DNA from: Clostridia bacterium
Lineage (GTDB): Bacteria > Bacillota > Clostridia > Oscillospirales > Acutalibacteraceae
Direction: 5' to 3'
DNA: 64,000 bases
Assembly: GCA_017409845.1 (NCBI GenBank)
Contig: JAFQRY010000004.1
Location: forward strand, 1-64,000
The notes beneath the pieces are model-generated. The model made no database searches. It worked only from the letters and a program-made list of their open reading frames with translations, and had not been told where the DNA came from. How positions within the stretch are numbered: position 1 is the first letter of the stretch; each line of letters begins with the position of its first letter. A program made the position numbers and the translations under genes. Positions 1-64,000 of this stretch are shown here, piece by piece.

Positions 1-6
1 ATGTCA

Positions 7-113
7 AATAAACGAAAAAAATATGCGGCGGGATGAAGGCATCCCGCCCTACTCCTGCAGAGTTCTTGATGCGGGTCGTCGGGTCGCCGACCCCTACATT
101 TATTTCGTTTATG
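7..113. repeat. Composite palindromic intergenic repeat with terminal inverted arms
   Basis: Two different palindromes sit side by side. GGCGGGAT/ATCCCGCC is at 27-34 and 41-48, and GGGTCG/CGACCC lies within 73-95. They are bracketed by imperfect inverted arms around TAAACGAAA (about 7-23 and 97-113, 14 of 17 bases matching). The first palindrome recurs at 3173-3194 and 3515-3536. The arrangement resembles a small non-autonomous element or REP-like repeat. No coding potential is claimed; the short frame across it looks like translated repeat. Confidence 0.6.
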
Positions 114-136
114 TTTCAGCGACTTTATCGACAGTC

Positions 137-165
137 AAAAAACCGCCTTCGGGCGGATTTTTTTA
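137..165. terminator. Rho-independent terminator, possibly bidirectional
   Basis: CCGCC (143-147), loop TTCG, GGCGG (152-156), followed by a run of T and preceded by a run of A. It can stop transcripts from either side. On the plus strand it closes whatever lies left of the window. Confidence 0.75.
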
Positions 166-198
166 TGCAATGCGGAAGAAAAATAAAACTGCAGTCCA

Positions 199-227
199 TT
201 TACATTTGAGGGCGTATATGGTAAAAT
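199..227 (+). promoter_or_regulatory. Sigma-A-type promoter for the oxidoreductase gene
   Basis: TTTACA at 199-204 and TAAAAT at 222-227 are separated by exactly 17 bases. The next start codon is 48 bases downstream, with AGGAGGAA upstream of it. Confidence 0.6.
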
Positions 228-274
228 AAAGTCAGAATTATGCTCAAGCAAATGAATTTACAGGAGGAAATCCG

Positions 275-1639
275 ATGAACTACGATATAATTATTATCGG
301 TGCAGGTCCGGGCGGTATTTTTGCGGCATATGAGCTTATGCAGCATAAGCCTGAGCTGAGGGTTGCCGTTTTTGAAGCGGGTCACGAGCTGAGCAAACGC
401 CGCTGTCCGATTGACGGAGATAAAATCAAAAGCTGCATCAGCTGCAGGAGCTGTTCGATTATGAGCGGCTTCGGCGGTGCGGGTGCTTTTTCCGACGGAA
501 AATACAATATCACCAACGATTTCGGCGGCACCCTGCATGAATATATCGGCAAGAAAAACGCTCTTAAGCTTATGCACTATGTTGATGAAATCAACCTGAA
601 ATTCGGCGGCGAGGGAACGAAGCTTTATTCCACCGCAGGCACGAGATTCAAAACTCTCTGCATTCAGAATGATCTTCACCTGCTTGATGCATCCGTCCGC
701 CACCTCGGCACGGATATCAACTACATCGTGCTTGAAAATATCTATGCTTACCTTAAGGACAAGGTTGAATTCTTCTTTGATACTCCCGTTGAAAGCATAA
801 AAATAATCGCAGGCGGCTATTCCGTGAATGCAAAGGATGAGGCATATACCTGCGAAAAATGCATTGTTTCCGTCGGCAGAAGCGGCAGCAAATGGATGGA
901 GCAGGTGTGCAGATATCTTGATATCCCGACCAGATCCAACCGTGTTGATATCGGCGTGCGTGTGGAGCTTCCCGCAAGCGTTTTTGCACATCTTACCGAT
1001 GAGCTTTACGAAAGCAAGATAGTTTACCGCACGGAAAAATACGGCGACAAGGTGCGTACCTTCTGCATGAATCCCAAGGGCTCGGTTGTCAACGAAAACA
1101 CAAACGGAATTATCACCGTCAACGGTCACAGCTACGAGGACCCTGAAAAGCAGACCGAAAACACCAATTTTGCCCTGCTCGTTGCAAAGCATTTTTCGGA
1201 GCCCTTCAAGGATTCCAACGGCTACGGCGAATCAATCGCAAGGCTGAGCAACATGCTCGGCGGAGGTGTTATCGTTCAGCGTTTCGGTGACCTGATAAGA
1301 GGCCGACGCTCAACCCCGGGCCGCATAGAGGATGCGTTTATCACGCCCACTCTCAACGCAACGCCCGGCGATCTGAGCCTTGTGCTTCCCAAACGCATTC
1401 TTGACGGCATTATCGAAATGATTTATGCCCTCGACAAGGTTGCACCCGGCACGGCAAACGACGATACTCTGCTTTACGGCGTTGAGGTTAAGTTTTATAA
1501 TATGGAAGTAAAGGTCAACAGTCAGCTTGAAACCTGCTATCCCGGGCTTTATATTATCGGCGACGGAAGCGGAATCACCCATTCTCTTTCACATGCATCG
1601 GCAAGCGGCGTTCTTGTTGCAAGAGATATCACGAAATAA
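275..1639 (+). CDS. FAD-dependent oxidoreductase of the uncharacterised dehydrogenase family (COG2509-like)
   Basis: This is a 454-residue flavoprotein. The N-terminal dinucleotide-binding motif GAGPGG is at residues 9-14, and the C-terminal segment GLYIIGDGSG is the usual second FAD contact of this fold. Residues 44-60 carry a cysteine cluster (C44, C54, C57, C60), followed by GFGGAGAFSDGK, a signature of the COG2509-like family. The cysteines could bind a metal or be redox-active; the substrate is unknown. The start has a strong AGGAGG site. The stop codon touches the next gene's reading region, and xpt follows 21 bases later, so the two are probably co-transcribed. Confidence 0.8.
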   Translation: MNYDIIIIGAGPGGIFAAYELMQHKPELRVAVFEAGHELSKRRCPIDGDKIKSCISCRSCSIMSGFGGAGAFSDGKYNITNDFGGTLHEYIGKKNALKLMHYVDEINLKFGGEGTKLYSTAGTRFKTLCIQNDLHLLDASVRHLGTDINYIVLENIYAYLKDKVEFFFDTPVESIKIIAGGYSVNAKDEAYTCEKCIVSVGRSGSKWMEQVCRYLDIPTRSNRVDIGVRVELPASVFAHLTDELYESKIVYRTEKYGDKVRTFCMNPKGSVVNENTNGIITVNGHSYEDPEKQTENTNFALLVAKHFSEPFKDSNGYGESIARLSNMLGGGVIVQRFGDLIRGRRSTPGRIEDAFITPTLNATPGDLSLVLPKRILDGIIEMIYALDKVAPGTANDDTLLYGVEVKFYNMEVKVNSQLETCYPGLYIIGDGSGITHSLSHASASGVLVARDITK

Positions 1640-1660
1640 ATGAGAGGAAGATATAAGGAT

Positions 1661-2242
1661 ATGAATTTTCTGGAAGAAAGAATAGTAAAAGACGGCGTTG
1701 TTAAATCGGGCAATGTTTTAAAGGTTGACAGCTTTCTCAATCATCAGATGGATATTGCTCTTATGGAAGAAATCGGGCGTGAGTTCAAACGCCGCTTCGG
1801 CAGCAAAAAGGTTGATAAGGTTATGACCATTGAGGCTTCGGGCATCGGCATTGCCGCCTTTGTTGCAAAGGAATTCGGCGTTCCCCTGGTTTTTGCTAAA
1901 AAATCAAAGTCAATCAATATCGACGGCGATATGTTTGTTGCCGAGGTTGAGTCGTTCACACATAAAAACAAAAATCAGGTTATCGTGTCAAAAAGATTTC
2001 TTCACGAAAACGAACATATTCTTATCATTGACGATTTTCTTGCCAACGGCTGTGCACTTCAGGGTCTTATTTCCATTGCGGAGTCGGCAGGTGCGGTTGT
2101 TGAAGGCTGCGGAATCGTTATTGAAAAGGGCTTCCAGATAGGCGGCAGGGTTATCCGCAACATGGGTTATCATGTTGAATCCCTTGCGATTGTTGATGCA
2201 ATGGATGCCGAATCAGGCACAATAACCTTCAGAGAACAGTAA
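1661..2242 (+). CDS. xpt: Xanthine phosphoribosyltransferase
   Basis: A 193-residue cytosolic purine-salvage enzyme that converts xanthine and PRPP to XMP. The PRPP loop is visible as IIDDFLANG around residues 122-130, and the N-terminal MNFLEERI is typical of Xpt. An upstream in-frame ATG at 1640 exists. The start at 1661 is preferred because GAGGAAG lies about 11 bases before it and it gives the usual family length. I saw no purine riboswitch upstream; the gene appears to be read through from the oxidoreductase. Confidence 0.88.
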   Translation: MNFLEERIVKDGVVKSGNVLKVDSFLNHQMDIALMEEIGREFKRRFGSKKVDKVMTIEASGIGIAAFVAKEFGVPLVFAKKSKSINIDGDMFVAEVESFTHKNKNQVIVSKRFLHENEHILIIDDFLANGCALQGLISIAESAGAVVEGCGIVIEKGFQIGGRVIRNMGYHVESLAIVDAMDAESGTITFREQ

Positions 2243-2267
2243 AAACGGATTACGGAGAAGAGCAAAA

Positions 2268-3032
2268 ATGAAAGTTCTGATGATTCTGGCAGACGGCATG
2301 CGACCCGATTCGCTCGGCGATGTTGAGCTTGCTCAGAAAATTATTAATAAATCGTCATATATTCCCGATGCACAAACGGTTTTTCCGTCGGTTACGCTGC
2401 CGTGTCACATTTCGCTTTTCCACAGCGTCACACCGCAGCGTCACGGCACAACCACAAACACCTATATGCCGCAGGTCAGACCCGTAAACGGACTTTGCGA
2501 GGTGCTCAGGCAGGCGGATAAAAAGTGTGCCATTTTCTATAACTGGGAAGAAATCCGTGATGTTTCACGCCCGAATTCGCTTGCTCATGCGTGCTTTTAT
2601 GCAGGCAGAAGGATAGGCTATAAGCAGGCGGGCGAGGAGCTGACGGATGAAGCGATAAGATATCTTAAAAAATACGATACCGATTTCACCTTCATTTATT
2701 TCGGCTATCCCGACATGCAGGGTCACAATTACGGCTGGATGACCGATGAATACATGGAGGCAATCGAAAGCTGCTGGAATAACATTGAAAAGCTTATGAA
2801 CGAGCTCGGCGATGAATATACATATATCATCACGGCGGACCACGGCGGTCACGACAGAACCCACGGCACGGATATGCCCGAGGATATGGTTATTCCCGTT
2901 ATCATCAACGGTGAGGGCTTCGGAAAAGAAAAAGCTTTTGAAAATGTAAATATCGTTGACCTTGCTCCGACGGTAACAAAGCTTCTTGGCGTTGAGCCCG
3001 ACGGCGAATGGGAAGGCAGAGCATTAATATAA
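2268..3032 (+). CDS. Alkaline phosphatase superfamily (nucleotide pyrophosphatase/phosphodiesterase-like) enzyme
   Basis: A 254-residue protein without a signal peptide, so probably cytosolic. Metal and nucleophile motifs are in order: ADGMRPD (D9), SVTLPCH with T43 as the likely nucleophile, YPDMQGH, then ADHGGHDRTHG near the C-terminus. This is the binuclear-zinc phosphodiesterase/phosphopentomutase fold. It is shorter than eukaryotic-type NPPs, which suggests a minimal catalytic core. The substrate is not deducible. It lies 25 bases after xpt and is followed by a strong terminator, so it is the last gene of a three-gene unit. Confidence 0.78.
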   Translation: MKVLMILADGMRPDSLGDVELAQKIINKSSYIPDAQTVFPSVTLPCHISLFHSVTPQRHGTTTNTYMPQVRPVNGLCEVLRQADKKCAIFYNWEEIRDVSRPNSLAHACFYAGRRIGYKQAGEELTDEAIRYLKKYDTDFTFIYFGYPDMQGHNYGWMTDEYMEAIESCWNNIEKLMNELGDEYTYIITADHGGHDRTHGTDMPEDMVIPVIINGEGFGKEKAFENVNIVDLAPTVTKLLGVEPDGEWEGRALI

Positions 3033-3037
3033 AGCAG

Positions 3038-3066
3038 GGGACGGCATTAAGTGCCGTCCCGTTTTC
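3038..3066 (+). terminator. Terminator after the phosphodiesterase gene
   Basis: GGGACGGCA (3038-3046), loop TTAAG, TGCCGTCCC (3052-3060), then GTTTTC. A near copy of the same hairpin is at about 3469-3492 inside the repeat cluster, so it is both terminator-like and part of a repeat family. Confidence 0.65.
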
Positions 3067-3167
3067 ATGCAGCCGCATATTTTTAATGAAAAATGAATAA
3101 TGAATAATGAAAAAATTAAGGAAGGGCTCTGCCCTTACCCGATTGTTTTAAATAATAAATGTTTATG

Positions 3168-3583
3168 TGTAGGGCGGGATGCCCACATCCCGCCGTTTAA
3201 AAAACAAAAAATTGCACAGTTCTTTACCTCCTTTTCAAAGGAGGTGGATTTTTGCAAAGCAAAAAGACGGAGGATTGCATTCGGGCGATTCGTGAATCGC
3301 CCCTACAGTTTTGCCCGATTCATTCGGGCGGATGATATCCGCCCCTACCCACACGAGTGATATACGCAAATGCGTGTGATATATTGCTGACGCAATGTGA
3401 TATTTTTGCCGATGGCAAAAGTGATATTCGCCTGACGGCGAGTTCCGTCCATATCCACACAAACCGTAGGGGACGGCCTTAAGTGCCGTCCCGTTTCCAT
3501 GCAGAGTGCAGTAGGGCGGGATGCCCACATCCCGCCATCGAAAAAAAGAAATAGCTGAGCAGGGGACGGCATTCCCTGCAAAA
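3168..3583. repeat. Cluster of stacked palindromic repeats filling the intergenic region
   Basis: The 3033-3667 gap holds no credible gene. It contains GGCGGGAT...ATCCCGCC at 3173-3194 and 3515-3536, a CTCCTTT/AAAGGAG palindrome near 3228-3244, GGGCGATT...AATCGCCC at about 3283-3302, a GGGCGGAT...ATCCGCCC unit near 3326-3344, the GTGATAT hairpin array described separately, and GGGACGGC...GCCGTCCC near 3469-3492. Several units end in CCCTAC. The mix looks like repeated insertion of different small REP/MITE-like cassettes at one place. Confidence 0.7.
3357..3441. repeat. GTGATAT-punctuated array of four short hairpins
   Basis: Exact GTGATAT occurs at 3357-3363, 3376-3382, 3397-3403 and 3421-3427. 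Each copy is followed by a different perfect palindrome: ACGCA/TGCGT, ATTGC/GCAAT, TTTTGCC/GGCAAAA and TCGCC/GGCGA. Spacing is irregular (12-17 bases) and the spacers are self-complementary, which excludes CRISPR. There is no protein-coding signal. Confidence 0.75.
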
Positions 3584-3584
3584 A

Positions 3585-3616
3585 CGGACGATTTGTGAAT
3601 CGTCCGCCTTTTTTTT
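3585..3616 (+). terminator. Rho-independent terminator upstream of the spoVAD remnant
   Basis: CGGACGATT (3585-3593), loop TGTG, AATCGTCCG (3598-3606), then CC and a run of eight T. The stem is perfect and the U-tract strong. Confidence 0.75.
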
Positions 3617-3676
3617 ACGGAATAATTCAGCATTTTCCGCAGATAATATTACCGAAAAAATTTTGAGGTGATATTA

Positions 3677-4339
3677 ATGCCAGTCAGACAGGGGAGATAT
3701 GCTCTTATGCTGCCCTCATCGCCCGGCATAGCAGGCTATGCGGCGGTGGTCGGGAAAAAAGAAGGGCAGGGTCCGCTCGGCAAGAAATTCGACTATATCT
3801 ATGAAGATGCAATGGCGGGCGAAAAGTCATGGGAAAAGGCGGAGAGCATTATTCACCGTGATGCAGTCAGCCGTGCAATCGCAAAGGCAGGGATTTCTCC
3901 GCAGGATGCGGATGTTATTTTTGCAGGTGACCTGCTTAATCAATGCATGGGCACAACCTTCGGAATCCGCGAGCTCGGTATTCCGTTTGCGGGTCTTTAC
4001 GGTGCGTGCTCAACAATGGCACTCTCCCTTGCGGCGGCAGCCGTGTGCGTTGACAGCAGGATAGCCGGAATTGCCGTTGCCTCAACCTCGTCGCATTTCT
4101 GCTCTGCGGAAAAGCAGTTCAGAATGCCGCTTGAATACGGCGGTCAGCGTACTCCGTCTGCTCAATGGACGGCAACCGCATCGGGTGCAGCGGTGGTTTC
4201 GGCAGCAGACTGCAAAGCAAGAATCGAGAAAATCCTCATCGGCAGAATTCAGGATTACGGCATAAAAGACCCCAACAACATGGGGGCGGCAATGGCACCT
4301 GCTGATGTTACAATAACACCATGCCCGACAAAAATATAA
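3677..4339 (+). pseudogene. spoVAD: Truncated stage V sporulation protein AD (SpoVAD), probable pseudogene
   Basis: The sequence matches the thiolase-like SpoVAD fold, a protein needed for dipicolinic acid uptake into the forespore. Recognisable blocks are GIAGYAAVVGKKEG, VIFAGDLLNQCMGTTFG, FAGLYGACSTM, AVASTSSHFCSAEKQFR and GIKDPNNMGAAMAPA. After the last block the frame diverges (DVTITPCPTKI) and stops. The product is about 220 residues where the family has about 335, and no remaining C-terminal part is found before the next gene. The spoVAC and spoVAE neighbours are absent. The coordinates use the ATG at 3677, preceded by TTGAGGTGAT. Confidence 0.75.
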
Positions 4340-4432
4340 ATTAACTAAGCTGCACGGTTATCATACAAAAATCCGGGAAAGGAGGATGAAGTGTGCACTG
4401 TGTCGGGCAGCTTTTTAAGATAAAACAGTCTG

Positions 4433-4461
4433 TTGTTATTTAACGGTGTATATGATACAAT
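4433..4461 (+). promoter_or_regulatory. Promoter for the aldo/keto reductase gene
   Basis: TTGTTA at 4433-4438 and TACAAT at 4456-4461 are separated by 17 bases. The start codon lies 30 bases downstream after AAAGGGGAAA. Confidence 0.55.
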
Positions 4462-4491
4462 AAAACGGAAAAAGAGAAAGGGGAAAATAAT

Positions 4492-5403
4492 ATGTATAAA
4501 ATCGAATTCGGAAAAAGCGGACTTCAGTTGCCGACGGTAGCGGTAGGCTGCATGAGAATAAGCGATAAAAACGAAAGGGAGGTTTCCTGTTTTATTGATA
4601 CCGCACTTGAAAACGGAGCGAATTTCTTTGACCACGCCGATATTTACGGCGGAGGAAAAAGTGAAAGTGTTTTCGGAAAAGCAATATCGGGCTCACTGCG
4701 TGACAAGGTTATAATCCAGACCAAATGCGGTATCCGTCAGGGCAGATTTGATTTTTCCTATGAACATATCATCAGCTCCGTCAACGGCAGCCTTGAAAGA
4801 CTCGGTACGGATTATATTGATGTTCTTTTGCTTCACAGACCCGATGCTCTTATGGAGCCCGAGGAGGTTGCAAGGGCATTTGATGAGCTGAAAGCATCGG
4901 GAAAGGTGCGTCACTTTGGCGTTTCCAATCAGAATCCGTATCAGATGCAGCTGCTTCAATCCTGTCTGGATATGCCGCTTTGTGCAAACCAGCTTCAGTT
5001 CGGAGTTATGCATGCACCGATGATTCAATCGGGCATAAATGTAAATATGTATAATGAATCAGCGGTTAACCGTGACGGCGGAGTGCTTGATTTCTGCAGA
5101 CTTAATAAAATCACAATTCAGCCCTGGTCACCCATGCAGTACGGATTTTTTGAGGGCTGCTTCATAGACAACGAGAAATTCCCCGAGGTAAATTCAAAGA
5201 TGGGTGAAATCGCAGAAAAATACGGCGTTTCAAAAACAACAATCGCATTTGCGTGGATTCTCCGTCATCCGGCAAAAATGCAGCCGGTAACGGGCACAAC
5301 AAATCCCGAGCGTCTTGCAGCCTGCCTCAAAGCAACCGATATCAGGCTGACCCGTGAGGAATGGTATGATATTTATAAAGCTGCAGGAAACATTCTTCCG
5401 TAA
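4492..5403 (+). CDS. Aldo/keto reductase family oxidoreductase
   Basis: A 303-residue cytosolic NAD(P)H-dependent carbonyl reductase of the TIM-barrel AKR superfamily. Expected elements are present in order: GCMRIS near the N-terminus, FFDHADIYGGGKSE carrying the catalytic Asp and Tyr, IIQTKCGIR carrying the Lys, and LLLHRPD carrying the His. The C-terminal HPAKMQPVTGTTNPER is the cofactor-binding strand seen in YdhF-like members. It is a single-gene unit with its own promoter. The substrate is unknown. Confidence 0.85.
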   Translation: MYKIEFGKSGLQLPTVAVGCMRISDKNEREVSCFIDTALENGANFFDHADIYGGGKSESVFGKAISGSLRDKVIIQTKCGIRQGRFDFSYEHIISSVNGSLERLGTDYIDVLLLHRPDALMEPEEVARAFDELKASGKVRHFGVSNQNPYQMQLLQSCLDMPLCANQLQFGVMHAPMIQSGINVNMYNESAVNRDGGVLDFCRLNKITIQPWSPMQYGFFEGCFIDNEKFPEVNSKMGEIAEKYGVSKTTIAFAWILRHPAKMQPVTGTTNPERLAACLKATDIRLTREEWYDIYKAAGNILP

Positions 5404-5434
5404 AACGCTTCCGTTTTTATTTAACAACATTTTA

Positions 5435-5463
5435 TTGTAATTCTGATATTATTATGGTAAAAT
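5435..5463 (+). promoter_or_regulatory. Promoter for the LCP-peptidase-epimerase unit
   Basis: TTGTAA at 5435-5440 and TAAAAT at 5458-5463 are separated by 17 bases. The LCP start codon lies 34 bases downstream. Confidence 0.55.
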
Positions 5464-5497
5464 AAATAATACAGATTATATAGAAACGGGTGTTCCC

Positions 5498-6658
5498 ATG
5501 GAAAAGAAATCAAAGAAAAAGAAATTATGGCTTTTACTGCTGCTGATACCCTTAGTTCTCGTGTTCGGCACGTTTGCAGGCGTTACCCTTCCGCTTATCA
5601 TCAGCTATCATAACAATGCTTATGAGAAGGTTGATATTGTTGAAAGAAGCGATGAATATGTTGTTCCCGAAACCGACCCTCAGCCCGACGAGTGGAAGGA
5701 TGTCACCCTCAGGGAAGAGGATCTCGGCAGGGACCTTGTAACCGAGCCTCAGACTCTTGCAAACAGCGTAAATCAGGGCGGCGGCAGCGGTATTAAGGGT
5801 GACGGCCTTGACAGAAACGCTTCGTTCGGAAGAAACACAAATGTCAAGAGCGTTTACGGAAAAACGCCGATTTATAAGGTTGAAAAGAAAGACCCCAATA
5901 TCGAAAATATTCTTGTTATGGGAACCGACTCAAGAGATGTTACCCGTGAAAGAGGCAGAAGCGACGCAATGATTGTTGTGTCCTACAACAAGAAAACGGG
6001 TAAAATAAAGATGATTTCCGTTCTCCGTGACTCGCTTGTACCTATCGAAGGCAGAGGCTGGAACAGAATCAACGCCGCCTATTCGTTTGACGGAGTAGGT
6101 CTTGCGGTCAACACTGTCAACCAGCTTTTTGACCTCGACATCCAGCGTTTCGTTGTCGTTGATTTCAACGGCGTTACCGATTTTATCGACAAAGCAGGCG
6201 GAGTTACAATCAGCCTTACACAGAAAGAGGTTGATTATATGACGAATTACAGCAACGGTCATGTGAAATACAATGTCGGTCCCAATAAGTTCAACGGTGA
6301 CAGAGCACTTATATATATGAGAATCCGTAAGATTGACAGCGACTTCAAGCGTACCGAAAGACAGAGAAGGGTTATCGAAACCCTTGCAAGAAAGATAGTC
6401 AGCGAAAAGAGCCTTTCGGAGATATATGACCTGACCAATTTCGCCTTCGGTCTTGTAAAGACCAATATCAGCCTTACGGAGCTCACCTCCGTTATCGGCA
6501 ACATTGCAACGGATGCAATGAGAAGCGGACTTGACATGGAATCCCATCATGTGCCCTTCAGCGATGCATATACCTATAAGTATTATAACGGCATGGCGAT
6601 TGTTTCGTTTGATATCAACGATGCATCAAGAAGAGTAAATGAAATTATTTACGGATGA
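5498..6658 (+). CDS. LytR-CpsA-Psr (LCP) family glycopolymer phosphotransferase
   Basis: A 386-residue membrane-anchored protein with a lysine-rich N-terminus and one transmembrane helix at about residues 10-31. A linker of about 100 residues follows, then the LCP catalytic domain. Family motifs visible are ILVMGTDSRD, RSDAMIVVSYN, MISVLRDSLV, RINAAYSFDG and YMRIRKIDSDFKRTERQRR; their Arg and Asp residues bind the polyprenyl pyrophosphate. LCP enzymes transfer lipid-linked polymers to peptidoglycan outside the cell. Its neighbour is the polysaccharide locus, which carries a second LCP. The next gene begins inside its 3-prime end. Confidence 0.9.
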   Translation: MEKKSKKKKLWLLLLLIPLVLVFGTFAGVTLPLIISYHNNAYEKVDIVERSDEYVVPETDPQPDEWKDVTLREEDLGRDLVTEPQTLANSVNQGGGSGIKGDGLDRNASFGRNTNVKSVYGKTPIYKVEKKDPNIENILVMGTDSRDVTRERGRSDAMIVVSYNKKTGKIKMISVLRDSLVPIEGRGWNRINAAYSFDGVGLAVNTVNQLFDLDIQRFVVVDFNGVTDFIDKAGGVTISLTQKEVDYMTNYSNGHVKYNVGPNKFNGDRALIYMRIRKIDSDFKRTERQRRVIETLARKIVSEKSLSEIYDLTNFAFGLVKTNISLTELTSVIGNIATDAMRSGLDMESHHVPFSDAYTYKYYNGMAIVSFDINDASRRVNEIIYG

Positions 6659-6662
6659 TAAA

Positions 6663-7109
6663 ATGAATTCACAGTTTGATATTTCAATTGAAGAATGGCA
6701 TAAGCTCGCAAGAGAAGGTGCACAAATTCCCGTCAGCTTTGTTATAGACGGAGACAGTATGCGGCCGCTGTTGAGAAAGGGCAAGGACAAGGTAACTGCT
6801 GTTCCTGTTTATCGTAATTTGAAAAAGGGTGATATAGTCGTTTTTGCACGAAATGACGGTACTTATGTGTGTCACCGTGTGTGGAAAATCAAAAATGAAA
6901 CCGTTGTTACTATCGGTGATGCCTGCTACGGATTCGATACTCCGATGCATATTTCTCAGGTATGGGGAATTGTTATCCGAAAAGAGAGAAACGGAAAAAC
7001 AGTAAAGATCGATTCTTCTCTTTCGAGAGCCTTCGGAAGATTATGGATGTCTTTAAGGTGGCTCAGAATTACCAGAAGGGATATAAAAAGATTTTTTCGT
7101 AAAGCGTGA
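6663..7109 (+). CDS. S24/S26-like serine peptidase (signal-peptidase-related), probably soluble
   Basis: About 148 residues from the ATG at 6663; an alternative in-frame ATG at 6639 lies inside the LCP gene. DGDSMRPLL holds the catalytic Ser, followed by KKGDIVVFA and CHRVWKI. His at the second position suggests a Ser-His dyad as in SipW-type enzymes rather than the Ser-Lys dyad of standard signal peptidase I. No N-terminal membrane helix is visible; the C-terminus is basic and amphipathic. Such short peptidases occur beside polysaccharide or modified-peptide genes. The substrate is unknown. Confidence 0.7.
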   Translation: MNSQFDISIEEWHKLAREGAQIPVSFVIDGDSMRPLLRKGKDKVTAVPVYRNLKKGDIVVFARNDGTYVCHRVWKIKNETVVTIGDACYGFDTPMHISQVWGIVIRKERNGKTVKIDSSLSRAFGRLWMSLRWLRITRRDIKRFFRKA

Positions 7110-7117
7110 GGTGCAGT

Positions 7118-8188
7118 ATGTTAGCTCAGAATGTTAATCTTAACGGCAAAACGGTTCTTGTTACGGGTGCGGCAGGTTTTATCGGCTCAAACCTCGTGAC
7201 CGAGCTTATGAAAACCGTTGACACAATAAAGATTGTCGGCATCGACAACATGAATGACTATTACGATGTTTCAATAAAGGAATACAGACTCGGTGAAATC
7301 GAAAAGCTTGCCGCTGAAAAAAGCGGATGCGAATGGATTTTCATCAAAGGCAACATTGCCGACAGAACGCTCATTGACGAATGCTTTGAGAAATACGGCT
7401 TTGATGTTGTTGTCAATCTTGCCGCTCAGGCAGGCGTACGCTATTCAATCACCAATCCCGATGTCTATATTGAGAGCAACATTATCGGATTCTATAACAT
7501 CCTCGAAGCTTGCCGCAATCACCCCGTAGAGCATCTTGTCTATGCATCCTCATCATCGGTTTACGGCTCAAATAAAAAGATTCCTTACAGCACCGATGAC
7601 AAGGTTGATAATCCCGTCAGCCTTTATGCGGCAACGAAAAAGAGCAACGAGCTTATGGCTCATTCCTATTCAAAGCTCTATAATATCCCCTCAACGGGGC
7701 TTCGCTTTTTCACCGTCTACGGACCTGCGGGCAGACCTGATATGGCTTATTTCGGCTTCACAAACAAGCTCAGATCAGGTGATAATATTCAGATTTTCAA
7801 TTTCGGCAACTGCAAGAGAGATTTCACTTTTGTTGATGACATTGTCGAAGGCGTAAAGCGTGTTATGCAGTGTGCACCCGAAAAAGAAAACGGTGAGGAC
7901 GGACTTCCCGTACCGCCTTACAGAGTCTATAATATCGGAAACAACAGTCCCGAAAATCTTCTCGACTTTGTTGATATCCTTCAGCAGGAGCTTATCCGTG
8001 CAGAAGTTTTGCCTGCCGACTATGACTTTGAAGCACACAAGCAGCTTGTCCCTATGCAGGCAGGCGACGTGCCCGTAACATATGCAGACACATCCGCACT
8101 TGAGCGGGATTTCGGCTTCAAACCCTCAACCTCTCTTCGCGACGGACTCCGCAGATTCGCAGAGTGGTACAAGGAATTTTATGTGTGA
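7118..8188 (+). CDS. NAD-dependent epimerase, UDP-glucuronate 4-epimerase-like
   Basis: A 356-residue short-chain dehydrogenase/reductase of the extended class. GAAGFIGSNL is the NAD-binding glycine motif, SSSSVYGSN contains the catalytic Ser, and YAATKKSNE is the YxxxK motif. Length and the AGRPDMAYFGF segment fit UDP-glucuronate/UDP-glucose 4-epimerases, so UDP-galacturonate supply for a polysaccharide is the likely role. The start at ATG 7118 is chosen because GTGAGGTG precedes it; an in-frame GTG at 7106 lies on that site. It is the third gene of the LCP unit. Confidence 0.82.
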   Translation: MLAQNVNLNGKTVLVTGAAGFIGSNLVTELMKTVDTIKIVGIDNMNDYYDVSIKEYRLGEIEKLAAEKSGCEWIFIKGNIADRTLIDECFEKYGFDVVVNLAAQAGVRYSITNPDVYIESNIIGFYNILEACRNHPVEHLVYASSSSVYGSNKKIPYSTDDKVDNPVSLYAATKKSNELMAHSYSKLYNIPSTGLRFFTVYGPAGRPDMAYFGFTNKLRSGDNIQIFNFGNCKRDFTFVDDIVEGVKRVMQCAPEKENGEDGLPVPPYRVYNIGNNSPENLLDFVDILQQELIRAEVLPADYDFEAHKQLVPMQAGDVPVTYADTSALERDFGFKPSTSLRDGLRRFAEWYKEFYV

Positions 8189-8432
8189 TTTTGCAAATAC
8201 AAAAACCAGCATAAAACAAGGTTGCGTTGTAAGAGAAAATACAAGTGAGCATATGGCGGCACCGTTTGATTCATTATGTGAAGCCAAGATAATTGTTATT
8301 AACCCTGCAAGCAAGTTTTTGAGAGACGAGCTTAAAACAGAGAAAATGTTTTATGAGCTTTCGAATGAATGCTCAACAACTATGATGTTTCAAAGAAATA
8401 TGCAGTGCAGGATTTTTGATACAGATTATTGA
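8181..8432 (+). CDS. Small hypothetical protein overlapping the epimerase 3-prime end
   Basis: An 83-residue frame beginning ATGTGTGA over the epimerase stop codon, ending just before a strong terminator. I do not recognise the sequence. It has five cysteines and no membrane segment or signal. No separate ribosome site is obvious, so it would need translational coupling. It may be a decayed gene rather than a real one. Confidence 0.35.
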   Translation: MCDFANTKTSIKQGCVVRENTSEHMAAPFDSLCEAKIIVINPASKFLRDELKTEKMFYELSNECSTTMMFQRNMQCRIFDTDY

Positions 8433-8471
8433 GAACGGGTAAAGAATAGCAGATTAGATACAAAATAATTT

Positions 8472-8513
8472 ATCCCTTTAGAGCGGTACAATTGTTGCTC
8501 TAAAGGGATTTTT
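8472..8513. terminator. Convergent terminator between plus and minus operons
   Basis: ATCCCTTTAGAGC (8472-8484) pairs perfectly with GCTCTAAAGGGAT (8497-8509), followed by TTTT. It separates the plus-strand LCP unit from the end of the leftward polysaccharide operon. Confidence 0.85.
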
Positions 8514-8533
8514 GCGATTTATCATTAGGATTT

Positions 8534-9403
8534 TCAGAAATAATTTCTGATGTGAGTGATATTATAAATGATGTTTTTAAAATAGAATGAAATAATTTTC
8601 CAAAACATTTTTGGGTCTTTAAATGGCATTAATATTTTTTCTTTTTTTGAACGTTTGAGACCAACAATTTTTTCTTTTTCATTACCTTGATACCAACCAA
8701 GATTTTCAAAATCAACCTCTATATCATATTTCTCGAAAAGCTGTTTGTTATTCTTTAGCCATCTTTTAGCACTTATTCCGTATCCGTATTTTATTTGGTA
8801 GTTATACGGAAATGCAAGTTTGGTAATATTGTTTTGAACAATAACTTTTTCACTGTATCTTCTTGAACGGTATGTGCCGAATTTTTCAAAGTCCCAAGGT
8901 GTTTCGTTTTTCCGCAGCAGTTTCAAGAAATAATCCTTTTTGTAAAGAGAAACCATGAGGTTGCTCCTGGCGCTGTATTCTTCAGGGATAATTGAAAAAT
9001 AATCTCCTACAACTTGATTTTTATCATACCATCTGTCCGAAACATTAGGAATGAATTTGATGACCCCGATATCATTTGAAGATGTGATTATGGAGATTGC
9101 ATTATTGATTATTTCTTCATTTACTACTTCTTCAAGAAAGAAATCTTCGAGAAAAAACCATATGTATTCCTCATCAATTTGTTTGAGCGCATTAATAATC
9201 CTATTACTCCAGAGAGGAGATGCAGAGTGTATGCACTTAACATTCAGGGAAACATCTGTATATTCTTCAGTTTCTGTAATAAGGTATATTTTTTGAGGGC
9301 GGTCTTTCCAATTAGCTTCAAGAAGTCTAAAAAAAGGATTCCAAGCATCTTTATATAAATCACAGCTGCTTACTATAATTGCCGGTTCTTTAGCGTTGAA
9401 CAT
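8534..9403 (-). CDS. Unrecognised protein, possibly a GT-A-type glycosyltransferase
   Basis: A 289-residue cytosolic protein at the far end of the polysaccharide operon. The start has GAGGAG eight bases upstream. The N-terminus IIVSSCDLYKDAWNPF and the acidic WFFLEDFFLEE around residue 90-100 resemble the nucleotide-sugar-binding half of GT-A enzymes, and the C-terminus is basic and aromatic as in membrane-associated transferases. I cannot assign a family with certainty. The position beside a GT10 gene makes a role in decorating the same glycan plausible. Confidence 0.5.
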   Translation of the reverse strand: MFNAKEPAIIVSSCDLYKDAWNPFFRLLEANWKDRPQKIYLITETEEYTDVSLNVKCIHSASPLWSNRIINALKQIDEEYIWFFLEDFFLEEVVNEEIINNAISIITSSNDIGVIKFIPNVSDRWYDKNQVVGDYFSIIPEEYSARSNLMVSLYKKDYFLKLLRKNETPWDFEKFGTYRSRRYSEKVIVQNNITKLAFPYNYQIKYGYGISAKRWLKNNKQLFEKYDIEVDFENLGWYQGNEKEKIVGLKRSKKEKILMPFKDPKMFWKIISFYFKNIIYNITHIRNYF

Positions 9404-9434
9404 ATGTAACTCCTCGTTTATATAATGAAATAAA

Positions 9435-10415
9435 CTATAAAACGCCTTTGATTTTCTTTATGAAATCGGGTGTTTTTTTGTATTTATATGAGTATTCCTT
9501 CAAAAACTTTTCGTGTTTTTCTGCGCAAAAATATCTTACTCTTCGAACAGCATCTTCGGGATTCTGCTCGAATATGTTGAACAGAAAAATTTCGAGTTTA
9601 TCATATAATTCCGCCAAATAATTAACATCGTTTAATGGCTGTTGCATCAGCATTTCGATATATGCATTTTCGTTTGAATCAAGATATTTTACTTCTTCGA
9701 GAGTTCTGTTCAGATCATCTTCTGTTTTGCACCAAACAAAAGCATCAGTATTGAAATAATCGTCTATTTTCGGATTGCCGTAATAAACAGGAACGGAATG
9801 TCTCATAAAAGGCTGAACGATTTTTTCGGTAACAAATCCGGGATAAGATATGCTGTCGCCGGCAATTGTGAATTTGGACGCAACCAGATATTCGTTCTTT
9901 TCAGCCCATGAACATCTCTTTTTGTTGCCATTTACATTATTGAGAAAACTTCCGGGAGACTCAACACGTTTGTATTCGTTGAGTGTTTCAAAAAGCTTTT
10001 CTCTCATACCGTGTGATGAAGGATGTCCGTAAATGAAATTACAGAAGTGTTTTTTTGATTCATAGATTTCTTTTGCTTTTTCATATGAAAGAGTTTCCGG
10101 AATCCAGGGTTTGGCATCATCAAAATAAAAAGCAAAGGGCATTCGGAAATATCTGTCACCGAAATCCATATAGTCGAATCCGATGCAATAATCAAAAACT
10201 GTGAAATCAGGCGACATATTTTCCCCCATAAAAATGATTCTTGCGCAGTCGTATTTCATATATTCAAATGCTAAACCTCGGTTTGAACATATAACAAAAT
10301 CGGGATTATCGGAGATTTCAACTTTGAATTTTTTTGATAAAATTCGTGTAAACAGATTGTCGTCCTTTTTGAAACTTCCCCAGAAACCGACAAAATCAAT
10401 TTTAACAGTTTTCAT
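9435..10415 (-). CDS. GT10 family alpha-1,3-fucosyltransferase-like protein
   Basis: A 326-residue cytosolic transferase. The C-terminal half holds the GT10 donor-binding signature: FTIAGDSISYPGFVTEKI and then HSVPVYYGNPKIDDYFN. These bind GDP-fucose in the Helicobacter and Bacteroides enzymes that build Lewis-type structures. No GDP-mannose dehydratase or GDP-fucose synthase is in the window, so the donor must come from elsewhere. The lysine-rich C-terminus may attach it to the membrane. GGTGAAAAAATG sets the start. The acceptor is unknown. Confidence 0.85.
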   Translation of the reverse strand: MKTVKIDFVGFWGSFKKDDNLFTRILSKKFKVEISDNPDFVICSNRGLAFEYMKYDCARIIFMGENMSPDFTVFDYCIGFDYMDFGDRYFRMPFAFYFDDAKPWIPETLSYEKAKEIYESKKHFCNFIYGHPSSHGMREKLFETLNEYKRVESPGSFLNNVNGNKKRCSWAEKNEYLVASKFTIAGDSISYPGFVTEKIVQPFMRHSVPVYYGNPKIDDYFNTDAFVWCKTEDDLNRTLEEVKYLDSNENAYIEMLMQQPLNDVNYLAELYDKLEIFLFNIFEQNPEDAVRRVRYFCAEKHEKFLKEYSYKYKKTPDFIKKIKGVL

Positions 10416-10436
10416 TTTTTCACCAGAACTTTCTTT

Positions 10437-11393
10437 TTACATCGGCAGATATTCTTCAAAAATCAGTTTTTTGATTTTGTAAAGGTCGGGCACGAGGACT
10501 GCCATTCCTCTTACCGTGGCGTTTTTATAAGTTCCTTCTGCAGGAACAATGCAACTTGATATTTCTATTTCAGAGAAAGAAGATGCCAGAGTCAGAGCCA
10601 GCGTCATTATTTCATCCTCTGTCATATCGGTTGCCATCAGCGGTAGAATTTCATTGAAAAACATTGCAAGCTCGGGAAGAGTATATGTTTTTGCTTTTTC
10701 AAAAACGGCACCCATAATTTTTCTCTGTCTTGCCGTTCTCTGAAAATCGCTGTCGATTTTACGGATTCTTGCATATGTGAGAGCCTGCTCACCGTTGAGC
10801 GTGCAGAGCCCTTCGGCTGCACCGCCTCCGACGATTGCGGCTTCCTCGGCGGTCAGCTCAATTTCAACACCGCCCACCGTATCAATTATTTTTTCAAAGC
10901 CCTCAAAATCCGATTCGAGGCAGCCGTCAACCGTGATTCCGAAATTCAGAGAGAGGGTTTCTTTGAGAAGGTCAAAGCCGCCGTAGGCAAATGCCGCATT
11001 AAGGCGGTTATCCTCATAGCCCGGAATCTGAACATAGAGGTCACGGAGAAACGAAATCATCGAGAGCCTGTTGGTTTCTGGATTGAAGCTGCAAAGAATC
11101 ATCGCATCCGAACGCTGTCTGCTTTCGCCCTCACGCTTATCCTGACCGATGAGGAGAATATTGACAAGCCCGTCGTTATTCAATGCTTCAAAATCATCAC
11201 CGTTCCACTCGATATCCTCAGGATTGAGTATGTTGTCGGCAGCCGGAACCGCTTCTGAAGTCTGTGTTTCGGAAGTCGTGACTATATTATCCGAATCGGT
11301 TTTGTCTGAAAAGCGATTAACAGCCACAATTGCTCCCGCAATCAGAATAGCAGCAGTAAGAATAACGGCTGTTATTTTTATGCTTTTTTTCAT
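10437..11393 (-). CDS. Second LCP family glycopolymer phosphotransferase
   Basis: A 318-residue protein with one N-terminal transmembrane helix (about residues 5-25), a Ser/Thr/Glu-rich linker, and an LCP domain. Motifs are ILLIGQDKREGE, RSDAMILCSF, MISFLRDLYVQIPG, RLNAAFAYGG and YARIRKIDSDFQRTARQRK. It is only distantly similar to the LCP at 5.5 kb outside these motifs. Because it lies inside the polysaccharide operon, it is the best candidate for attaching this polymer to peptidoglycan. The ATG at 11393 follows GGTGAT; a GTG three codons earlier is less likely. Confidence 0.88.
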   Translation of the reverse strand: MKKSIKITAVILTAAILIAGAIVAVNRFSDKTDSDNIVTTSETQTSEAVPAADNILNPEDIEWNGDDFEALNNDGLVNILLIGQDKREGESRQRSDAMILCSFNPETNRLSMISFLRDLYVQIPGYEDNRLNAAFAYGGFDLLKETLSLNFGITVDGCLESDFEGFEKIIDTVGGVEIELTAEEAAIVGGGAAEGLCTLNGEQALTYARIRKIDSDFQRTARQRKIMGAVFEKAKTYTLPELAMFFNEILPLMATDMTEDEIMTLALTLASSFSEIEISSCIVPAEGTYKNATVRGMAVLVPDLYKIKKLIFEEYLPM

Positions 11394-11413
11394 AATTATC
11401 ACCGCTTGAATTT

Positions 11414-12637
11414 TTACTTCTCGTTCTTCCCGAAAAGCTTAAGCTCCGTATAAATATCCATTCTTTCAGAAGCTTCTTTTGCAACCTTTTGAGGTCGGAT
11501 TTTCGGCCGTCTGCCGAAAACGGAGCGGATTATATATCTTCCTCCGAAGAAAATCCAGCCGAATGGCAGCAGAATTTTATGTTTCTTTGCCGCTTTCCAG
11601 TTTTTATATACAATGCTGTTGGCAGAGATGATAAACTGCCTGAGCATGGGGATTTCTTTTTCGTTTTTGCTTGAAATAAGAAGGCTTTCGTGGGCTCTGT
11701 CGGCATTCTTCTGGCCAAAGTTTCCGCCGATAATGATATCAATGAGAATATAGTCAGCCAATTTTTTATCGGCATCCTTTGCCCACTCCATCCCCGGCAG
11801 TCCGAGATATTCGCACGAAATGAATGTCATTATTTTCGCAAAATCCCAAAGACCGATATCCTTGATTGCCTTTTCAAAAAGTCCGAGGAATTTTTCCTCT
11901 CCGACGGTGTTCAGAAATACCGCCCAGTCGCAGAGATGGCGAAGCCCGAGTCCGTCTCCCGTTAAGTGATGGCACATATGGAGCAGGATAATCAGCCCGT
12001 GATGGAAGGTTGACGGCACGGTTATTTCGCCGAGCTCGGTCTGTACCTTTTCGGAGTTTTCAAGAAGTCCCGAAAGATATTTTCTTACCTTGACGCCTGC
12101 CTTGCCCTGGGGGATTCCCGACGGCTGAAAGTGCATTTCGCATCGGCATATCTTGCCGAGAAATACATCGTGGACATCGTGATTTTTGCCGTTTGATTCG
12201 TATCCGTTTTCTTCAAGAACTTTGCTTGCATCTTCAAAATTATCGGTATCAACAAGAAAATCAACATCACCCATTGACCTCATAAGCGGGTCGGGGTAAT
12301 AGAGTGCAGATGCAAAGCCTTTGAGAACGGTGCAGGGGATACCTGCTTTTTCCATTATTCCGCAAATCCGCACATGCTCAAAATCAACCTTCGTATTGTC
12401 TGCAAGTGCCTTGCTGAGCTTTTTTCTTATATATATGAATTTATCGCTTTTGAGAATTCCGCTTTCCGGGTTGTGAAATGCCATGAGAGCAACCGCCTGA
12501 GCGTATGCTTCGCACCAGACCGCATTAAGGTTGCCCTCATTGAGGTCAACCCTGCGCCCTGCGTTGAAAAGATTGTTGGCAAGAATATCAAGCAAAATCT
12601 TTTCGTGTTCTCTTAATTTGGCATTTTTAATACCCAT
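11414..12637 (-). CDS. Nucleotidyltransferase-fold protein (NTP_transf_5, PF14907-like)
   Basis: A 407-residue cytosolic protein. VLKGFASALYYPDPLMRSMG followed by DVDFLV is the nucleotidyltransferase signature, with the Gly near the NTP and DxD binding metal. The C-terminal half is helical with aromatic and basic patches. Members of this family sit in polysaccharide loci and also in lasso-peptide clusters; their substrates are mostly unknown. Here it lies between the FucNAc synthesis genes and an LCP gene. An HPr-kinase-like gene, another frequent partner of the family, is on the other side of the locus. Confidence 0.7.
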   Translation of the reverse strand: MGIKNAKLREHEKILLDILANNLFNAGRRVDLNEGNLNAVWCEAYAQAVALMAFHNPESGILKSDKFIYIRKKLSKALADNTKVDFEHVRICGIMEKAGIPCTVLKGFASALYYPDPLMRSMGDVDFLVDTDNFEDASKVLEENGYESNGKNHDVHDVFLGKICRCEMHFQPSGIPQGKAGVKVRKYLSGLLENSEKVQTELGEITVPSTFHHGLIILLHMCHHLTGDGLGLRHLCDWAVFLNTVGEEKFLGLFEKAIKDIGLWDFAKIMTFISCEYLGLPGMEWAKDADKKLADYILIDIIIGGNFGQKNADRAHESLLISSKNEKEIPMLRQFIISANSIVYKNWKAAKKHKILLPFGWIFFGGRYIIRSVFGRRPKIRPQKVAKEASERMDIYTELKLFGKNEK

Positions 12638-12643
12638 TTATTC

Positions 12644-13804
12644 TTACACCACTTCAAAAAATGTATCAGGCTTGTCGGGGTCAAACTGCTCGTTTGCCCA
12701 CATGAGTGTTACGAGATTTTCCGTTTCGGAAAGATTTATAATATTGTGAGTGAAGCCCGGCAGCATATGCACAGCCTCGGGTTTATCGCCCGAAACACGG
12801 AATTCAAGCACCTTGTCGGTGCCGATTTCTCTTTGCTGAATGAGTGCCGTGCCCGAAACAACAATAAAGAATTCCCATTTTGTGTTATGCCAGTGCTGAC
12901 CCTTTGTTATTCCGGGGTTGCTGACATTGACCGAAAACTGACCGCAGTTTGCAGTCTTTAATATTTCCGTGAAGCTTCCTCTTGCGTCGCTGTTCATCTT
13001 AAGAGGAATGCTTACCTTCTCCTCGGGAAGGTAGGAAAGATATGTTGAATAGAGCTTCTTTGCAAATGAGTTATACGGAATTTCGGGCATGACGAGAGTC
13101 TGACTCTGTGCCTTGAAACTATCAAGAAGCTCAACAATTTCGCCGAGAGTTACCTTATGGGTAACAGGGAATGTGCAGAAGGAGCCGTCTTTGGTTTCTT
13201 TGCCTTCAAGAGCATTCAGCATTTCGTCAACGAAATCGTCGATATACAGAAGCTCAAGCTCAACCGAGGGGTCATTAACCGTTATGGGCAGGTCTTTTGC
13301 AATGTTGTTGCAGAAGGTTGCAACGGCTGAATTGTAGTTGGGTCTGCACCATTTGCCGAAAAGGTTGGGCAGACGGTAAATAAGAGCCCTTGCACCCGTT
13401 TCTTTTTCATAGTCAAAGAGCATGTTTTCGGCTTCAAGCTTGCTTTTGCCGTATTCCGAGCCTGCAAATCTGCCCTCGAGAGTTGCCTGCACCGACGACG
13501 AAAGCATAACGGGAGCCTTGTTTGAGCAGGCTTTCAGCTCATCAAGCACAACTCCGAGAATACCGAAGTTGCCCGAAAACTCGCTTGCTTCCTTGGGTCT
13601 GTTTATGCCCGCAAGGTGGAAAACAAAGTCCGCCTTTGAGCAGTATTCGTGAAGCTCTTCGGGTGTTGAATCAATGTCATATTCAAAGATTCCGTCAATC
13701 TGAATTGACGGTCTTGTTTTGTTTTTGCCGTCTTTTATTGTGTAAAGATTTGCGACGAGATTTCTGCCTGCAAATCCCTTTGCACCTGTGATAAGAATGT
13801 TCAT
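12644..13804 (-). CDS. capF: CapF-type reductase/epimerase of UDP-N-acetyl-L-fucosamine synthesis
   Basis: A 386-residue bifunctional protein. The N-terminal SDR domain has ITGAKGFAGRNL (NAD(P) binding) and YGKSKLEAE (YxxxK). The C-terminal cupin domain carries KGQHWHNTKWEFF with the metal-binding histidines. In the Cap5/8 pathway CapF turns the CapE product into UDP-N-acetyl-L-talosamine. The start is the ATG at 13804, sharing one base with the capG stop (TGATG) and preceded by GGAGAAAG. Gene order E-G-F differs from the S. aureus order E-F-G. Confidence 0.88.
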   Translation of the reverse strand: MNILITGAKGFAGRNLVANLYTIKDGKNKTRPSIQIDGIFEYDIDSTPEELHEYCSKADFVFHLAGINRPKEASEFSGNFGILGVVLDELKACSNKAPVMLSSSVQATLEGRFAGSEYGKSKLEAENMLFDYEKETGARALIYRLPNLFGKWCRPNYNSAVATFCNNIAKDLPITVNDPSVELELLYIDDFVDEMLNALEGKETKDGSFCTFPVTHKVTLGEIVELLDSFKAQSQTLVMPEIPYNSFAKKLYSTYLSYLPEEKVSIPLKMNSDARGSFTEILKTANCGQFSVNVSNPGITKGQHWHNTKWEFFIVVSGTALIQQREIGTDKVLEFRVSGDKPEAVHMLPGFTHNIINLSETENLVTLMWANEQFDPDKPDTFFEVV

Positions 13805-14973
13805 CAAAACTTTCTCCAAACCATTTTATTGACTATTCCCGTGTAGCTCTGGATGAGTCTTACGATTTTATCGGAAACATTTTTGTCGGTATAATCGGGC
13901 ACGGGAATTGCAGAATCTTTATCGCAAGCAAGCTCCACTGCGGTTTCAACCGCCTGAAGCAGACCGTTTTCGTCAATGCCTGCAAGCACGAAGCAGCCCT
14001 TGTCGAGTGCCTCGGGACGCTCTGTTGATGTTCTTATGCATACTGCGGGGAAGGGTCTGCCGATGCTCAGATAAAAACTGCTTTCTTCGGGCAGAGTACC
14101 GCTGTCGGAAACAACGGCGAATGCACCCATCTGCAAGCGGTTGTAATCCGAGAAGCCGAGAGGCTCGTGCATAATGATTCTCTTGTCAAGCACGATATCG
14201 GAATTCTCGAGTCTTTTTCTCGAGCGGGGATGGCAGGAGTAGAGAATGGGCATATCATATTTTTCCGCAAGTGAGTTCAGAGCATTGAACAGCGAGCGGA
14301 AATTTTTGTCTGTGTCGATATTTTCTTCTCTGTGTGCGGAAAGAAGAATATATTTCTTTTCCTCAAGACCGAGCTTTGTGAGAATATCACTGTTCAGAAT
14401 CTTATCAATGTTTGCATCAAGCACCTCTGCCATGGGTGAACCCGAAACATAGGTTCGCTCCTTGGGCAGACCGCAGTCTGCGAGATATCTTCTTGCGTGC
14501 TCCGAATATGCAATGTTGACATCGGAGATGATATCAACGATTCTTCTGTTGGTTTCTTCGGGAAGGCACTCATCCTTGCAGCGGTTGCCCGCTTCCATAT
14601 GAAAAATGGGGATATGAAGTCGCTTTGCACCGATAGCCGAAAGACAGCTGTTGGTGTCGCCGAGGATAAGAAGAGCATCGGGCTTGATTTCTTCCATAAG
14701 CTCATATGAGGAAGCAATGATGTTGCCGACAGTCTGACCGAGATTGTCACCCACGCAGTTGAGATAAACTTCAGGTGCATCAAGGTCAAGGTTTTCAAAG
14801 AAAATACCGTTGAGATTATAGTCGTAATTCTGACCCGTGTGGGCAAGGATGCAGTCAAAATGCTTACGGCATTTCTTGATAACTTCCGAAAGTCTGATGA
14901 TTTCGGGTCTTGTGCCGACGATAATAAGCAGTTTCAGCTTGCCGTTATTCTTAAATGTAATATCGTATTTCAT
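13804..14973 (-). CDS. capG: UDP-N-acetylglucosamine 2-epimerase family, CapG/FnlC type
   Basis: A 389-residue non-hydrolysing 2-epimerase of the GT-B-like fold. VGTRPEIIRL and HTGQNYD are at the N-terminus, GDTNSCLSA and HMEAGNRCKDE in the middle, and SDSGTLPEESS near the C-terminus. The NRCKDECLPEE segment is characteristic of the FnlC/CapG branch rather than WecB. Adjacent CapE and CapF indicate that it performs the last step, UDP-L-TalNAc to UDP-L-FucNAc. AAGGTGAATTT precedes the start. Confidence 0.87.
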   Translation of the reverse strand: MKYDITFKNNGKLKLLIIVGTRPEIIRLSEVIKKCRKHFDCILAHTGQNYDYNLNGIFFENLDLDAPEVYLNCVGDNLGQTVGNIIASSYELMEEIKPDALLILGDTNSCLSAIGAKRLHIPIFHMEAGNRCKDECLPEETNRRIVDIISDVNIAYSEHARRYLADCGLPKERTYVSGSPMAEVLDANIDKILNSDILTKLGLEEKKYILLSAHREENIDTDKNFRSLFNALNSLAEKYDMPILYSCHPRSRKRLENSDIVLDKRIIMHEPLGFSDYNRLQMGAFAVVSDSGTLPEESSFYLSIGRPFPAVCIRTSTERPEALDKGCFVLAGIDENGLLQAVETAVELACDKDSAIPVPDYTDKNVSDKIVRLIQSYTGIVNKMVWRKF

Positions 14974-14982
14974 AAATTCACC

Positions 14983-16029
14983 TTATGCGTTGAATTCTTC
15001 AAGTCTTTCTCTGATGTAGTCGAGCTCGAGAAGCTTTTCTTTAACTTCCTCAACATTGAGAAGCTTTGTGTTGCTGCTGTTGAATTCGGTGAGCTCCGCA
15101 CGTTTTATGTCGCCGTCAGAGAAGTATTTATCATAGTTGAGGCTTCTGTTGTCGGCGTGTACGCGGAAGAAGTCGCCCATATCCTCTGCCTTTGCACATT
15201 CCTCGTTGGTGAGAAGAGTTTCATACATCTTTTCGCCGTGGCGGATGCCGATAATCTTGATATCTTCCTTATTACCGCCGAAGAGCTCGCAGACTGCCTC
15301 AGCCTGAGTCTGAATTGTGCAGGCAGGTGCTTTACGCACGAATATGTCACCGCTTTCGCATTCCTTGAATGCAAAGAGAACGAGGTCAACAGCCTCTTCA
15401 AGCGACATAATGAAACGGGTCATGTCGGGATTTGTGATTGTGATGGGCTGACCGTTTTTGATCTGGTCAATCCACAGAGGAACAACCGAGCCTCGGCTGC
15501 AGAGCACGTTGCCGTAGCGTGTGCAGCAGATTTTGGTCTTTTCGGGGTCAACGTTTCTTGCCTTTGCGGTTGCAACTCTTTCCTCGAGTGCTTTTGTGAT
15601 ACCCATAGCGTTGATGGGATATGCAGCCTTGTCTGTTGAAAGGCAGATGATGGATTTAACTCCTGCATCAACTGCGGCAGTCAGCACATTGTCCGTGCCG
15701 ATAACGTTGGTTTTGACAGCTTCCATGGGGAAGAATTCGCAGGAAGGAACCTGCTTGAGAGCCGCAGCATGGAATACGTAGTCAACGCCGACCATCGCAC
15801 CTCTGAGCGAATCAATGTTGCGCACATCACCGATGTAGAACTTGATTTTGTCGGCAACCTCGGGCATCTTAGCCTGAAATTCGTGACGCATATCGTCCTG
15901 CTTTTTCTCGTCACGGGAGAAAACACGGATTTCCTTTATTTCAGTTTTAAGGAAGCGGTTGAGCACGGCATTGCCGAATGAACCTGTACCGCCTGTTATA
16001 AGTAAGGTTTCGCCTTTGAAATTATACAT
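14983..16029 (-). CDS. capE: UDP-GlcNAc 4,6-dehydratase/5-epimerase, CapE/FnlA type
   Basis: A 348-residue soluble SDR enzyme, the first step of UDP-N-acetyl-L-fucosamine synthesis. It has ITGGTGSFGNAVL for NADP binding, SRDEKKQDDMRHEF (family signature) and STDKAAYPINAMGITKALEE. In the last motif Met replaces the usual catalytic Tyr of the YxxxK triad, as in other inverting dehydratases of this type. GGAGGCAATAAAA precedes the ATG. The start overlaps the end of the ABC ATPase gene by 8 bases, showing tight coupling between export and sugar synthesis genes. Confidence 0.9.
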   Translation of the reverse strand: MYNFKGETLLITGGTGSFGNAVLNRFLKTEIKEIRVFSRDEKKQDDMRHEFQAKMPEVADKIKFYIGDVRNIDSLRGAMVGVDYVFHAAALKQVPSCEFFPMEAVKTNVIGTDNVLTAAVDAGVKSIICLSTDKAAYPINAMGITKALEERVATAKARNVDPEKTKICCTRYGNVLCSRGSVVPLWIDQIKNGQPITITNPDMTRFIMSLEEAVDLVLFAFKECESGDIFVRKAPACTIQTQAEAVCELFGGNKEDIKIIGIRHGEKMYETLLTNEECAKAEDMGDFFRVHADNRSLNYDKYFSDGDIKRAELTEFNSSNTKLLNVEEVKEKLLELDYIRERLEEFNA

Positions 16030-17302
16030 TTTTATTGCCTCCGTTGATTTGTTCTATGCAGGGCAGAACAGCATTGCCCCAGTCCTTGAACCAGTGTTTG
16101 AGTTTAATGGATTCCTCACTGTGTTCAACCGTGAATCGCAGAGCGGTTGCTCTGTCATAAAACATAATTGAACCCGATTTATCTTCATCGTAAAGAATAA
16201 TATCAACCGTATATTTACCGGGAACAAGATAGGATGTATCAAAAGTAAATTCAGCAGAATTTATTCCTTCTTTATGTTTTAGCTCTCCGCCGAAAATAAC
16301 TCCGACAGGAGTAGCATCAATGCCGTTGATGACCATTTTCATCAGAAGTCTTTCGGTATCATTTTCGCTTTTCCATTCTATGCGGAACGGGAAGACATCT
16401 CCGTAGTCAACTGTATTGGTTTTGGATTCATACATATGAAGATTCTGAAGGAGGTGTCTCTGATTGCATTTCGGATGACGTTTGGCATCTGACGTATCAA
16501 AGAATGTTGTGTTATCAAGGCTTTCATCCTGCATATACACAGCAATTGCATCTTCTGTTTCGCCTTCAAAGGCAACCTGACCGCGAGAAAGAACGATACA
16601 GCGGTTACAGAGACTTTTTACTGTCTGCATGTTATGGCTGACGTAAAGAATCGTTCTGCCTTCTTCTTCGGCGACCTTTTTCATTCTGTCGATGCATTTA
16701 TTCTGGAATGCAACGTCGCCGACAGCAAGCACCTCATCCATAATCATGATTTCGCTGTCAAGATGTGATGCAACGGCAAAGGCGAGCTTTACCTTCATAC
16801 CGCTGGAATATCTTTTAACGGGTGTTTCAATAAACTGTCCGACCTCGGAAAACTCTACGATTTCATCAAATTTTTTGTCAATTTCTGCTTTGCTCATGCC
16901 GAGAATCGCACCGTTGAGGTAGACATTTTCTCTGCCCGTGAGCTCGGGGTGGAAGCCTGTTCCGACCTCAAGCATAGAAGTTATTCTGCCGTTGAGATAT
17001 ATGTTGCCCTTTGTCGGTGCGGTAACACGGCAAATAAGCTTGAGAATAGTTGATTTGCCTGCACCGTTTCTGCCGATAATACCGACTGTTTCTCCTTTTT
17101 TTATGTCAAAAGATAAATCATCAAGTGCAAGAAAACGCTCATTTTTGCCGTGTGCTTTTTCGCCGATTTTCAGGTTAGGATCTTCTTTTTTCAGTAATTT
17201 TGCAAGCTTTGACTGGATTTCCCCTTTAAGTGTTGCACCGCCGATAGCACCGAGGCGGTATTCCTTTGAAACATGTTCAACTCTTATTGCCAATTCTTCC
17301 AT
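16022..17302 (-). CDS. wzt: Polysaccharide ABC exporter ATPase with C-terminal glycan-recognition domain (Wzt)
   Basis: A 426-residue protein. The N-terminal nucleotide-binding domain carries GRNGAGKST (Walker A), RYSSGMKVKLAFA (signature loop, SSGM as in Wzt/TagH proteins) and IMIMDEVLAVGD (Walker B). From about residue 270 a beta-rich domain resembles the Wzt C-terminal domain that reads a terminal modification of the finished glycan. It pairs with the permease encoded just upstream. The ATG at 17302 is preferred over an in-frame codon four residues earlier because GTGAGGTGCGGT lies directly before it. Confidence 0.9.
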   Translation of the reverse strand: MEELAIRVEHVSKEYRLGAIGGATLKGEIQSKLAKLLKKEDPNLKIGEKAHGKNERFLALDDLSFDIKKGETVGIIGRNGAGKSTILKLICRVTAPTKGNIYLNGRITSMLEVGTGFHPELTGRENVYLNGAILGMSKAEIDKKFDEIVEFSEVGQFIETPVKRYSSGMKVKLAFAVASHLDSEIMIMDEVLAVGDVAFQNKCIDRMKKVAEEEGRTILYVSHNMQTVKSLCNRCIVLSRGQVAFEGETEDAIAVYMQDESLDNTTFFDTSDAKRHPKCNQRHLLQNLHMYESKTNTVDYGDVFPFRIEWKSENDTERLLMKMVINGIDATPVGVIFGGELKHKEGINSAEFTFDTSYLVPGKYTVDIILYDEDKSGSIMFYDRATALRFTVEHSEESIKLKHWFKDWGNAVLPCIEQINGGNKNV

Positions 17303-17310
17303 ACCGCACC

Positions 17311-18168
17311 TCACACCGTATCCATAAAGGTCTTTTCAGATTTGCTGAACATCAATGCTCCGATTACCGCAACAACCGCTGTTGTTACCCAGCTTATCCC
17401 GTAAAACAGCCAGTCAACATCACCTGAGCCGAGAAAGCCGTAGCGGAAAATGTTGATTGCAGGCGTAACGGGGTTGAGCATGTAGATGCTGTAAAATGTG
17501 CTTCCGGGAGCAAGCTGTGAACGGCTGAACATATCGTAGGCAACAGGGGAACAGTATGACCAGAGGCTGACGCCAAAGCCGACAACCATTGCAAGGTCAC
17601 GGTATTTTGTTGTGAGAGCCGATATGATCATGCCGAAGCCCATGCCGAGAATTGCAAGCTGAATGAGCACAAGCGGAAACATGAGAATATAAATGTTGGG
17701 CTTCAGTCCGGCATCGGTGATGAGATAATAAACCATAAATATCAGCATGAAAGTGAACTGAATGAAGAAGCCGATAAACTGTGACACCGCCGTTGAAATC
17801 GGCATAACAAGCCGTGGAAAATAAACCTTGCCGAGAATGCCTGCGTTACCGGTGAATGTGTGAGAGGTTTCGTTCAGGCAGTTTGCAAAAAGGGTCCACA
17901 CAATCGTACCCGAAAGGTAGAATATGAAATTCGGCACACCCGATGCACCGAGACCCGCTATGTTGCCGAAGAAAACGGAATAAACAACCGTTGTGAAAAA
18001 CGGCTGGATAACTGCCCATGCAGGACCGAGAACAGTTTGCTTGTATTTTGCAACGAAGGTCCTTCGCACAAAAAGAAGTATAAGATCCCTGCAATTTTTC
18101 AGACCCTTCAGGTCCATATTAATGCCGCTGTCTGATTTAACAACGGTTGTCCATTTTTGCTGTTCCAT
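17311..18168 (-). CDS. wzm: Polysaccharide ABC exporter permease (Wzm)
   Basis: A 285-residue ABC-2-type integral membrane protein with about six helices. The N-terminal LILLFVRRTFVAKYKQTVLG and AWAVIQPFFTTVVYSVFFG, and the C-terminal YMLNPVTPAINIFRYGFLG, are typical Wzm/TagG segments. It forms the channel for the ATPase gene that follows after 8 bases. The ATG at 18168 has AGAGGTT upstream; using an ATG 27 bases further upstream would overlap the previous gene. It exports a finished lipid-linked glycan across the cytoplasmic membrane. Confidence 0.9.
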   Translation of the reverse strand: MEQQKWTTVVKSDSGINMDLKGLKNCRDLILLFVRRTFVAKYKQTVLGPAWAVIQPFFTTVVYSVFFGNIAGLGASGVPNFIFYLSGTIVWTLFANCLNETSHTFTGNAGILGKVYFPRLVMPISTAVSQFIGFFIQFTFMLIFMVYYLITDAGLKPNIYILMFPLVLIQLAILGMGFGMIISALTTKYRDLAMVVGFGVSLWSYCSPVAYDMFSRSQLAPGSTFYSIYMLNPVTPAINIFRYGFLGSGDVDWLFYGISWVTTAVVAVIGALMFSKSEKTFMDTV

Positions 18169-18172
18169 AGAG

Positions 18173-18892
18173 TTAACCTCTGCTTTCATTTTCATTAATC
18201 AGTGGTTGCAATGGGTATTTTACCGGTTTCTTGTTAAACAGTTTTTTTAAATCAACGTGTCCCGGAAAGGGAATTGTATCATTGGGAATTTCGTTGTTTT
18301 CTATAGTTCCCTGCCAGTATATTTCGCACGGAAACTTATTTGATTGATTGATATTAAATACGAATTTGTTTTCGAAAGGCAACTTGCAGAAGGTGTCTAT
18401 TTCCTTGTCGCCGCAAAGATTCATTCTCGAAAATTTTAAAATAATATTATCGAAATTAACTCTTTCCTTGCGTCTGTTCCATTTTTCTTCGGCTTCTTCC
18501 TTCGTTTTGTAGTGAAGAAAAACGATTTCAACATTATCAAGAATGCCTATGGGCTTATCCGTCTGGTTGCGTTTTTTGATTTCTTCATAATATTTCGATT
18601 CCTCGGGAGTGATAAAACGAAGGGGAGTGTTGAGATATCTTCGCAAATCCGAAACGAATTTTATATAGTCGGGTGCAAAGAAATACAGTCCTGCCGTGGG
18701 AGAGAGATAGGGCATATCAAGATACTGATAAACTTTGCCTGCCCAGCAGTTGTTTGAAATAACAGAAAAATTACTGTTTTTTATTGATTTCTTCACAAAA
18801 TATCGCTTGGTTTCATAAAAGAACTTCTCAATTTTTTCTTTTGCGGTTTTTTTGAATTTATTAAATTTTCTTTTCAAAAACTTTCCCTTCAT
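18173..18892 (-). CDS. DUF1919 family protein
   Basis: A 239-residue protein with a strongly basic first 35 residues. The core NFSVISNNCWAGKVYQYLD and SPTAGLYFFAPDYIKFVSDL match DUF1919, a family often found in exopolysaccharide operons and proposed to contain acyl- or glycosyl-modifying enzymes. The later WNRRKERVNFDNIILKFSRM segment is also typical. It lies just before the ABC permease gene, so it may modify the polymer before export. The activity is unproven. Confidence 0.75.
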   Translation of the reverse strand: MKGKFLKRKFNKFKKTAKEKIEKFFYETKRYFVKKSIKNSNFSVISNNCWAGKVYQYLDMPYLSPTAGLYFFAPDYIKFVSDLRRYLNTPLRFITPEESKYYEEIKKRNQTDKPIGILDNVEIVFLHYKTKEEAEEKWNRRKERVNFDNIILKFSRMNLCGDKEIDTFCKLPFENKFVFNINQSNKFPCEIYWQGTIENNEIPNDTIPFPGHVDLKKLFNKKPVKYPLQPLINENESRG

Positions 18893-18907
18893 ATATCCCT
18901 CTTGAAA

Positions 18908-20119
18908 TCATATAAACTTTTCTGTTGCTTCCAACCATTTTTCAGCGACAGATTCAACATTATGAGTTTCCCGTACTTTTGCGGCGTTTTCAGAGCATTT
19001 TTGCGAAAGATCTTTATTGTCTGCCATGCGGCACATTGCATGAGTGAGTGCATCTGCATCTTTCACGGGCACAAGCAGACCGTTTTCCCCGTCTGTTATC
19101 ATCTCTCTTGCACCGCCGCCGAGGCAGTCGGTGCAAACGCAGGGCAGACCGATTGCCATTGCCTCAACCATAGAGTTTGAAAGTCCTTCAAAATCGGAGG
19201 ATGAAACAAACATTGCACAGTCACGCACAACAGAATGAACATCTGCCCTCGGCGGAAGAATTTTTATGTATTCTTCTGCATTCAGGGATGAAATCATTTC
19301 AAGATAACTTTTTTTCAAATCTTCCTCGTTTTCTTCAACGGTATTTCCGTATATTTCAAGAGAGTAACCGGGATGAGTCTGATGAAATTTCATAAAGGCA
19401 TTTATCATCAGCGGAAGATTTTTCTGCTCTGCAATTCTGCAGAAATTGACAACAACCTTTCTTCTTTCTCCTTTGAAAGGCCCGGGAAGATTTGCTTTTA
19501 CGGGATTGTTGATAACAACGGTATTATTTAAATATCCCTCAAAAAAAGCAAGCTCATCATTGGTTTGCAAAACGGCACCGTCGGCTTTTGAAAGCAATTT
19601 CAGAAGACGTTTTTTTTCTGTCTTCTCTTTCGGAAAATCTATTTCAGGAGCATTCCTTTCAGCATAAATTATTTTTGCATTTATGCCTTTTGCTCCGTAA
19701 AACACACTTTCAAAGTATGAAATCCCGAAGGGTATATAAATGCAGTCGGGGTTGTTTGCAATAAAGGCAGAGAGGTTTTCGCTGCGTCTGAGCCCGCGGA
19801 TTTCATTTCTGAGCTTTTCATCCCAAGCGGGGATGGCTTTTGAAACATAACGGAGATATTTCAAAAGCTTTATCCTGCGGCTTCTTTTTTTGTTGTTTTC
19901 CGAAACTGCTGTGTCATTGGAATGAGCTTTGACATATTCCCTGAGTGAAACTATGCTGACGTTTTTGTGACAATCAAAAAATACATTTCCGGCAATGTCT
20001 TTTGTAACAAGAATTGTGCAGTGATATCCGGTCTCGGCAAACTCATTTGCAAGATTGGTTGAGCGCATCGGCACGCCGCCGTTTTTGTAGTTGCCTACAA
20101 CAAAAACAATGTGTTTCAT
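18908..20119 (-). CDS. Glycosyltransferase family 4
   Basis: A 403-residue GT-B enzyme. HIVFVVGNYKNGGVPMRSTN at the N-terminus is the acceptor-side loop. VVNFCRIAEQKNLP starts the donor domain, and SDFEGLSNSMVEAMAIGLP is the retaining-GT4 EX7E region. It has close full-length resemblance to the gene at 21.3 kb and weaker resemblance to the one at 25.8 kb, so these are duplicates. The start overlaps the preceding GT2 stop (TGATG). Donor and linkage are unknown. Confidence 0.85.
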   Translation of the reverse strand: MKHIVFVVGNYKNGGVPMRSTNLANEFAETGYHCTILVTKDIAGNVFFDCHKNVSIVSLREYVKAHSNDTAVSENNKKRSRRIKLLKYLRYVSKAIPAWDEKLRNEIRGLRRSENLSAFIANNPDCIYIPFGISYFESVFYGAKGINAKIIYAERNAPEIDFPKEKTEKKRLLKLLSKADGAVLQTNDELAFFEGYLNNTVVINNPVKANLPGPFKGERRKVVVNFCRIAEQKNLPLMINAFMKFHQTHPGYSLEIYGNTVEENEEDLKKSYLEMISSLNAEEYIKILPPRADVHSVVRDCAMFVSSSDFEGLSNSMVEAMAIGLPCVCTDCLGGGAREMITDGENGLLVPVKDADALTHAMCRMADNKDLSQKCSENAAKVRETHNVESVAEKWLEATEKFI

Positions 20120-21234
20120 CAGTGTTTTCCTCTGAGCTTTTTATAAACTGCGTTTTCGGTCAGGAAATTGAGCAGAGGAATTATATATTTCTTTTTTATT
20201 CTCTGCTTCTTTTCCTGCTTTTTCTTATATCTGTATGTATAGTCAAGGAGCTTTGCGGCTTTTTTCTTGTGAATAAGCTCATAGTATTTACGGTAAAGCG
20301 TGTTGAGCTTTTCAACCTCTATATGACCGTAAAACCTTTCGCATATCGGGTCATTCATTATCTGTTCGATAAGCTCAATTTTTTTTGCACGGTCATTGGG
20401 GCAAAGAGGCTTCATCTCATTTTCGATGCACTCAATTGCAAAGAAGAATGCACGCAGATGCATCCGGTCCATGAGGTCCATTTCCTTGAAATTTTCGGTG
20501 TCTTTATATAGTCTTTCGATCAGAGCGACATACAAGGGCCACATGTTTTTTGTGTAGCCGCGGGATAACGAATCTTCGACCACACGGTTATGATAAAGGT
20601 ACTCATTTCCGAGATAATAGAAATTCTTTGCTGCAAGCATTGCTTCGTAAGTCAGCTGTAAGTCCTGACTTCTCCTGAAAGCTCTGCAAAACCTGATATT
20701 ATTATCCCTTAATGTTGATAATTTATATATTCTGAGACAATTGGACCATCTTATCACATTTTTATCGCCCTTGTCGGTGATAAAAGCGAGCGTACGGGGA
20801 AGAACATACTTCTTGATTTTTTCTCTGTCATAAGGTCCGCACTCCAGCTGGGGTGTATATCTGTGGCTGTCATCATTGGTTATCCAGTTACAGAAAACAA
20901 CATCCGAATCGTTGCTCTTTGCTGCTTTATACATTTTTTCATACATATCGGGTTCAAGCCAGTCATCCGAATCCACAAACCCTATATATTCGCCCGAAGC
21001 TCTCTGCATACCGTCATCACGGGCTGCTGCAAGACCTTCGTTTTCTTTAGAGTAATAAGAAACCCTGCCGTCACTCAAATATTCCCGGCAAATCTCCGCA
21101 CTGCCGTCTGTTGAACCGTCATTAATAAGAATGATTTCAATATCCTTCAATGTCTGATTAACAATACTGTCAAGACACTGCCTGAGATATTTTTCGGCAT
21201 TGTAAATCGGAACTATAACACTTACCTTAACCAT
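20119..21234 (-). CDS. Glycosyltransferase family 2
   Basis: A 371-residue inverting GT-A enzyme. VSVIVPIYNAEKYLRQCLDS and ILINDGSTDGS are the nucleotide-binding strands, and FVDSDDWLEP is the DxD metal motif. The C-terminal 80 residues are Lys/Arg-rich and probably contact the inner membrane face. It sits between the two closest GT4 duplicates. Confidence 0.87.
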   Translation of the reverse strand: MVKVSVIVPIYNAEKYLRQCLDSIVNQTLKDIEIILINDGSTDGSAEICREYLSDGRVSYYSKENEGLAAARDDGMQRASGEYIGFVDSDDWLEPDMYEKMYKAAKSNDSDVVFCNWITNDDSHRYTPQLECGPYDREKIKKYVLPRTLAFITDKGDKNVIRWSNCLRIYKLSTLRDNNIRFCRAFRRSQDLQLTYEAMLAAKNFYYLGNEYLYHNRVVEDSLSRGYTKNMWPLYVALIERLYKDTENFKEMDLMDRMHLRAFFFAIECIENEMKPLCPNDRAKKIELIEQIMNDPICERFYGHIEVEKLNTLYRKYYELIHKKKAAKLLDYTYRYKKKQEKKQRIKKKYIIPLLNFLTENAVYKKLRGKH

Positions 21235-21293
21235 CGGTATACACCACCTGTTTTAAATTTTTATCGCCGGATAAAAGCTGTATATGGTGTATT

Positions 21294-22502
21294 TCATATA
21301 ACTTTTTCTATGTATTCCAGCCATTGGGCTGCTATGTTTTCTGCCGAGAGCTCATATCTGAGCTTTTTTGCATTTTCGGAGCATTTTTTTGCCAACGCAT
21401 CATCATCTGCCATACGGCACATAGCCGAAGCTAAAGCGTTCACATCTCCCATGGGCACAAGCAGACCGTTTTCACCGTCAGTTATCATTTCTCTTGCTCC
21501 TCCGCCGAGGCAGTCGGTGCAAACGCAGGGCAGGCCGATCGCCATTGCCTCAAGCATTGAGTTTGAAAGACCTTCAAAATCGGATGAAGAAACAAACATT
21601 GAGCAGTCTTTGACAACCTCGTGCACATCAGCTCTCGGCGGCAAAAACTTAACAGTATGCTCAAGTTTTCTTTCACGAATCCAGTTTTTCAACTCTTCTA
21701 AGTGAATTATTTCTTCATCTGTAATCGTGTTTCCGTAAATCTCGAGTGTATAATCCGGATGAGTCGCGTTAAAAACTGAAAAAGCTTCCGTTAACAACAT
21801 AAGATTTTTTTCTTTGCTCACCCTGCAAAAATTAACTACCGCTTTGTATCGCTGACCCTGAAAGGCTTCGGGCAAGTCGTCTCTGACCGGATTGTGAATG
21901 ACTACGCCGTTTTTCAGATGTGATTCATAAAACGAAAGCTCATCTTCGGTTTGCATTACCGCACCGTTTAATTCTGAAATTATTTTAAAAAAGTATTCTT
22001 TATCATTTTGATTTTGCAAAAACTCCATTTCCGGCGAGCATTTTTCTGCATATACACATTTCGGTCTGATTTTTTTTGACACCTCATGTAACAATGCCGT
22101 CTGATACCAGCCGAAAGGAATGTATATACTCTGCGGGTTGTCGGAAACATACAAAGAAAGCTCCTGACCGCCGCGCAGCATCTTTATTTTTCTCGATATG
22201 CTTTTGCTTTCTTTCTTTAAAAGCTGAGTCAGATGCTGCAGTTTTTTTAATGTCTTTATTTTTGCTTTTATGGCTTTTTCGCTGCTGTCTCTGTGTGCCT
22301 TACGGCAAGCCTCCGCATAGTCACCCAGAAACACAATTTCCACATTTTTTTCGGTAGGGAAAAACAGCTTGTCTGATATTTCTCGGGTTACTAAAATGGT
22401 GCATTTACAGCCCTTTTTTGCAAACTGATTTGCAAGGGTTGTAGAACGCCTTTCAACACCGCCGTTTTTGTATACACCGACAACAAATACAATATGTTTC
22501 AA
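21294..22502 (-). CDS. Glycosyltransferase family 4 (TTG start), duplicate of the 18.9-kb gene
   Basis: A 402-residue GT-B transferase. The start is a TTG at 22502 with GGTAGGTGAT upstream; from there the protein begins like its paralogue (KHIVFVVGVYKNGG). Reading further upstream would run into the neighbouring GT2 gene. The donor domain has VVNFCRVSKEKNL and SDFEGLSNSMLEAMAIGLP, identical to the paralogue over long stretches. At DNA level 21453-21607 is nearly the same as 19068-19222. Confidence 0.83.
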   Translation of the reverse strand: MKHIVFVVGVYKNGGVERRSTTLANQFAKKGCKCTILVTREISDKLFFPTEKNVEIVFLGDYAEACRKAHRDSSEKAIKAKIKTLKKLQHLTQLLKKESKSISRKIKMLRGGQELSLYVSDNPQSIYIPFGWYQTALLHEVSKKIRPKCVYAEKCSPEMEFLQNQNDKEYFFKIISELNGAVMQTEDELSFYESHLKNGVVIHNPVRDDLPEAFQGQRYKAVVNFCRVSKEKNLMLLTEAFSVFNATHPDYTLEIYGNTITDEEIIHLEELKNWIRERKLEHTVKFLPPRADVHEVVKDCSMFVSSSDFEGLSNSMLEAMAIGLPCVCTDCLGGGAREMITDGENGLLVPMGDVNALASAMCRMADDDALAKKCSENAKKLRYELSAENIAAQWLEYIEKVI

Positions 22503-22513
22503 GAGCTTATCAC

Positions 22514-23539
22514 CTACCACCCTATAATTCTTTTGAATTTTTCTCTGAAAAGTATAGTCAGATATTTTTTCTTGCTGAATGCTTTCCATACTTTTACATA
22601 TGATTTTCTGCAATTGTTTTCACGGTCAAGCAGCTTTATTGTATCTTCCAGCAAATAGGAGGACCAGTCGAAATCAATTAATTCCTTTTTTCTTTTAAGA
22701 GTTTTTGCGGCTCTGAAATACTTGAGCACAAAATGAACGGTATCATTGAAATTGTGCGTGTAAAGTTTTTCTTTGGATTCGGCATCGTCAAGCCCCATAA
22801 TTCCGAGCTTGCTTTCGAGCAGCTCAAAAAGGTATTTTGAATTAAAGTAGTTGAGATTTCTTGTTTCAAACCCTTGGGAAAAGCTTTGAGCATTGTCTCT
22901 GTAGAAATAAAGAGAGTCGCTGAGATATAATATGGATTCCGAATTTGCGAGGGCATCAAACGAATGATATGCATCCTCTGCGAAGCGTTTGTTTTTTACG
23001 GCTATTTCATCGGGAATGTTGTCTGATATAATGCTTCTTCTGAATGCCTTGGAGCATAATGAGCCCGTCAGTTGTCCGCTTATGATCTGATTATAAACAT
23101 ATTTCCGCTCTTCTGAAGTTCTGAAGCATATTGTGCGATCAGTCACGCTTATTTCTTTATTCATATTGTCCCCGAATCGTGCAAAGCCGAAGCACAGCAC
23201 ATCAGGGGAATGATATTCCGAAATGCTTTCGGTCAATATTTTTACATAGTCTTTATCAAGCAAATCATCCGCATCAAGAAAGCCAACGTAATCACCGGTG
23301 CATTTTAAAATGCCGTATTTTCTTGTTAGAAACTGACCTTCATTTTCTTTATTGAAAGAAAAAATCTTTTCGGGATATTTTTGTGAATACGAAGTGCAGA
23401 TATCACCGCTTTTATCAGTTGAGCCGTCGTTGACCAGAATAAGCTCCCAGTTATCGTTTGTCTGATTGATAACGGATTCAATACTTTCATTAATATAGCT
23501 TCCGCAGTTGTAGACGGGAACAACAATGCTGATTTTCAT
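22514..23539 (-). CDS. Glycosyltransferase family 2
   Basis: A 341-residue enzyme with ISIVVPVYNCGSYINESIES, LILVNDGSTDKSGDIC and FLDADDLLDKDY (DxD). GAGGTAAATAG precedes the start, and the upstream GT2 gene ends in the base before the ATG. The C-terminal half is charged and aromatic with no membrane helix. It is similar in build to the 23.5-kb neighbour, suggesting an old tandem duplication. Confidence 0.86.
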   Translation of the reverse strand: MKISIVVPVYNCGSYINESIESVINQTNDNWELILVNDGSTDKSGDICTSYSQKYPEKIFSFNKENEGQFLTRKYGILKCTGDYVGFLDADDLLDKDYVKILTESISEYHSPDVLCFGFARFGDNMNKEISVTDRTICFRTSEERKYVYNQIISGQLTGSLCSKAFRRSIISDNIPDEIAVKNKRFAEDAYHSFDALANSESILYLSDSLYFYRDNAQSFSQGFETRNLNYFNSKYLFELLESKLGIMGLDDAESKEKLYTHNFNDTVHFVLKYFRAAKTLKRKKELIDFDWSSYLLEDTIKLLDRENNCRKSYVKVWKAFSKKKYLTILFREKFKRIIGW

Positions 23540-24592
23540 CTATTTACCTCGTTTCAGAAGTTTTTTGATTAGTTTTCTTGCTTTTTTCTTCACAAAATGA
23601 ATTCTTATCCGTAAGAAATTTTTGCTGATCAAGTTGCAAAACAAAGAGCTGCTTACAACGTTTTCATACGGATTGTTTTTTTCGTTCAAAACCGCTTCAG
23701 GAAGCATTGAACTCCAATTATATTCAAGAACGGCTTTTTTATTTTTTTCAGAAACATTCTCATAATAGGTTGTGAATATGTACATAACTTCGTTGAGCCA
23801 TCTTGCATTCAGCTTCTTGTGATATTCTTCCGTGTTCATATCCCATTCAGGAAGATATTCCATAAATCTATCATATACATAGAGAGTGTTTTTGGACGGG
23901 ATTGTTTCAGGGCGATAACTGCGCGAAATACTTTCTTCATTTGTTCTATAATAATAAAGAGGTGTGTTAATATAAATAGTTCTTTCTGCGGCAGTCAGCA
24001 AGTGGATGGATCTAAACCAATCTTCCGCCATGTTTCTATCATAATATAAACTGTAATCTGTGGGGTCGTTTTTCAGAATTTCCGTTTTCAGTGCTTTGGT
24101 CCACAATGAAGTGATAAAGTTAGTTGAAATCAACGCTTCATAAAGCTCTTTTTTGTTATCATTTTCGAAAATTGTTTCATCAGCAGATAGTGTTGTTTTC
24201 CGATTGGTTGTTTTGCCGTTTGAATAATATCTGAAAGAATAAATAACCATATCGGGGTTATTGTTACGCTTGATACAATCGCTAACCGTTTCCAGAAGGT
24301 TATTATCAACAAAATCATCCGAATCAACAAAAAGTGAATATTCACCGACTGCGATTTCAATTCCTGCCTGCCTTGCAGAAACGAGTCCCTCATTTTTTTT
24401 ATGAACAACCTTGATTTTATCAGGGTTGTTTTTTGCATATCTGTCGCAGATTTTGCCTGATGAATCGGTTGAGCCGTCATCAACGAGAATTATTTCATAG
24501 TCGCCTTTATAGGTCTGGTCAAGCAGTGATTCAACACACTGCTCAAGATATTTCTCAACATTATATACGGGAACGAGTATGCTGAATTTCAT
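23540..24592 (-). CDS. Glycosyltransferase family 2
   Basis: A 350-residue enzyme. FSILVPVYNVEKYLEQCVES, IILVDDGSTDSSGKICDRYA and LFVDSDDFVDNN mark the GT-A catalytic domain. The C-terminal tail (KKKARKLIKKLLKRGK) is strongly basic, which fits peripheral membrane attachment to reach a lipid-linked acceptor. GAGGGGTGAAGC precedes the start. Confidence 0.87.
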   Translation of the reverse strand: MKFSILVPVYNVEKYLEQCVESLLDQTYKGDYEIILVDDGSTDSSGKICDRYAKNNPDKIKVVHKKNEGLVSARQAGIEIAVGEYSLFVDSDDFVDNNLLETVSDCIKRNNNPDMVIYSFRYYSNGKTTNRKTTLSADETIFENDNKKELYEALISTNFITSLWTKALKTEILKNDPTDYSLYYDRNMAEDWFRSIHLLTAAERTIYINTPLYYYRTNEESISRSYRPETIPSKNTLYVYDRFMEYLPEWDMNTEEYHKKLNARWLNEVMYIFTTYYENVSEKNKKAVLEYNWSSMLPEAVLNEKNNPYENVVSSSLFCNLISKNFLRIRIHFVKKKARKLIKKLLKRGK

Positions 24593-24596
24593 TGCT

Positions 24597-25766
24597 TCAC
24601 CCCTCTAAAAGAGCACTCCATTGCTCATTATATTTTTCGAATTCGTGTGAATAGTCGGTTGATTCGAGATTGTAAATTATATTGGTATATAACTTTTTAT
24701 CATTTATAAGATTTGTTATGCTTTCTGTGATTGATTCTGAATTTATATCGCAAACGATACCGCTTTTGCCGTTTTTAACAAGCTTACGCCCACCTACAGT
24801 TGCGGTTGTGACAACGGGTTTACCGAGCCTGTGCGCTTCGGCTATTGTTAATCCCCATGCTTCCTCGTATGAAGGCTGAACATAAATATCGCAAGCATCC
24901 ATATACGGATAAGGATTTTTCTGCATTCCGGTAAAAATGATATTATCAGAAAGCTTGTATTTTTCTGTGAGGTTTAAAAGTTTGTCTTTTTCAGAGCCGT
25001 CACCGACAAAGTACCAGATAAAATCAACGTTGTTATTTTTCAAAATTCTCGCACTTTCAACCGCCATGTCAAAGCCTTTTACGGGAGCGAATCTTCCGCA
25101 GGAGCATAAAACGGTTTTTCCTTCGGGCGTTGCGACGCTTTTTTCGGATGCTTGTTTTTTCAGTGTATCGGTATCAACATAGTTTTCAATAACAGATATT
25201 TTGCCTTCAAGGCACGGATGCCATTCCGAAATCAGCGGTATCAATCTGTCGTGAACGGCAACGGCTTTGTTGTATTTTGATATAAATTTTTTGTGCACAT
25301 CGGGCAAATCGTTTGTGCTTGTGTGAAAAAAGATAACCTTTTCATCCGCTTTTATATAATCCGCCACAAAGTAAGCGGGATAGCCGTTTGCATAGGCTAT
25401 GGCTGTATCAAATTTTTTGTCGGCAAAAAAGGTATTGTGTTCATATTTCATGCAATACTGATTTATCAGCTCGCTGAGCTCTTTTTTTGTTTTTTCGGCT
25501 TTTTCTTTTTTGCCCGTTAATTTATATATCTCAATTAATAACTGAAGCCAAATGGCACGGGGTTTTCTGTAATATTTATTTGCATCGTTGTTGATTATCA
25601 CATTTACTCTTTTGTCGATAAAAGGGAGAAGGTCCGTTCTGTTTTTACGCAGATAAACCGTAACGTCATACTTCTCGTAATCAATAACTTTAAGAGCGGA
25701 AATCAGAGTTTTCTGAATACCGCCCACGGTCAGATGATTGATTACAAAAAGCAACTGTTTTTTCAT
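24597..25766 (-). CDS. Glycosyltransferase family 4
   Basis: A 389-residue GT-B transferase. INHLTVGGIQKTLISAL is the N-terminal glycine loop, VLCSCGRFAPVKGFDMAVES opens the donor domain, and QPSYEEAWGLTIAEAHRLGKP is the EX7E region. It differs from the 18.9/21.3/25.8-kb group and so probably makes a different linkage. GGAGCTTTTATAA precedes the ATG; the upstream gene's stop is immediately adjacent. Confidence 0.86.
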   Translation of the reverse strand: MKKQLLFVINHLTVGGIQKTLISALKVIDYEKYDVTVYLRKNRTDLLPFIDKRVNVIINNDANKYYRKPRAIWLQLLIEIYKLTGKKEKAEKTKKELSELINQYCMKYEHNTFFADKKFDTAIAYANGYPAYFVADYIKADEKVIFFHTSTNDLPDVHKKFISKYNKAVAVHDRLIPLISEWHPCLEGKISVIENYVDTDTLKKQASEKSVATPEGKTVLCSCGRFAPVKGFDMAVESARILKNNNVDFIWYFVGDGSEKDKLLNLTEKYKLSDNIIFTGMQKNPYPYMDACDIYVQPSYEEAWGLTIAEAHRLGKPVVTTATVGGRKLVKNGKSGIVCDINSESITESITNLINDKKLYTNIIYNLESTDYSHEFEKYNEQWSALLEG

Positions 25767-26960
25767 TTATAAAAGCTCCATCCATTTTTTTGCCGTGTTT
25801 TCAAGTGAGAGATTATATCTTATTTGTGATGCATTATGTGAAAGCTTATTTGCAAATTCGCTGTCGCCTGCAATTTTTTTCATCGCCTCGCACATTTCAG
25901 TCGCATTACCGACCTCGGTGAGAATGCCGTTTTCGTTATTATCTATAACTGCATTAGCTCCGCCTATGGGGCAGTCGGTGCAGACAACGGGCATACCGAT
26001 TGCCATTGCCTCGAGCATGGCGTTGGACATGCCTTCATAATCTGAGGAGTTGACATACATTGCGTCACGGATAATCAGACCGTGAACTTCTGCACTGAAC
26101 GGCATAAAGTCAATATAGTCCGTAATGCCGAGCTTATCGGCAAGAGCCTTGGTTTCGTTGAGCGATGCTCTGTCGTCATCATTCTGCGGTTCACCGATGA
26201 TTCTGAGTCTGTAATCGCTGAATTCTTTATGGAATCCTGCAAATGCTTCAACAAGTACGGGCAGGTTTTTCTGCCTTGAAATACGGCAGAAGGTGGTGAC
26301 GTATTTTTCTCTTTCGCCGAAGTACGGCTCGGGGAGTTTGTCGTTTATCGGATTGAATATAACTGTTCCTTTTTCGGAAATATTATCGGGATAAGCCGCC
26401 TTTGCATCGTTTGTCTGAAAAACAACGGCATCGGCACGCTGATAGTATTTTCTGATGAAGTTATAACCGTAGCGTTTTTTGAGAAGCCTTTTGGGATCTC
26501 CTCTTTCAGATATAATAACTCTGTTCGGTAAACCTTTTGTGGCAATAAGAGTCATCGGTACGGATGGTTGAAGAAACGAAACAACTTTTGTTTCGGGATC
26601 TTTTTTGAGTTTTTCTTTCAACACTTTGATTTCTCTGTGATATTGAGAAAAGAATGAATGATAAGCAAAAAGGGCAGGTACAGGTATTCTGAACAGTTCA
26701 AAAGGTTTGCAGAGGAGTGATGAAATCAATTCCAGTATTTTAAAAATTATGTTGTTTTTTTTGCAACTGTAAACAGATGTTATGGGAATGTCCGGATTAA
26801 GGTCACGGTTTATTATGTCTTCTGTTTTTGAAGATGTGAGCAAAAATTCGCAATCGTACCCGTTGCGATTGAATTCGTTGAGAAGCAGGGATGCAACTCT
26901 TTCTGCACCTCCGCCTTTCATAACGGGCATAACCATCAGAATTTTTTTGTTACTGCTCAT
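25767..26960 (-). CDS. Glycosyltransferase family 4
   Basis: A 397-residue GT-B transferase with VMPVMKGGGAERVASLLLNE, TTFCRISRQKNLPVLVEAF and SDYEGMSNAMLEAMAIGMP followed by VCTDCPIGGANAVI. These places match the 18.9- and 21.3-kb genes but are more diverged, so it is probably an older paralogue. It overlaps the preceding GT2 by four bases (ATGA). Confidence 0.87.
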   Translation of the reverse strand: MSSNKKILMVMPVMKGGGAERVASLLLNEFNRNGYDCEFLLTSSKTEDIINRDLNPDIPITSVYSCKKNNIIFKILELISSLLCKPFELFRIPVPALFAYHSFFSQYHREIKVLKEKLKKDPETKVVSFLQPSVPMTLIATKGLPNRVIISERGDPKRLLKKRYGYNFIRKYYQRADAVVFQTNDAKAAYPDNISEKGTVIFNPINDKLPEPYFGEREKYVTTFCRISRQKNLPVLVEAFAGFHKEFSDYRLRIIGEPQNDDDRASLNETKALADKLGITDYIDFMPFSAEVHGLIIRDAMYVNSSDYEGMSNAMLEAMAIGMPVVCTDCPIGGANAVIDNNENGILTEVGNATEMCEAMKKIAGDSEFANKLSHNASQIRYNLSLENTAKKWMELL

Positions 26961-27952
26961 TTTGTTCCTTTCAACAGTCTGCCGACTGTTTTATCAAATA
27001 TTTTATAAATAAACCAGAATACCTTTCCGTAACAACGCATTCTGAGAGCTGTGTTGCCGAATGAATTATTTTCAAGAACTTTCTTTTTGAAATCTTTAAG
27101 TTCGGTTTTGCAAATATTTTTGTCTGTTTTGTTTAGCTTTTCATACACATTGAAAACATTGAATGCACAGCGACTGATATATTTTAATGATGCATCAATA
27201 TTGGAAAATGTCAGTTCTTTTGTGAATTCTGAATTGTGATTAAAAACAGATATATAGCTTGCAAAGTGCTTTTTTGATTTTGATGATGTCATAATTGAGT
27301 TTTTTCGGTATCTGCGGTGATAGAGAACTTCAGTGCATTGTGAAACAATTGGGGCTGAGCAAAAAAGCTGATAGGTGAAAATCATATCCTCATAAAGAAT
27401 ATCCGGAATGAATTTTATTTTGCTATCCAACAAAAAATCTTTTTTAATAAAAAGAAGAGGAACCGCACTGTGATATTCACTATTTAATGTCATCCTGCAA
27501 AAAACATCATATCCAGAAGCAGTTTCATAATGATTTTTCCGCATATAGCTTTGTTTGACGGTAAAATCATCTGTGTCTGCAAAAGAAACAGCATCAAAGA
27601 ACACAATATCACTATTATCTTTTCCAGCTATTTCAAGAAGTTTCTCAAATGCGGTTTCAGTAATATAATCATCGCTGTCAAGAAAGTAGATGTATTTTCC
27701 GTTTGCTTCGGCTAAGCCTGTGTTTCGCGCGGCTGAAAGTCCACCGTTTATTTGATGAACAACAGAAATTCTTTCATCGTTACCTGCGTATTCATCACAG
27801 ATATCGCCCGAAGAATCTGTTGAGCCGTCATCAACAAGGATGATTTCAAAATCCTGATATGTCTGCTTCAGAACGCTTTCAACGCATTCACGCAGATATG
27901 CTTCAACGTTATAAACGGGGATTATTACGCTTATGAGAGCCTGATTTTCCAT
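26957..27952 (-). CDS. Glycosyltransferase family 2
   Basis: A 331-residue enzyme with ISVIIPVYNVEAYLRECVES, EIILVDDGSTDSSGDICDEY and FLDSDDYITE. The central part holds SILYEDMIFTYQLF-like residues common in capsule GT2 enzymes. The local DNA is more AT-rich than the sugar-nucleotide genes. The product likely acts on the cytoplasmic face on an undecaprenyl-linked chain. Confidence 0.86.
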   Translation of the reverse strand: MENQALISVIIPVYNVEAYLRECVESVLKQTYQDFEIILVDDGSTDSSGDICDEYAGNDERISVVHQINGGLSAARNTGLAEANGKYIYFLDSDDYITETAFEKLLEIAGKDNSDIVFFDAVSFADTDDFTVKQSYMRKNHYETASGYDVFCRMTLNSEYHSAVPLLFIKKDFLLDSKIKFIPDILYEDMIFTYQLFCSAPIVSQCTEVLYHRRYRKNSIMTSSKSKKHFASYISVFNHNSEFTKELTFSNIDASLKYISRCAFNVFNVYEKLNKTDKNICKTELKDFKKKVLENNSFGNTALRMRCYGKVFWFIYKIFDKTVGRLLKGTK

Positions 27953-27956
27953 TATC

Positions 27957-28886
27957 TCATCTCAATCTTTCTTTGATAACGATTAAAACCGTTGCAATGA
28001 ATTTCTTGACTTCAGATATAAAGCCGTAGGAATAGTGTTTCTTCATAATCTTCTGAATTCTGCCGTCAATTTCAACATCGGTCAGAACGGGATTTTCGAT
28101 TGCCTTTGACAAATCAACACGCATTTTTTCGTTGTCTTCCGATTTGCTGTGAACACCCGATTCGTCGCAGCCGATATTGCTGTTATATGAATATCTCGGA
28201 TAAACCGTAAGAAGATTGTTTTTTACAAGATGTGCACCGAATCTTACCGACCACGAGCTGCCGTTGCCTTTTGTCTGACGGTAAAGACGCATAAATCTGT
28301 CGCTGCCGTTTGAATTGAGGCGGCGGATAAGCTTGGGAGAATTATAGAAAGCTTTAATATCTTTGAGCTCCCAGTCAACGCCGTCCCAGCGATTCTTCCA
28401 TGTTGCCCAGGTCCAGCTGCACGAACGGTAAGCGGCAAAAACATCGTTTTTACAGTCATCGGGAAAATCAATCATAGGAGTATAGCCTGCGATCGAACCG
28501 ATTTTTTTGTTGCTTTCATAGTAATCAAGAGCTTTGTTTATAAAACTGAGGAAGAAAGGCGAAACCTTGCAGTCATCCTCAACAACGATTACCCTGCCGT
28601 ATCTGTTGATAACATCGGTAACACCTGAAATAACGGATGCGGCAAGACCCTTGTTGACGGGACTTTCGGTAACCGTGACGGACTTGAAGTCGCCCGAATC
28701 CTTTATCGCCGTAACGGCGGTACGGACTTCATTGACCTTATCTTTGCCTGCATCGTTTTTTGCTCCGTCCGAGAAAATGAAAAGCTCGGACTCCTTTGCC
28801 TCCTTACAAGCGGCAAGAGCATTATATGTTTCAATAAAATGGTCTGCACGGTTATATACAAATATTATAATCGGTGCGTAGCTCAT
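27957..28886 (-). CDS. GT-A glycosyltransferase (GNT-I-like/GT2-related)
   Basis: A 309-residue protein starting YAPIIIFVYNRADHFIETYN, with FIFSDGAK and VIVVEDDCKVSPFFLSFIN (EDD metal motif). SCSWTWATWKNRWDGVDW is a conserved acceptor-side block seen in this GNT-I-like bacterial group. It is distinct from the neighbouring classic GT2 enzymes in having EDD in place of DSDD. AAAGGAG lies eight bases before the ATG. Confidence 0.8.
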   Translation of the reverse strand: MSYAPIIIFVYNRADHFIETYNALAACKEAKESELFIFSDGAKNDAGKDKVNEVRTAVTAIKDSGDFKSVTVTESPVNKGLAASVISGVTDVINRYGRVIVVEDDCKVSPFFLSFINKALDYYESNKKIGSIAGYTPMIDFPDDCKNDVFAAYRSCSWTWATWKNRWDGVDWELKDIKAFYNSPKLIRRLNSNGSDRFMRLYRQTKGNGSSWSVRFGAHLVKNNLLTVYPRYSYNSNIGCDESGVHSKSEDNEKMRVDLSKAIENPVLTDVEIDGRIQKIMKKHYSYGFISEVKKFIATVLIVIKERLR

Positions 28887-28971
28887 ATTATTTCTCCTTT
28901 AGAACCTTTCAATCCAGAAACGCCGAAAAGCGTTAAAATAACCGCTTTCAGGCATAGTTAGGATTATTCTG

Positions 28972-30228
28972 TTACTCCAAAATGTCTGTGTATGCATCAA
29001 TGAGCAACTGTGCATTTCTTTCTGCATCGTGGGTTATGAGTGCTTTTTTCTTGCCCGCTTCGGAGAGTGAGAGAGCAAGCTCATCATTATCGAAAATACG
29101 CTTTATATTCCAGGCAAGAAGCTTCGGGTCGTCGTTTCTGTAGAAAAGAGCCTCTTTGCCGTCCTCTGCCATATCCGAAACACCGCCAACATAAGCCGTA
29201 ACGCAGGGAGTGCCCACCATCATGGCTTCGCCGAGAGTGTTGGGACTGTTTTCGACGGTTGAACACAAAACATATGCGTTGACTTTTGAAAGCCTTTCGG
29301 CAACCTGCCGTGCTTTGAGAGGACCCGTGAATTCAATATGATTCTGAACACCGAGGTCATATATGAGCTTCTTGAGATATGCCGCATATCCTTTTTTGAG
29401 GAATGAACGCTTGTCGTTCTCCTGATATGGCTTATATCCTGCAACATACACCTTGATATCGGGATATTCTCTTATCAGATAGGGGAGTGCCATAACAACA
29501 AAGTGAACACCCTTGAGCGCACTGTAGCCGTTGCCGACATAGATCGAGTGGCGCTCCATCTTTTCAAGACTCCATTTTTCCTCATAGAAAGGAGCTCTGA
29601 GAATACGGCTGCAAGGATAATATTTTGCATTGGGATTTATCGCATAGGAATGTGCTCTGTCCCAGGTTGTTCTGCCGAGAATATAGTCGGCATTTTCTAT
29701 TATTTCCTTTTCGGATTTCATGCGTGGCTTATACCATTTTGTTTTGCGAAGGTGCATAATCCATGCGGCAAAAATCTCCGTTATTGATTTTGAAAACATC
29801 ATATCATCAATCGGGAGTTGTCCGCATTGATAAGTATACTGTCCGTTAAGTATTCCCTGCAAAGAAACAACAGCGGGAATGTTGTGCTTTTTGGCGGTCA
29901 GCTGCATCGCTCTTGCGTGCAGGAATTCGGTGCCTTCAATGTTAACTATATCAGGCTTGAAGTCTGAAACAATCTTATCGCACTTTGCTTCAATCTCCGA
30001 AAGAGGTGTTGAAGAAGTGTAGTAAAGGCTGAAATATGTTACGCCGTCAATAGTTTCGCAGAAATCAAGATTCTCTTCACACTTGCACACTATACCAAGC
30101 TTGATATCTTTATTCTTGCTGAGCTGACTTGCCATAGATTCAACCCAGCCGCCAAGCACTTCAGATGCTCTGCCGAGCTTAACCGTAACTGCGGAAGGTA
30201 TTAAATTAACTGTCCATAATACTTTCAT
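28972..30228 (-). CDS. Glycosyltransferase family 4
   Basis: A 418-residue GT-B enzyme from the ATG at 30228 (GGAGCGGAG upstream). It begins KVLWTVNLIPSAV, has SIYVGNGYSALKGVHFVVMA at the donor-domain entry and STVENSPNTLGEAMMVGTP in the EX7E region. The gene start overlaps the 3-prime end of the polymerase gene by about 23 bases. A short non-coding gap of about 85 bases separates it from the next gene downstream. Confidence 0.86.
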   Translation of the reverse strand: MKVLWTVNLIPSAVTVKLGRASEVLGGWVESMASQLSKNKDIKLGIVCKCEENLDFCETIDGVTYFSLYYTSSTPLSEIEAKCDKIVSDFKPDIVNIEGTEFLHARAMQLTAKKHNIPAVVSLQGILNGQYTYQCGQLPIDDMMFSKSITEIFAAWIMHLRKTKWYKPRMKSEKEIIENADYILGRTTWDRAHSYAINPNAKYYPCSRILRAPFYEEKWSLEKMERHSIYVGNGYSALKGVHFVVMALPYLIREYPDIKVYVAGYKPYQENDKRSFLKKGYAAYLKKLIYDLGVQNHIEFTGPLKARQVAERLSKVNAYVLCSTVENSPNTLGEAMMVGTPCVTAYVGGVSDMAEDGKEALFYRNDDPKLLAWNIKRIFDNDELALSLSEAGKKKALITHDAERNAQLLIDAYTDILE

Positions 30229-31444
30229 GTTTTTTTGCTCCGCTCCAATTAATAATATCCTCAAATAAAAGTGAGGAAACAATCATAATTATGCAGGTGA
30301 ACGAATAGTTGAATGAATCCATAATCGAAACAAACATCAATGTGATGAGTGTTGCGTTTGCGGTTGATATGATGAATTTATTGTTGCTGTATTGATGTTT
30401 ATAGTGAAGTGGTACATGATAAAACATCATAACAAGAGCATAGCCGCCGAGCCAGCCGTATTTTGATATTGTGTCAAGCACTGCAGAGTGACCGCCTCCG
30501 CTTTCACGCCATAGCGAGCCTATAATAGGATATTTTATCATATCTGAAAGGCTGTTTGAATAAGCTTGTATTCTAAGTTGAATAGAGTCGCCCGTTACCC
30601 CCGTTTCTGATGTTGATATCAAGTCATTTACTTTTCTTGCAACAGCCGTACCGTCAAATGTTTCGAGAATCCATTCTCTGAAAGGTGCAATGTATAAGAT
30701 TGCTGCCATTACCAAAGCAAACATAAGAATGGTGATAATAAATGCCGGAGCAACTTTTTTTCCTCGGTAAAAAATAAGAATAATTAAACCGACAGTGCTC
30801 GCAAAAAGTGCAATCGAATAACCTGCAAGTTCAAGTAGTCTGACAAACGTATATGCCCATACCGCACCTATGGCAAAGAATATTTTGTTGTTTTTGAAAG
30901 CTTTGAATGTCCATGCTACTATTAGTGGACTGATACATACCTGGGGATAAATAAGGCTGTAACCGCCTATGCCTTGTCTAAGATATTCATAGGTTGCTTC
31001 GTCGTCACGCACAAGAAGCCTTGCAATGGTATGGTCTTCAATGAGAAGCGTGAAGGTTTTGTAATTCCAGATTGTCAGAAGAACAAGCACTATCGGCACT
31101 ATTCCGTAAAGCTCATCCCATTTATCGTCATAGAAATAGGTCATCATAAAGCAGATAACCAGCATTATAAAAGCAATTTGTTTTATCAGTGCAGAAAAAT
31201 CATATTTTTCGAAGTAGACGACAACCATAACCGCAATCAGGAAGAATATCGCACCGATTTGTTCTTTTCCGAGGGTTATGGGATTTTCTCTTACAAACCA
31301 TATTGCCACCCAGATAACGGCACAGGCGAGAGCGATGATTCGGTAAACTGTATCAACCTGAAGAGGAGGGGAAACAGTCCATATGACAAGATACAACACG
31401 GCTATTTTCTGGATAAATCCCAACGAAAGCACGTTTTTGAACAT
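30206..31444 (-). CDS. Wzy-like O-antigen/capsule polymerase or ligase
   Basis: A 412-residue hydrophobic protein with about ten to eleven predicted helices and one larger extracytoplasmic loop around residues 235-300 (containing REWILETFDGTAVARKVND). This layout fits the Wzy/WaaL superfamily. IGSLWRESGGGHSAVLDTI after the loop resembles the conserved H-containing segment of that family. No other polymerase candidate exists in the locus. Export here seems to be through an ABC transporter, which makes its presence notable. GGAGGGAAGCT precedes the start. Confidence 0.78.
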   Translation of the reverse strand: MFKNVLSLGFIQKIAVLYLVIWTVSPPLQVDTVYRIIALACAVIWVAIWFVRENPITLGKEQIGAIFFLIAVMVVVYFEKYDFSALIKQIAFIMLVICFMMTYFYDDKWDELYGIVPIVLVLLTIWNYKTFTLLIEDHTIARLLVRDDEATYEYLRQGIGGYSLIYPQVCISPLIVAWTFKAFKNNKIFFAIGAVWAYTFVRLLELAGYSIALFASTVGLIILIFYRGKKVAPAFIITILMFALVMAAILYIAPFREWILETFDGTAVARKVNDLISTSETGVTGDSIQLRIQAYSNSLSDMIKYPIIGSLWRESGGGHSAVLDTISKYGWLGGYALVMMFYHVPLHYKHQYSNNKFIISTANATLITLMFVSIMDSFNYSFTCIIMIVSSLLFEDIINWSGAKKHESIMDS

Positions 31445-31473
31445 AGCTTCCCTCCTTCATAGTTATTTTTGTT

Positions 31474-32592
31474 TTATTTCAGCCAGTTTTCTGTCGGCTG
31501 AATGAATGATTCGTAGTGAAAAGTATTGTCAGGAGTTTTTGATTGACTTTTGCTTTCAATACGGTGAAGCATTGCTTCGGATATGTTTTGAGTTGTCATA
31601 TCCTTAAGCAGACTGCCTTTACCGCTTTTTCTGATATATTCGCCGACATCGCTGACATCAGTTGTTATAATCGGCACACCGCAGGTGAAGCTTTCCGCAA
31701 ATTTGGTGGGAAAGCCCGCGTTGTTGCGCTTATCGGAGCGTCTTATAAAAATATAGCAGTCGCATCCGAGAACATATTTTATTGTTTCTTCGTGTGAAAG
31801 CCGTCCCATAAATGTTATTTTGTTGCGGACATTTTTCGGGATAAAGCAATCGGGATAAATTTTGTTGAATTCACTTTCGGTTATGCCGATAATTCTCAGA
31901 AGCGTGTTCTTTTTGTTGATGCTGCAGAATGCCTCAACAACCTTGTCAAGGCTCTCTTTTTTACCGTCGGGAATGCCCGCAAAGCAGAATTCAAAAATAC
32001 CTTCGTGCGATTCGGGAATCTGATGCCAGATTTCATCATTTATATCAACAAGCGGGGGAAGAATGAGCAGATTTTTACTGCTTTTATACTTTTTCTCCAT
32101 CATACTGCTGATTGCAATCATACCGTCGGCAGCCTTATGAGCGAAATTGCTGATAAGAATTTCGTCAAATGCCTTGAAAATCCTTTTCGGAAGCGAGCCG
32201 TCGGTATCCTTTGTCCATTCCGTGCAGTCATAGCAGACTTCAATGTTTCTCTTTGAGAAAACTTTTTTTGCTTTCAGCAAAGTGAACATCGGTACGTTGT
32301 AAAGAATTATTTTGCAAACATCGTTATATTCTTTCACGATTGCTTCGATATGCTCAACGCTCAGCATGTGATTCAGCCACTGTTTGGTTGAATTCGGATG
32401 AGCGTGCTCAAACATATTCTCATATCCGTCAACCGCTCTCAGACCGTCGAAAGAATCATCCGATGCACCGATAAAAACGGTTTTATAGCCGAGTCTGCTG
32501 AAAATCTTACCGTTTGAAACAACTCTGTTTGCCGATGCACTTTTATCGGGCAGAGAGAATCCGCCGTAATAAACTATCGTACCCTTGCTCAT
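31474..32592 (-). CDS. Glycosyltransferase family 4
   Basis: A 372-residue GT-B transferase. Its N-terminus is TIVYYGGFSLPDKSASANRV; the donor domain begins FEFCFAGIPDGKKESLDKVV, and FAESFTCGVPIITTDVSDVG stands in the EX7E region. The start at 32592 overlaps the preceding epimerase by four bases (ATGA), with AAGGAAAATT upstream. Confidence 0.83.
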   Translation of the reverse strand: MSKGTIVYYGGFSLPDKSASANRVVSNGKIFSRLGYKTVFIGASDDSFDGLRAVDGYENMFEHAHPNSTKQWLNHMLSVEHIEAIVKEYNDVCKIILYNVPMFTLLKAKKVFSKRNIEVCYDCTEWTKDTDGSLPKRIFKAFDEILISNFAHKAADGMIAISSMMEKKYKSSKNLLILPPLVDINDEIWHQIPESHEGIFEFCFAGIPDGKKESLDKVVEAFCSINKKNTLLRIIGITESEFNKIYPDCFIPKNVRNKITFMGRLSHEETIKYVLGCDCYIFIRRSDKRNNAGFPTKFAESFTCGVPIITTDVSDVGEYIRKSGKGSLLKDMTTQNISEAMLHRIESKSQSKTPDNTFHYESFIQPTENWLK

Positions 32593-33563
32593 AAATTTTC
32601 CTTGTACCACTCAATAGCGGCTTCAATTCCTCTTTCAAAACTCCAGTCGGGGTCATAGCCGAGAAGCTCTTTTGCTTTGGAGATATCGGCATTGCTGTGT
32701 TTGATATCGCCCGCTCTGTCGGGTCCGAAATTCGGTTCAATATCAACGCCGAGAGCCTTGGTAAGTCCGTAATAAATGTCAATAAGGTATTCTCTGCCGC
32801 CGTAAGCGATGTTGAATGCTTCGCCTGCGGCTTCGTGAGGAGCAAGGCAAGCCTTGAGATTTGCTTCGATAACGTTTTCGATATATGTGAAGTCACGGCT
32901 CTGCTTTCCGTCACCGTTGATGGTGGGAGTTTCGCCGTTGATGAGCATCTTGATGAATTTGGGAATAACTGCGGCATATGCGCCGTCGGGAGTCTGGCGT
33001 CTGCCGAAAACGTTGAAATAACGCATTCCGTAGGTGTCGAGCCCGTAGTGCTTTGTATATTGCTTCGCCCATTCCTCATCACACATCTTTGTGAGTGCAT
33101 AGGGGGAGAGAAGATTGCCTTCTCTGCCTTCTTTTTTTGGAAGATTGGGCTCATCGCCGTAAACGGATGACGATGAAGCATAAACAAATTTCTTGACATT
33201 GTTCTGTCTTGCGGCTTCAAGCATGTTGAGAGTGCCGCTGATATTGTTTGCACAGTAGAAAAGAGGCATTTCAATGCTTCTGGGAACACTTCCCCATGCA
33301 GCCTGATTGAGAACGTAGTCAACGCCCTCGCAAGCCTTCATGCATGTGTCAAGGTCCTTGATGTCGCCCTTGACGAATTCGTAGTCGGGGTTTGAGAGGA
33401 ACATGTCAACATTCTTCTGCGAGCCTGTTGATAAATCGTCAAGGCAGCGGACTCTGTAGCCCATTTCAAGAATGGCTTCACAGAGGTTTGAGCCGATAAA
33501 GCCCGCACCGCCTGTTACGAGGAAAAGTGAATTTTCGGGAAAAACAAGATGTCTGTAACCCAT
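32589..33563 (-). CDS. UDP-N-acetylglucosamine(-uronate) 4-epimerase, WbpP/TviC-like
   Basis: A 324-residue SDR epimerase. VTGGAGFIGSNLCEAIL binds NAD, SSSSVYGD and YALTKMCDEEWA hold the catalytic Ser, Tyr and Lys, and DLSTGSQKNVDMF is the C6/N-acetyl-type discriminating loop typical of the WbpP/TviC branch. With the dehydrogenase encoded directly upstream it would make UDP-N-acetyl-galactosaminuronic acid. GGAGGCTTTGATA precedes the ATG. Confidence 0.84.
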   Translation of the reverse strand: MGYRHLVFPENSLFLVTGGAGFIGSNLCEAILEMGYRVRCLDDLSTGSQKNVDMFLSNPDYEFVKGDIKDLDTCMKACEGVDYVLNQAAWGSVPRSIEMPLFYCANNISGTLNMLEAARQNNVKKFVYASSSSVYGDEPNLPKKEGREGNLLSPYALTKMCDEEWAKQYTKHYGLDTYGMRYFNVFGRRQTPDGAYAAVIPKFIKMLINGETPTINGDGKQSRDFTYIENVIEANLKACLAPHEAAGEAFNIAYGGREYLIDIYYGLTKALGVDIEPNFGPDRAGDIKHSNADISKAKELLGYDPDWSFERGIEAAIEWYKENL

Positions 33564-33565
33564 TA

Positions 33566-34891
33566 TCAAAGCCTCCAGTACTGATAGCCTGCTTCTGTGT
33601 AAGTCTTTCTGTCAAGAACGCCCTTGACATCAACGAGAACCTTGCCTGAATTATCTCCGCTTGCAAACATTGAGTCGATATCGCTCATTGAAAAGCCCAT
33701 GAATCCGGTGTGACCGACTGCAATGATAACGGCATCCATATCTTTAACGGTGCTGATGTCTGCAAACTCGATTCCGTAGTGCTGTCTGCCCTCCTCGGCA
33801 TCGGCAACGGGATCTGCAACAACGGGCACAATGCCGTATTCGCCGAGCTCGTTCATTATGTCGATAACTCTTGTGTTTCTTGTGTCGGGGCAGTTCTCCT
33901 TGAATGTGAAGCCGAGAATTGCAACCCTTGCATCCTTAACGTTTTTGCCTGCGGCAATAAGCTTTTTAACAACGTTTTCCGCAACATATTTGCCCATATC
34001 GTCGTTTATGCGTCTGCCTGCAAGGATAACCTGGCTGTGATAGCCGAGCTGCTCTGCTTTATATGTAAGATAGTAGGGGTCAACGCCGATGCAATGACCG
34101 CCGACAAGACCGGGGAAGAATTTAAGGAAATTCCACTTTGTGCCTGCAGCTTCGAGAACTGCTTTTGTGTCAATGCCCATCTTGTTGAAGATGATTGAAA
34201 GCTCATTCATAAATGCGATATTGATATCACGCTGGCTGTTTTCGATAACCTTTGCAGCCTCGGCAACCTTGATGCTTTCCGCACGGTGAACACCTGCTTC
34301 AACAACAAGCTCATAGACCTTTGCAACGGTATCGAGAGTTTCGTCATCCATGCCCGAAACGATTTTTACTATGGTTTCAAGTCTGTGCACCTTGTCGCCG
34401 GGATTGATTCTTTCGGGTGAATAGCCGATTTTGAAATCCACGCCGCACTTAAGACCAGATTCCTTTTCAAGAATGGGAACGCAGACATCCTCTGTTACTC
34501 CGGGATATACCGTTGATTCAAAAACAACGATTGAACCCTTTGTGAGGTTTCTGCCGAGGATGCGGCTTGCACCTTCAACGGGAGTAAGGTCGGGAGTGTG
34601 GTCGTCGTTGACGGGAGTGGGCACGGCAACGATGTGGAATTTTGCTTCGCGGAGCTTTGCTTCGTCGGAAGTGAATTCAACCGTTGTGTTCTTTATTGCT
34701 TCGTCACCGACCTCAAGGGTGGGGTCGATGCCGCTTTTATAAAGTTCAATTTTCTTTGCGTTAAGGTCATAACCGATAACACCGACTTTTTTGGCAAATG
34801 CAACCGCAATGGGCATGCCGACATAGCCGAGCCCGACAAGAGAGATTTTTTCTTCTTTTGCAACTATTTTTTCATAAAGACTTTTAAACAT
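33566..34891 (-). CDS. UDP-N-acetyl-hexosamine 6-dehydrogenase (TviB/WbpO-like)
   Basis: A 441-residue NAD-dependent nucleotide-sugar dehydrogenase. ISLVGLGYVGMPIAVAFAK is the Rossmann motif, VGGHCIGVDPYYL carries the catalytic Cys, and GFTFKENCPDTRNTR is the third domain. It oxidises C6 of UDP-GlcNAc or UDP-GalNAc in two steps. The paired 4-epimerase supports UDP-GlcNAcA/UDP-GalNAcA as product, as in Vi-antigen synthesis. The ATG at 34891 follows AAGGAATGATACT; an ATG 21 bases upstream is possible but overlaps the previous gene. Confidence 0.87.
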   Translation of the reverse strand: MFKSLYEKIVAKEEKISLVGLGYVGMPIAVAFAKKVGVIGYDLNAKKIELYKSGIDPTLEVGDEAIKNTTVEFTSDEAKLREAKFHIVAVPTPVNDDHTPDLTPVEGASRILGRNLTKGSIVVFESTVYPGVTEDVCVPILEKESGLKCGVDFKIGYSPERINPGDKVHRLETIVKIVSGMDDETLDTVAKVYELVVEAGVHRAESIKVAEAAKVIENSQRDINIAFMNELSIIFNKMGIDTKAVLEAAGTKWNFLKFFPGLVGGHCIGVDPYYLTYKAEQLGYHSQVILAGRRINDDMGKYVAENVVKKLIAAGKNVKDARVAILGFTFKENCPDTRNTRVIDIMNELGEYGIVPVVADPVADAEEGRQHYGIEFADISTVKDMDAVIIAVGHTGFMGFSMSDIDSMFASGDNSGKVLVDVKGVLDRKTYTEAGYQYWRL

Positions 34892-34902
34892 AGTATCATT
34901 CC

Positions 34903-36039
34903 TTATCTGCAAAGATTGTTTATTTTTTCGAGATATGCCTTGATAACGATATCTCTTGAGAAATTTGATTTTATATATTCTCTGCCTTTTTCGCCCATGG
35001 CTTTTCTTTCTTCATTGGGCAGGGCGAGGAATTTTCTGATTTGCTCGCAGAGAGCATCAACATCTCCGCCGTGATATATGAATCCCGTTTCGCCGTCAAT
35101 GAATGTTTCACGGCATCCGGGGTTATCCGTCGAAATAATCGGTCTGCCGCTTGATGCACTTTCAAGCAGAACATTGCTCATTCCCTCACCGTAGGTTGAG
35201 GGATGAATTGTTGCATGAGAGGCGGTGACAAAGGGCTTTATATCCTTAAGGCTGCCTCTGTATTTAATGATATCCTTTGCTTCAAGGTCCGCAAGAATAT
35301 CCTTATAGTGCATTTCTGTGGGCTCAATAAAGCCGAGCATGTTGAATTCGGTATTCGGATATTCCGCTTTGATTCTTTTGGCGGCTTCCATATAGTCGTC
35401 AACGCCCTTGTCGTGCAGGATTCTGCCGATATAGTTGAAAACAACCTTTTCTCCTTCTTTTCCGTTGCCGCCGTCGGGATAGGGCTGAAGGGGATAGCGG
35501 TCTGTATTGACACCCGAGCCGGGGATGAGCTTATGCTCGCCTTTTACCATACCCGTTTCTTCTGCAAGCTTCATATTAGTTGAATTCTGAAACATAACGC
35601 AGGCGGCACGGCGATAGGCAAATCTGAAAAGCAACATTATCAGCTTCTGCTTGAGTCCGCTTTCGTTAAGCACGCTTCCGAAGCCCGTAACGTTGGCGAT
35701 AACGGGGATTCCGAGAAGGAAGGCAGCAAGCCCCGCATAAACATTGGGCTTTGCTGTGTAAGTGAGCACAACCGAGGGCTTGTTCTTAAGGAAGAGCCTG
35801 AAATAATGGATGAAAAGCTTTATATCTGCAGCTATGTTTGTGCCGCGTCTGTCAATGACAGGGTCATCATAGCGGTATTCAAGGTGTGTCATAAGCTCAA
35901 ACTTTTCACCGTAGGGGCACGAAACAAGCATTTCAAAGCCTTTGTCGATTATAGCCTCGATAAGCTCTTTTCTGAAGCAGTAGATATCATCGCTGTCATT
36001 TGTGAGAAGGGCAATAAGATGTCTGTCTGTTTTTTTCAT
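34903..36039 (-). CDS. Glycosyltransferase family 4, PglA/CapM-like
   Basis: A 378-residue GT-B transferase. TAKPNVYAGLAAFLLGIP and NVTGFGSVL near residues 85-120 are characteristic of PglA/CapM enzymes that add the second sugar to an undecaprenyl-PP-linked first sugar. VFNYIGRILHDKGVDDYMEA and HPSTYGEGMSNVLLESASSG follow. It lies next to the initiating sugar transferase, as PglA does next to PglC. GAGGAAATAAAA precedes the chosen ATG. Confidence 0.85.
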   Translation of the reverse strand: MKKTDRHLIALLTNDSDDIYCFRKELIEAIIDKGFEMLVSCPYGEKFELMTHLEYRYDDPVIDRRGTNIAADIKLFIHYFRLFLKNKPSVVLTYTAKPNVYAGLAAFLLGIPVIANVTGFGSVLNESGLKQKLIMLLFRFAYRRAACVMFQNSTNMKLAEETGMVKGEHKLIPGSGVNTDRYPLQPYPDGGNGKEGEKVVFNYIGRILHDKGVDDYMEAAKRIKAEYPNTEFNMLGFIEPTEMHYKDILADLEAKDIIKYRGSLKDIKPFVTASHATIHPSTYGEGMSNVLLESASSGRPIISTDNPGCRETFIDGETGFIYHGGDVDALCEQIRKFLALPNEERKAMGEKGREYIKSNFSRDIVIKAYLEKINNLCR

Positions 36040-36055
36040 TTTTATTTCCTCATTA

Positions 36056-36739
36056 TCAGCGGAAAACCGCAAGAACGGTCAGTATCATAACCTTGATATC
36101 GTCAATAAAGCTGAAGCTTCTTATAGCGGCAAGGTTATATTTCATTTTATCGGGAAGCACAACCTCAAGATATGTTTTTTCAACATCCTCTGCGGCATCG
36201 AGCAGCTCGTTTTCATCCTTGTAATAAACGCTTGCTTCCGAGGTGATGCCTGCGGGGAGAAGAAGGGTTGCCATCATTTCGGGAGTATATTTTTCAACAT
36301 ATTTCGGAACCTCGGGGCGTGTGCCCACAAAGGTCATTTTTCCTCTTAAAACATCAATAAGCTGGCTTAATTCATCGAGCTTGTATTTGCGGATGAATCT
36401 TCCCGTTTTTGTTATTCTCGAATCTCCGCCCGTTGTCAGAAGAGAACCCTTGTCGGCATCCGTCACCATGGAGCGGAATTTGAAAATGCGGAATTCCTCG
36501 CCGTATTGCGTAACTCTTGTCTGGCGATAGAAAACGGGACCCTTTGAATCGAGCTTGATTGCGATTGCAAGCACAAGGAAAAGGGGAGAGAGAATAACAA
36601 GAAGCAAAAAGGAAACAACCGCATCGAACACCCTCTTTAAAATCAGCTGTCCTTTTTTCTTCTTCAAAATATCGTAGTATTCTCTTACCTCGGGCTTCTG
36701 CATTGAGGAAGGAAGGTCTTCCCATTTACGCAGTATCAT
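36056..36739 (-). CDS. Initiating sugar-1-phosphate transferase (PglC/WcfS-like)
   Basis: A 227-residue monotopic membrane enzyme that links a sugar-1-phosphate to undecaprenyl phosphate. One re-entrant helix is at about residues 28-52 (DAVVSFLLLVILSPLFLVLA), followed by GPVFYRQTRV, FRIFKFRSM, TGRFIRKYKLDELSQ and FVGTRPEVP. It lacks the large N-terminal membrane region of WbaP, so it belongs to the short PglC class. Flanking dehydratase and aminotransferase genes suggest an aminated trideoxyhexose as its substrate. AAGGTG precedes the ATG. Confidence 0.9.
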   Translation of the reverse strand: MILRKWEDLPSSMQKPEVREYYDILKKKKGQLILKRVFDAVVSFLLLVILSPLFLVLAIAIKLDSKGPVFYRQTRVTQYGEEFRIFKFRSMVTDADKGSLLTTGGDSRITKTGRFIRKYKLDELSQLIDVLRGKMTFVGTRPEVPKYVEKYTPEMMATLLLPAGITSEASVYYKDENELLDAAEDVEKTYLEVVLPDKMKYNLAAIRSFSFIDDIKVMILTVLAVFR

Positions 36740-36750
36740 ATCTTTCACCT

Positions 36751-37956
36751 TCAGATGTATTTTTTGACAACTTCCTTGAAAGTACCGATTATGTAATCAA
36801 CGTCGTCATCGGTAAGCTTTGTGTGCAGGGGAAGGGTGATTTCATTTCTGAAATAATCAAAAGCATTCGGGAAATCGCAGATATCATAGCCGAGATTCTT
36901 ATATGCCGTCATCATGGGCAGAGGCTTGTAGTGAACATTGCAGGCAACGCCTTTTTCCGCCATTTCGGTTATGATTTCGTTTCTTGTTTCCTCTGTTATG
37001 CCGGGGATTCTTGTTATGTAAAGATGACCCGAGCCCGAATGGTTTTCTCCGTAATGCACAGGATGCTTTATTCCGAGGGAATCACACATTTCATCATATC
37101 TGCCGATTATTTCTTTTCTTCTTGCGAGAAGCGAGGGATAGCGGTCAAGCTGAATAAGACCGAGTGCGGCGGTTATATCCGTCATGTTGCACTTATACCA
37201 GGGACCGACTATGTCATATTCCCATGCACCCGCCTTGGTTTTTGCAAGAGCATCCTTTGACTGACCGTGAAGGCTGTAGAGCATGTATTTTTCATAAAGC
37301 TCTTCATCGCAGATGCCTTCGATTTTTTTCCAGGTTGCGGCACCGCCCTCTGCGGTTGTCAGATTCTTGACTGCATGGAAGGAGAATGAGGTAAAATCGG
37401 CAATCTGACCCGCATTCCTTCCGTTTCTTGTTGCACCGAGTGCATGTGCACAGTCGGCAACAACCGCAACCCTGCCAATGGCACGCTGAATATTGTTTGC
37501 TGCGGTAAAAAGATGCTTTTTGTTTTCAACGGCGGCAAAAATCCTGTCGTAATCGCAGATGATGCCTGCAAGATCAACGGGAATAACTGCCTTTGTTTTT
37601 TCGGTTATCGCCGCCTCCATGAGGTCATAATCCATCTCAAAGGAGCCGGGCTTGCTGTCAACAAAAACGATTTTTGCACCGACATGGGCTATCACCGATG
37701 CCGAAGCTGTGTAGGTATATGCGGGAACAATGACCTCGTCACCTGCACCGATGCCGAGGATACGCAGATTAAGCTCAAGGGCTGCGGTTGCGGAGTTGAG
37801 ACACGCAACCTTTGCCGTGCCGCAGTATTCCGCAATTCTGCGTTCAAATTCTTTTGTGCGCGGACCTGTTGTTATCCAGCCTGAACGAAGTGCTTGGCAA
37901 ACCTCATTGATTTCCGCTTCGGTTATATCAGGCGGGCTGAACAATATGTTTTCCAT
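36751..37956 (-). CDS. DegT/DnrJ/EryC1/StrS aminotransferase (PglE/WcfR-like)
   Basis: A 401-residue PLP enzyme. ALRSGWITTGPRTKEFERR and NSATAALELNLRILGIG are N-terminal signatures, VPAYTYTASA is cofactor contact, and SFHAVKNLTTAEGG carries the Schiff-base Lys. It probably aminates C4 of the keto sugar made by the dehydratase encoded directly upstream. No acetyltransferase gene follows, so the amine may stay free. AGAGGTAATAT precedes the ATG. Confidence 0.88.
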   Translation of the reverse strand: MENILFSPPDITEAEINEVCQALRSGWITTGPRTKEFERRIAEYCGTAKVACLNSATAALELNLRILGIGAGDEVIVPAYTYTASASVIAHVGAKIVFVDSKPGSFEMDYDLMEAAITEKTKAVIPVDLAGIICDYDRIFAAVENKKHLFTAANNIQRAIGRVAVVADCAHALGATRNGRNAGQIADFTSFSFHAVKNLTTAEGGAATWKKIEGICDEELYEKYMLYSLHGQSKDALAKTKAGAWEYDIVGPWYKCNMTDITAALGLIQLDRYPSLLARRKEIIGRYDEMCDSLGIKHPVHYGENHSGSGHLYITRIPGITEETRNEIITEMAEKGVACNVHYKPLPMMTAYKNLGYDICDFPNAFDYFRNEITLPLHTKLTDDDVDYIIGTFKEVVKKYI

Positions 37957-37974
37957 ATATTACCTCTTTCCCGT

Positions 37975-39951
37975 TCAGTTCCCCGATTTGTAGGTGGGAA
38001 CCATTTCTCTTACTTTTTCGTTTATGTCACATCTGTTTTCATATGCCGAAAGCATAAGCTCCTCCAGCTGCTTGTGGAACAAATCAATATCAAACTGAAT
38101 CGGATTGCCTATATGTATCAGCTTGTTGGGCGTTGTCTGCAATCCTTCCTCTTCCATCAGCTTCTCCTCATAAAGCTTTTCTCCCGGTCTTAAGCCGGTG
38201 TATTCTACCCTGATGTCGATATCGGGCTTGAGACCCGAAAGTTTTATAAGATTTCTTGCAAGCGTGTCGATTTTTACGGGCGAGCCCATATCAAGCACAA
38301 ATATCTCTCCGCCGTGAGCGTATGCACCTGCAAGAAGAACGAGCGAAACCGCCTCGGGAATTGTCATAAAATAGCGGATGATTTCGGGGTGAGTTACCGT
38401 TACGGGGCCTCCCTTTTGAATCTGTCTCTTGAAAAGGGGAACAACCGAGCCGTTTGAACCGAGAACATTGCCGAATCTGACGGCAACAAATTCCGTTTTT
38501 ACATTTTCGGGAACGGCATCTGAGCAAAAATCGCCGTCCTCCTCAAGATGAGTGAACATTTTCGGAATATTTTTATGCTTGCTTTCCTTGATTTCTCTGT
38601 CAAACGCCTGAATAACCATTTCACAAAGGCGTTTGCTTGCACCCATTATATTGGTGGGATTAACAGCCTTGTCGGTGCTGATAAGCACAAATCTGCTGCA
38701 GTTGTTGACCATTGCCGCATAAGCGGTTTTATAGGTGCCGATAACATTGTTTTTGATTGCCTCGCAGGGGCTGTCCTCCATGAGAGGAACATGCTTGTGA
38801 GCGGCGGCATGATAAACAATGTCGGGATGATATATCTTGAATATATTGTCAAGTCTGCGTGAATCTCTTACGGAGCCGATGAGAACATCCAGCTTCAATT
38901 CCGGATATTTGTCCCTGAGCTCCTGCTGGATGGCGTAAGCGTTGTTTTCGTAAATGTCAAAAACAATCAGTCTTGCAGGCTTGTGTGCCGCAACCTGACG
39001 GCAGAGCTCGCTGCCGATTGAGCCGCCTCCGCCCGTAACGAGAATGGTTTTGCCTTCGATGAGGTCATAAACCTCCTTCATGTCGGCGTTTATGGGGTCT
39101 CTGCCGAGCAGATCTTCAACGGAAACATCCTTGAGTGCACCTGCCGTTATTCCGCTGTTGACATACTGATAGAAGTCGGGCAGAGTTTTTGTTTCGCAGC
39201 CTGTTTCCTTGCAGATGTTGACTATATCCCTTATGCTTTCTTTTGAAGCACTGGGAATTGCAATATAAATTTTGTCGATATTATATTTTTTAACGCTGTT
39301 AAGGATATCGTCACGGCCGCCCACAATCTGAACGCCGTTGAAATATCTGTTTTGCTTATCGGGATTATCATCAATCATGCAAACAACGCGGTCTTTGTTG
39401 GCTCTTGTTTTCTGAATGTTTTCAAGAAGCATTCTGCCTGCATCGCCCGCACCGATTATCATTATCTTGTTGCAGGTGTGTGTTCCCGTATCCGTTCCGA
39501 AAAGCTGAGGCACAGCGGAAAAGATTCTGTAGGAAAACCTCACTCCGAGCAGCATGAGCATCTGGAAGCAGGTGCCCCAGAGGTAATAAGAAATAGGCAT
39601 TCTCTGGAAAAGCACCGTTATCAGCACAATGTGAACGGCTGAAACCGAGAGACTGCCGATTGCAGCCTTCATCAGCTCTCTTACGCTCACATATTCCCAG
39701 ACACTGTGATACATGCGGAGAAAATAGAAAACAACAAGGCTTATTACCGTGTAAAAGGGAATGAAGTTGACATACGGGTCAAGATATTTTTCGGGTATTT
39801 CGGAAAAAACGCCGTCAAATCTTATCCAGAGTGCAACAAAATACGATATGTTGATAGCCATAATATCGTATGCCATAAGGAATATGGCTTTTATATGCCA
39901 GGTTTCAATATGAAATTTTCTTTTGCACTTTGAGGCTTTTGATAACTTCAA
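37975..39951 (-). CDS. Membrane-bound UDP-GlcNAc 4,6-dehydratase (PglF/CapD/WbpM-like)
   Basis: A 658-residue protein from a TTG start with AAGGA six bases upstream. Four N-terminal membrane helices (about residues 20-135) lead to a first nucleotide-binding region (IIGAGDAGRMLLENI). The catalytic SDR domain has VTGGGGSIGSELCRQV. STDKAVNPTNIMGASKRLCE shows Met in place of the YxxxK Tyr, as is normal for this group. It produces UDP-2-acetamido-4-keto-2,4,6-trideoxyhexose. Non-ATG starts are otherwise uncommon in the locus. Confidence 0.9.
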   Translation of the reverse strand: MKLSKASKCKRKFHIETWHIKAIFLMAYDIMAINISYFVALWIRFDGVFSEIPEKYLDPYVNFIPFYTVISLVVFYFLRMYHSVWEYVSVRELMKAAIGSLSVSAVHIVLITVLFQRMPISYYLWGTCFQMLMLLGVRFSYRIFSAVPQLFGTDTGTHTCNKIMIIGAGDAGRMLLENIQKTRANKDRVVCMIDDNPDKQNRYFNGVQIVGGRDDILNSVKKYNIDKIYIAIPSASKESIRDIVNICKETGCETKTLPDFYQYVNSGITAGALKDVSVEDLLGRDPINADMKEVYDLIEGKTILVTGGGGSIGSELCRQVAAHKPARLIVFDIYENNAYAIQQELRDKYPELKLDVLIGSVRDSRRLDNIFKIYHPDIVYHAAAHKHVPLMEDSPCEAIKNNVIGTYKTAYAAMVNNCSRFVLISTDKAVNPTNIMGASKRLCEMVIQAFDREIKESKHKNIPKMFTHLEEDGDFCSDAVPENVKTEFVAVRFGNVLGSNGSVVPLFKRQIQKGGPVTVTHPEIIRYFMTIPEAVSLVLLAGAYAHGGEIFVLDMGSPVKIDTLARNLIKLSGLKPDIDIRVEYTGLRPGEKLYEEKLMEEEGLQTTPNKLIHIGNPIQFDIDLFHKQLEELMLSAYENRCDINEKVREMVPTYKSGN

Positions 39952-39966
39952 ATCAATCAGATCCTT

Positions 39967-41514
39967 TTAATCTTTTGTTTCGGAGCTTTTTGAATTTCTG
40001 CGGGATTTCTTTTTTCTGTGTTTGCGGTCTTCGCCATATCCGTAGCCGTAGCCGTATTTACCGTAACCGTAGCCGTACTTACCGTAGCCATAACCGTAAC
40101 CATATCCGTAGCCATAGCCGTAACCGTAACCGTAGCCGTAGCCCGAGAAGCCCTGAACAGTTCCGTTGAGAACGCATCCGAGAATGCGGATATCCGTTGA
40201 CATGAGATTGTCAAGGGTGCTTCTGACACGGGAGATTCTTACGGCATCCTGATATGTTACGAAAATTGCCGCATCTGCGTGCTGTGCGATGAACAGAGCA
40301 TCGGAAATAAGACCGCACGGGGGAGTATCAACGAGAATGTAGTCATATTCATCACGAAAAGTTTCAAACATCTGCCTGATATTGCCCGAGCTGAAATATC
40401 CGGATTCATCCTCTTCTTCGCCGACGGTCGGGATGAGGAGGCTGAGCCTGTATTTTTCGAGATAAGCGATTTTATAAAGGTCAGTTACTGTTTCGTATTC
40501 AATGCTTTCTTCGTCAATTCCGAGAAGCGGGGCGATACTGGGATGACGGATATCGCCGTCAATAAGAAGTATCTTTTTGCTGTGATCGGCAAGTGCAAGT
40601 GCAAGATTGGTCACGATTGTTGTCTTGCCTTCGCCGGGCACGGAGCTTGTTGCCATGATGATTTTTTCGTTTTCCCTGAGCGAGGAAATAAAAATATTTC
40701 TGAGCACACGGAAGGATTCGGGGAAGCCGCTGCCGATATCGGGGTTTGTGAACAGCAGGGATTTATCACCGGGCATAGCCTTTTTCTTGTAAGCAACCTG
40801 CGGAACAACAGCGAGAGCTTCAAGGTTAAGCTCGTTTTTTATATCGCTCTTTGTTTTGACGGTTTTTCTCTGAAGAATGTAAACAAATATGAACAGCAGT
40901 CCGAAGAATAAACCGATTATTGCACCCTTTGCCGCCTCGTTGACATAGCTTACGCTGTTTGAGGGAGAGGTTGCAACCGTGGGCTGCTTGAGGATATCAA
41001 AGGATATATTGCCGACAACGGGCTTTGCAACGGCAGGATAATTTTTGATTGCCGAAACAAGCACATCATATGTTGTCTGCGGGTCTCTGCCCTTTGCGGT
41101 AAGAGTGAACATATTAGAGCCGGGAACCGCAGCGGCACTGAGCTTTGCGGGAACGGCAGCAATATCAAGATCCTCACAAATTGCGTCCTGCAGAAGATTG
41201 CAGGAAAGAATGAAAGGGAATGTTTCCGAGAGCAATGATGTTGTTGTTGAGTCATAGTAGAAGGTATAAACCGAAATTCCGCCGACCGAAGAGTCTGCAT
41301 GCTGAGTGTTGACGGTGAGCGTTACCGATGATGTGTATTCGGGAACATAGCTGAGCTTCTGATTGAGTGCACTGAAGCCGCCGAGTAATACCGCTGCGGC
41401 AACGCAGACCCACCAGAACCGTCTGAGGCCCTTCAGAACATCGCTGAGGTAAACGGAAACAAATATATCTTTTTTGCTTTCAGTTGTCTGACTGTTATTT
41501 ACGGATTGATTCAT
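39967..41514 (-). CDS. Wzc-type chain-length regulator/tyrosine autokinase with Gly-Tyr repeat tail
   Basis: A 515-residue fusion of an N-terminal Wzz domain (helices at about 35-55 and 190-212) and a C-terminal BY-kinase. Walker A is SSVPGEGKTT, A-prime ILLIDGDIRHPS, Walker B ILVDTPP. The C-terminus is (GY)10 interrupted later by two Lys, 17 tyrosines in 37 residues, then a basic tail. Autophosphorylation of such tails regulates polymer length and export. ATG 41514 is used; the ribosome site is weak (GAAAGATTTG). The Tyr count is far higher than usual. Confidence 0.9.
   Translation of the reverse strand: MNQSVNNSQTTESKKDIFVSVYLSDVLKGLRRFWWVCVAAAVLLGGFSALNQKLSYVPEYTSSVTLTVNTQHADSSVGGISVYTFYYDSTTTSLLSETFPFILSCNLLQDAICEDLDIAAVPAKLSAAAVPGSNMFTLTAKGRDPQTTYDVLVSAIKNYPAVAKPVVGNISFDILKQPTVATSPSNSVSYVNEAAKGAIIGLFFGLLFIFVYILQRKTVKTKSDIKNELNLEALAVVPQVAYKKKAMPGDKSLLFTNPDIGSGFPESFRVLRNIFISSLRENEKIIMATSSVPGEGKTTIVTNLALALADHSKKILLIDGDIRHPSIAPLLGIDEESIEYETVTDLYKIAYLEKYRLSLLIPTVGEEEDESGYFSSGNIRQMFETFRDEYDYILVDTPPCGLISDALFIAQHADAAIFVTYQDAVRISRVRSTLDNLMSTDIRILGCVLNGTVQGFSGYGYGYGYGYGYGYGYGYGYGKYGYGYGKYGYGYGYGEDRKHRKKKSRRNSKSSETKD
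40033..40143 (-). repeat. Hexanucleotide tandem repeat encoding the Gly-Tyr tail
   Basis: A 111-base run in which nearly every six bases encode Gly-Tyr (GGN TAY). Codon variants are mixed, so it is an imperfect microsatellite. Loss or gain of a unit keeps the frame and changes the number of phosphorylatable tyrosines in the kinase. Confidence 0.85.
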
Positions 41515-41539
41515 TTTCAAATCTTTCTTTCAAATTTAT

Positions 41540-43030
41540 TTAATCTGCGGTTGCTTCTTCAGCTTCCGGACGGCTTTCCTTTGAGTGACTGCGGGATTTA
41601 CCGTAATGACCGTAATGAGAATATTTTCCGTAGCCGTAGCCGTATCTGCCGTATCTGCCGCTTTCATCGTTTCCCGTGATGCTGAAGGGCAGGATATTCA
41701 GATGAACATCGTTGAGAATGCAGCCTGCAAGGTTGGGGCTGATTTTACTGACGGTTGAAATGTGATCGTTGATTGCATCAATTATTACCGTGTCGGTTCT
41801 GATAACCATTATTGTTTTGTCAACCCTGCAGATAATATCCGTAACGGTTGAATCGAGCGAAAGAGGAGCGGTGTCAACGATTACATAGTCAAACTGTTCA
41901 CGGAGCTTCTCTATCAATTCCTCAATGCTTCCGTTTTCAATAAGTGAACGGTAATCGGGATCAGGCTTTGTGTTGAATGCAAGGGAAAGTGAGGTTTTTT
42001 TGAATGCTCTGAAAGCGAAATCATCAAAATCAACTTTCTTGTTCAATAAATCCGAGAGCTCACCGTTTTCGATTGTTTCTTCGTTGAAAATTTTATAAAG
42101 TGCGGGTTTTTTGAAGTCGAAGTCGAGAAGCACAACCTTGTTGCCTCTGTCTGCAAGAGATACGGCAATATTTGCCGCACAGGTGGATTTTCCTTCGTTT
42201 TCGGCAACGCTTGTTATCGCAAACACCTTGTCGCCGCTGCTGTTTTTCATATGCTCGAGCTTAGCGGCAATCTTGTGGAAGTTTTCGGTGAAGCGAAGGC
42301 TGATATAAGCGTTGCTGTGAATAAGCAGACCTTTCTTTTTCTTCTGTCTGATTTCCTTCAGGGTCATTTTTTTATCTTCATGAGTGATCGTGCCGATGAG
42401 CTTTGAATCTATCTTTTCGGTAAAATCGCTTTCTTTTTTGACCGTGTTACGCATGATTGACAGTGCAAGGATTATTGCAAGGGAAACGGTTACGGAAGCC
42501 GCAACAACAAGATTACGGTTGCCCGAGTCTATGCGGTTTGAGGGAGCTGCAGGCATTGACGGCATGCGGATAACCGAAACACCTGCGTTTCTGAAAATCT
42601 TGTTTGAAACCTTATGGTGCGAGTTGATAACGGCATTGAGAAGATTATAGGATTTTTCGGGATGATTTGATGTAACTCTGAGCTCAATGAAGTTGGTGCT
42701 TTCCATAACGGAAGCGGTAACCTTGCCGTCAAAGCTGTCAATTCCGAGATATTCTGCCGCACACTCTCTTATTGAGGGCTCGGTGAAAATATTGACAAGG
42801 ATTTTTGCCTTTTCATTTGAAGTGGTGAGAGCCGAATATGAGCCCGTTCCGCTTGAGGTTGCATTGACAACAAGTGTTGCGGAGGCAGTATATTCGGGGT
42901 CATATGCACTGTGGGTAACAACATAAAAGCTCATAAAGCCGATAAGACCGCACAGGATAACCACCCAGATGTTTCTGATAACATCCTTAAGCAGGCTGTG
43001 TATTTCAATTGTGATTTTGTTTCTTTTCAT
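41540..43030 (-). CDS. Second Wzc-type chain-length regulator/tyrosine autokinase
   Basis: A 496-residue paralogue of the downstream kinase. Wzz helices lie at about residues 20-40 and 165-185. Kinase motifs are SVAENEGKST (Walker A), VVLLDFDFKKPALY (A-prime) and YVIVDTAPL (Walker B). The tail has seven tyrosines (RYGRYGYGYGKYSHYGHYG) and no long repeat. Having two full-length kinases in tandem is uncommon; one may act on the other. GGAGGTTAAGAAG precedes the ATG at 43030. Confidence 0.9.
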   Translation of the reverse strand: MKRNKITIEIHSLLKDVIRNIWVVILCGLIGFMSFYVVTHSAYDPEYTASATLVVNATSSGTGSYSALTTSNEKAKILVNIFTEPSIRECAAEYLGIDSFDGKVTASVMESTNFIELRVTSNHPEKSYNLLNAVINSHHKVSNKIFRNAGVSVIRMPSMPAAPSNRIDSGNRNLVVAASVTVSLAIILALSIMRNTVKKESDFTEKIDSKLIGTITHEDKKMTLKEIRQKKKKGLLIHSNAYISLRFTENFHKIAAKLEHMKNSSGDKVFAITSVAENEGKSTCAANIAVSLADRGNKVVLLDFDFKKPALYKIFNEETIENGELSDLLNKKVDFDDFAFRAFKKTSLSLAFNTKPDPDYRSLIENGSIEELIEKLREQFDYVIVDTAPLSLDSTVTDIICRVDKTIMVIRTDTVIIDAINDHISTVSKISPNLAGCILNDVHLNILPFSITGNDESGRYGRYGYGYGKYSHYGHYGKSRSHSKESRPEAEEATAD

Positions 43031-43034
43031 CTTC

Positions 43035-43853
43035 TTAACCTCCGACAACAACAGTCATAACGCTATGACCTCTTTGACCGAGGCTGTCCGTTGCGTAAAA
43101 ATGAACCTGATAGGTGCCTTCCTTGTTGAAGTCAACATTGGATTCAACCGTTACCTTATCCTTAAGGCTTTCTTCGTTTATTGTGAGAGCATCAACGATA
43201 TATGTCTTGAAGTCAACGGGCTTGCCCTTTTGTGCATAAACAAGATATTCCTTAAGCTCGATTTCGGGAACGGAAGCGGGACGGTCTTCAACGATAAGCG
43301 GAAGCTGAATTGTTGAAGTGTCACCCTTGGAGTTTGCTACGGTAACGTCAAGGGTGTATGCACCTGCGTTGGTGCTTGAATATTTTTCGGATGTGATGAT
43401 GATTTTGCTTGTTATGTTGCCTTCGAGGCTGTCGGATGCGGTGATGAATTCCCTGATGTCAATTCGTTCGTAAAGCGAGAAGCAAAGATTGCCCGTAACC
43501 TTGAATTTCGGCGACTGATAGCCCTTGAATCTGATTTTTCTTGTGGCTTTTGCAACATTGTTGTTGCTGTCGCATACGGCATATGTAACTTTGCTGACGC
43601 CTTTTTCGGTGAATCTTGAAATTGATTCGATGATAAGCTTATCGGTCAGGTCACCGTCTTTTTCATCGTGAGCGGTAACTCCTTTGAGTATTTCTTCGTC
43701 GGTTGCCTTGAGGCTGACTTCAACAACTTCTTCTTCGACCGTGATTACGGGAATTGTTTTATCTTCGTTGATTTTTTCGCTTACGAAAACAGCCAGCGAG
43801 GCAACGGAAATAAAGAAAAATGTAATTAAAACTATGATTCTTAACGGTTTCAT
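43035..43853 (-). CDS. Membrane-anchored protein with Ig-like (DUF5011/HYR-type) domains
   Basis: A 272-residue protein with one N-terminal helix (about residues 5-25) and an extracytoplasmic part of about three beta-sandwich repeats. Repeat marks are VTAHDEKDGDLTDKLIIESI, ITASDSLEGNITSKIIITS and VTVESNVDFNKEGTYQVHFY, each ending in a YxVxxxDSxGN-like strand. Such repeats bind or space proteins at the surface. Its place between the phosphatase and kinase genes is unusual and suggests a scaffold for the export machine. AAGGTGAACAAG precedes the ATG. Confidence 0.75.
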   Translation of the reverse strand: MKPLRIIVLITFFFISVASLAVFVSEKINEDKTIPVITVEEEVVEVSLKATDEEILKGVTAHDEKDGDLTDKLIIESISRFTEKGVSKVTYAVCDSNNNVAKATRKIRFKGYQSPKFKVTGNLCFSLYERIDIREFITASDSLEGNITSKIIITSEKYSSTNAGAYTLDVTVANSKGDTSTIQLPLIVEDRPASVPEIELKEYLVYAQKGKPVDFKTYIVDALTINEESLKDKVTVESNVDFNKEGTYQVHFYATDSLGQRGHSVMTVVVGG

Positions 43854-43869
43854 CTTGTTCACCTTAAAG

Positions 43870-44595
43870 TCAGTTGATTTTTTTATTCTGAATAACAGCA
43901 GCGGGATTGGTTTTCAGAAGCAGATCCGCATAATCCCGTGAATGGGCTTCGCTGATGAGCTCGTATGCATCCGCAAGATACGGGGTGCGCATATAAGGGC
44001 TGTGAGCATCGCTTGCTACAAAGTCCGCAAGCTCGTTTTCAAGGATATAACCGGAGGCGGTATAAGCCTCTCTGCCGAAATTGCCCTTGAGGCTTCCTTT
44101 GTTTATCTGAAGAAGGCATCCCAGAGCTTTGAGTCTGTAGGGTGCAAAATCATCCTCGGCAACAAAAGCATATCTTTCGGGATGTGCGACAATCGGAGTC
44201 AGACCTTCCGCAACAAGCATGCGGAGCTTTTCGTAAACGGATTCCGCAGCCTCCGTGAAGCCGAATTCAACAAGCGGATAATCCGAGCCCGCGAGAGTCA
44301 GAAGCCTGCGTTTTTTTATAAGTGCTCCGATATTCTCCGAGGAAAAAATTTCATGCCCCGGATATATTTTCAGCGGAATGTCTTCGGCTCTGAGATTTTC
44401 TTTGAATGCATTGAAAATGTCGGCGTAATCCCTGCCGAAATAGTTTTCAAAAGAGTCGGGAATGTTGCAATGAGGGGTTGCGATAATGGCTCGGGTGCCT
44501 CCGTCAACGGCAAGACGTGCCATGCGGAGTGATTCTTCGATGTTGTCTGCACCGTCGTCAAGACCGGGCAGAATATGACAGTGAATATCAACCAT
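43870..44595 (-). CDS. cpsB: CpsB/CapC-type tyrosine-protein phosphatase (PHP domain)
   Basis: A 241-residue metal-dependent phosphatase. MVDIHCHILPGLDDGA is the first metal motif, ATPHCN the second, GHEIF follows in the middle, and VASDAHS is near the C-terminus. In Gram-positive capsule systems it removes phosphate from the Tyr-rich tail of the BY-kinase. It is the first gene of the leftward operon. GTGGAGGTGCGTC precedes ATG 44595; frames extending further upstream run over this site. Confidence 0.9.
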   Translation of the reverse strand: MVDIHCHILPGLDDGADNIEESLRMARLAVDGGTRAIIATPHCNIPDSFENYFGRDYADIFNAFKENLRAEDIPLKIYPGHEIFSSENIGALIKKRRLLTLAGSDYPLVEFGFTEAAESVYEKLRMLVAEGLTPIVAHPERYAFVAEDDFAPYRLKALGCLLQINKGSLKGNFGREAYTASGYILENELADFVASDAHSPYMRTPYLADAYELISEAHSRDYADLLLKTNPAAVIQNKKIN

Positions 44596-44623
44596 GACGC
44601 ACCTCCACATTATAATCGAAAAT

Positions 44624-44653
44624 ATGATACTATATCTTATATAAAAAAGTCAA
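44624..44653 (-). promoter_or_regulatory. Promoter of the leftward polysaccharide operon
   Basis: Read on the minus strand: TTGACT (44653-44648), 18-base spacer, TATCAT (44629-44624). It lies 29 bases upstream of the phosphatase start codon. It is the only strong promoter I see for the tightly packed 36-kb operon. Confidence 0.6.
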
Positions 44654-45206
44654 TAGAAAATAATACATTATTAGAATATTTTCGTCACTTTTTTTGCAAA
44701 AACAAGCACGACCGTAATCAGCGGTTTAATCAATGAAAAAACGGTTTTGAATTATTATGCAAAACGCACGAATAAAATTGCATAATTAATTTTGGAAGAA
44801 CAGCGATTATTTTTTGAGAATTTAGTTTTGCTACATCTGTCTGATGTTCTTCAACAGCTCGATCCAACAAACTTTTGTGATAAGAAGAACTGTATCAAAA
44901 TTTACGGAAAACTATAAAGTATTAATTACAAAATATTCTAAGAAAATTGACGTAATATTTGGAAATGATTTTTTTGATTTATGGTGTATCGGATAATGGC
45001 TTTGGGCGGCTTCTGATTTTGCATAAATTGAGCCTGTTTCCGGTGCTTTGTTTGAACTGAATTGTGATTAATCAATACTCAAACACACGAATAAATATAC
45101 AGAATATGCAAATGTTGATTAAATAACGATTCGGCGAATTTTCTCTTTTGCACAAAACATAAGCGGAAATTTGTCTGATTTTCGTTGCGGAATGTGAAAA
45201 AAGAAC
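44654..45206. other. Long AT-rich divergent intergenic region with a repeated 15-base motif
   Basis: No gene is credible here. AAACGCACGAATAAA at 44762-44776 and AAACACACGAATAAA at 45081-45095 match in 14 of 15 bases, in the same orientation. A weaker GCACGA core is near 44706-44711. Several TTTTGCA/TGCAAAA pieces are scattered across it. It separates the polysaccharide operon from the giant-protein operon and may hold operators. Confidence 0.5.
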
Positions 45207-45235
45207 TTGAATTTTCTTTATTATAATGTTATTAT
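45207..45235 (+). promoter_or_regulatory. Promoter of the giant-protein/modified-peptide operon
   Basis: TTGAAT at 45207-45212 and TATTAT at 45230-45235 are separated by 17 bases. They give a leader of about 45 bases before ATG 45288, which has AAGGAGGAA upstream. Confidence 0.6.
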
Positions 45236-45287
45236 ATTTGCGTATAAATTTATTTGGTTTATTTTTTCTTTAAGGAGGAACCAAAGT

Positions 45288-48200
45288 ATGAAAAAAGCAA
45301 TTTCAATTCTGCTTGCAGTAGTAATTGCGATTTCTGTCATCGTTCCCGGTCTCACGGGCCTTGACTTCGCAAATTTTGCTACCAAAGCAGAAGCAACAAC
45401 ATCACGGGCAAGTGATGCTTATGCAACCGTTTTCACCACGTCTGACTTCCAGGACAGCAAGTCGGGTAATTTGGTTGAATCGAACTTTACTAAGATGATA
45501 AACAATGCGTTGGCTGACGGCTGCGAGGAACCCGACGGATTTATTCTCGGCGGTGACTATGAAAGCTCCTATAACTACCAACACAGCACACCTGATGCAT
45601 ATCACAGAGTAGAGAACATCATTACGGATGCGTTCCCTTATTACGATAAGAGAAATATCATTGCCGTACAGGGTAACCACGACCTTAATGATACGTCGGT
45701 CCTTGATGATACCGGACTTTATGAGTTCGAGCATTATCTTGTCTATGTTATTGCCAATGATGATTATCCTGCAGGTACAGGCGGAGCGAATGCTCTTGCC
45801 AAAACCCAGGCAACTGCCGAAAAGCTTACAGCAGTCTTCGACAGGCTTCTTGCAGAGGGCGAAACAAGACCCATCTTCATAGCAACCCATATTCCTCTGC
45901 ATCATAACTCCAGAAACCCGAAGGCAAACAACAAGGATGCTGCCGGAAACGTAGTCAGTACGGGATATAACGAAACTCTTTATTCTCGAGTTCTTTTTGA
46001 AACCATCAATGCTTATGCATCGGTTTTTGATATCATATTCTTCTATGGTCATAACCATTCGGGTGACTACGACGATTATCTTGGCGGTGCGGTCAACTAT
46101 CTCGCAAAGGGTGAGAAAATCCGTATTCCTGATTCTTCTGTAACCCCGAGTGCAACATCATACACAGAAGAATCTCTTAACTTCACCTATATGAACTACG
46201 GTTATGTCGGCTATACAAACAATACAAACGACAAAACCCTCACTATGGGTGTGTTTGAAATCTGCCCCGACAGAATCGAGGTCACAAGATACTCGACTGA
46301 AGGCGTTTACAGAGAGCATACCATCAACCGAAATCTCAAAACAAATGAGGCTTCTGTTAGCATCGCAAGCTACGGTTCAGGTACTGTAGGTTCCGCTACG
46401 GGTGCTCTTGCAACCGCTACAGGTTTTACAGACCCTGTTTACACGTGGACTACAACCGATAATCAGATTACAACTATTACTGCAACCGGCAGAACCGCAC
46501 AGATTTCTTACAATAAAGTCGGTACTGCAACCCTAACAGTTACTGTAACGGAAAGAAACGATGCATCAAAAACTGCAACAGACTCTACTTCTATTACCGT
46601 TACAGATGAAGCAAAAGGCAAGGTTGCAACTATCCGAGTTGCCACTCAGGTGGTTGCACAGTCAGCTGTCGGCACAGATGCCGAGAAGATCGGTGTACTT
46701 GAATATTACAACGCAACTTTCGGCAAGGAAGTTTCGCTTGTAGGCAGCTATGAAGGCTTTACCGCAAATGCAACAACTTTATGGTCCTCCTCTGACGCTA
46801 ATGTTGCAACCGTAGACAACGGTGTTGTTAAGCTTGTCGGCAGCGGTACTGCATTTATCAGCTATACAGCAACCGATGCTAACGGTGATTCGTTTACAGC
46901 AAAGGTTAAGTTTGTAGTCAGCAATGCACCGAAGGTTCAATATTTATATGAAGAAGTTCCGAATACTTCAATTTCAGCAGGTAAAGAATATGCTATTGCA
47001 ACCACCCGTGACGGCAACACTTATCTCTATAACAACACATTGGGAGATAACGGACAGGGTGCTACACTTGTCGGTACAAGCTGCACCTTTGCAGGCACAA
47101 GCCCTAACCGTACTGTTGAAGTAAGTGACGATTCATTTGTCTGGAGCACATCATCAACAGGAACTGATGGCGTATATTATCTGCAAAATTTATCCAGCGG
47201 AGAGTACCTCAGTTCTTCCCAGGTTACAAGTACTCCCATCAGAGGTAATTTTGTTCTGACGTCAAGTGTTCCGAGCGTTTCTGACGGCGGTTGGAGAATT
47301 GCAGCCAACAACAATCTCAGTAACGGCACTTACAACTGGTATGTAAGAGGCGGCGGTATAACCAACCTTCTTACCGATACTAAAACAGACTACGTTGTTT
47401 TGTTCGAAAAAAAGGCACTTAACCCAACTGCTTCGATTGACTTCCGAGGCGACGTTGTTGATAACACAAATCAGGTTCTTTATTCGGTAACAGATGTTCT
47501 GAAGGTTCCTGTTTACGGCATATACACCAACATTGAACAGCTCGGAGAAGAAACCTGGACTTCTTCAAATCAGAGCGTTGTCACCGTTGATTCAGACGGT
47601 ATGCTCTCTTTCAAGGGTGTGGCAGGCACTTCGGATATTACTTACACCGTAACCGATGCAAAAAGCGGACAGACCTACAGCGCAACATTCACAATTGAAG
47701 CAAAGCTCGGTGCCGAGCCTACACGTACTTTCAAATACACAAAAACAATCCAACCCGGCAAAACCTATATGGTTATCAGTCAGAAAGCTATCGGTGACGC
47801 ACTCGCTCTTTCGGGTTACAAAGTAACCTATGAAAAGCTTCTTGCTGAAGATATTACTGTTCAAGTCAACTCAAATAACGAATTTTTTGTTAATGTTCCC
47901 GCAGATTTCACGCATACCGTATGGATTCCCGAGAATGCAGGCGACGGCACTTACTACCTCAAAAATGAGGCTGACGGAACATATTTCTATGCATGTTCAG
48001 ACGGTACAGTCGATGATTACGGCGGTCTGAACGGCGAGGTTCTCACAAGCGAATCCTATGAAACCAACACTGAGCGTTATAAATGGACTTATAACGGTAC
48101 AAACCTTTATAATCAAAGCTCTTATACTAACCAGACAACGAGCGTGCTGTCTGATGTAACATATGTCAGACTTCGTTCAGCCAATTTCGCCGGCATTGCA

Positions 48201-51200
48201 ACAATGAGTCAGTCCGAAATGTACTTCTACGAAGAAGTTCTGGCTGAACCCAACGGCGTTATCACATTGAGATATAACGTTCTCGGTGCAACCTATGTCA
48301 GAAACGAAATATGCCCCGGTCAGAGCGAAACCTTCGTTCCCAAGGCAGAAAACTTCCCCGATAACAATCAGGTTGATTTTATTTGGTCAATCCCCGAAGA
48401 TGATCAGGATATTGCAACAGTAGACCCTGTAACTGGTGTTGTTACTTATACCGGTAAATCAGGTAACGTTGACCTTACTCTTACATCAACATCAAGAATT
48501 TATGACGCAAACAGCGTCAAACCCGTTGACACAACAACAGTCAAGCTCATTGTTAACGGCGGCGAAATCGAAGTTCCCGAAGAACCCGAAGATCCCGATC
48601 AGCCCACTTTTGTTGAAAACGCTTACTATAAAACAACAACTCTTGTTCCCGGCAAAAAGTATGTTTTGCATACAAGCTATTCCGATGCTCCCAATCTTGC
48701 ATTTTCGAATGAAAACAAGAGTGGTTACGTTCGTTTGCTTTGTGAAACAACAAATGCACCCCAGACGGACGAAAACGGAGAGTACATTGTAACAACAGAT
48801 AATGCTCATATCTGGGAATGTGTTGAAAGCGGCGTTGACGGCTATGTTTATCTTAAGAACATTGAAAACGGACAGTATTTGTTTACCAGTGAATCAGAAG
48901 CTGCAACAGCTAAGCGTCAGGCTGGTGTTGCGGCAGATTTAACCCATCCCGAAGCTGCCAATGTAACCAATGCCGCTGACAGTTTTCTTATCACTTATAA
49001 CAGCTCCAACGGTATGCTGTTCTCAAAACAGGTTCAGGATACCGGATCAGTATATGGTGTTGGTAACGTAGCAAAATCCTCAGGCGGATACTATTACATC
49101 AGACCTACATATGACGGTTCAAGCGGTTCACCCGTCAGCTACATTACTCTCTATGCAGAGCCTGATAAGGCTGAAACCGACAGCAACTATTACTATCTTA
49201 CCGACAGCTTTGTTGCAGGTGAAAAGTATATTCTTCGTGCTGTTAAGGAAAATGAAAGCGGTGCAACGATAAGTATCGCAGTTTCAGGTACCAAAAACGG
49301 AGATACTAAGCTTGAAGGTGCGGCTGTTTCGCCTGTTGACAATGTGATTGAGAACGAAGATTCAAACATTGTCTGGATTGCCGAAGCAGGTTCAGACAGC
49401 AGTCATTTCTACTTGAAAAATGCCGATACCGGCGAATATCTCAGAATTGATAAAAACGGTGATATAGTAACAACAAGTGCAACCCAGGATGACAATGCTC
49501 AGTTGATTTACTATGAGAAGAATGGCCAATGGGTTATCGGCAGCAAGGCATCGCAAGCCAATCTGATCAGATATAACAATGCATTCTATGAGTCATCATC
49601 AGGTGCTGTGTTCGAGCTTTATCAGCAGGGCGATGCTCCCGAAGGCGGAGACACAATAACTGAAAAGAATGTTTATTATCTTACCGAAACATTTGAGGTT
49701 GGCAAGAAATATCTTATTTCAAACAGTAATACTGTGGGTGCTGCTGATGCACATGTAATGTCTAACCAGTATTACTCGGAAAACAAAATCCTTAAAGCTG
49801 TTTCAACTGAAATAAAAAGCAATGATAACGGCACATACATTTCGAATCCCGGTTCGGATGTTTTGATTGTTGAAGCAGTTACTTCAGATGTATCAAACTT
49901 TGTTAAGCTTAAAACAGAAGACGGTAAATATCTTGTAGTAGCATACAAAGATGCTGATGGTAATAGCTTGGCTTCAGGTGACAGAAAGGTTCTTCTTGCA
50001 GATGAAGGTGTTTATCTCCCTGATCAGTATCTCTTCAGGGCACGATACAGTTCATCCAGCGGATTCAATGTCCTTATGACCAATGAAGGCGGTGCTTTGG
50101 TTTACAGCACGGGTACATCTGTTAACCGTTGGTCAACAAGCGGTACTGCAAAAGCAATTTATATCTACGGCTTGGATGAAAGCACTGTTCCTCAACCTGT
50201 AGAGATGAAAGTGCAGATCAGAAAGCTTGATTATTTCGGTTCTGTTGATATAACAAACATAATAGAATACCGTTATGATATTGATAACGGTGACACAGAG
50301 CAGCTTTACAGATATACTGAATGTGTTCAGGATGGCTACACCTACTCATGGTCTTCATCCGATACTTCGATTGCAACCATCGATCAGAGTACAGGTCTTG
50401 TTACCTATACGGGCAGGGAAGGTCACGTAACATTTAACCTTACAGTAACCGGCAATGATGATAACGGAGAAGCGGTTAATGAAACTGTTTCAACAACCTA
50501 TAAGGTTTCAAGCGAACCCTACAGCCTTTCAGATGAGGATTACCCCGCATATCCCGATGAAGGTTCGGTTCGTATTAAGAAGACCGCGTCAAATGCTGCA
50601 GGCGGCTCAAACTTCCAGAACACAGGCGTTACCGAGATTGAACTTGGTGTAACGGGTGTTCCTGTTACTCAGCCTGTTGACGTTGTTGTTGTTCTTGACC
50701 ACTCTGACTCCATGAACGGCAACAATCAGCTTCTTAACGCAATTAACGATACCCGTAACTTTGCACTTCAGCTTTTCAACGCAAATGAAAACAACCGAAT
50801 TGCAGTTGTTACCTTCGACCAGTTCAGATATCACTACGAATCCATAACTTCAACATCAATGATCAATTCGGAATCCGGTAATGAAGACAAAATCGTTACA
50901 GGTGACGGTACAATTCAGAATGCATTTGTTAAATTTGAACAAATGGATAACCTTGCCGATGACCTTGACTCTCTCAAAGTTAATGCATACGGCGGTACAA
51001 ACTATGACTCGGGTCTTAACTATGCGTACAGAATACTTCAGTATGCAAAGACTGATCCCAATGCAAATGATAATCAGGTTGTTGTATTTATGTCGGACGG
51101 TGCTCCCACAAAGTTCAACGGTCTGAAACTTGGAAGCACCGAAAGCGGAACTCTTTCCGAGGCATGGATTACGGGTGATGAAACTAATGCCGAACTTGCA

Positions 51201-54200
51201 ACATATCTTGCAGATACCGCAACATATCCTGCAGCGGCATATTTCAATACCGACGGTGAAAACTGGTTTGCAAAGGCAATCAAAACTCCCGAAGGTCAGG
51301 ATGTTGAAGGTATGCCCAATGTAAGTCTTTATAACGGCTACCATACAGGTCTCGGTGCAAAGATTTACACCATTGGCTATAACTCGGGTTCGCAGGCTGC
51401 TCAGCTTCTTACAACAATGGCATCCAATCCGTCGAACTATTATCCTGCAACAACAAACCTTCAGGCAGCATATGACAGTATCCTTGAGCAGATTCTTTAT
51501 GCTGCAGAGCATGCAGTTGTTACCGATAAGATGGGTGACCATTTCGATGTTCAGTTTGCAACTGAATTCTCAATCGGCGGTTCAACCGTAACCCTTAATC
51601 CTGTTCCCAAGTTTGAGATTGGTTACTGGACTCTCGACAACCTCGGTAACCGTGTAGAATATAATGTAATGGAAACTATTACATTTACTACAAATACTAA
51701 CGGCGTTCTTACAGCTGCAAGCTCATCAATTATCGGTGATTGCTATGATACAGCATCAAGCACCGTAATCGGTCAGTATGTTTCTTATAACCTCAACACC
51801 GAAACATTCACATGGAATGTCGGCGAGATCACCAGAAACGAAATCACCCTCAAATATTATGCTTGCCTTGAAGGTGCGGCTAATGGTGAAAGAGAAGCAG
51901 GCACATTCGAAACCAACGAATATGCAACTCTTGCATATACAAACTACAGAGGCACAGAATGTTCAAAGACTTTCCCCGTTCCCACTCTTGCATGGAAGCA
52001 GGCTGCTGTAAGCTACGATTTCTATCTCGTAAATGCTGCAGGTCAGCCCATCAACAGGCAAGGTGTTGCTGTTCCCTTTGCGGAAAGAGTTCTTATCGGC
52101 AGAGAGCAGACAAAGCAGCTCCTTCTCAACAGTAATGTAGAACTTACTGCATATGAGCTTATTGCAGGAAACGAAATTCCCTCGGGTTATGTTCTCTACA
52201 ATAACGAAGCAAAATACAACATTTCTGTTTCGAGCACAAATGCTAACAGTTCGGCGGTAATTACCGACAGTACACTAACAACATATTACCGTGACGGTTC
52301 ATATTCAATTAATGTTAACGGAAATGTTCCTAATGTTTCCGACTATTCAAACACAGCAGTTTCATTCGCTGTTAAGTACACAGAAGGTATTATCCCTGAC
52401 AGCGTTGTTATCGACTACGGTCTTCCCGTTAAAATCAGTGTTCTCGGCAACGACTATGCTGTAACAGGAGGTTCAATTACCAAGATTGGTAAGACTCTCG
52501 CAGATGGAACAATTCTTCACAGCGGTGCATACACAACAAGCCGGCTTACCGGCGGAACAACAGATGTCGCTCTCACCTACGGTAAAGCATCGATTGATGG
52601 CGGGTATGTAGTTTATACTCCCACAACCACTGCAATGGATAATGAAGAAGTATTCTATTATGAATATAAGACTGCAGATAACAAGTATTACTACACAACA
52701 ATCACCGTTATTCCCGCAGCCAACATCTATTATGAAGAATCATTTATGACATTTGTTGACGGTCAGGATGACTACAAGTGGGAAGATGTCGGCACAGCAA
52801 TCACCGGCAGATTCCAGGAAGAAGACAGACCCGGCACATTCTCATTTGCTGAATACGATGCAGGTAATGCATATGGTGAAGATCCCGCATACGACGACAG
52901 CTATACTTATTCACTCGGCAACGCAAAGAAGACTACCGTTGATGCTGCTGCTTACGGCAAGGAAGCAACCGCAAAGTTCACCTTCTGCGGAACAGGCTTC
53001 GACCTCTTCAGCGTAACAAGCAATGAAACCGGTGCCGTTCAGGTTACTATTTACAAAGCAGGAACCACAACCATTTACAAGAACTTCCTTGTAAATACAT
53101 ACTATGGTTACAAGCTTGAAGAAGGCGTTCCTCTTCCCGATCTTAACAGCACAGCAGGTCTTTATCAGGTTCCCGTCATCAGTAGACGCGACCTTACTTA
53201 CGGTACATACGATGTCGTTATCAAACCTCTTTACAGCTCTGCTTTTGACCCCAACTACAACAGCACTGCAAACAAGAAAGATAATGACTACAGCATTTAT
53301 GTCGATTCAGTCAGAATTTTCAATCCCGCAGGTATAGGTGAATCGCTTGATAACGAAGTTATTAAGGACGTATACTACAAGGACGGCGAATACGCACCTT
53401 CATTCATGGAAATCAGAGATACCGTTCTTACTCTGGAAAATTTCTATGATGAACTTGTAGAAAATGAGGTTCTTGAAGGTCTTGGTTTTACCGGTTCAAT
53501 CTTCCTTGACGGAAATTCAGCTAACGGTATTGATGATACAGCTCTTGCAACCTATAAGACTAACGGTCCCAAAAACGAACTTTATCTCGGCAAGGGTCAG
53601 GCTATTGCATTCACAGTAAGCTCTGCTGACAAAGAAGCTCTTGCAAGTCTTCAGCTTGGTATGAAGGTTGTTTCCGGCGGTGAAACAGCTAAGGTTACAA
53701 TCATGAACACCAGCGAGAAGTATCCCAACAGCATCACCCTCAGCGGTACTCACGAAACATTCAAGAAGATTAACTCAGCGATTATCTGGGACCAGAATGA
53801 GATCAATTACGAGGATATGACCCAAAACGTATATTCAACTCTTTATCCCATCGTAATTGCAAACACATCTGATACAGATACCGTTATTTCACTCACCAGC
53901 TTCAAGTGGGCACACACAACCAAGCCTGAAAGCGGTGATGCAGAACCCGCTGCAGTTAATTTCATGGTTTATGACTCAACTCCCGCACTTGCAACAATGG
54001 CTCTCAGAAACGCTATGGCAGTTCAGGAAGTAAACGAAGAATCAAAGACCTACAACGAAGAGGATATCTCAATAGAATGGGTCGGCGATACATTCGTTGA
54101 AGGCAAGGAAGCAACCCTCAAAGTGACTACACCTCCCGAGGTTGTTAAGGTTACTGTTGACGGATCAGAAATTACTGAGTGCGAAATTGGCGAAAACGGT

Positions 54201-54710
54201 GACAAGCTCTGGAGCTATACATTTGTTACAGAACAGCCGGGCGAAAATGCATACGAAGTTGTATTCTATGACTATAACGGCGATGCAAGCGAGCCTGTTA
54301 TGACAGAAACTATCGTTGTTGAGGAAGCTCCCGAAGAACCCACAACTCAGGAGCCCACAACGGGCACACCTGAAGTAAGTGAGCCTGCAACAGACGTACC
54401 TGAAGTAAGCGAGCCTGCAACAGACGTACCTGAAGTAAGTGAGCCTGCAACAGACGTACCTGAAGTAAGCGAGCCTGCAACAGACGTACCTGAAGTAAGC
54501 GAGCCTGCAACAGATGAACCTGCAGTAAGTGAGCCTGCAACAGATGAACCTGAAGTAAGCGAACCTGCAACAGATGAACCTGAAGTAAGCGAACCCGCAG
54601 CAGATGAGTCTGTTTATGAGAAGGTTATCCGCATTCTGTCAGACTTCTTTACTAAGGTCTGGAATTTTATAAAGAGTATTATCGAATTTTTCTGGAGGTT
54701 ATTTGCATGA
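45288..54710 (+). CDS. Giant secreted multidomain protein: metallophosphoesterase, Ig-like and repeat modules, VWA domain
   Basis: 3140 residues with an N-terminal signal peptide (helix 4-20, cleavage near residues 34-36). Residues 45-330 form a calcineurin-like metallophosphoesterase: DFQ (D53), GGD (D90), GNHD (130-132), ATH (H201), GHNH (254-257). Gln replaces the usual His of motif I. Ig-like (BIG2-type) segments follow at about 350-560. About five degenerate modules lie at roughly 555-1650, each with a GKxY strand and a YLKNxxxGxYL strand. A VWA domain begins near 1790 (MIDAS DHSDS, GGT, SDG) and is followed by beta-domains. Residues 3028-3107 are eight PEVSEPATD(V/E) repeats, then an aromatic amphipathic helix to the end. 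There is no LPXTG. Probable role: surface adhesion or carbohydrate interaction; inference only. Confidence 0.88.
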   Translation: MKKAISILLAVVIAISVIVPGLTGLDFANFATKAEATTSRASDAYATVFTTSDFQDSKSGNLVESNFTKMINNALADGCEEPDGFILGGDYESSYNYQHSTPDAYHRVENIITDAFPYYDKRNIIAVQGNHDLNDTSVLDDTGLYEFEHYLVYVIANDDYPAGTGGANALAKTQATAEKLTAVFDRLLAEGETRPIFIATHIPLHHNSRNPKANNKDAAGNVVSTGYNETLYSRVLFETINAYASVFDIIFFYGHNHSGDYDDYLGGAVNYLAKGEKIRIPDSSVTPSATSYTEESLNFTYMNYGYVGYTNNTNDKTLTMGVFEICPDRIEVTRYSTEGVYREHTINRNLKTNEASVSIASYGSGTVGSATGALATATGFTDPVYTWTTTDNQITTITATGRTAQISYNKVGTATLTVTVTERNDASKTATDSTSITVTDEAKGKVATIRVATQVVAQSAVGTDAEKIGVLEYYNATFGKEVSLVGSYEGFTANATTLWSSSDANVATVDNGVVKLVGSGTAFISYTATDANGDSFTAKVKFVVSNAPKVQYLYEEVPNTSISAGKEYAIATTRDGNTYLYNNTLGDNGQGATLVGTSCTFAGTSPNRTVEVSDDSFVWSTSSTGTDGVYYLQNLSSGEYLSSSQVTSTPIRGNFVLTSSVPSVSDGGWRIAANNNLSNGTYNWYVRGGGITNLLTDTKTDYVVLFEKKALNPTASIDFRGDVVDNTNQVLYSVTDVLKVPVYGIYTNIEQLGEETWTSSNQSVVTVDSDGMLSFKGVAGTSDITYTVTDAKSGQTYSATFTIEAKLGAEPTRTFKYTKTIQPGKTYMVISQKAIGDALALSGYKVTYEKLLAEDITVQVNSNNEFFVNVPADFTHTVWIPENAGDGTYYLKNEADGTYFYACSDGTVDDYGGLNGEVLTSESYETNTERYKWTYNGTNLYNQSSYTNQTTSVLSDVTYVRLRSANFAGIATMSQSEMYFYEEVLAEPNGVITLRYNVLGATYVRNEICPGQSETFVPKAENFPDNNQVDFIWSIPEDDQDIATVDPVTGVVTYTGKSGNVDLTLTSTSRIYDANSVKPVDTTTVKLIVNGGEIEVPEEPEDPDQPTFVENAYYKTTTLVPGKKYVLHTSYSDAPNLAFSNENKSGYVRLLCETTNAPQTDENGEYIVTTDNAHIWECVESGVDGYVYLKNIENGQYLFTSESEAATAKRQAGVAADLTHPEAANVTNAADSFLITYNSSNGMLFSKQVQDTGSVYGVGNVAKSSGGYYYIRPTYDGSSGSPVSYITLYAEPDKAETDSNYYYLTDSFVAGEKYILRAVKENESGATISIAVSGTKNGDTKLEGAAVSPVDNVIENEDSNIVWIAEAGSDSSHFYLKNADTGEYLRIDKNGDIVTTSATQDDNAQLIYYEKNGQWVIGSKASQANLIRYNNAFYESSSGAVFELYQQGDAPEGGDTITEKNVYYLTETFEVGKKYLISNSNTVGAADAHVMSNQYYSENKILKAVSTEIKSNDNGTYISNPGSDVLIVEAVTSDVSNFVKLKTEDGKYLVVAYKDADGNSLASGDRKVLLADEGVYLPDQYLFRARYSSSSGFNVLMTNEGGALVYSTGTSVNRWSTSGTAKAIYIYGLDESTVPQPVEMKVQIRKLDYFGSVDITNIIEYRYDIDNGDTEQLYRYTECVQDGYTYSWSSSDTSIATIDQSTGLVTYTGREGHVTFNLTVTGNDDNGEAVNETVSTTYKVSSEPYSLSDEDYPAYPDEGSVRIKKTASNAAGGSNFQNTGVTEIELGVTGVPVTQPVDVVVVLDHSDSMNGNNQLLNAINDTRNFALQLFNANENNRIAVVTFDQFRYHYESITSTSMINSESGNEDKIVTGDGTIQNAFVKFEQMDNLADDLDSLKVNAYGGTNYDSGLNYAYRILQYAKTDPNANDNQVVVFMSDGAPTKFNGLKLGSTESGTLSEAWITGDETNAELATYLADTATYPAAAYFNTDGENWFAKAIKTPEGQDVEGMPNVSLYNGYHTGLGAKIYTIGYNSGSQAAQLLTTMASNPSNYYPATTNLQAAYDSILEQILYAAEHAVVTDKMGDHFDVQFATEFSIGGSTVTLNPVPKFEIGYWTLDNLGNRVEYNVMETITFTTNTNGVLTAASSSIIGDCYDTASSTVIGQYVSYNLNTETFTWNVGEITRNEITLKYYACLEGAANGEREAGTFETNEYATLAYTNYRGTECSKTFPVPTLAWKQAAVSYDFYLVNAAGQPINRQGVAVPFAERVLIGREQTKQLLLNSNVELTAYELIAGNEIPSGYVLYNNEAKYNISVSSTNANSSAVITDSTLTTYYRDGSYSINVNGNVPNVSDYSNTAVSFAVKYTEGIIPDSVVIDYGLPVKISVLGNDYAVTGGSITKIGKTLADGTILHSGAYTTSRLTGGTTDVALTYGKASIDGGYVVYTPTTTAMDNEEVFYYEYKTADNKYYYTTITVIPAANIYYEESFMTFVDGQDDYKWEDVGTAITGRFQEEDRPGTFSFAEYDAGNAYGEDPAYDDSYTYSLGNAKKTTVDAAAYGKEATAKFTFCGTGFDLFSVTSNETGAVQVTIYKAGTTTIYKNFLVNTYYGYKLEEGVPLPDLNSTAGLYQVPVISRRDLTYGTYDVVIKPLYSSAFDPNYNSTANKKDNDYSIYVDSVRIFNPAGIGESLDNEVIKDVYYKDGEYAPSFMEIRDTVLTLENFYDELVENEVLEGLGFTGSIFLDGNSANGIDDTALATYKTNGPKNELYLGKGQAIAFTVSSADKEALASLQLGMKVVSGGETAKVTIMNTSEKYPNSITLSGTHETFKKINSAIIWDQNEINYEDMTQNVYSTLYPIVIANTSDTDTVISLTSFKWAHTTKPESGDAEPAAVNFMVYDSTPALATMALRNAMAVQEVNEESKTYNEEDISIEWVGDTFVEGKEATLKVTTPPEVVKVTVDGSEITECEIGENGDKLWSYTFVTEQPGENAYEVVFYDYNGDASEPVMTETIVVEEAPEEPTTQEPTTGTPEVSEPATDVPEVSEPATDVPEVSEPATDVPEVSEPATDVPEVSEPATDEPAVSEPATDEPEVSEPATDEPEVSEPAADESVYEKVIRILSDFFTKVWNFIKSIIEFFWRLFA
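54369..54608 (+). repeat. Eight 30-base tandem repeats encoding a Pro/Glu/Thr-rich stalk
   Basis: Units encode PEVSEPATDV or PEVSEPATDE with only synonymous and V/E, A/E and T/A changes. The first five are nearly identical in DNA, so copy number may vary between strains. This is the wall-spanning type of linker preceding the C-terminal helix of the giant protein. Confidence 0.9.
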
Positions 54711-54946
54711 AAAAGTATATAAAACCTGATATTTCTTTCCAGAAATTGAATCTTTCAACAAACATTTCAGCCGGCTGTGAGCATACTGCTACACTGGATG
54801 CAGGTGTATGTCCCGCTGAAGTTCCCGGTCAGCCCGGACTTACGGTTTTTTTGGAGAACAGTGCTTGTATGGTTTATTCCCCCGATCTCGGCGGCTTAAT
54901 CTGCTATCACGTTCCCACTGCTGACTCAAACGTATTTGAATCATAA
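54707..54946 (+). CDS. 79-residue four-cysteine peptide, candidate RiPP precursor
   Basis: It starts MKKYIKPDISFQKLNLSTN, a leader-like amphipathic stretch of the MKKYxKP type seen on small clostridial modified peptides. After ISAG the core is rich in Gly and Pro with cysteines at 24, 35, 54 and 66, and ends NVFES with a C-terminal Ser. No signal peptide is present. The ATG overlaps the giant protein's stop (ATGA) and has GGAGG upstream. Downstream genes supply a radical SAM enzyme, a PqqD-like binder, a kinase-like ATPase and an exporter, which is the main reason for calling it a precursor. The final product is unknown. Confidence 0.75.
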   Translation: MKKYIKPDISFQKLNLSTNISAGCEHTATLDAGVCPAEVPGQPGLTVFLENSACMVYSPDLGGLICYHVPTADSNVFES

Positions 54947-54954
54947 ATTTCCGC

Positions 54955-54998
54955 AAGCCGAGTCACCGCTTTGGTGACCCGGCTTTTCGGATTTTTAA
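54955..54998 (+). terminator. Attenuating hairpin between precursor and modification genes
   Basis: AAGCCG-A-GTCACC (54955-54967) pairs with GGTGAC-C-CGGCTT (54973-54985) with one A/C mismatch, followed by TTCGGATTTTT. It lies between the precursor stop and the lipoprotein start. A partial terminator here would give more precursor than enzyme transcripts, a common layout in RiPP operons. Confidence 0.75.
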
Positions 54999-55010
54999 AA
55001 AGGTGAGCCT

Positions 55011-55682
55011 ATGAAATTGTTCAGAAAAGTTTCTGTGTTGATTCTTGTATCGGTGATGATAGTTTTATCTGCCTGCGACTCAAAAAAAGAAGCAGAAACA
55101 TTCCATGGCGTTATATTTCCCGTTTCGGTTTACAGTGACGTGTTTGTGGAAGAAGCTGTAATCCGCACCTCCGATTTCCCCGAGGACGGAAGTTTTGAAG
55201 AAAAAAAGGATGTTCTTACTCTCAAAGTAAGAAATGAGGCTGACAAAGCAATTCAGCTTCTCAGAATAAAGGTTACAACCGATCAGAAAGAAATGCTTTT
55301 TGAAATTACAACACTTCCCGCAAATATGGCGGTCAATGTTTTTGAAAAAAACGGACATACTCTTTCCAAGGGCGAAAAGATAGTTGATATTTCCGGCGAA
55401 AACAGAGTTGATTTTGAAAAAGCAATCGGTCTTCAAAGAGAAACCTTTGAACTTGATGTTCACGACAAAGTTATCAATATCAGAAATATTTCAAAAAATG
55501 ATATAGAATCCGATATTTATCTGTATTATAAAAAGAAAGATAAAGACGGAAGCTATTTCGGAGGAATAACGTTCCGTTCAAAGATAGACGGCCTCAGATC
55601 GGGCGAACTCAAGCAGATTCCCGCACCTCATTTTGCGCTGACTGACAGCGAGGTGATTTTTTTAGATTATGCAGGTGAATAA
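55011..55682 (+). CDS. Lipoprotein of unknown function in the peptide operon
   Basis: 223 residues. The signal ends LSAC at C22, a good lipobox, so it is likely anchored outside the membrane. The mature part is beta-rich with two repeated-looking halves (LKVRNEADKAIQLLRIKV and FELDVHDKVINIRNISKND), consistent with one or two Ig-like folds; I do not recognise a family. AAAGGTGAG precedes the ATG. The 3-prime end overlaps the kinase-like gene. It might be a receptor, immunity or chaperone protein for the exported peptide; no motif decides this. Confidence 0.7.
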   Translation: MKLFRKVSVLILVSVMIVLSACDSKKEAETFHGVIFPVSVYSDVFVEEAVIRTSDFPEDGSFEEKKDVLTLKVRNEADKAIQLLRIKVTTDQKEMLFEITTLPANMAVNVFEKNGHTLSKGEKIVDISGENRVDFEKAIGLQRETFELDVHDKVINIRNISKNDIESDIYLYYKKKDKDGSYFGGITFRSKIDGLRSGELKQIPAPHFALTDSEVIFLDYAGE

Positions 55683-56508
55683 ATATCTTTTTTGCGGCTG
55701 TTCGGTAGAATTGAAAAGCGATGATCCGATAGAAAAAGAAAGGGAATTCTCTGCATTTCTGTCAGAATATTCAGATGCCGATTATTCAATAAGAATAATC
55801 AGGACCGATGAATTGCCGCCAAAAACAGGAGAAGCGGTTTATCTTTCCGATCGCAGAAAAGTGTATTATGACGGCAGAACAAAGCTGTACACGGCATATT
55901 TCAATACAAAGGAATATAAGTATATTGATTATGCCTGCAAAATCGATAATTCAGAGCTTTACATCAAAAGCACTGACAGATTTGGAGAAATAACGGTTTT
56001 TGACAGCCTTAACCTGCCTGCGATACTGATTGAAAAGGGGATAGGTATTCTTCATTGTTCGTTTATTGAATATAAAGGATATGCAATTCTTTTTTCTGGT
56101 GATAAACAGGTCGGAAAATCGACTCAGGCTGCGCTCTGGAATGAGAATCTCAATACCGAAACAATAAACGGTGACAGAGCCGCATTATCTGTTGAAAACG
56201 GTGTTGTTTATGCAAACGGTATTCCGTTTTGCGGAACATCAAAAATATGCAAAAATAAAAAACTTCCCGTCAAAGCGATAATCTGCCTTTCAAAGGGTAC
56301 TGAGAACAAGATTAAAAGATTATCTGCGTCCGATGCTTTTATGTCGGTTATCGGTAAGTTTACCTATGATATGTGGGATAATAAGGCGTCGGAAACAATA
56401 GCCGATCTTGTGCAGACTGTTGCCGAAACCGTGCCCGTATATTCTTATTCGTGTCTTAAAGACAAGACTGCCGTGGATTTTCTTGAAAAAGAACTGTCTG
56501 CGCTGTAA
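55669..56508 (+). CDS. HPr-kinase-like P-loop protein (RiPP-associated HprK homologue)
   Basis: 279 residues. The C-terminal half holds the kinase core: FSGDKQVGKSTQAALW with Walker A at 144-151, then TINGDRAALSV, ANGIPFCGTSKIC and VKAIICLSKG. These blocks are typical of HprK homologues beside PqqD and radical SAM or lasso-peptide genes, not of true HPr kinase/phosphorylase. In paeninodin-type lasso clusters a related kinase phosphorylates the precursor's terminal Ser, and the peptide encoded here also ends in Ser. Start ATG 55669 overlaps the lipoprotein stop by 14 bases; no strong ribosome site is visible. Confidence 0.75.
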   Translation: MQVNKYLFCGCSVELKSDDPIEKEREFSAFLSEYSDADYSIRIIRTDELPPKTGEAVYLSDRRKVYYDGRTKLYTAYFNTKEYKYIDYACKIDNSELYIKSTDRFGEITVFDSLNLPAILIEKGIGILHCSFIEYKGYAILFSGDKQVGKSTQAALWNENLNTETINGDRAALSVENGVVYANGIPFCGTSKICKNKKLPVKAIICLSKGTENKIKRLSASDAFMSVIGKFTYDMWDNKASETIADLVQTVAETVPVYSYSCLKDKTAVDFLEKELSAL

Positions 56509-56523
56509 ATGAGGTGATACAGT

Positions 56524-57669
56524 ATGGAAAACAAACCTGTTACAATCAATCCCGTTTCATCAGAGCCGTTGATTTCAGCGTATCTTCATTCCAAGGCGAA
56601 AGAAAAAGGAATACCTCTTTCGGGAACCTTTGAGATAACGGGAAGATGTAATTTCAATTGCAGAATGTGTTATGTCCATAACTCGGACTGTAACAGAATG
56701 AAAGCTTCCGAATTACCTGCCGAATGGTGGATAAATCTGGGCAGAGAAGCGGTTGAAGCGGGAATGATTTTCCTTCTTATCACCGGAGGGGAACCGCTTA
56801 TCCGCGATGATTTTGCTCAGATTTACACAGAGCTTTGCAAAATGGGATGTGTGGTTTCTCTGAATTCAAACGGTTATCTTATAAATGATAAAATAAAAGA
56901 ACTGTTTAAAAAGTACCCGCCCAACAGAATCAACGTTTCAATTTACGGTTCGGATGACGATACCTACGAAGGCTTTACGGGCGTAAGAGGCTTTACAAGA
57001 GTAATCCGTAATGTTGAAGAACTGCGTGAAATGGGTATTGATGTGAGATTCAATTGCAGCATCACTCCCGATAACCGCAGTGATATGGAAAACATTTTTA
57101 ATGTTTGCAAGGAACACGGATTTCATGTTAAAACAACATCCTATATGTTTCCCCAGGTGAGAATCAACGGTGTTCACGGAGAAAATGAAAACCGATTATC
57201 ACCCGAAGAGGCGGCAGAATGCCGTGTTGCCTGGTCAAAGCTAAAGTATTCGCCTGAAGATTTTGCTTCAAGAGCAATCGGAATGAAAAAGAAAATCGAT
57301 GAGGTTCTCGGCAAAAAAGAGACGTATAACCCTGCCGAAGGTGTACTGTGCAGGGCGGGAAGATCATGTTTTTGGGTGGACAAAGAGGGAAAAATGGCAC
57401 CCTGCGGCATGATAAACAAAACATTTGATATCAAGTCAATCGGATTTAACGAAGCATGGAATCAGGTGAAGAAATTCACATCCGAAATCCGTTTGCCTAA
57501 GGAATGCTCAAACTGTGCTTTCAGGCATTTTTGTAATGTTTGTGCGGCTGCCTGCTATACCGAAAGCGGAGATTATTCAAAGAAACCCGAATATATCTGC
57601 AAGTTCAGTGCGGAAACCGCACGCTTGACTCAACTCGAACTTGAAAGGCTTGAAAAAGATGGAAATTAA
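56524..57669 (+). CDS. Radical SAM enzyme with SPASM domain, peptide-modifying type
   Basis: 381 residues. The radical SAM cluster is bound by CxxxCxxC at C42, C46 and C49 (GRCNFNCRMCY). ITGGEPLIRDD is the SAM-binding GGE motif, and NSNGY and NVSIYGSDDDTYE are barrel strands typical of peptide-modifying members. The C-terminal SPASM region has Cys 276, 282, 294, 328, 331, 337, 340, 344 and 359, enough for two auxiliary Fe-S clusters. Such enzymes form thioether or C-C crosslinks in precursor peptides held by a PqqD-type domain, which here is the next gene. GAGGTGATAC precedes the ATG. Confidence 0.9.
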   Translation: MENKPVTINPVSSEPLISAYLHSKAKEKGIPLSGTFEITGRCNFNCRMCYVHNSDCNRMKASELPAEWWINLGREAVEAGMIFLLITGGEPLIRDDFAQIYTELCKMGCVVSLNSNGYLINDKIKELFKKYPPNRINVSIYGSDDDTYEGFTGVRGFTRVIRNVEELREMGIDVRFNCSITPDNRSDMENIFNVCKEHGFHVKTTSYMFPQVRINGVHGENENRLSPEEAAECRVAWSKLKYSPEDFASRAIGMKKKIDEVLGKKETYNPAEGVLCRAGRSCFWVDKEGKMAPCGMINKTFDIKSIGFNEAWNQVKKFTSEIRLPKECSNCAFRHFCNVCAAACYTESGDYSKKPEYICKFSAETARLTQLELERLEKDGN

Positions 57670-57919
57670 AAAAAATGTGATTATGAGAACCGTTGCAGGT
57701 GAGCATATGCTTGTACCTGTCGGCGATACGGTTTTTCAGTATAACGGAATATTTATGCTGACAGACAGCGGCAAGCTCTTATGGGATAAAATCCGTGATG
57801 GTGCTGAAAGCGAAGGGCTTGTAAAAGCTTTAATCGAAGAATATGATATTGATGAGGCAACAGCCTCCAAAGATGTTGCGGATTTTCTTGAAAAACTGCA
57901 GTCATATGAAATTATCTGA
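57659..57919 (+). CDS. PqqD-like peptide chaperone (RiPP recognition element)
   Basis: 86 residues, starting inside the last codons of the radical SAM gene. It has the PqqD pattern: VIMRTVAGEHMLVPVG, then YNGIFMLTDSGKLLWDKI, then an acidic helical half with LVKALIEEYDIDEATASKDV. The N-terminal beta-strands normally bind the leader peptide and present it to the radical SAM enzyme. The overlap shows that the two proteins are meant to be made together. An upstream in-frame start within the enzyme gene is less likely. Confidence 0.88.
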   Translation: MEIKKNVIMRTVAGEHMLVPVGDTVFQYNGIFMLTDSGKLLWDKIRDGAESEGLVKALIEEYDIDEATASKDVADFLEKLQSYEII

Positions 57920-57939
57920 TTGAGAAACGGGATGATATT

Positions 57940-59664
57940 ATGAAGAAGCCAACTGAATATGTTCAGCTTTTCCGTTCACTCGGAAATGAGTGGAAATGGC
58001 TTCTGCGATATGCTTCACGGTACCGTTTGCAGATAGCTCTGTATGTTGTTATCGGAATTGTGAGCACTGCGATGGGTCTTGGATCAAGTGTAGCAACTAA
58101 ATATCTGATAGACTCCGTTGTTTCGCACAATGATGATACTATTCTCAGAAATGCACTTCTTGCAGTCGGTCTGAGCCTTTCTCAGATTATTGTGGGTGCG
58201 GTGATATCGAGAATAGTTGCGGTGGTCGGAACAAAAATCAGCAGTGAAATCCGAAGCAGTATCTATGAGCATATAACCTACTCAAAATGGGAGAATATCA
58301 GAAAATTTCATTCGGGCGATTTGCTTAACAGAATTGAAGGTGATGTTGCTTCGGTTTCAAACAGCATTATCACCTATATCCCGGGAATTTTCACAAAAGG
58401 TGCGCAGTTTGTCGGCTGCCTTGCGGTTGTGCTTTATTACGACCCCACAATGGCGATATTTGCTTTTCTCAGCGCTCCGTTTCTTGTTATTTCATCAAAG
58501 ATAACAATGAAAATGATTCGCAAATACAACAAAGAGAGCCGCGAAATGAACGGCAGAATTCTTTCGTTTTATTCCGAATCAATACAGAATTTACAGACAA
58601 TCAAGGCGTTCGACATAACAAAAAGATATGTTGATCAGATGAAAACGAATCTTCAGCTTCACAGAAAAATCAAGCTTGATCACGACCGTTTTACCATCGC
58701 AATGAGTCTCTGTATGTCGGTTATAGGGCTTGTGGTGGCTTACTCCTGCTACGGCTGGGGTGTCTACCGCCTCTGGCAGGGTGCGATTTCATACGGAACA
58801 ATGACCTTGTTCCTGCAGATTTCGGGTCAGCTTACGGGCTCGTTTTCAAGCCTTGTTTCGCTTGTTCCGGGTGCAATTTCAATCGCCACCGCCGCAGGAA
58901 GAATAATGGAAATAACCGATCTTCCGCTTGAAGAGCACAGGGACAGCAAAAAGGCTGAAAAAATGGAAAAATCCGCAAACGAAAACGGCGTGACAATCGT
59001 TTGCGATAATCTGAAATATACATATCCCGACGGAGACGAACCCGTAGTCGGCAATGCGACCTTCAGGGCGGAGCCCGGTGAAACAATAGCATTTGTCGGT
59101 CCCTCGGGCGAAGGCAAAACAACGCTTCTCAGGCTCATTCTCGGGCTTGTTGAGCCCGATTCGGGCACACTGAGCGTCGAAACAAAAGACGGAATGAAGC
59201 TCGGCATTTCCGAAAGCACCAGAAGATTCTGTTCCTATGTGCCCCAGGGAAATGCAGTCTTTTCGGGCACTGTTGCGGATAATCTCCGAATTGTCCGACC
59301 CGAAGCTGCAGATGATGAAATAATTGCCGCTCTCAGGGTTGCGGATGCATGGAGCTTCGTTGAGGAGCTGCCTCTCGGAATTAATACCGTGATAAGCGAA
59401 AAGGGTGTTAATTTCTCAGAGGGTCAGGTGCAGAGAATCTCAATCGCAAGAGCGATTCTCCGCGATGCTCCCATCATTGTTATGGACGAGGCAACAAGTG
59501 CGCTCGATGCCGAAACAGAGGCAAGGGTTGTTGCAAACATGATGAATGCTTACCCAAACAGAACAAGAATCATCACAACCCACCGCCCCGCAATGCTCAG
59601 ATACTGCACAAGGGTTTATTCAATTGAGAAAAACGGAAGATTGGTTGAAATATCAGAAGAATAA
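57940..59664 (+). CDS. ABC transporter, fused permease and ATPase, likely peptide exporter
   Basis: 574 residues. Six helices lie in residues 20-310. The ATPase domain has GPSGEGKTT (Walker A, about 387), FSEGQVQRISIARA (signature, LSGGQ altered to FSEGQ, about 491) and IIVMDEATSALD (Walker B, about 512). No N-terminal C39 peptidase domain is present, so leader removal must be done by another enzyme. It is a half-size exporter that would work as a homodimer. It starts 20 bases after the PqqD gene, and a glycosyltransferase gene follows. Confidence 0.9.
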   Translation: MKKPTEYVQLFRSLGNEWKWLLRYASRYRLQIALYVVIGIVSTAMGLGSSVATKYLIDSVVSHNDDTILRNALLAVGLSLSQIIVGAVISRIVAVVGTKISSEIRSSIYEHITYSKWENIRKFHSGDLLNRIEGDVASVSNSIITYIPGIFTKGAQFVGCLAVVLYYDPTMAIFAFLSAPFLVISSKITMKMIRKYNKESREMNGRILSFYSESIQNLQTIKAFDITKRYVDQMKTNLQLHRKIKLDHDRFTIAMSLCMSVIGLVVAYSCYGWGVYRLWQGAISYGTMTLFLQISGQLTGSFSSLVSLVPGAISIATAAGRIMEITDLPLEEHRDSKKAEKMEKSANENGVTIVCDNLKYTYPDGDEPVVGNATFRAEPGETIAFVGPSGEGKTTLLRLILGLVEPDSGTLSVETKDGMKLGISESTRRFCSYVPQGNAVFSGTVADNLRIVRPEAADDEIIAALRVADAWSFVEELPLGINTVISEKGVNFSEGQVQRISIARAILRDAPIIVMDEATSALDAETEARVVANMMNAYPNRTRIITTHRPAMLRYCTRVYSIEKNGRLVEISEE

Positions 59665-59673
59665 GGTGATAAG

Positions 59674-60597
59674 ATGGTCAGGGGATTTGTAACATTAGCT
59701 ACGGGGAATATCATATATTATAGAATGGCTGCTAATTTGCTTGCCTCTTTTAAAATTCACAATCCGGGTGTTCCGTTTGCGATAATTTGTGACAGAACAA
59801 ACGAATATACTGATATGTTCGATGATGTTGTTTTGCTTGAAAAAGCAAATGGAAACTATATTGACAAATTATCGCTGCTTATTAAATCACCATATGATGA
59901 GTCTATATTTATTGAGCCGGATTGTCTCATTTACAGAAATCTGGATTTTTTTTGGGATTTATTATCACATGAATCGGATTGTTCAAGTTTTGGTTGGAAT
60001 GATGGTGGCTTGAAACGTTGGTTCGGTACTGAGGAAGTGAGGGCTCGTTTATTTGAACTTATCTCTGAACTTGATGAGAATATGGTGGTTCCTCTTTTTA
60101 ATCCGGGATATATTTTTATAAGAAAAGGTTCGAAGTGCAAGAAAATGTATGAGGATTGCCTTGATGTTGCAGAAAAAATAAGTAAAGACTCCCTTCTGAG
60201 TCAATATTCACCGTTATCGGCCGGAGGTAAACTTCGTGACGATCCAATATTCAGTATTGCTATGGGAATGAACGGGTTTATTTGTCATTCAGAGCCCAAA
60301 AAATCTAAATGCATAGCTCTTCCTTCCAAGTACACGATTAATAAAATCGATATAATTGAAGGCGGTTTGGATGTAACAGATAAGAATGGTCGAAAATTTG
60401 ACGATTGTGCACTTCTACATTTTTCTACGAGAAAAGCATTGGAAGAAGGTTTGTATCTTTGGCAGACCATTCTTTTGTTTTTACATAAAAAAAACTGTAA
60501 ATTATATAAAATTTTAAACAACAAGGTTTTTTGTACAGTGTGTGAACTGTTTAGAAAAGCTAAAAAGACAATAAAGCTTTTATTGAATAAAAACTGA
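59674..60597 (+). CDS. GT-A glycosyltransferase at the end of the peptide operon
   Basis: 307 residues, beginning VRGFVTLATGNIIYYRMAAN with FIEPDCLIYRNLDFF as the likely metal-binding block. The fold resembles GT8- or GT2-like enzymes that act on donor UDP-sugars; no certain family. The C-terminal segment is lysine- and aromatic-rich and may bind membrane. AAGGTGATAAG precedes the ATG. Base composition is more AT-rich than the upstream genes, hinting at separate origin. It may glycosylate the exported peptide or belong to surface glycan synthesis. Confidence 0.72.
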   Translation: MVRGFVTLATGNIIYYRMAANLLASFKIHNPGVPFAIICDRTNEYTDMFDDVVLLEKANGNYIDKLSLLIKSPYDESIFIEPDCLIYRNLDFFWDLLSHESDCSSFGWNDGGLKRWFGTEEVRARLFELISELDENMVVPLFNPGYIFIRKGSKCKKMYEDCLDVAEKISKDSLLSQYSPLSAGGKLRDDPIFSIAMGMNGFICHSEPKKSKCIALPSKYTINKIDIIEGGLDVTDKNGRKFDDCALLHFSTRKALEEGLYLWQTILLFLHKKNCKLYKILNNKVFCTVCELFRKAKKTIKLLLNKN

Positions 60598-60705
60598 TTA
60601 TTCTATATTGTGAGTTTTTGAGTGAAGAAAATTAGTATTAATAATGAAAACAATCTCCAATTAGAAGTGAATCCCAAAGATTAGACAAAATAATAGATTG
60701 TTAGT

Positions 60706-60742
60706 GAATGAGTTCAGTATTGTACCGGACTCATTCTTTTTT
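60706..60742 (+). terminator. Terminator at the end of the peptide operon
   Basis: GAATGAGT (60706-60713) pairs with ACTCATTC (60729-60736) over a 15-base loop, followed by TTTTTTA. The region 60598-60705 shows nothing else. Confidence 0.7.
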
Positions 60743-60950
60743 ATTTCATAGATATTCTGTCGTTGTTGTAGTAAAAATTATATTTATTTAGTCCATCAAT
60801 GAATGAATTAACACTATCAGATTTTTCTATAGAACAATTCTACTTTAAGTCTGCAAAAAAAGTTTTCGATAACTCCGTTATCCATATAATTACTTTTTTG
60901 GGCATACTTTGCTCTATGTTATCAGTTTCGCTGGCTGTTTTTTGTTTGTG
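60741..60950 (-). pseudogene. Degraded IS3-family transposase C-terminus
   Basis: Read on the minus strand, pieces in different frames give IEQSMPKK, NYMDNGVIENFFCRLKVELF and KSDSVNSFIDGLNKYNFYYN followed by NDRISMK and a stop. This is the end of the IS150-type transposase (DDE Glu block VIENFF). At least two frameshifts are needed, and the rest of the element is absent, so it is inactive. Confidence 0.75.
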
Positions 60951-60993
60951 CAGTTTGGTTTCAAAAAAATTTTTGCACTCTTTTTTCGCTTAC

Positions 60994-61005
60994 ATCTGTC
61001 ATAAC
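60994..61005 (+). repeat. Direct repeat ATCTGTCATAAC, copy 1
   Basis: Twelve bases identical to three more copies. It lies 21 bases upstream of the start codon of the 85-residue gene and is preceded by AAAATTTTTGCACT, resembling the stretch before copy 4. Confidence 0.75.
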
Positions 61006-61026
61006 CCAATTAAAGGTGGTGATAAG

Positions 61027-61284
61027 ATGAGTATCAGAATCAAAATCGAGCCGGTTAAATCGAAAAAGTTATTCAATGATTTTGTCAAAGGGCATAAATT
61101 TGAGTTCGCGGGAATGTCTGTCAGCGATAGTAAAAAATCACATACCCAGCATTTGATGTGTATTTGCGACGAACCGTTAACAGAAACTGTAAAGACTGCA
61201 TTGGCGAGCGTTGATGTGGATTACATTTTATATTTGGGCAAAGCGTACGGAAAATTCTGTGTTGCGGTTGAGATAAAGTATTGA
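61027..61284 (+). CDS. Small hypothetical protein between recombination repeats
   Basis: 85 residues, ATG with GGTGGTGATAAG upstream. I do not recognise it. The sequence is a mixed alpha/beta type with a basic first third (IRIKIEPVKSKKLFNDFVKG) and a C-terminal strand-rich part ending VAVEIKY; no membrane segment. It is enclosed by two exact copies of ATCTGTCATAAC, so it has the look of a one-gene cassette. Confidence 0.6.
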   Translation: MSIRIKIEPVKSKKLFNDFVKGHKFEFAGMSVSDSKKSHTQHLMCICDEPLTETVKTALASVDVDYILYLGKAYGKFCVAVEIKY

Positions 61285-61310
61285 TAAAAATGCGAGTGTT
61301 TTGTCAACGG

Positions 61311-61322
61311 ATCTGTCATAAC
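61311..61322 (+). repeat. Direct repeat ATCTGTCATAAC, copy 2
   Basis: Exact copy 317 bases after copy 1; it ends 295 bases before the next gene start. The bases around it are not alike in copies 1 and 2. Confidence 0.75.
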
Positions 61323-61422
61323 CATATCAAATACAGACGTTGGGAGAGTGACAGCCGAACAAAACAAAAAATGCTGGTCAGGAGAGCCATCGTGAAGGAG
61401 CGTGAAATATTTACGCAAAAAT

Positions 61423-61567
61423 GGTTATATCCGATTACTCATCGGGTAAATCGGGAATATAACCAGATTTTGCGGCGGCGAAACGGATTGCTCAGGCAAT
61501 CGGGCATCATCGTGATCGGGAGTGTCGAACCGATCAGATCCGTCGCTCGGGGGTGTGATATCACGCC
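61423..61567. other. Hairpin-rich non-coding stretch between repeat copy 2 and the recombinase genes
   Basis: Four successive inverted repeats are present: GGTTATAT-CCGATT (61423-61436) with AATCGG-GA-ATATAACC (61449-61464), GATTGC/GCAATC (61486-61501), TGATCGG/CCGATCA (61513-61536) and GGTGTGATATCACGCC (61552-61567). CGG/CCG and GATC steps are frequent. A 110-codon frame crosses it but looks non-coding. It may be a structured RNA or a folded recombination site. Confidence 0.55.
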
Positions 61568-61617
61568 GAAAAACAGAGCCAAGACAATTTACCAGAATAA
61601 TAAAAAGGAATGATTTT

Positions 61618-62016
61618 ATGTGTGAAAAATTTTATGTATGCAGAGAAAATGAATTGAAAGAATCTCTGAGAAGTAAAAAGCTTAGGAAAACACCGAAAAT
61701 TTACATGGTGGGATATACACAGTTCTCAAATTGGATTTATGAGGATTACAGTCCCGACTGTGATTATCATCACGAGAGTCTGTATTTTGTTGATTATTCA
61801 AATGATGGAGAAGACGTGGTGTGGGACAAGTTTTTTAACTATACGGCATTGAAAATTTTCAATGAAGGAAAATATGAAAAAATAACGATAGACAGAGAAG
61901 AATACAGCATTGATGTTATTTGCGATGAGTATTCATGTTACAGTTTATCTGCGTTCTGGCACAGCGCAGAAATGAGCGGAGAGGAGATTGAATGGCTAAA
62001 AGACAAAGACGGCTAA
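61618..62016 (+). CDS. Hypothetical protein preceding the tyrosine recombinase
   Basis: 132 residues from the ATG at 61618 with AAAAAGGAATG upstream. It begins CEKFYVCRENELKESLRSKK and is acidic and aromatic in the middle (WIYEDYSPDCDYHHESLYFV). No family is recognised and no membrane helix is seen. Its 3-prime end overlaps the recombinase start by 25 bases, so the two are coupled. It could be a recombination directionality factor or accessory protein. Confidence 0.6.
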   Translation: MCEKFYVCRENELKESLRSKKLRKTPKIYMVGYTQFSNWIYEDYSPDCDYHHESLYFVDYSNDGEDVVWDKFFNYTALKIFNEGKYEKITIDREEYSIDVICDEYSCYSLSAFWHSAEMSGEEIEWLKDKDG

Positions 62017-62963
62017 GTATAACTCAACAGATAATGAAAAATGTTGATGAGCGGTTAAAAGCGAAGAATTACGCGAACCATAAAACCTATCGTCAGTTTC
62101 TTAGGCACAGTTACCGATATGTGAAATTTTGCAGGGAGAATTTTGACTGCCGCGATTATAAGTCTTGCTGTAATTTAGAATATGTGCAGGCTTACTGTGA
62201 CAGTATGATTGACTTATACACGGCCAGCACAATCCATACCTATCTTGCGGCTGTGGCTGTATCGTTTGACGGCGTAAAACTCAAAATTATCAACAAACCT
62301 GTGCGGCATACCGCTGAATACATCCGAGGAAGGAAAGAACCTTTTGCTCCTCAGAAATCATCCGATTTATCGCACGAAGCGTGGAAAAGTATCGTAGATT
62401 TCAATTTAAAAGTCGGGATCAGAAAACGCGAACTTCAAAACTTAAAAGGTTGTAACTTCAAAAAAGACGAGAGCGGATATTGGTGTGTTGAGGTTCTTCG
62501 AGGCAAGGGAGGAAAGTACACTTTAAATCGCTTGAACAGCGAAGAAGATGTTGAATTTATCAGACAATATTTTGAACGGGTGGAACCAGATGAACCCGTG
62601 TTTCCACCCGAAATGTTCAACAACCATCTGAATCTGCATAAACTCAGAGCTGAATCGGCGAAAGAATATTATAAGATTCAAGTTGAGAAAATTCTTGAAA
62701 ATCCCGAATACGCAAAACAGTTGGAGAGGGAAATTCTGTCACGATGGAATAAATACTATATCAACCCCAAAACGGGCAAACCGCGTTATTTTGACAAAAA
62801 AGAAATATGTGGCTGGTGGGTATTGCGTGGAAAAAATCGCGAAAAAGCGCGTCAATTGGGTAACGACGGAAAATACCTGAAAATGGCGGTGCTCGCGACA
62901 AGCATTTTTAAATTATCACATTGGAGAAATGATACAACAATTTTCTCATACCTAAACACATAA
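61992..62963 (+). CDS. Divergent tyrosine recombinase/integrase
   Basis: 323 residues. The N-terminal SAM-like DNA-binding part runs to about residue 110. Catalytic motifs are KVGIRKRELQNL (Arg), LRGKGGKYTL (Lys), NLHKLRAESAKE (HxxR) and LSHWRNDTTIFSYLNT (His/Trp box and terminal Tyr nucleophile). About 80 residues lie between HxxR and the last box, many more than in phage integrases, with a cluster rich in Lys, Arg, Tyr and Trp. GGAGAGGAGATT precedes ATG 61992. Nearby exact 12-base repeats are candidate binding sites. Confidence 0.75.
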   Translation: MAKRQRRLSITQQIMKNVDERLKAKNYANHKTYRQFLRHSYRYVKFCRENFDCRDYKSCCNLEYVQAYCDSMIDLYTASTIHTYLAAVAVSFDGVKLKIINKPVRHTAEYIRGRKEPFAPQKSSDLSHEAWKSIVDFNLKVGIRKRELQNLKGCNFKKDESGYWCVEVLRGKGGKYTLNRLNSEEDVEFIRQYFERVEPDEPVFPPEMFNNHLNLHKLRAESAKEYYKIQVEKILENPEYAKQLEREILSRWNKYYINPKTGKPRYFDKKEICGWWVLRGKNREKARQLGNDGKYLKMAVLATSIFKLSHWRNDTTIFSYLNT

Positions 62964-62991
62964 GTCTGTTTTCTGAATTGTTTTTTCGGCA

Positions 62992-63003
62992 ATCTGTCAT
63001 AAC
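62992..63003 (+). repeat. Direct repeat ATCTGTCATAAC, copy 3
   Basis: Exact copy 28 bases after the recombinase stop. Its TCTGTCAT part is matched by an inverted ATGACAGA at 63061-63068, so copy 3 is also one arm of an inverted repeat spanning an A/T-rich stem. Confidence 0.75.
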
Positions 63004-63108
63004 TGTAAAAGGTGAGTCATTCGGAGAAAAAATAAATTTTTTTAAAAAAATCTTCGGAAAATGACAGAATCTGTAAAAAACCATAGCGAAAAATTTTTTG
63101 CATTTTGA

Positions 63109-63120
63109 ATCTGTCATAAC
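63109..63120 (+). repeat. Direct repeat ATCTGTCATAAC, copy 4
   Basis: Exact copy 105 bases after the end of copy 3; 32 bases upstream of the next start codon. The preceding AAAAATTTTTTGCATT resembles that of copy 1. Confidence 0.75.
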
Positions 63121-63152
63121 TTAGGCAAAAACTAACCGAAAGGAGCAGATTT

Positions 63153-63494
63153 GTGCCGAACAGTTACAATTCAGAAAATGTTTTCGGAATAGAAAACGAA
63201 AAAAATTCCAAAAATTATTCCGTAAGGAGTGATTCAGGATTGAACGATTACGAGATGCTCAGAAATGCCGATATCTCCGTCTGTAATGCCGACGAACTCG
63301 TCGACCTGAGAAATATCAAGACAAACCGAAAAACGGCTTTAAAACGCCGTACGGATGATTTTATAGCTCAGGTCGGCAATCCGTATCTTTTCAAAGTCGA
63401 TGATGTTGTTGTTAAGGTTGAATTCAGCGGCGGAAAAGATTTTTCGGAAGTTCTCGCGGATGCAATTATTGCAGAGACTTTTCTTGCAGGATAA
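63153..63494 (+). CDS. Small protein upstream of a serine recombinase (DUF6870-like)
   Basis: 113 residues from a GTG start with GAAAGGAGCAGATTT upstream. The C-terminal half has FIAQVGNPYLFKVDDVVVKV, which is the typical IGNPYxFxxGxxxVKV block of small proteins encoded just before large serine recombinases in clostridial mobile elements. The N-terminal half is low in order (many Asn, Ser, Glu). A role in regulation or recombination is likely but not shown. Confidence 0.65.
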   Translation: MPNSYNSENVFGIENEKNSKNYSVRSDSGLNDYEMLRNADISVCNADELVDLRNIKTNRKTALKRRTDDFIAQVGNPYLFKVDDVVVKVEFSGGKDFSEVLADAIIAETFLAG

Positions 63495-63503
63495 ATTTAC
63501 AGA

Positions 63504-63557
63504 TTGTAATTCGGGCGGCGGCACGGTATAATTCAAGCGTATGATAACCGTGCTGCC
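63504..63557 (+). promoter_or_regulatory. Promoter with overlapping inverted repeat before the serine recombinase
   Basis: TTGTAA (63504-63509), 17-base spacer and a perfect TATAAT (63527-63532). The inverted arms GCGGCACGGT (63518-63527) and ACCGTGCTGC (63548-63557), one mismatch, touch the -10 box. This fits an operator or an early RNA hairpin controlling recombinase expression. Confidence 0.6.
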
Positions 63558-63579
63558 CCGTAACGGAGGTAGCTGAACT

Positions 63580-64000
63580 ATGTATAAAAACAATATGGCA
63601 TCAGAGCAGCTTAGGGATCTCAGCCCTTGTAAGACCGCTCTTTATATTCGTCTTTCAAAGGAAGACGGCGACAAAGACGAGAGTGATTCTGTTGTATCGC
63701 AGAAAGAGATTCTCAAGGAATTCCTGAAGCTTCATCCTGAACTTGAATTCTACAGCTTTTATATCGATGACGGTTGTACCGGAACGGATTTTGACAGATC
63801 GGGATTCGAACGAATGAAAAAAGATATTGAATCCGGTATCATAAAATGCGTTGTTGTTAAAGATCTCTCAAGATTCGGCAGAAACTATGCCGACGGAGGT
63901 TATTATATTGAAGACTTCTTCGTGCGACACTCTGTCAGACTGATTGCGATCAATAATTCTGTCGATACAGCTCCGGGCAATATGAACGCCTTTACTCAGT
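63580..64000 (+). CDS. Large serine recombinase, N-terminal part (runs past window end)
   Basis: 140 codons are visible from ATG 63580 (GGAGGTAGCTGAACT upstream). The resolvase domain shows TALYIRLSKEDGDKDESDSV with the catalytic Ser, then SQKEILKEFL, YIDDGCTGTDFDRSGFERM and VVKDLSRFGRNYADGGYYI. This is the TndX/TnpX type that moves conjugative and mobilisable elements of clostridia. The recombinase and coiled-coil zinc-ribbon domains lie outside the window, so completeness cannot be judged. Confidence 0.9.
   Translation, partial: MYKNNMASEQLRDLSPCKTALYIRLSKEDGDKDESDSVVSQKEILKEFLKLHPELEFYSFYIDDGCTGTDFDRSGFERMKKDIESGIIKCVVVKDLSRFGRNYADGGYYIEDFFVRHSVRLIAINNSVDTAPGNMNAFTQ

Follow-up and report, generated by a model that had tools for sequence, protein, structure and literature searches.

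We propose that a gene set in a gut genome of a Clostridia bacterium (Acutalibacteraceae) encodes a RiPP pathway whose product probably works together with a giant surface protein encoded beside it. The genes lie in the window, by which we mean the whole stretch of 64,000 nucleotides that was analysed (GCA_017409845.1, JAFQRY010000004.1, positions 1-64,000, forward strand). The seven genes are real, and together they look like a RiPP pathway in a form for which we found no match in open-licence papers. We observe a gene family with conserved residues, gene linkage and co-occurrence across genomes, and the recurrence of the same gene set in other genomes indicates more than chance.

An earlier note on this DNA had described seven compact plus-strand genes in 54707..60597, and all seven open reading frames are there, on the plus strand (Table 1). 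The overlapping PqqD-like gene that it mentioned is present as well, its reading frame running across the 3' end of the radical SAM gene. The giant gene immediately upstream, the main feature overlooked in that note, probably belongs to the operon: its stop codon overlaps the ATG of the peptide gene. A promoter and terminator scan gave 35 promoter-like sites (36.1 expected) and 20 terminator-like sites (13.6 expected). Pfam at E 0.1 returned no family for the peptide, the lipoprotein, the kinase or the glycosyltransferase-like reading frame, and no leader peptidase is evident among the operon genes.

Table 1. Genes of the operon and the evidence for each assignment
Feature	Position	Strand	Evidence
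Giant secreted protein, 3140 aa from likely ATG	45288..54710	+	start context, Pfam, comparison with giants of other loci
Precursor peptide, 79 aa	54707..54946	+	25-row alignment, C-terminal Ser count, dN/dS
Lipoprotein (lipobox by eye)	55011..55682	+	related genes at clade-1 peptide loci
HprK-like P-loop kinase, 279 aa	55669..56508	+	22-row alignment, profile comparison with HprK
Radical SAM enzyme with SPASM-like seven-Cys C-terminal region, 381 aa	56524..57669	+	Pfam, 24-row alignment, PDB
PqqD-type RiPP recognition element, likely ATG 57659 (ORF opens at TTG 57641)	57659..57919	+	Pfam, PDB profile matches
MsbA-like ABC exporter, 574 aa	57940..59664	+	Pfam, subfamily distribution in genus
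Glycosyltransferase-like protein (by eye only), accessory	59674..60597	+	homologues in 6/45 genus genomes

The peptide has a YxKP motif in its leader, a CYHVP motif, a C-terminal Ser and, as the note had it, four cysteines, which we read at positions 24, 35, 54 and 66. We aligned 25 of the 27 clade-1 peptides, leaving out one with an in-frame stop and one cut by a contig end. Identity to the window peptide ranges from 23 to 80% across the aligned peptides, and Y4, P7, C24, C35, C66, Y67 and S79 are invariant, with YxxP and three cysteines kept in all 25. Purifying selection acts on the peptide gene (dN/dS 0.144 and 0.125 in comparisons with two relatives); this result and the existence of the peptide family rule out a chance open reading frame. 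Some genomes carry more than one peptide gene. A class-wide peptide search gave a match in 2 of 391 genomes. Within the genus, 16 of the 17 peptide-positive genomes also carry the radical SAM gene; in the sole exception, G032, the peptide match is weak and partial (E 0.0023). The refutation that the earlier note had set out, peptide homologues that never occur near radical SAM/PqqD genes, is thus not borne out.

We counted 54 unique peptide sequences, 52 of them full-length, of which 50 end in Ser and the other two have Ser as the penultimate residue; for most clade-1 peptides this count is not independent, since they were found with a profile that included the C-terminus. Nine peptides were picked without regard to the C-terminus, and all nine end in Ser. 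Seven of these are clade-2 peptides, picked by YxxP and a position behind a giant gene, and the other two (L166 and L167) were first seen as weak matches to the N-terminal part of the peptide. From 29 short reading frames with YxxP we kept just the five that lie immediately after a giant gene; peptides were then sought behind the giants of L199 and L200, and both were found. Two short reading frames behind L187 were judged unlike the peptide family and left out of the counts. At clade-3 loci the kinase is present, but the short candidate peptides (seven among those listed) lack a C-terminal Ser.

The PqqD protein (Pfam E 2.9e-15) resembles leader-binding proteins. A profile from 14 of the 22 PqqD proteins listed for the clade-1 loci matched TbiB1 (3.9e-9), TfuB1 (2.2e-7), 9x90 (2.2e-6) and 9x8z (6.3e-4) in the PDB, with the PqqD structure 3g2b ranking behind them (0.047). 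The closest solved structures are TbiB1, TfuB1, PbaB1 and LppB, which bind YxxP leaders of lasso peptides or of linear polyphosphorylated peptides (LPPs). D72 and F76 are invariant in the 14 rows and are spaced like D70 and F74 of LppB, which hold the leader Tyr and Pro. Sequence and linkage support the earlier proposal of a RiPP-type operon with the peptide as likely substrate and the PqqD protein as leader-binding element.

Judged by its CxxxCxxC motif (42/46/49) and its auxiliary-cluster cysteines, the enzyme is a member of the radical SAM superfamily with a SPASM-type C-terminus. It matches the Radical_SAM Pfam above the cut-off (E 7.8e-23) and the SPASM Pfam below it (15.3 bits against 21.5). 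Nine cysteines lie in its C-terminal third, in agreement with the earlier description. In an alignment from 24 of 25 clade-1 loci (L090, a near-duplicate of L089, was left out, and one row is cut by a contig end), C276 and C294 are invariant and C328, C331, C337, C340 and C359 are at least 90% conserved. Among PDB sequences, SkfB matches best (1.8e-25). None of the curated models matches above its cut-off; heme b synthase is the best of those below, and the MoaA, ScmE, PqqE and SkfB models also match there. The phylogeny in this analysis is a quick tree.

Radical SAM/SPASM together with PqqD is the arrangement of PQQ and mycofactocin, and the radical SAM models of these two pathways match below cut-off, so the peptide could be the precursor of a small redox cofactor. 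We regard this as highly improbable, because at least three cysteines and a conserved C-terminal Ser are spread over the peptide, the neighbors are a surface protein, a kinase and an exporter, and several peptide genes occur together in some genomes.

The kinase gene is present at 23 of 25 clade-1 loci; the two loci that lack it, L034 and L050, are in genomes with three and one homologues elsewhere, respectively. H129, G149, K150, T152, N167 and D169 are invariant in an alignment from 22 of the 23 loci with a kinase (L090 was again left out). The kinase profile matches canonical HprK with a probability of 77% (E 2e-5), and H129 and D169 line up with a His and an Asp of that protein. The earlier designation of an HprK homologue therefore holds as a distant similarity and not as HPr kinase proper: ScmC and HprK-related models match below cut-off, TIGR00679, the model for HPr kinase proper, is absent among the matches at E 1, and an HprK that scores above cut-off is encoded separately in this genome, on contig C25. 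The pairing of an HprK-like kinase with a C-terminal Ser is as in paeninodin, and the near-invariance of that Ser, a feature the earlier note missed, makes it a plausible, putative target of the kinase.

The giant protein contains a VWA domain (aa 1799-1938) and a GBS104-like Ig domain (2073-2233) by Pfam, and by eye a signal-peptide-like start, Pro/Glu-rich repeats and an amphipathic C-terminal tail. Its C-terminal region is related to giants at other loci of the same radical SAM family, among the matches listed. We scored a peptide as linked when a large (at least 400 aa) or contig-edge reading frame upstream ended between -30 and +60 nt from it. This was so for 36 of 48 testable peptides, with 28 large reading frames and 8 short contig-edge fragments, the identity of the latter resting on similar tails. 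Apart from the VWA protein of the window there are 27 large ones, and 25 of these are related to it. In related bacteria a very large surface protein is thus usually encoded immediately upstream of the peptide, an arrangement that points to joint action of the two.

It is rather unlikely, in our estimation, that the product is an ordinary secreted RiPP, such as an antimicrobial or a signal, and that the surface-protein gene merely adjoins, for example because both lie in variable cell-surface loci. An exporter is present, the lipoprotein could provide immunity, and the peptide cores vary strongly in the 25-row clade-1 alignment while leader and C-terminus are kept, all of which would suit such a product. 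So would the exceptions to the linkage: of the 48 testable peptides, 12 lack a large or contig-edge reading frame directly upstream (two of them, L160 and L161, have a giant downstream instead), and among 17 giants with a complete 3' end, 12 are not followed directly by such a peptide. These 17 were mostly chosen as not yet seen near a peptide, and 12 of 17 is not a rate, but giants can do without the peptide, and the notion that every giant has one is ruled out. Against mere adjacency, the linked reading frames end within -4 to +43 nt of the peptide in two divergent peptide families, and the clade-1 and clade-2 giants are related to each other. In addition, seven peptide genes with neither the kinase nor the family radical SAM gene nearby keep a large or contig-edge neighbor of this kind, although five of these neighbors are contig-edge fragments.

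The radical SAM enzyme and the kinase might instead act on the giant itself, with the small peptide as adaptor or guide. At clade-2 loci the giant gene adjoins those for the kinase and the radical SAM enzyme, related giants recur there (among the matches listed), and no PqqD is labelled in six of the seven stretches. Yet all seven clade-2 giants, whose 3' ends were read, have a YxKP/Ser peptide behind them, the cysteines of the giants are scattered with no shared Cys-rich module seen by eye, and the giants have signal-peptide-like starts, whereas the enzymes are expected in the cytosol. We consider modification of the giant improbable.

The remaining genes differ in how closely they are tied to the pathway. 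Lipoprotein-related genes occur at 24 of 25 clade-1 peptide loci. All 24 were aligned; Pfam on these members gave no consistent family, and we judged 14-3-3 matches of the profile in the PDB (E 0.06) to be spurious. The lipoprotein possibly consists of two Ig-like halves. The exporter has an ABC transporter membrane region (Pfam E 2.6e-37), and its gene lies apart from the operon in L034 and L035, the closest relatives whose flanks are long enough, and adjoins it in L045, L074 and L163. Within the genus, both the exporter and the module of the giant are found only in genomes carrying the radical SAM gene: the ABC subfamily occurs in 23 of the 27 positive genomes (p 4e-9) and the module in 14 of these 27 (p 1.6e-4), with neither in any of the 18 negative genomes, both p values being uncorrected for kinship and completeness. 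The glycosyltransferase-like reading frame has no Pfam, NCBIfam or PDB match. Homologues occur in 6 of 45 genus genomes, a distribution that rules it out as a core enzyme, and besides the window one lies beside the ABC gene only in G025. Of the multi-modification pathway that the earlier note had envisaged, the distantly HprK-like kinase stays and the glycosyltransferase drops out of the core.

Each chemical step in the pathway we propose, like its function, is predicted from sequence. By homology to YxxP-binding proteins, the PqqD protein would bind the N-terminal YxKP of the peptide and present the peptide to the enzymes. The radical SAM enzyme would modify the Cys-bearing core, most likely by installing thioether or similar crosslinks, and the kinase, by analogy with paeninodin, would phosphorylate the C-terminal Ser. 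The MsbA-like transporter, encoded in the operon here and often elsewhere in related genomes, would export the product. Gene linkage suggests two partners for the product outside the cell: the giant VWA protein, probably translated from a shared mRNA, and, in the group to which the window belongs, also the lipoprotein.

We speculate, tentatively, that such giant VWA proteins have a small dedicated peptide partner (subunit, anchor or ligand), Cys-modified and C-terminally phosphorylated, and that the enzymes can serve several giant-peptide pairs in trans. If so, RiPPs would gain a structural role at the cell surface. The C-terminal Ser and the YxKP motif offer precise and cheap predictions, and if the peptide is genetically tied to a surface protein, its function could be tested directly.

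Lasso peptides and LPPs include known cases of phosphorylated RiPPs, and many clusters encode RiPPs made by radical SAM enzymes. Among the open-licence literature we found no paper on a RiPP pathway that unites PqqD with a radical SAM enzyme and an HprK-like kinase, on a RiPP tied to giant surface proteins, or on the SynChlorMet cassette. This cassette combines an HprK-like protein with radical SAM/SPASM proteins. The window operon differs in having one radical SAM gene, a Cys-bearing peptide ending in Ser and a surface protein, and its proteins score far below the NCBIfam cut-offs (ScmC 16.7/125, ScmE 82.3/400 and ScmF 67.1/400 bits), which rules out membership. With the sactipeptide and ranthipeptide maturases it shares a radical SAM enzyme with a SPASM-type Cys region and a Cys-bearing peptide. 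It differs from them in its scores against the curated models (PapB 54.7/340, SkfB 51.3/300, AlbA 49.6/850 and StsB 60.2/625 bits), in its separate PqqD protein and in its kinase, and on the peptide side the likeness consists of conserved cysteines.

The lasso peptides paeninodin and pseudomycoidin, as far as the available text of PMC9266682 describes them, share with the window operon an HprK-like kinase, a precursor with a C-terminal Ser, and a YxxP or WxxP leader read by a PqqD-type protein; PadeK phosphorylates the C-terminal Ser of its precursor. Neither a macrolactam synthetase nor a B2 protease is among the operon's proteins, and the absence of the synthetase rules out a lasso peptide. 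In place of the lasso enzymes there are a radical SAM enzyme and conserved cysteines. The LPPs (Popov et al. 2026, PMC13381572) share a discrete PqqD-type recognition element, a YxxP leader, an HprK-like kinase (a distant one here) and an MsbA-like exporter, and their clusters lie beside polysaccharide-type genes, as do, by eye, some distant relatives here. According to the available text of that paper, in which "radical SAM" occurs 0 times, neither LPPs nor paeninodins have a known role. LPP clusters encode an NTP transferase along with a signal-peptidase-like leader peptidase, and Ser3 of the core is phosphorylated. Neither an SpI-like leader peptidase nor an NTP transferase is among the operon's proteins, which rules out an LPP proper. 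Compared with LPPs as that text presents them, the window operon stands out by its radical SAM enzyme, the C-terminal Ser of its peptide and the giant surface protein.

All seven ORFs that the earlier note had assembled into a RiPP operon on the plus strand (54707..60597) are present, and the length of the claimed precursor peptide and its four cysteines were verified. The genes overlap or are closely set, with a largest gap of 64 nt, and no leader peptidase is evident in the operon. Absent from the earlier description is the gene upstream of the peptide gene, which encodes a very large secreted or surface protein of 3140 aa (here called the giant). We consider the link to this giant surface protein the most interesting aspect of the operon.

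Features of the operon and its flanks
Feature	Coordinates	Strand	Remarks
Giant gene, 9.4-kb	45288-54710	+	Secreted-type protein; its TGA overlaps the peptide ATG
Peptide	54707-54946	+	79 residues, four Cys; no Pfam family at E 0.1
Lipoprotein	55011-55682	+	No Pfam family at E 0.1
P-loop protein (kinase), 279 aa	55669-56508	+	No Pfam family at E 0.1
Radical SAM protein	56524-57669	+	Pfam radical SAM 7.8e-23; SPASM below cut-off
PqqD protein	57659 (likely ATG) to 57919 (stop)	+	Pfam PqqD 2.9e-15
ABC transporter	57940-59664	+	Pfam ABC 2.6e-37
Glycosyltransferase-like ORF	59674-60597	+	By eye; no Pfam family at E 0.1
Integrase-like ORF	61992-62963		By eye
Serine-recombinase-like ORF	63580-64000		By eye

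The 3' part of the window may belong to a mobile element or adjoin one, because the integrase-like and serine-recombinase-like ORFs follow the operon and because at another locus (L087, genome G021) the ABC gene is flanked by a similar integrase-like ORF and a small ORF. The window's own genome encodes a second PqqD-domain protein (L116, 7999-8340 of contig C1), which adjoins an ORF that looks transporter-like by eye; the 17 kb examined around it contain no radical SAM gene of the window family.

Homologues of the radical SAM protein occur in 27 of the 45 genomes of the genus and at 47 loci in the titled genome collection; partial query matches at 21-31% identity (L076-L079) served as outgroup. 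Genes were mapped by running profiles made from the window proteins on enlarged stretches. The order peptide, lipoprotein, kinase, radical SAM, PqqD is exact at 16 of the 25 loci whose peptides of the window type (clade 1) we aligned. The other nine deviate: L034 and L050 are without a kinase at the locus, L042 is without the lipoprotein, and L037, L041, L045, L046, L049 and L074 are rearranged or have parts that were not found. The ABC gene adjoins the set at few clade-1 loci (L045, L074, L163). Across the genus, its subfamily (E <= 1e-80) is found in 23 of the 45 genomes, all of them among the 27 that carry the radical SAM gene, versus 0 of the 18 that do not (Fisher p 4e-9); the corresponding counts for the C-terminal module of the giant (E <= 1e-12) are 14 of 27 versus 0 of 18 (p 1.6e-4) and for the glycosyltransferase-like protein 6 of 27 versus 0 of 18 (p 0.07), all uncorrected for kinship and draft completeness. 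One glycosyltransferase-like copy, in G025, adjoins the ABC gene, and none was found at the other loci of one mapping with window-protein profiles. The proposed RiPP-type set does recur at other loci, and the interpretation in the earlier note is supported in part; its glycosyltransferase does not appear to be a core component.

In a quick radical SAM tree, the window groups with L033, L034 and L035 with starred support. Clade 1 as drawn is not a single group; among the other groups of the family, clade 2 is a single starred group, and clade 4 is separate, as is the greater part of clade 3. Many of L052-L075, from Mediterraneibacter and relatives, form a separate branch with the order PqqD, radical SAM, a protein of 111-146 aa, kinase, ABC. 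By eye, some of these copies are near polysaccharide-type genes, and the small protein is without the YxxP/Ser pattern in the copies inspected. The order at L107, L110 and L112 is ABC, PqqD, radical SAM, a short YxVP peptide, kinase, a protein of about 150 aa and one of 387 aa; flanked by polysaccharide-type genes (by eye), these loci look like an LPP-type cluster plus a radical SAM enzyme.

The 25 full-length clade-1 peptides are 23-80% identical to the window peptide, yield no meaningful NCBIfam match (two chance-level matches among the 25), and share invariant Y4, P7, C24, C35, C66, Y67 and S79 (window numbering), with K6, F48 and P70 conserved in at least 90%. dN/dS of the peptide gene is 0.144 and 0.125 against two relatives. 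The peptide profile matches 17 of the 45 genus genomes (one weakly), 8 of 394 order-wide (two weakly) and, at a stricter cut-off, 2 of 391 class-wide; four distinct copies are present in G296. At clade-2 loci, where kinase and radical SAM genes are followed by a giant gene, this profile detects nothing. A search for short ORFs that combine [YW]xxP with a Cys gave 29, five of them directly downstream of clade-2 giants at 12-19 nt. The last two clade-2 giants, once read to their 3' ends, also proved to have such a peptide behind them. Invariant in these seven are Y4, K6, P7, C55, Y65, C66, K67, F68, S70, F75 and S77. L166 and L167, first detected as weak matches to the N-terminal part of the peptide, have the order giant, such a peptide, kinase; together with the seven, all nine end in Ser. 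A C-terminal Ser is found in 50 of 52 full-length unique peptides, a count to be read with caution since most clade-1 members were gathered by a profile that covers the C-terminus; in the two exceptions (L160, L161), Ser is the penultimate residue. Among the 52, 38 have four Cys, six have five, seven have three and one has six.

In G004, one clade-1 peptide gene (L085, minus strand, 9956-10093) is shortened by an in-frame TGA, and an intact clade-2 peptide (L086) lies downstream of another giant on the same contig. Near-identical peptide copies occur in pairs in G007 (C40 and C12), G014 (C11 and C4) and G044 (C16 and C43); they differ mainly mid-peptide, with leader and C-terminus unchanged.

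The linkage between peptide and giant was assessed for the 48 unique peptides whose upstream flank is 200 nt or longer. The ORF looked for ends at a spacing of -30 to +60 nt from the start of the peptide and either reaches 400 aa or continues past the contig edge. Such an ORF precedes 36 of the 48, at -4 to +43 nt: 28 are at least 400 aa (window included), and eight are contig-edge fragments (78-364 aa) with amphipathic tails of a similar kind. Outside the window, 25 of the 27 large ORFs match the window giant (BLAST, E <= 1e-10); that of L101 has no match at this threshold, and that of L167 matched in one comparison and not in another. Among three giants scanned, those of the window (VWA, 1799-1938; GBS104-like Ig, 2073-2233) and L034 have both domains, and in that of L161 both are below cut-off. 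Seven peptide genes without a window-family kinase or radical SAM gene in the stretch examined keep a giant-type upstream neighbour, either a large ORF (L158, L172) or a contig-edge fragment (L170, L171, L173, L174, and L175, which has a more distant radical SAM ORF 7 kb off); the solitary genes L162 and L168 have no such neighbour, and L169 is left out of this count. All genus genomes with solitary peptide genes carry the radical SAM gene elsewhere, and in G347 (L158) and G296 (L162) it lies at separate loci. Two counts go against the link. No large or contig-edge ORF lies upstream of 12 of the 48 peptides, two of which (L160, L161) have a giant downstream. In a set of 17 giants whose 3' ends are complete, 12 lack such a peptide in the 700 nt downstream on the same strand. 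Ten of these 12 giants are in G007, G014, G024 and G027, one of the ten having just 102 nt of flank; the remaining two (L043, L049) have a peptide elsewhere at the locus. The link is a genetic association.

The best PDB matches of the PqqD profile (n=14) are solved lasso and LPP recognition elements (TbiB1, 3.9e-9; TfuB1, 2.2e-7; 9x90, 2.2e-6; 9x8z, 6.3e-4), with PqqD itself at 0.047. PqqD-type proteins of this kind bind [Y/W]xxP leaders, and in LppB, D70 holds the leader Tyr and F74 packs on the Pro (extracts of PMC13381572). D72 and F76 are invariant in our aligned PqqD proteins, at the spacing of D70 and F74. From this spacing and the lasso/LPP-like profile match, we infer that the invariant YxxP of the peptide very likely binds PqqD.

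In the radical SAM enzyme, CxxxCxxC and seven more SPASM-type Cys are conserved (24 sequences, one of them truncated where its contig stops). Against NCBIfam models, the window protein scores below cut-off throughout; heme b synthase ranks first, and MoaA, GeoRSP, ScmE, PqqE, mycofactocin, SkfB and StsB are among the others matched. By PDB sequence match, SkfB is best (1.8e-25) and MoaA second, followed by 5v1q (which we take to be SuiB) and PqqE.

The 22 aligned kinases keep H129, G149, K150, T152, N167 and D169. In a comparison with a profile of seven HprK proteins from the same and related genomes (probability 77%, E 2e-5, 100 columns), the counterparts of H129 and D169 are a His and an Asp that are catalytic in HprK. 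NCBIfam matches, all below cut-off, are to ScmC (15 of 22), HprK-related kinases A (10) and B (9) and HPr kinase (1); in the PDB, the profile has weak matches of mixed identity (PEP carboxykinase 0.048, MsbA 0.13, HprK 0.17). The two loci without a kinase, L034 and L050, retain the terminal Ser and have, respectively, three and one kinase homologues elsewhere in the genome. Counting against Ser as the kinase target, clade-3 loci have a kinase, and the seven short candidate peptides inspected there do not end in Ser. As extracts of PMC9266682 describe, PadeK acts on the paeninodin precursor by phosphorylating its C-terminal Ser, a target site extremely conserved in clusters of that type, and PsmK polyphosphorylates a C-terminal Ser.

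We postulate that the YxKP motif would let PqqD present the peptide, whose Cys-bearing core the radical SAM enzyme would modify; the kinase would phosphorylate the C-terminal Ser and the ABC protein would export the product, which would work outside the cell with the giant and, in clade 1, also with the lipoprotein. By eye, several lipoprotein homologues have an apparent transmembrane start instead of a lipobox. The path from PqqD through radical SAM enzyme, kinase and ABC protein to a giant partner is probably correct, and the evidence for it consists of gene content, conservation, linkage and co-occurrence only.

We recognised no description of this gene set in open-licence literature on HprK/HPr kinase with PqqD, radical SAM or RiPP, or in that connecting RiPPs and radical SAM enzymes with von Willebrand domains and surface proteins. 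Some lasso clusters include an HPr kinase (extract of PMC4289311), and in rumen lasso clusters HPr kinase and PqqD are often present (extract of PMC7533575). LPP and paeninodin have the logic of recognition element, kinase and exporter in common with the window operon. In contrast, the window operon includes a radical SAM enzyme, and the extracts of PMC13381572 and PMC9266682 describe none for LPP or paeninodin.
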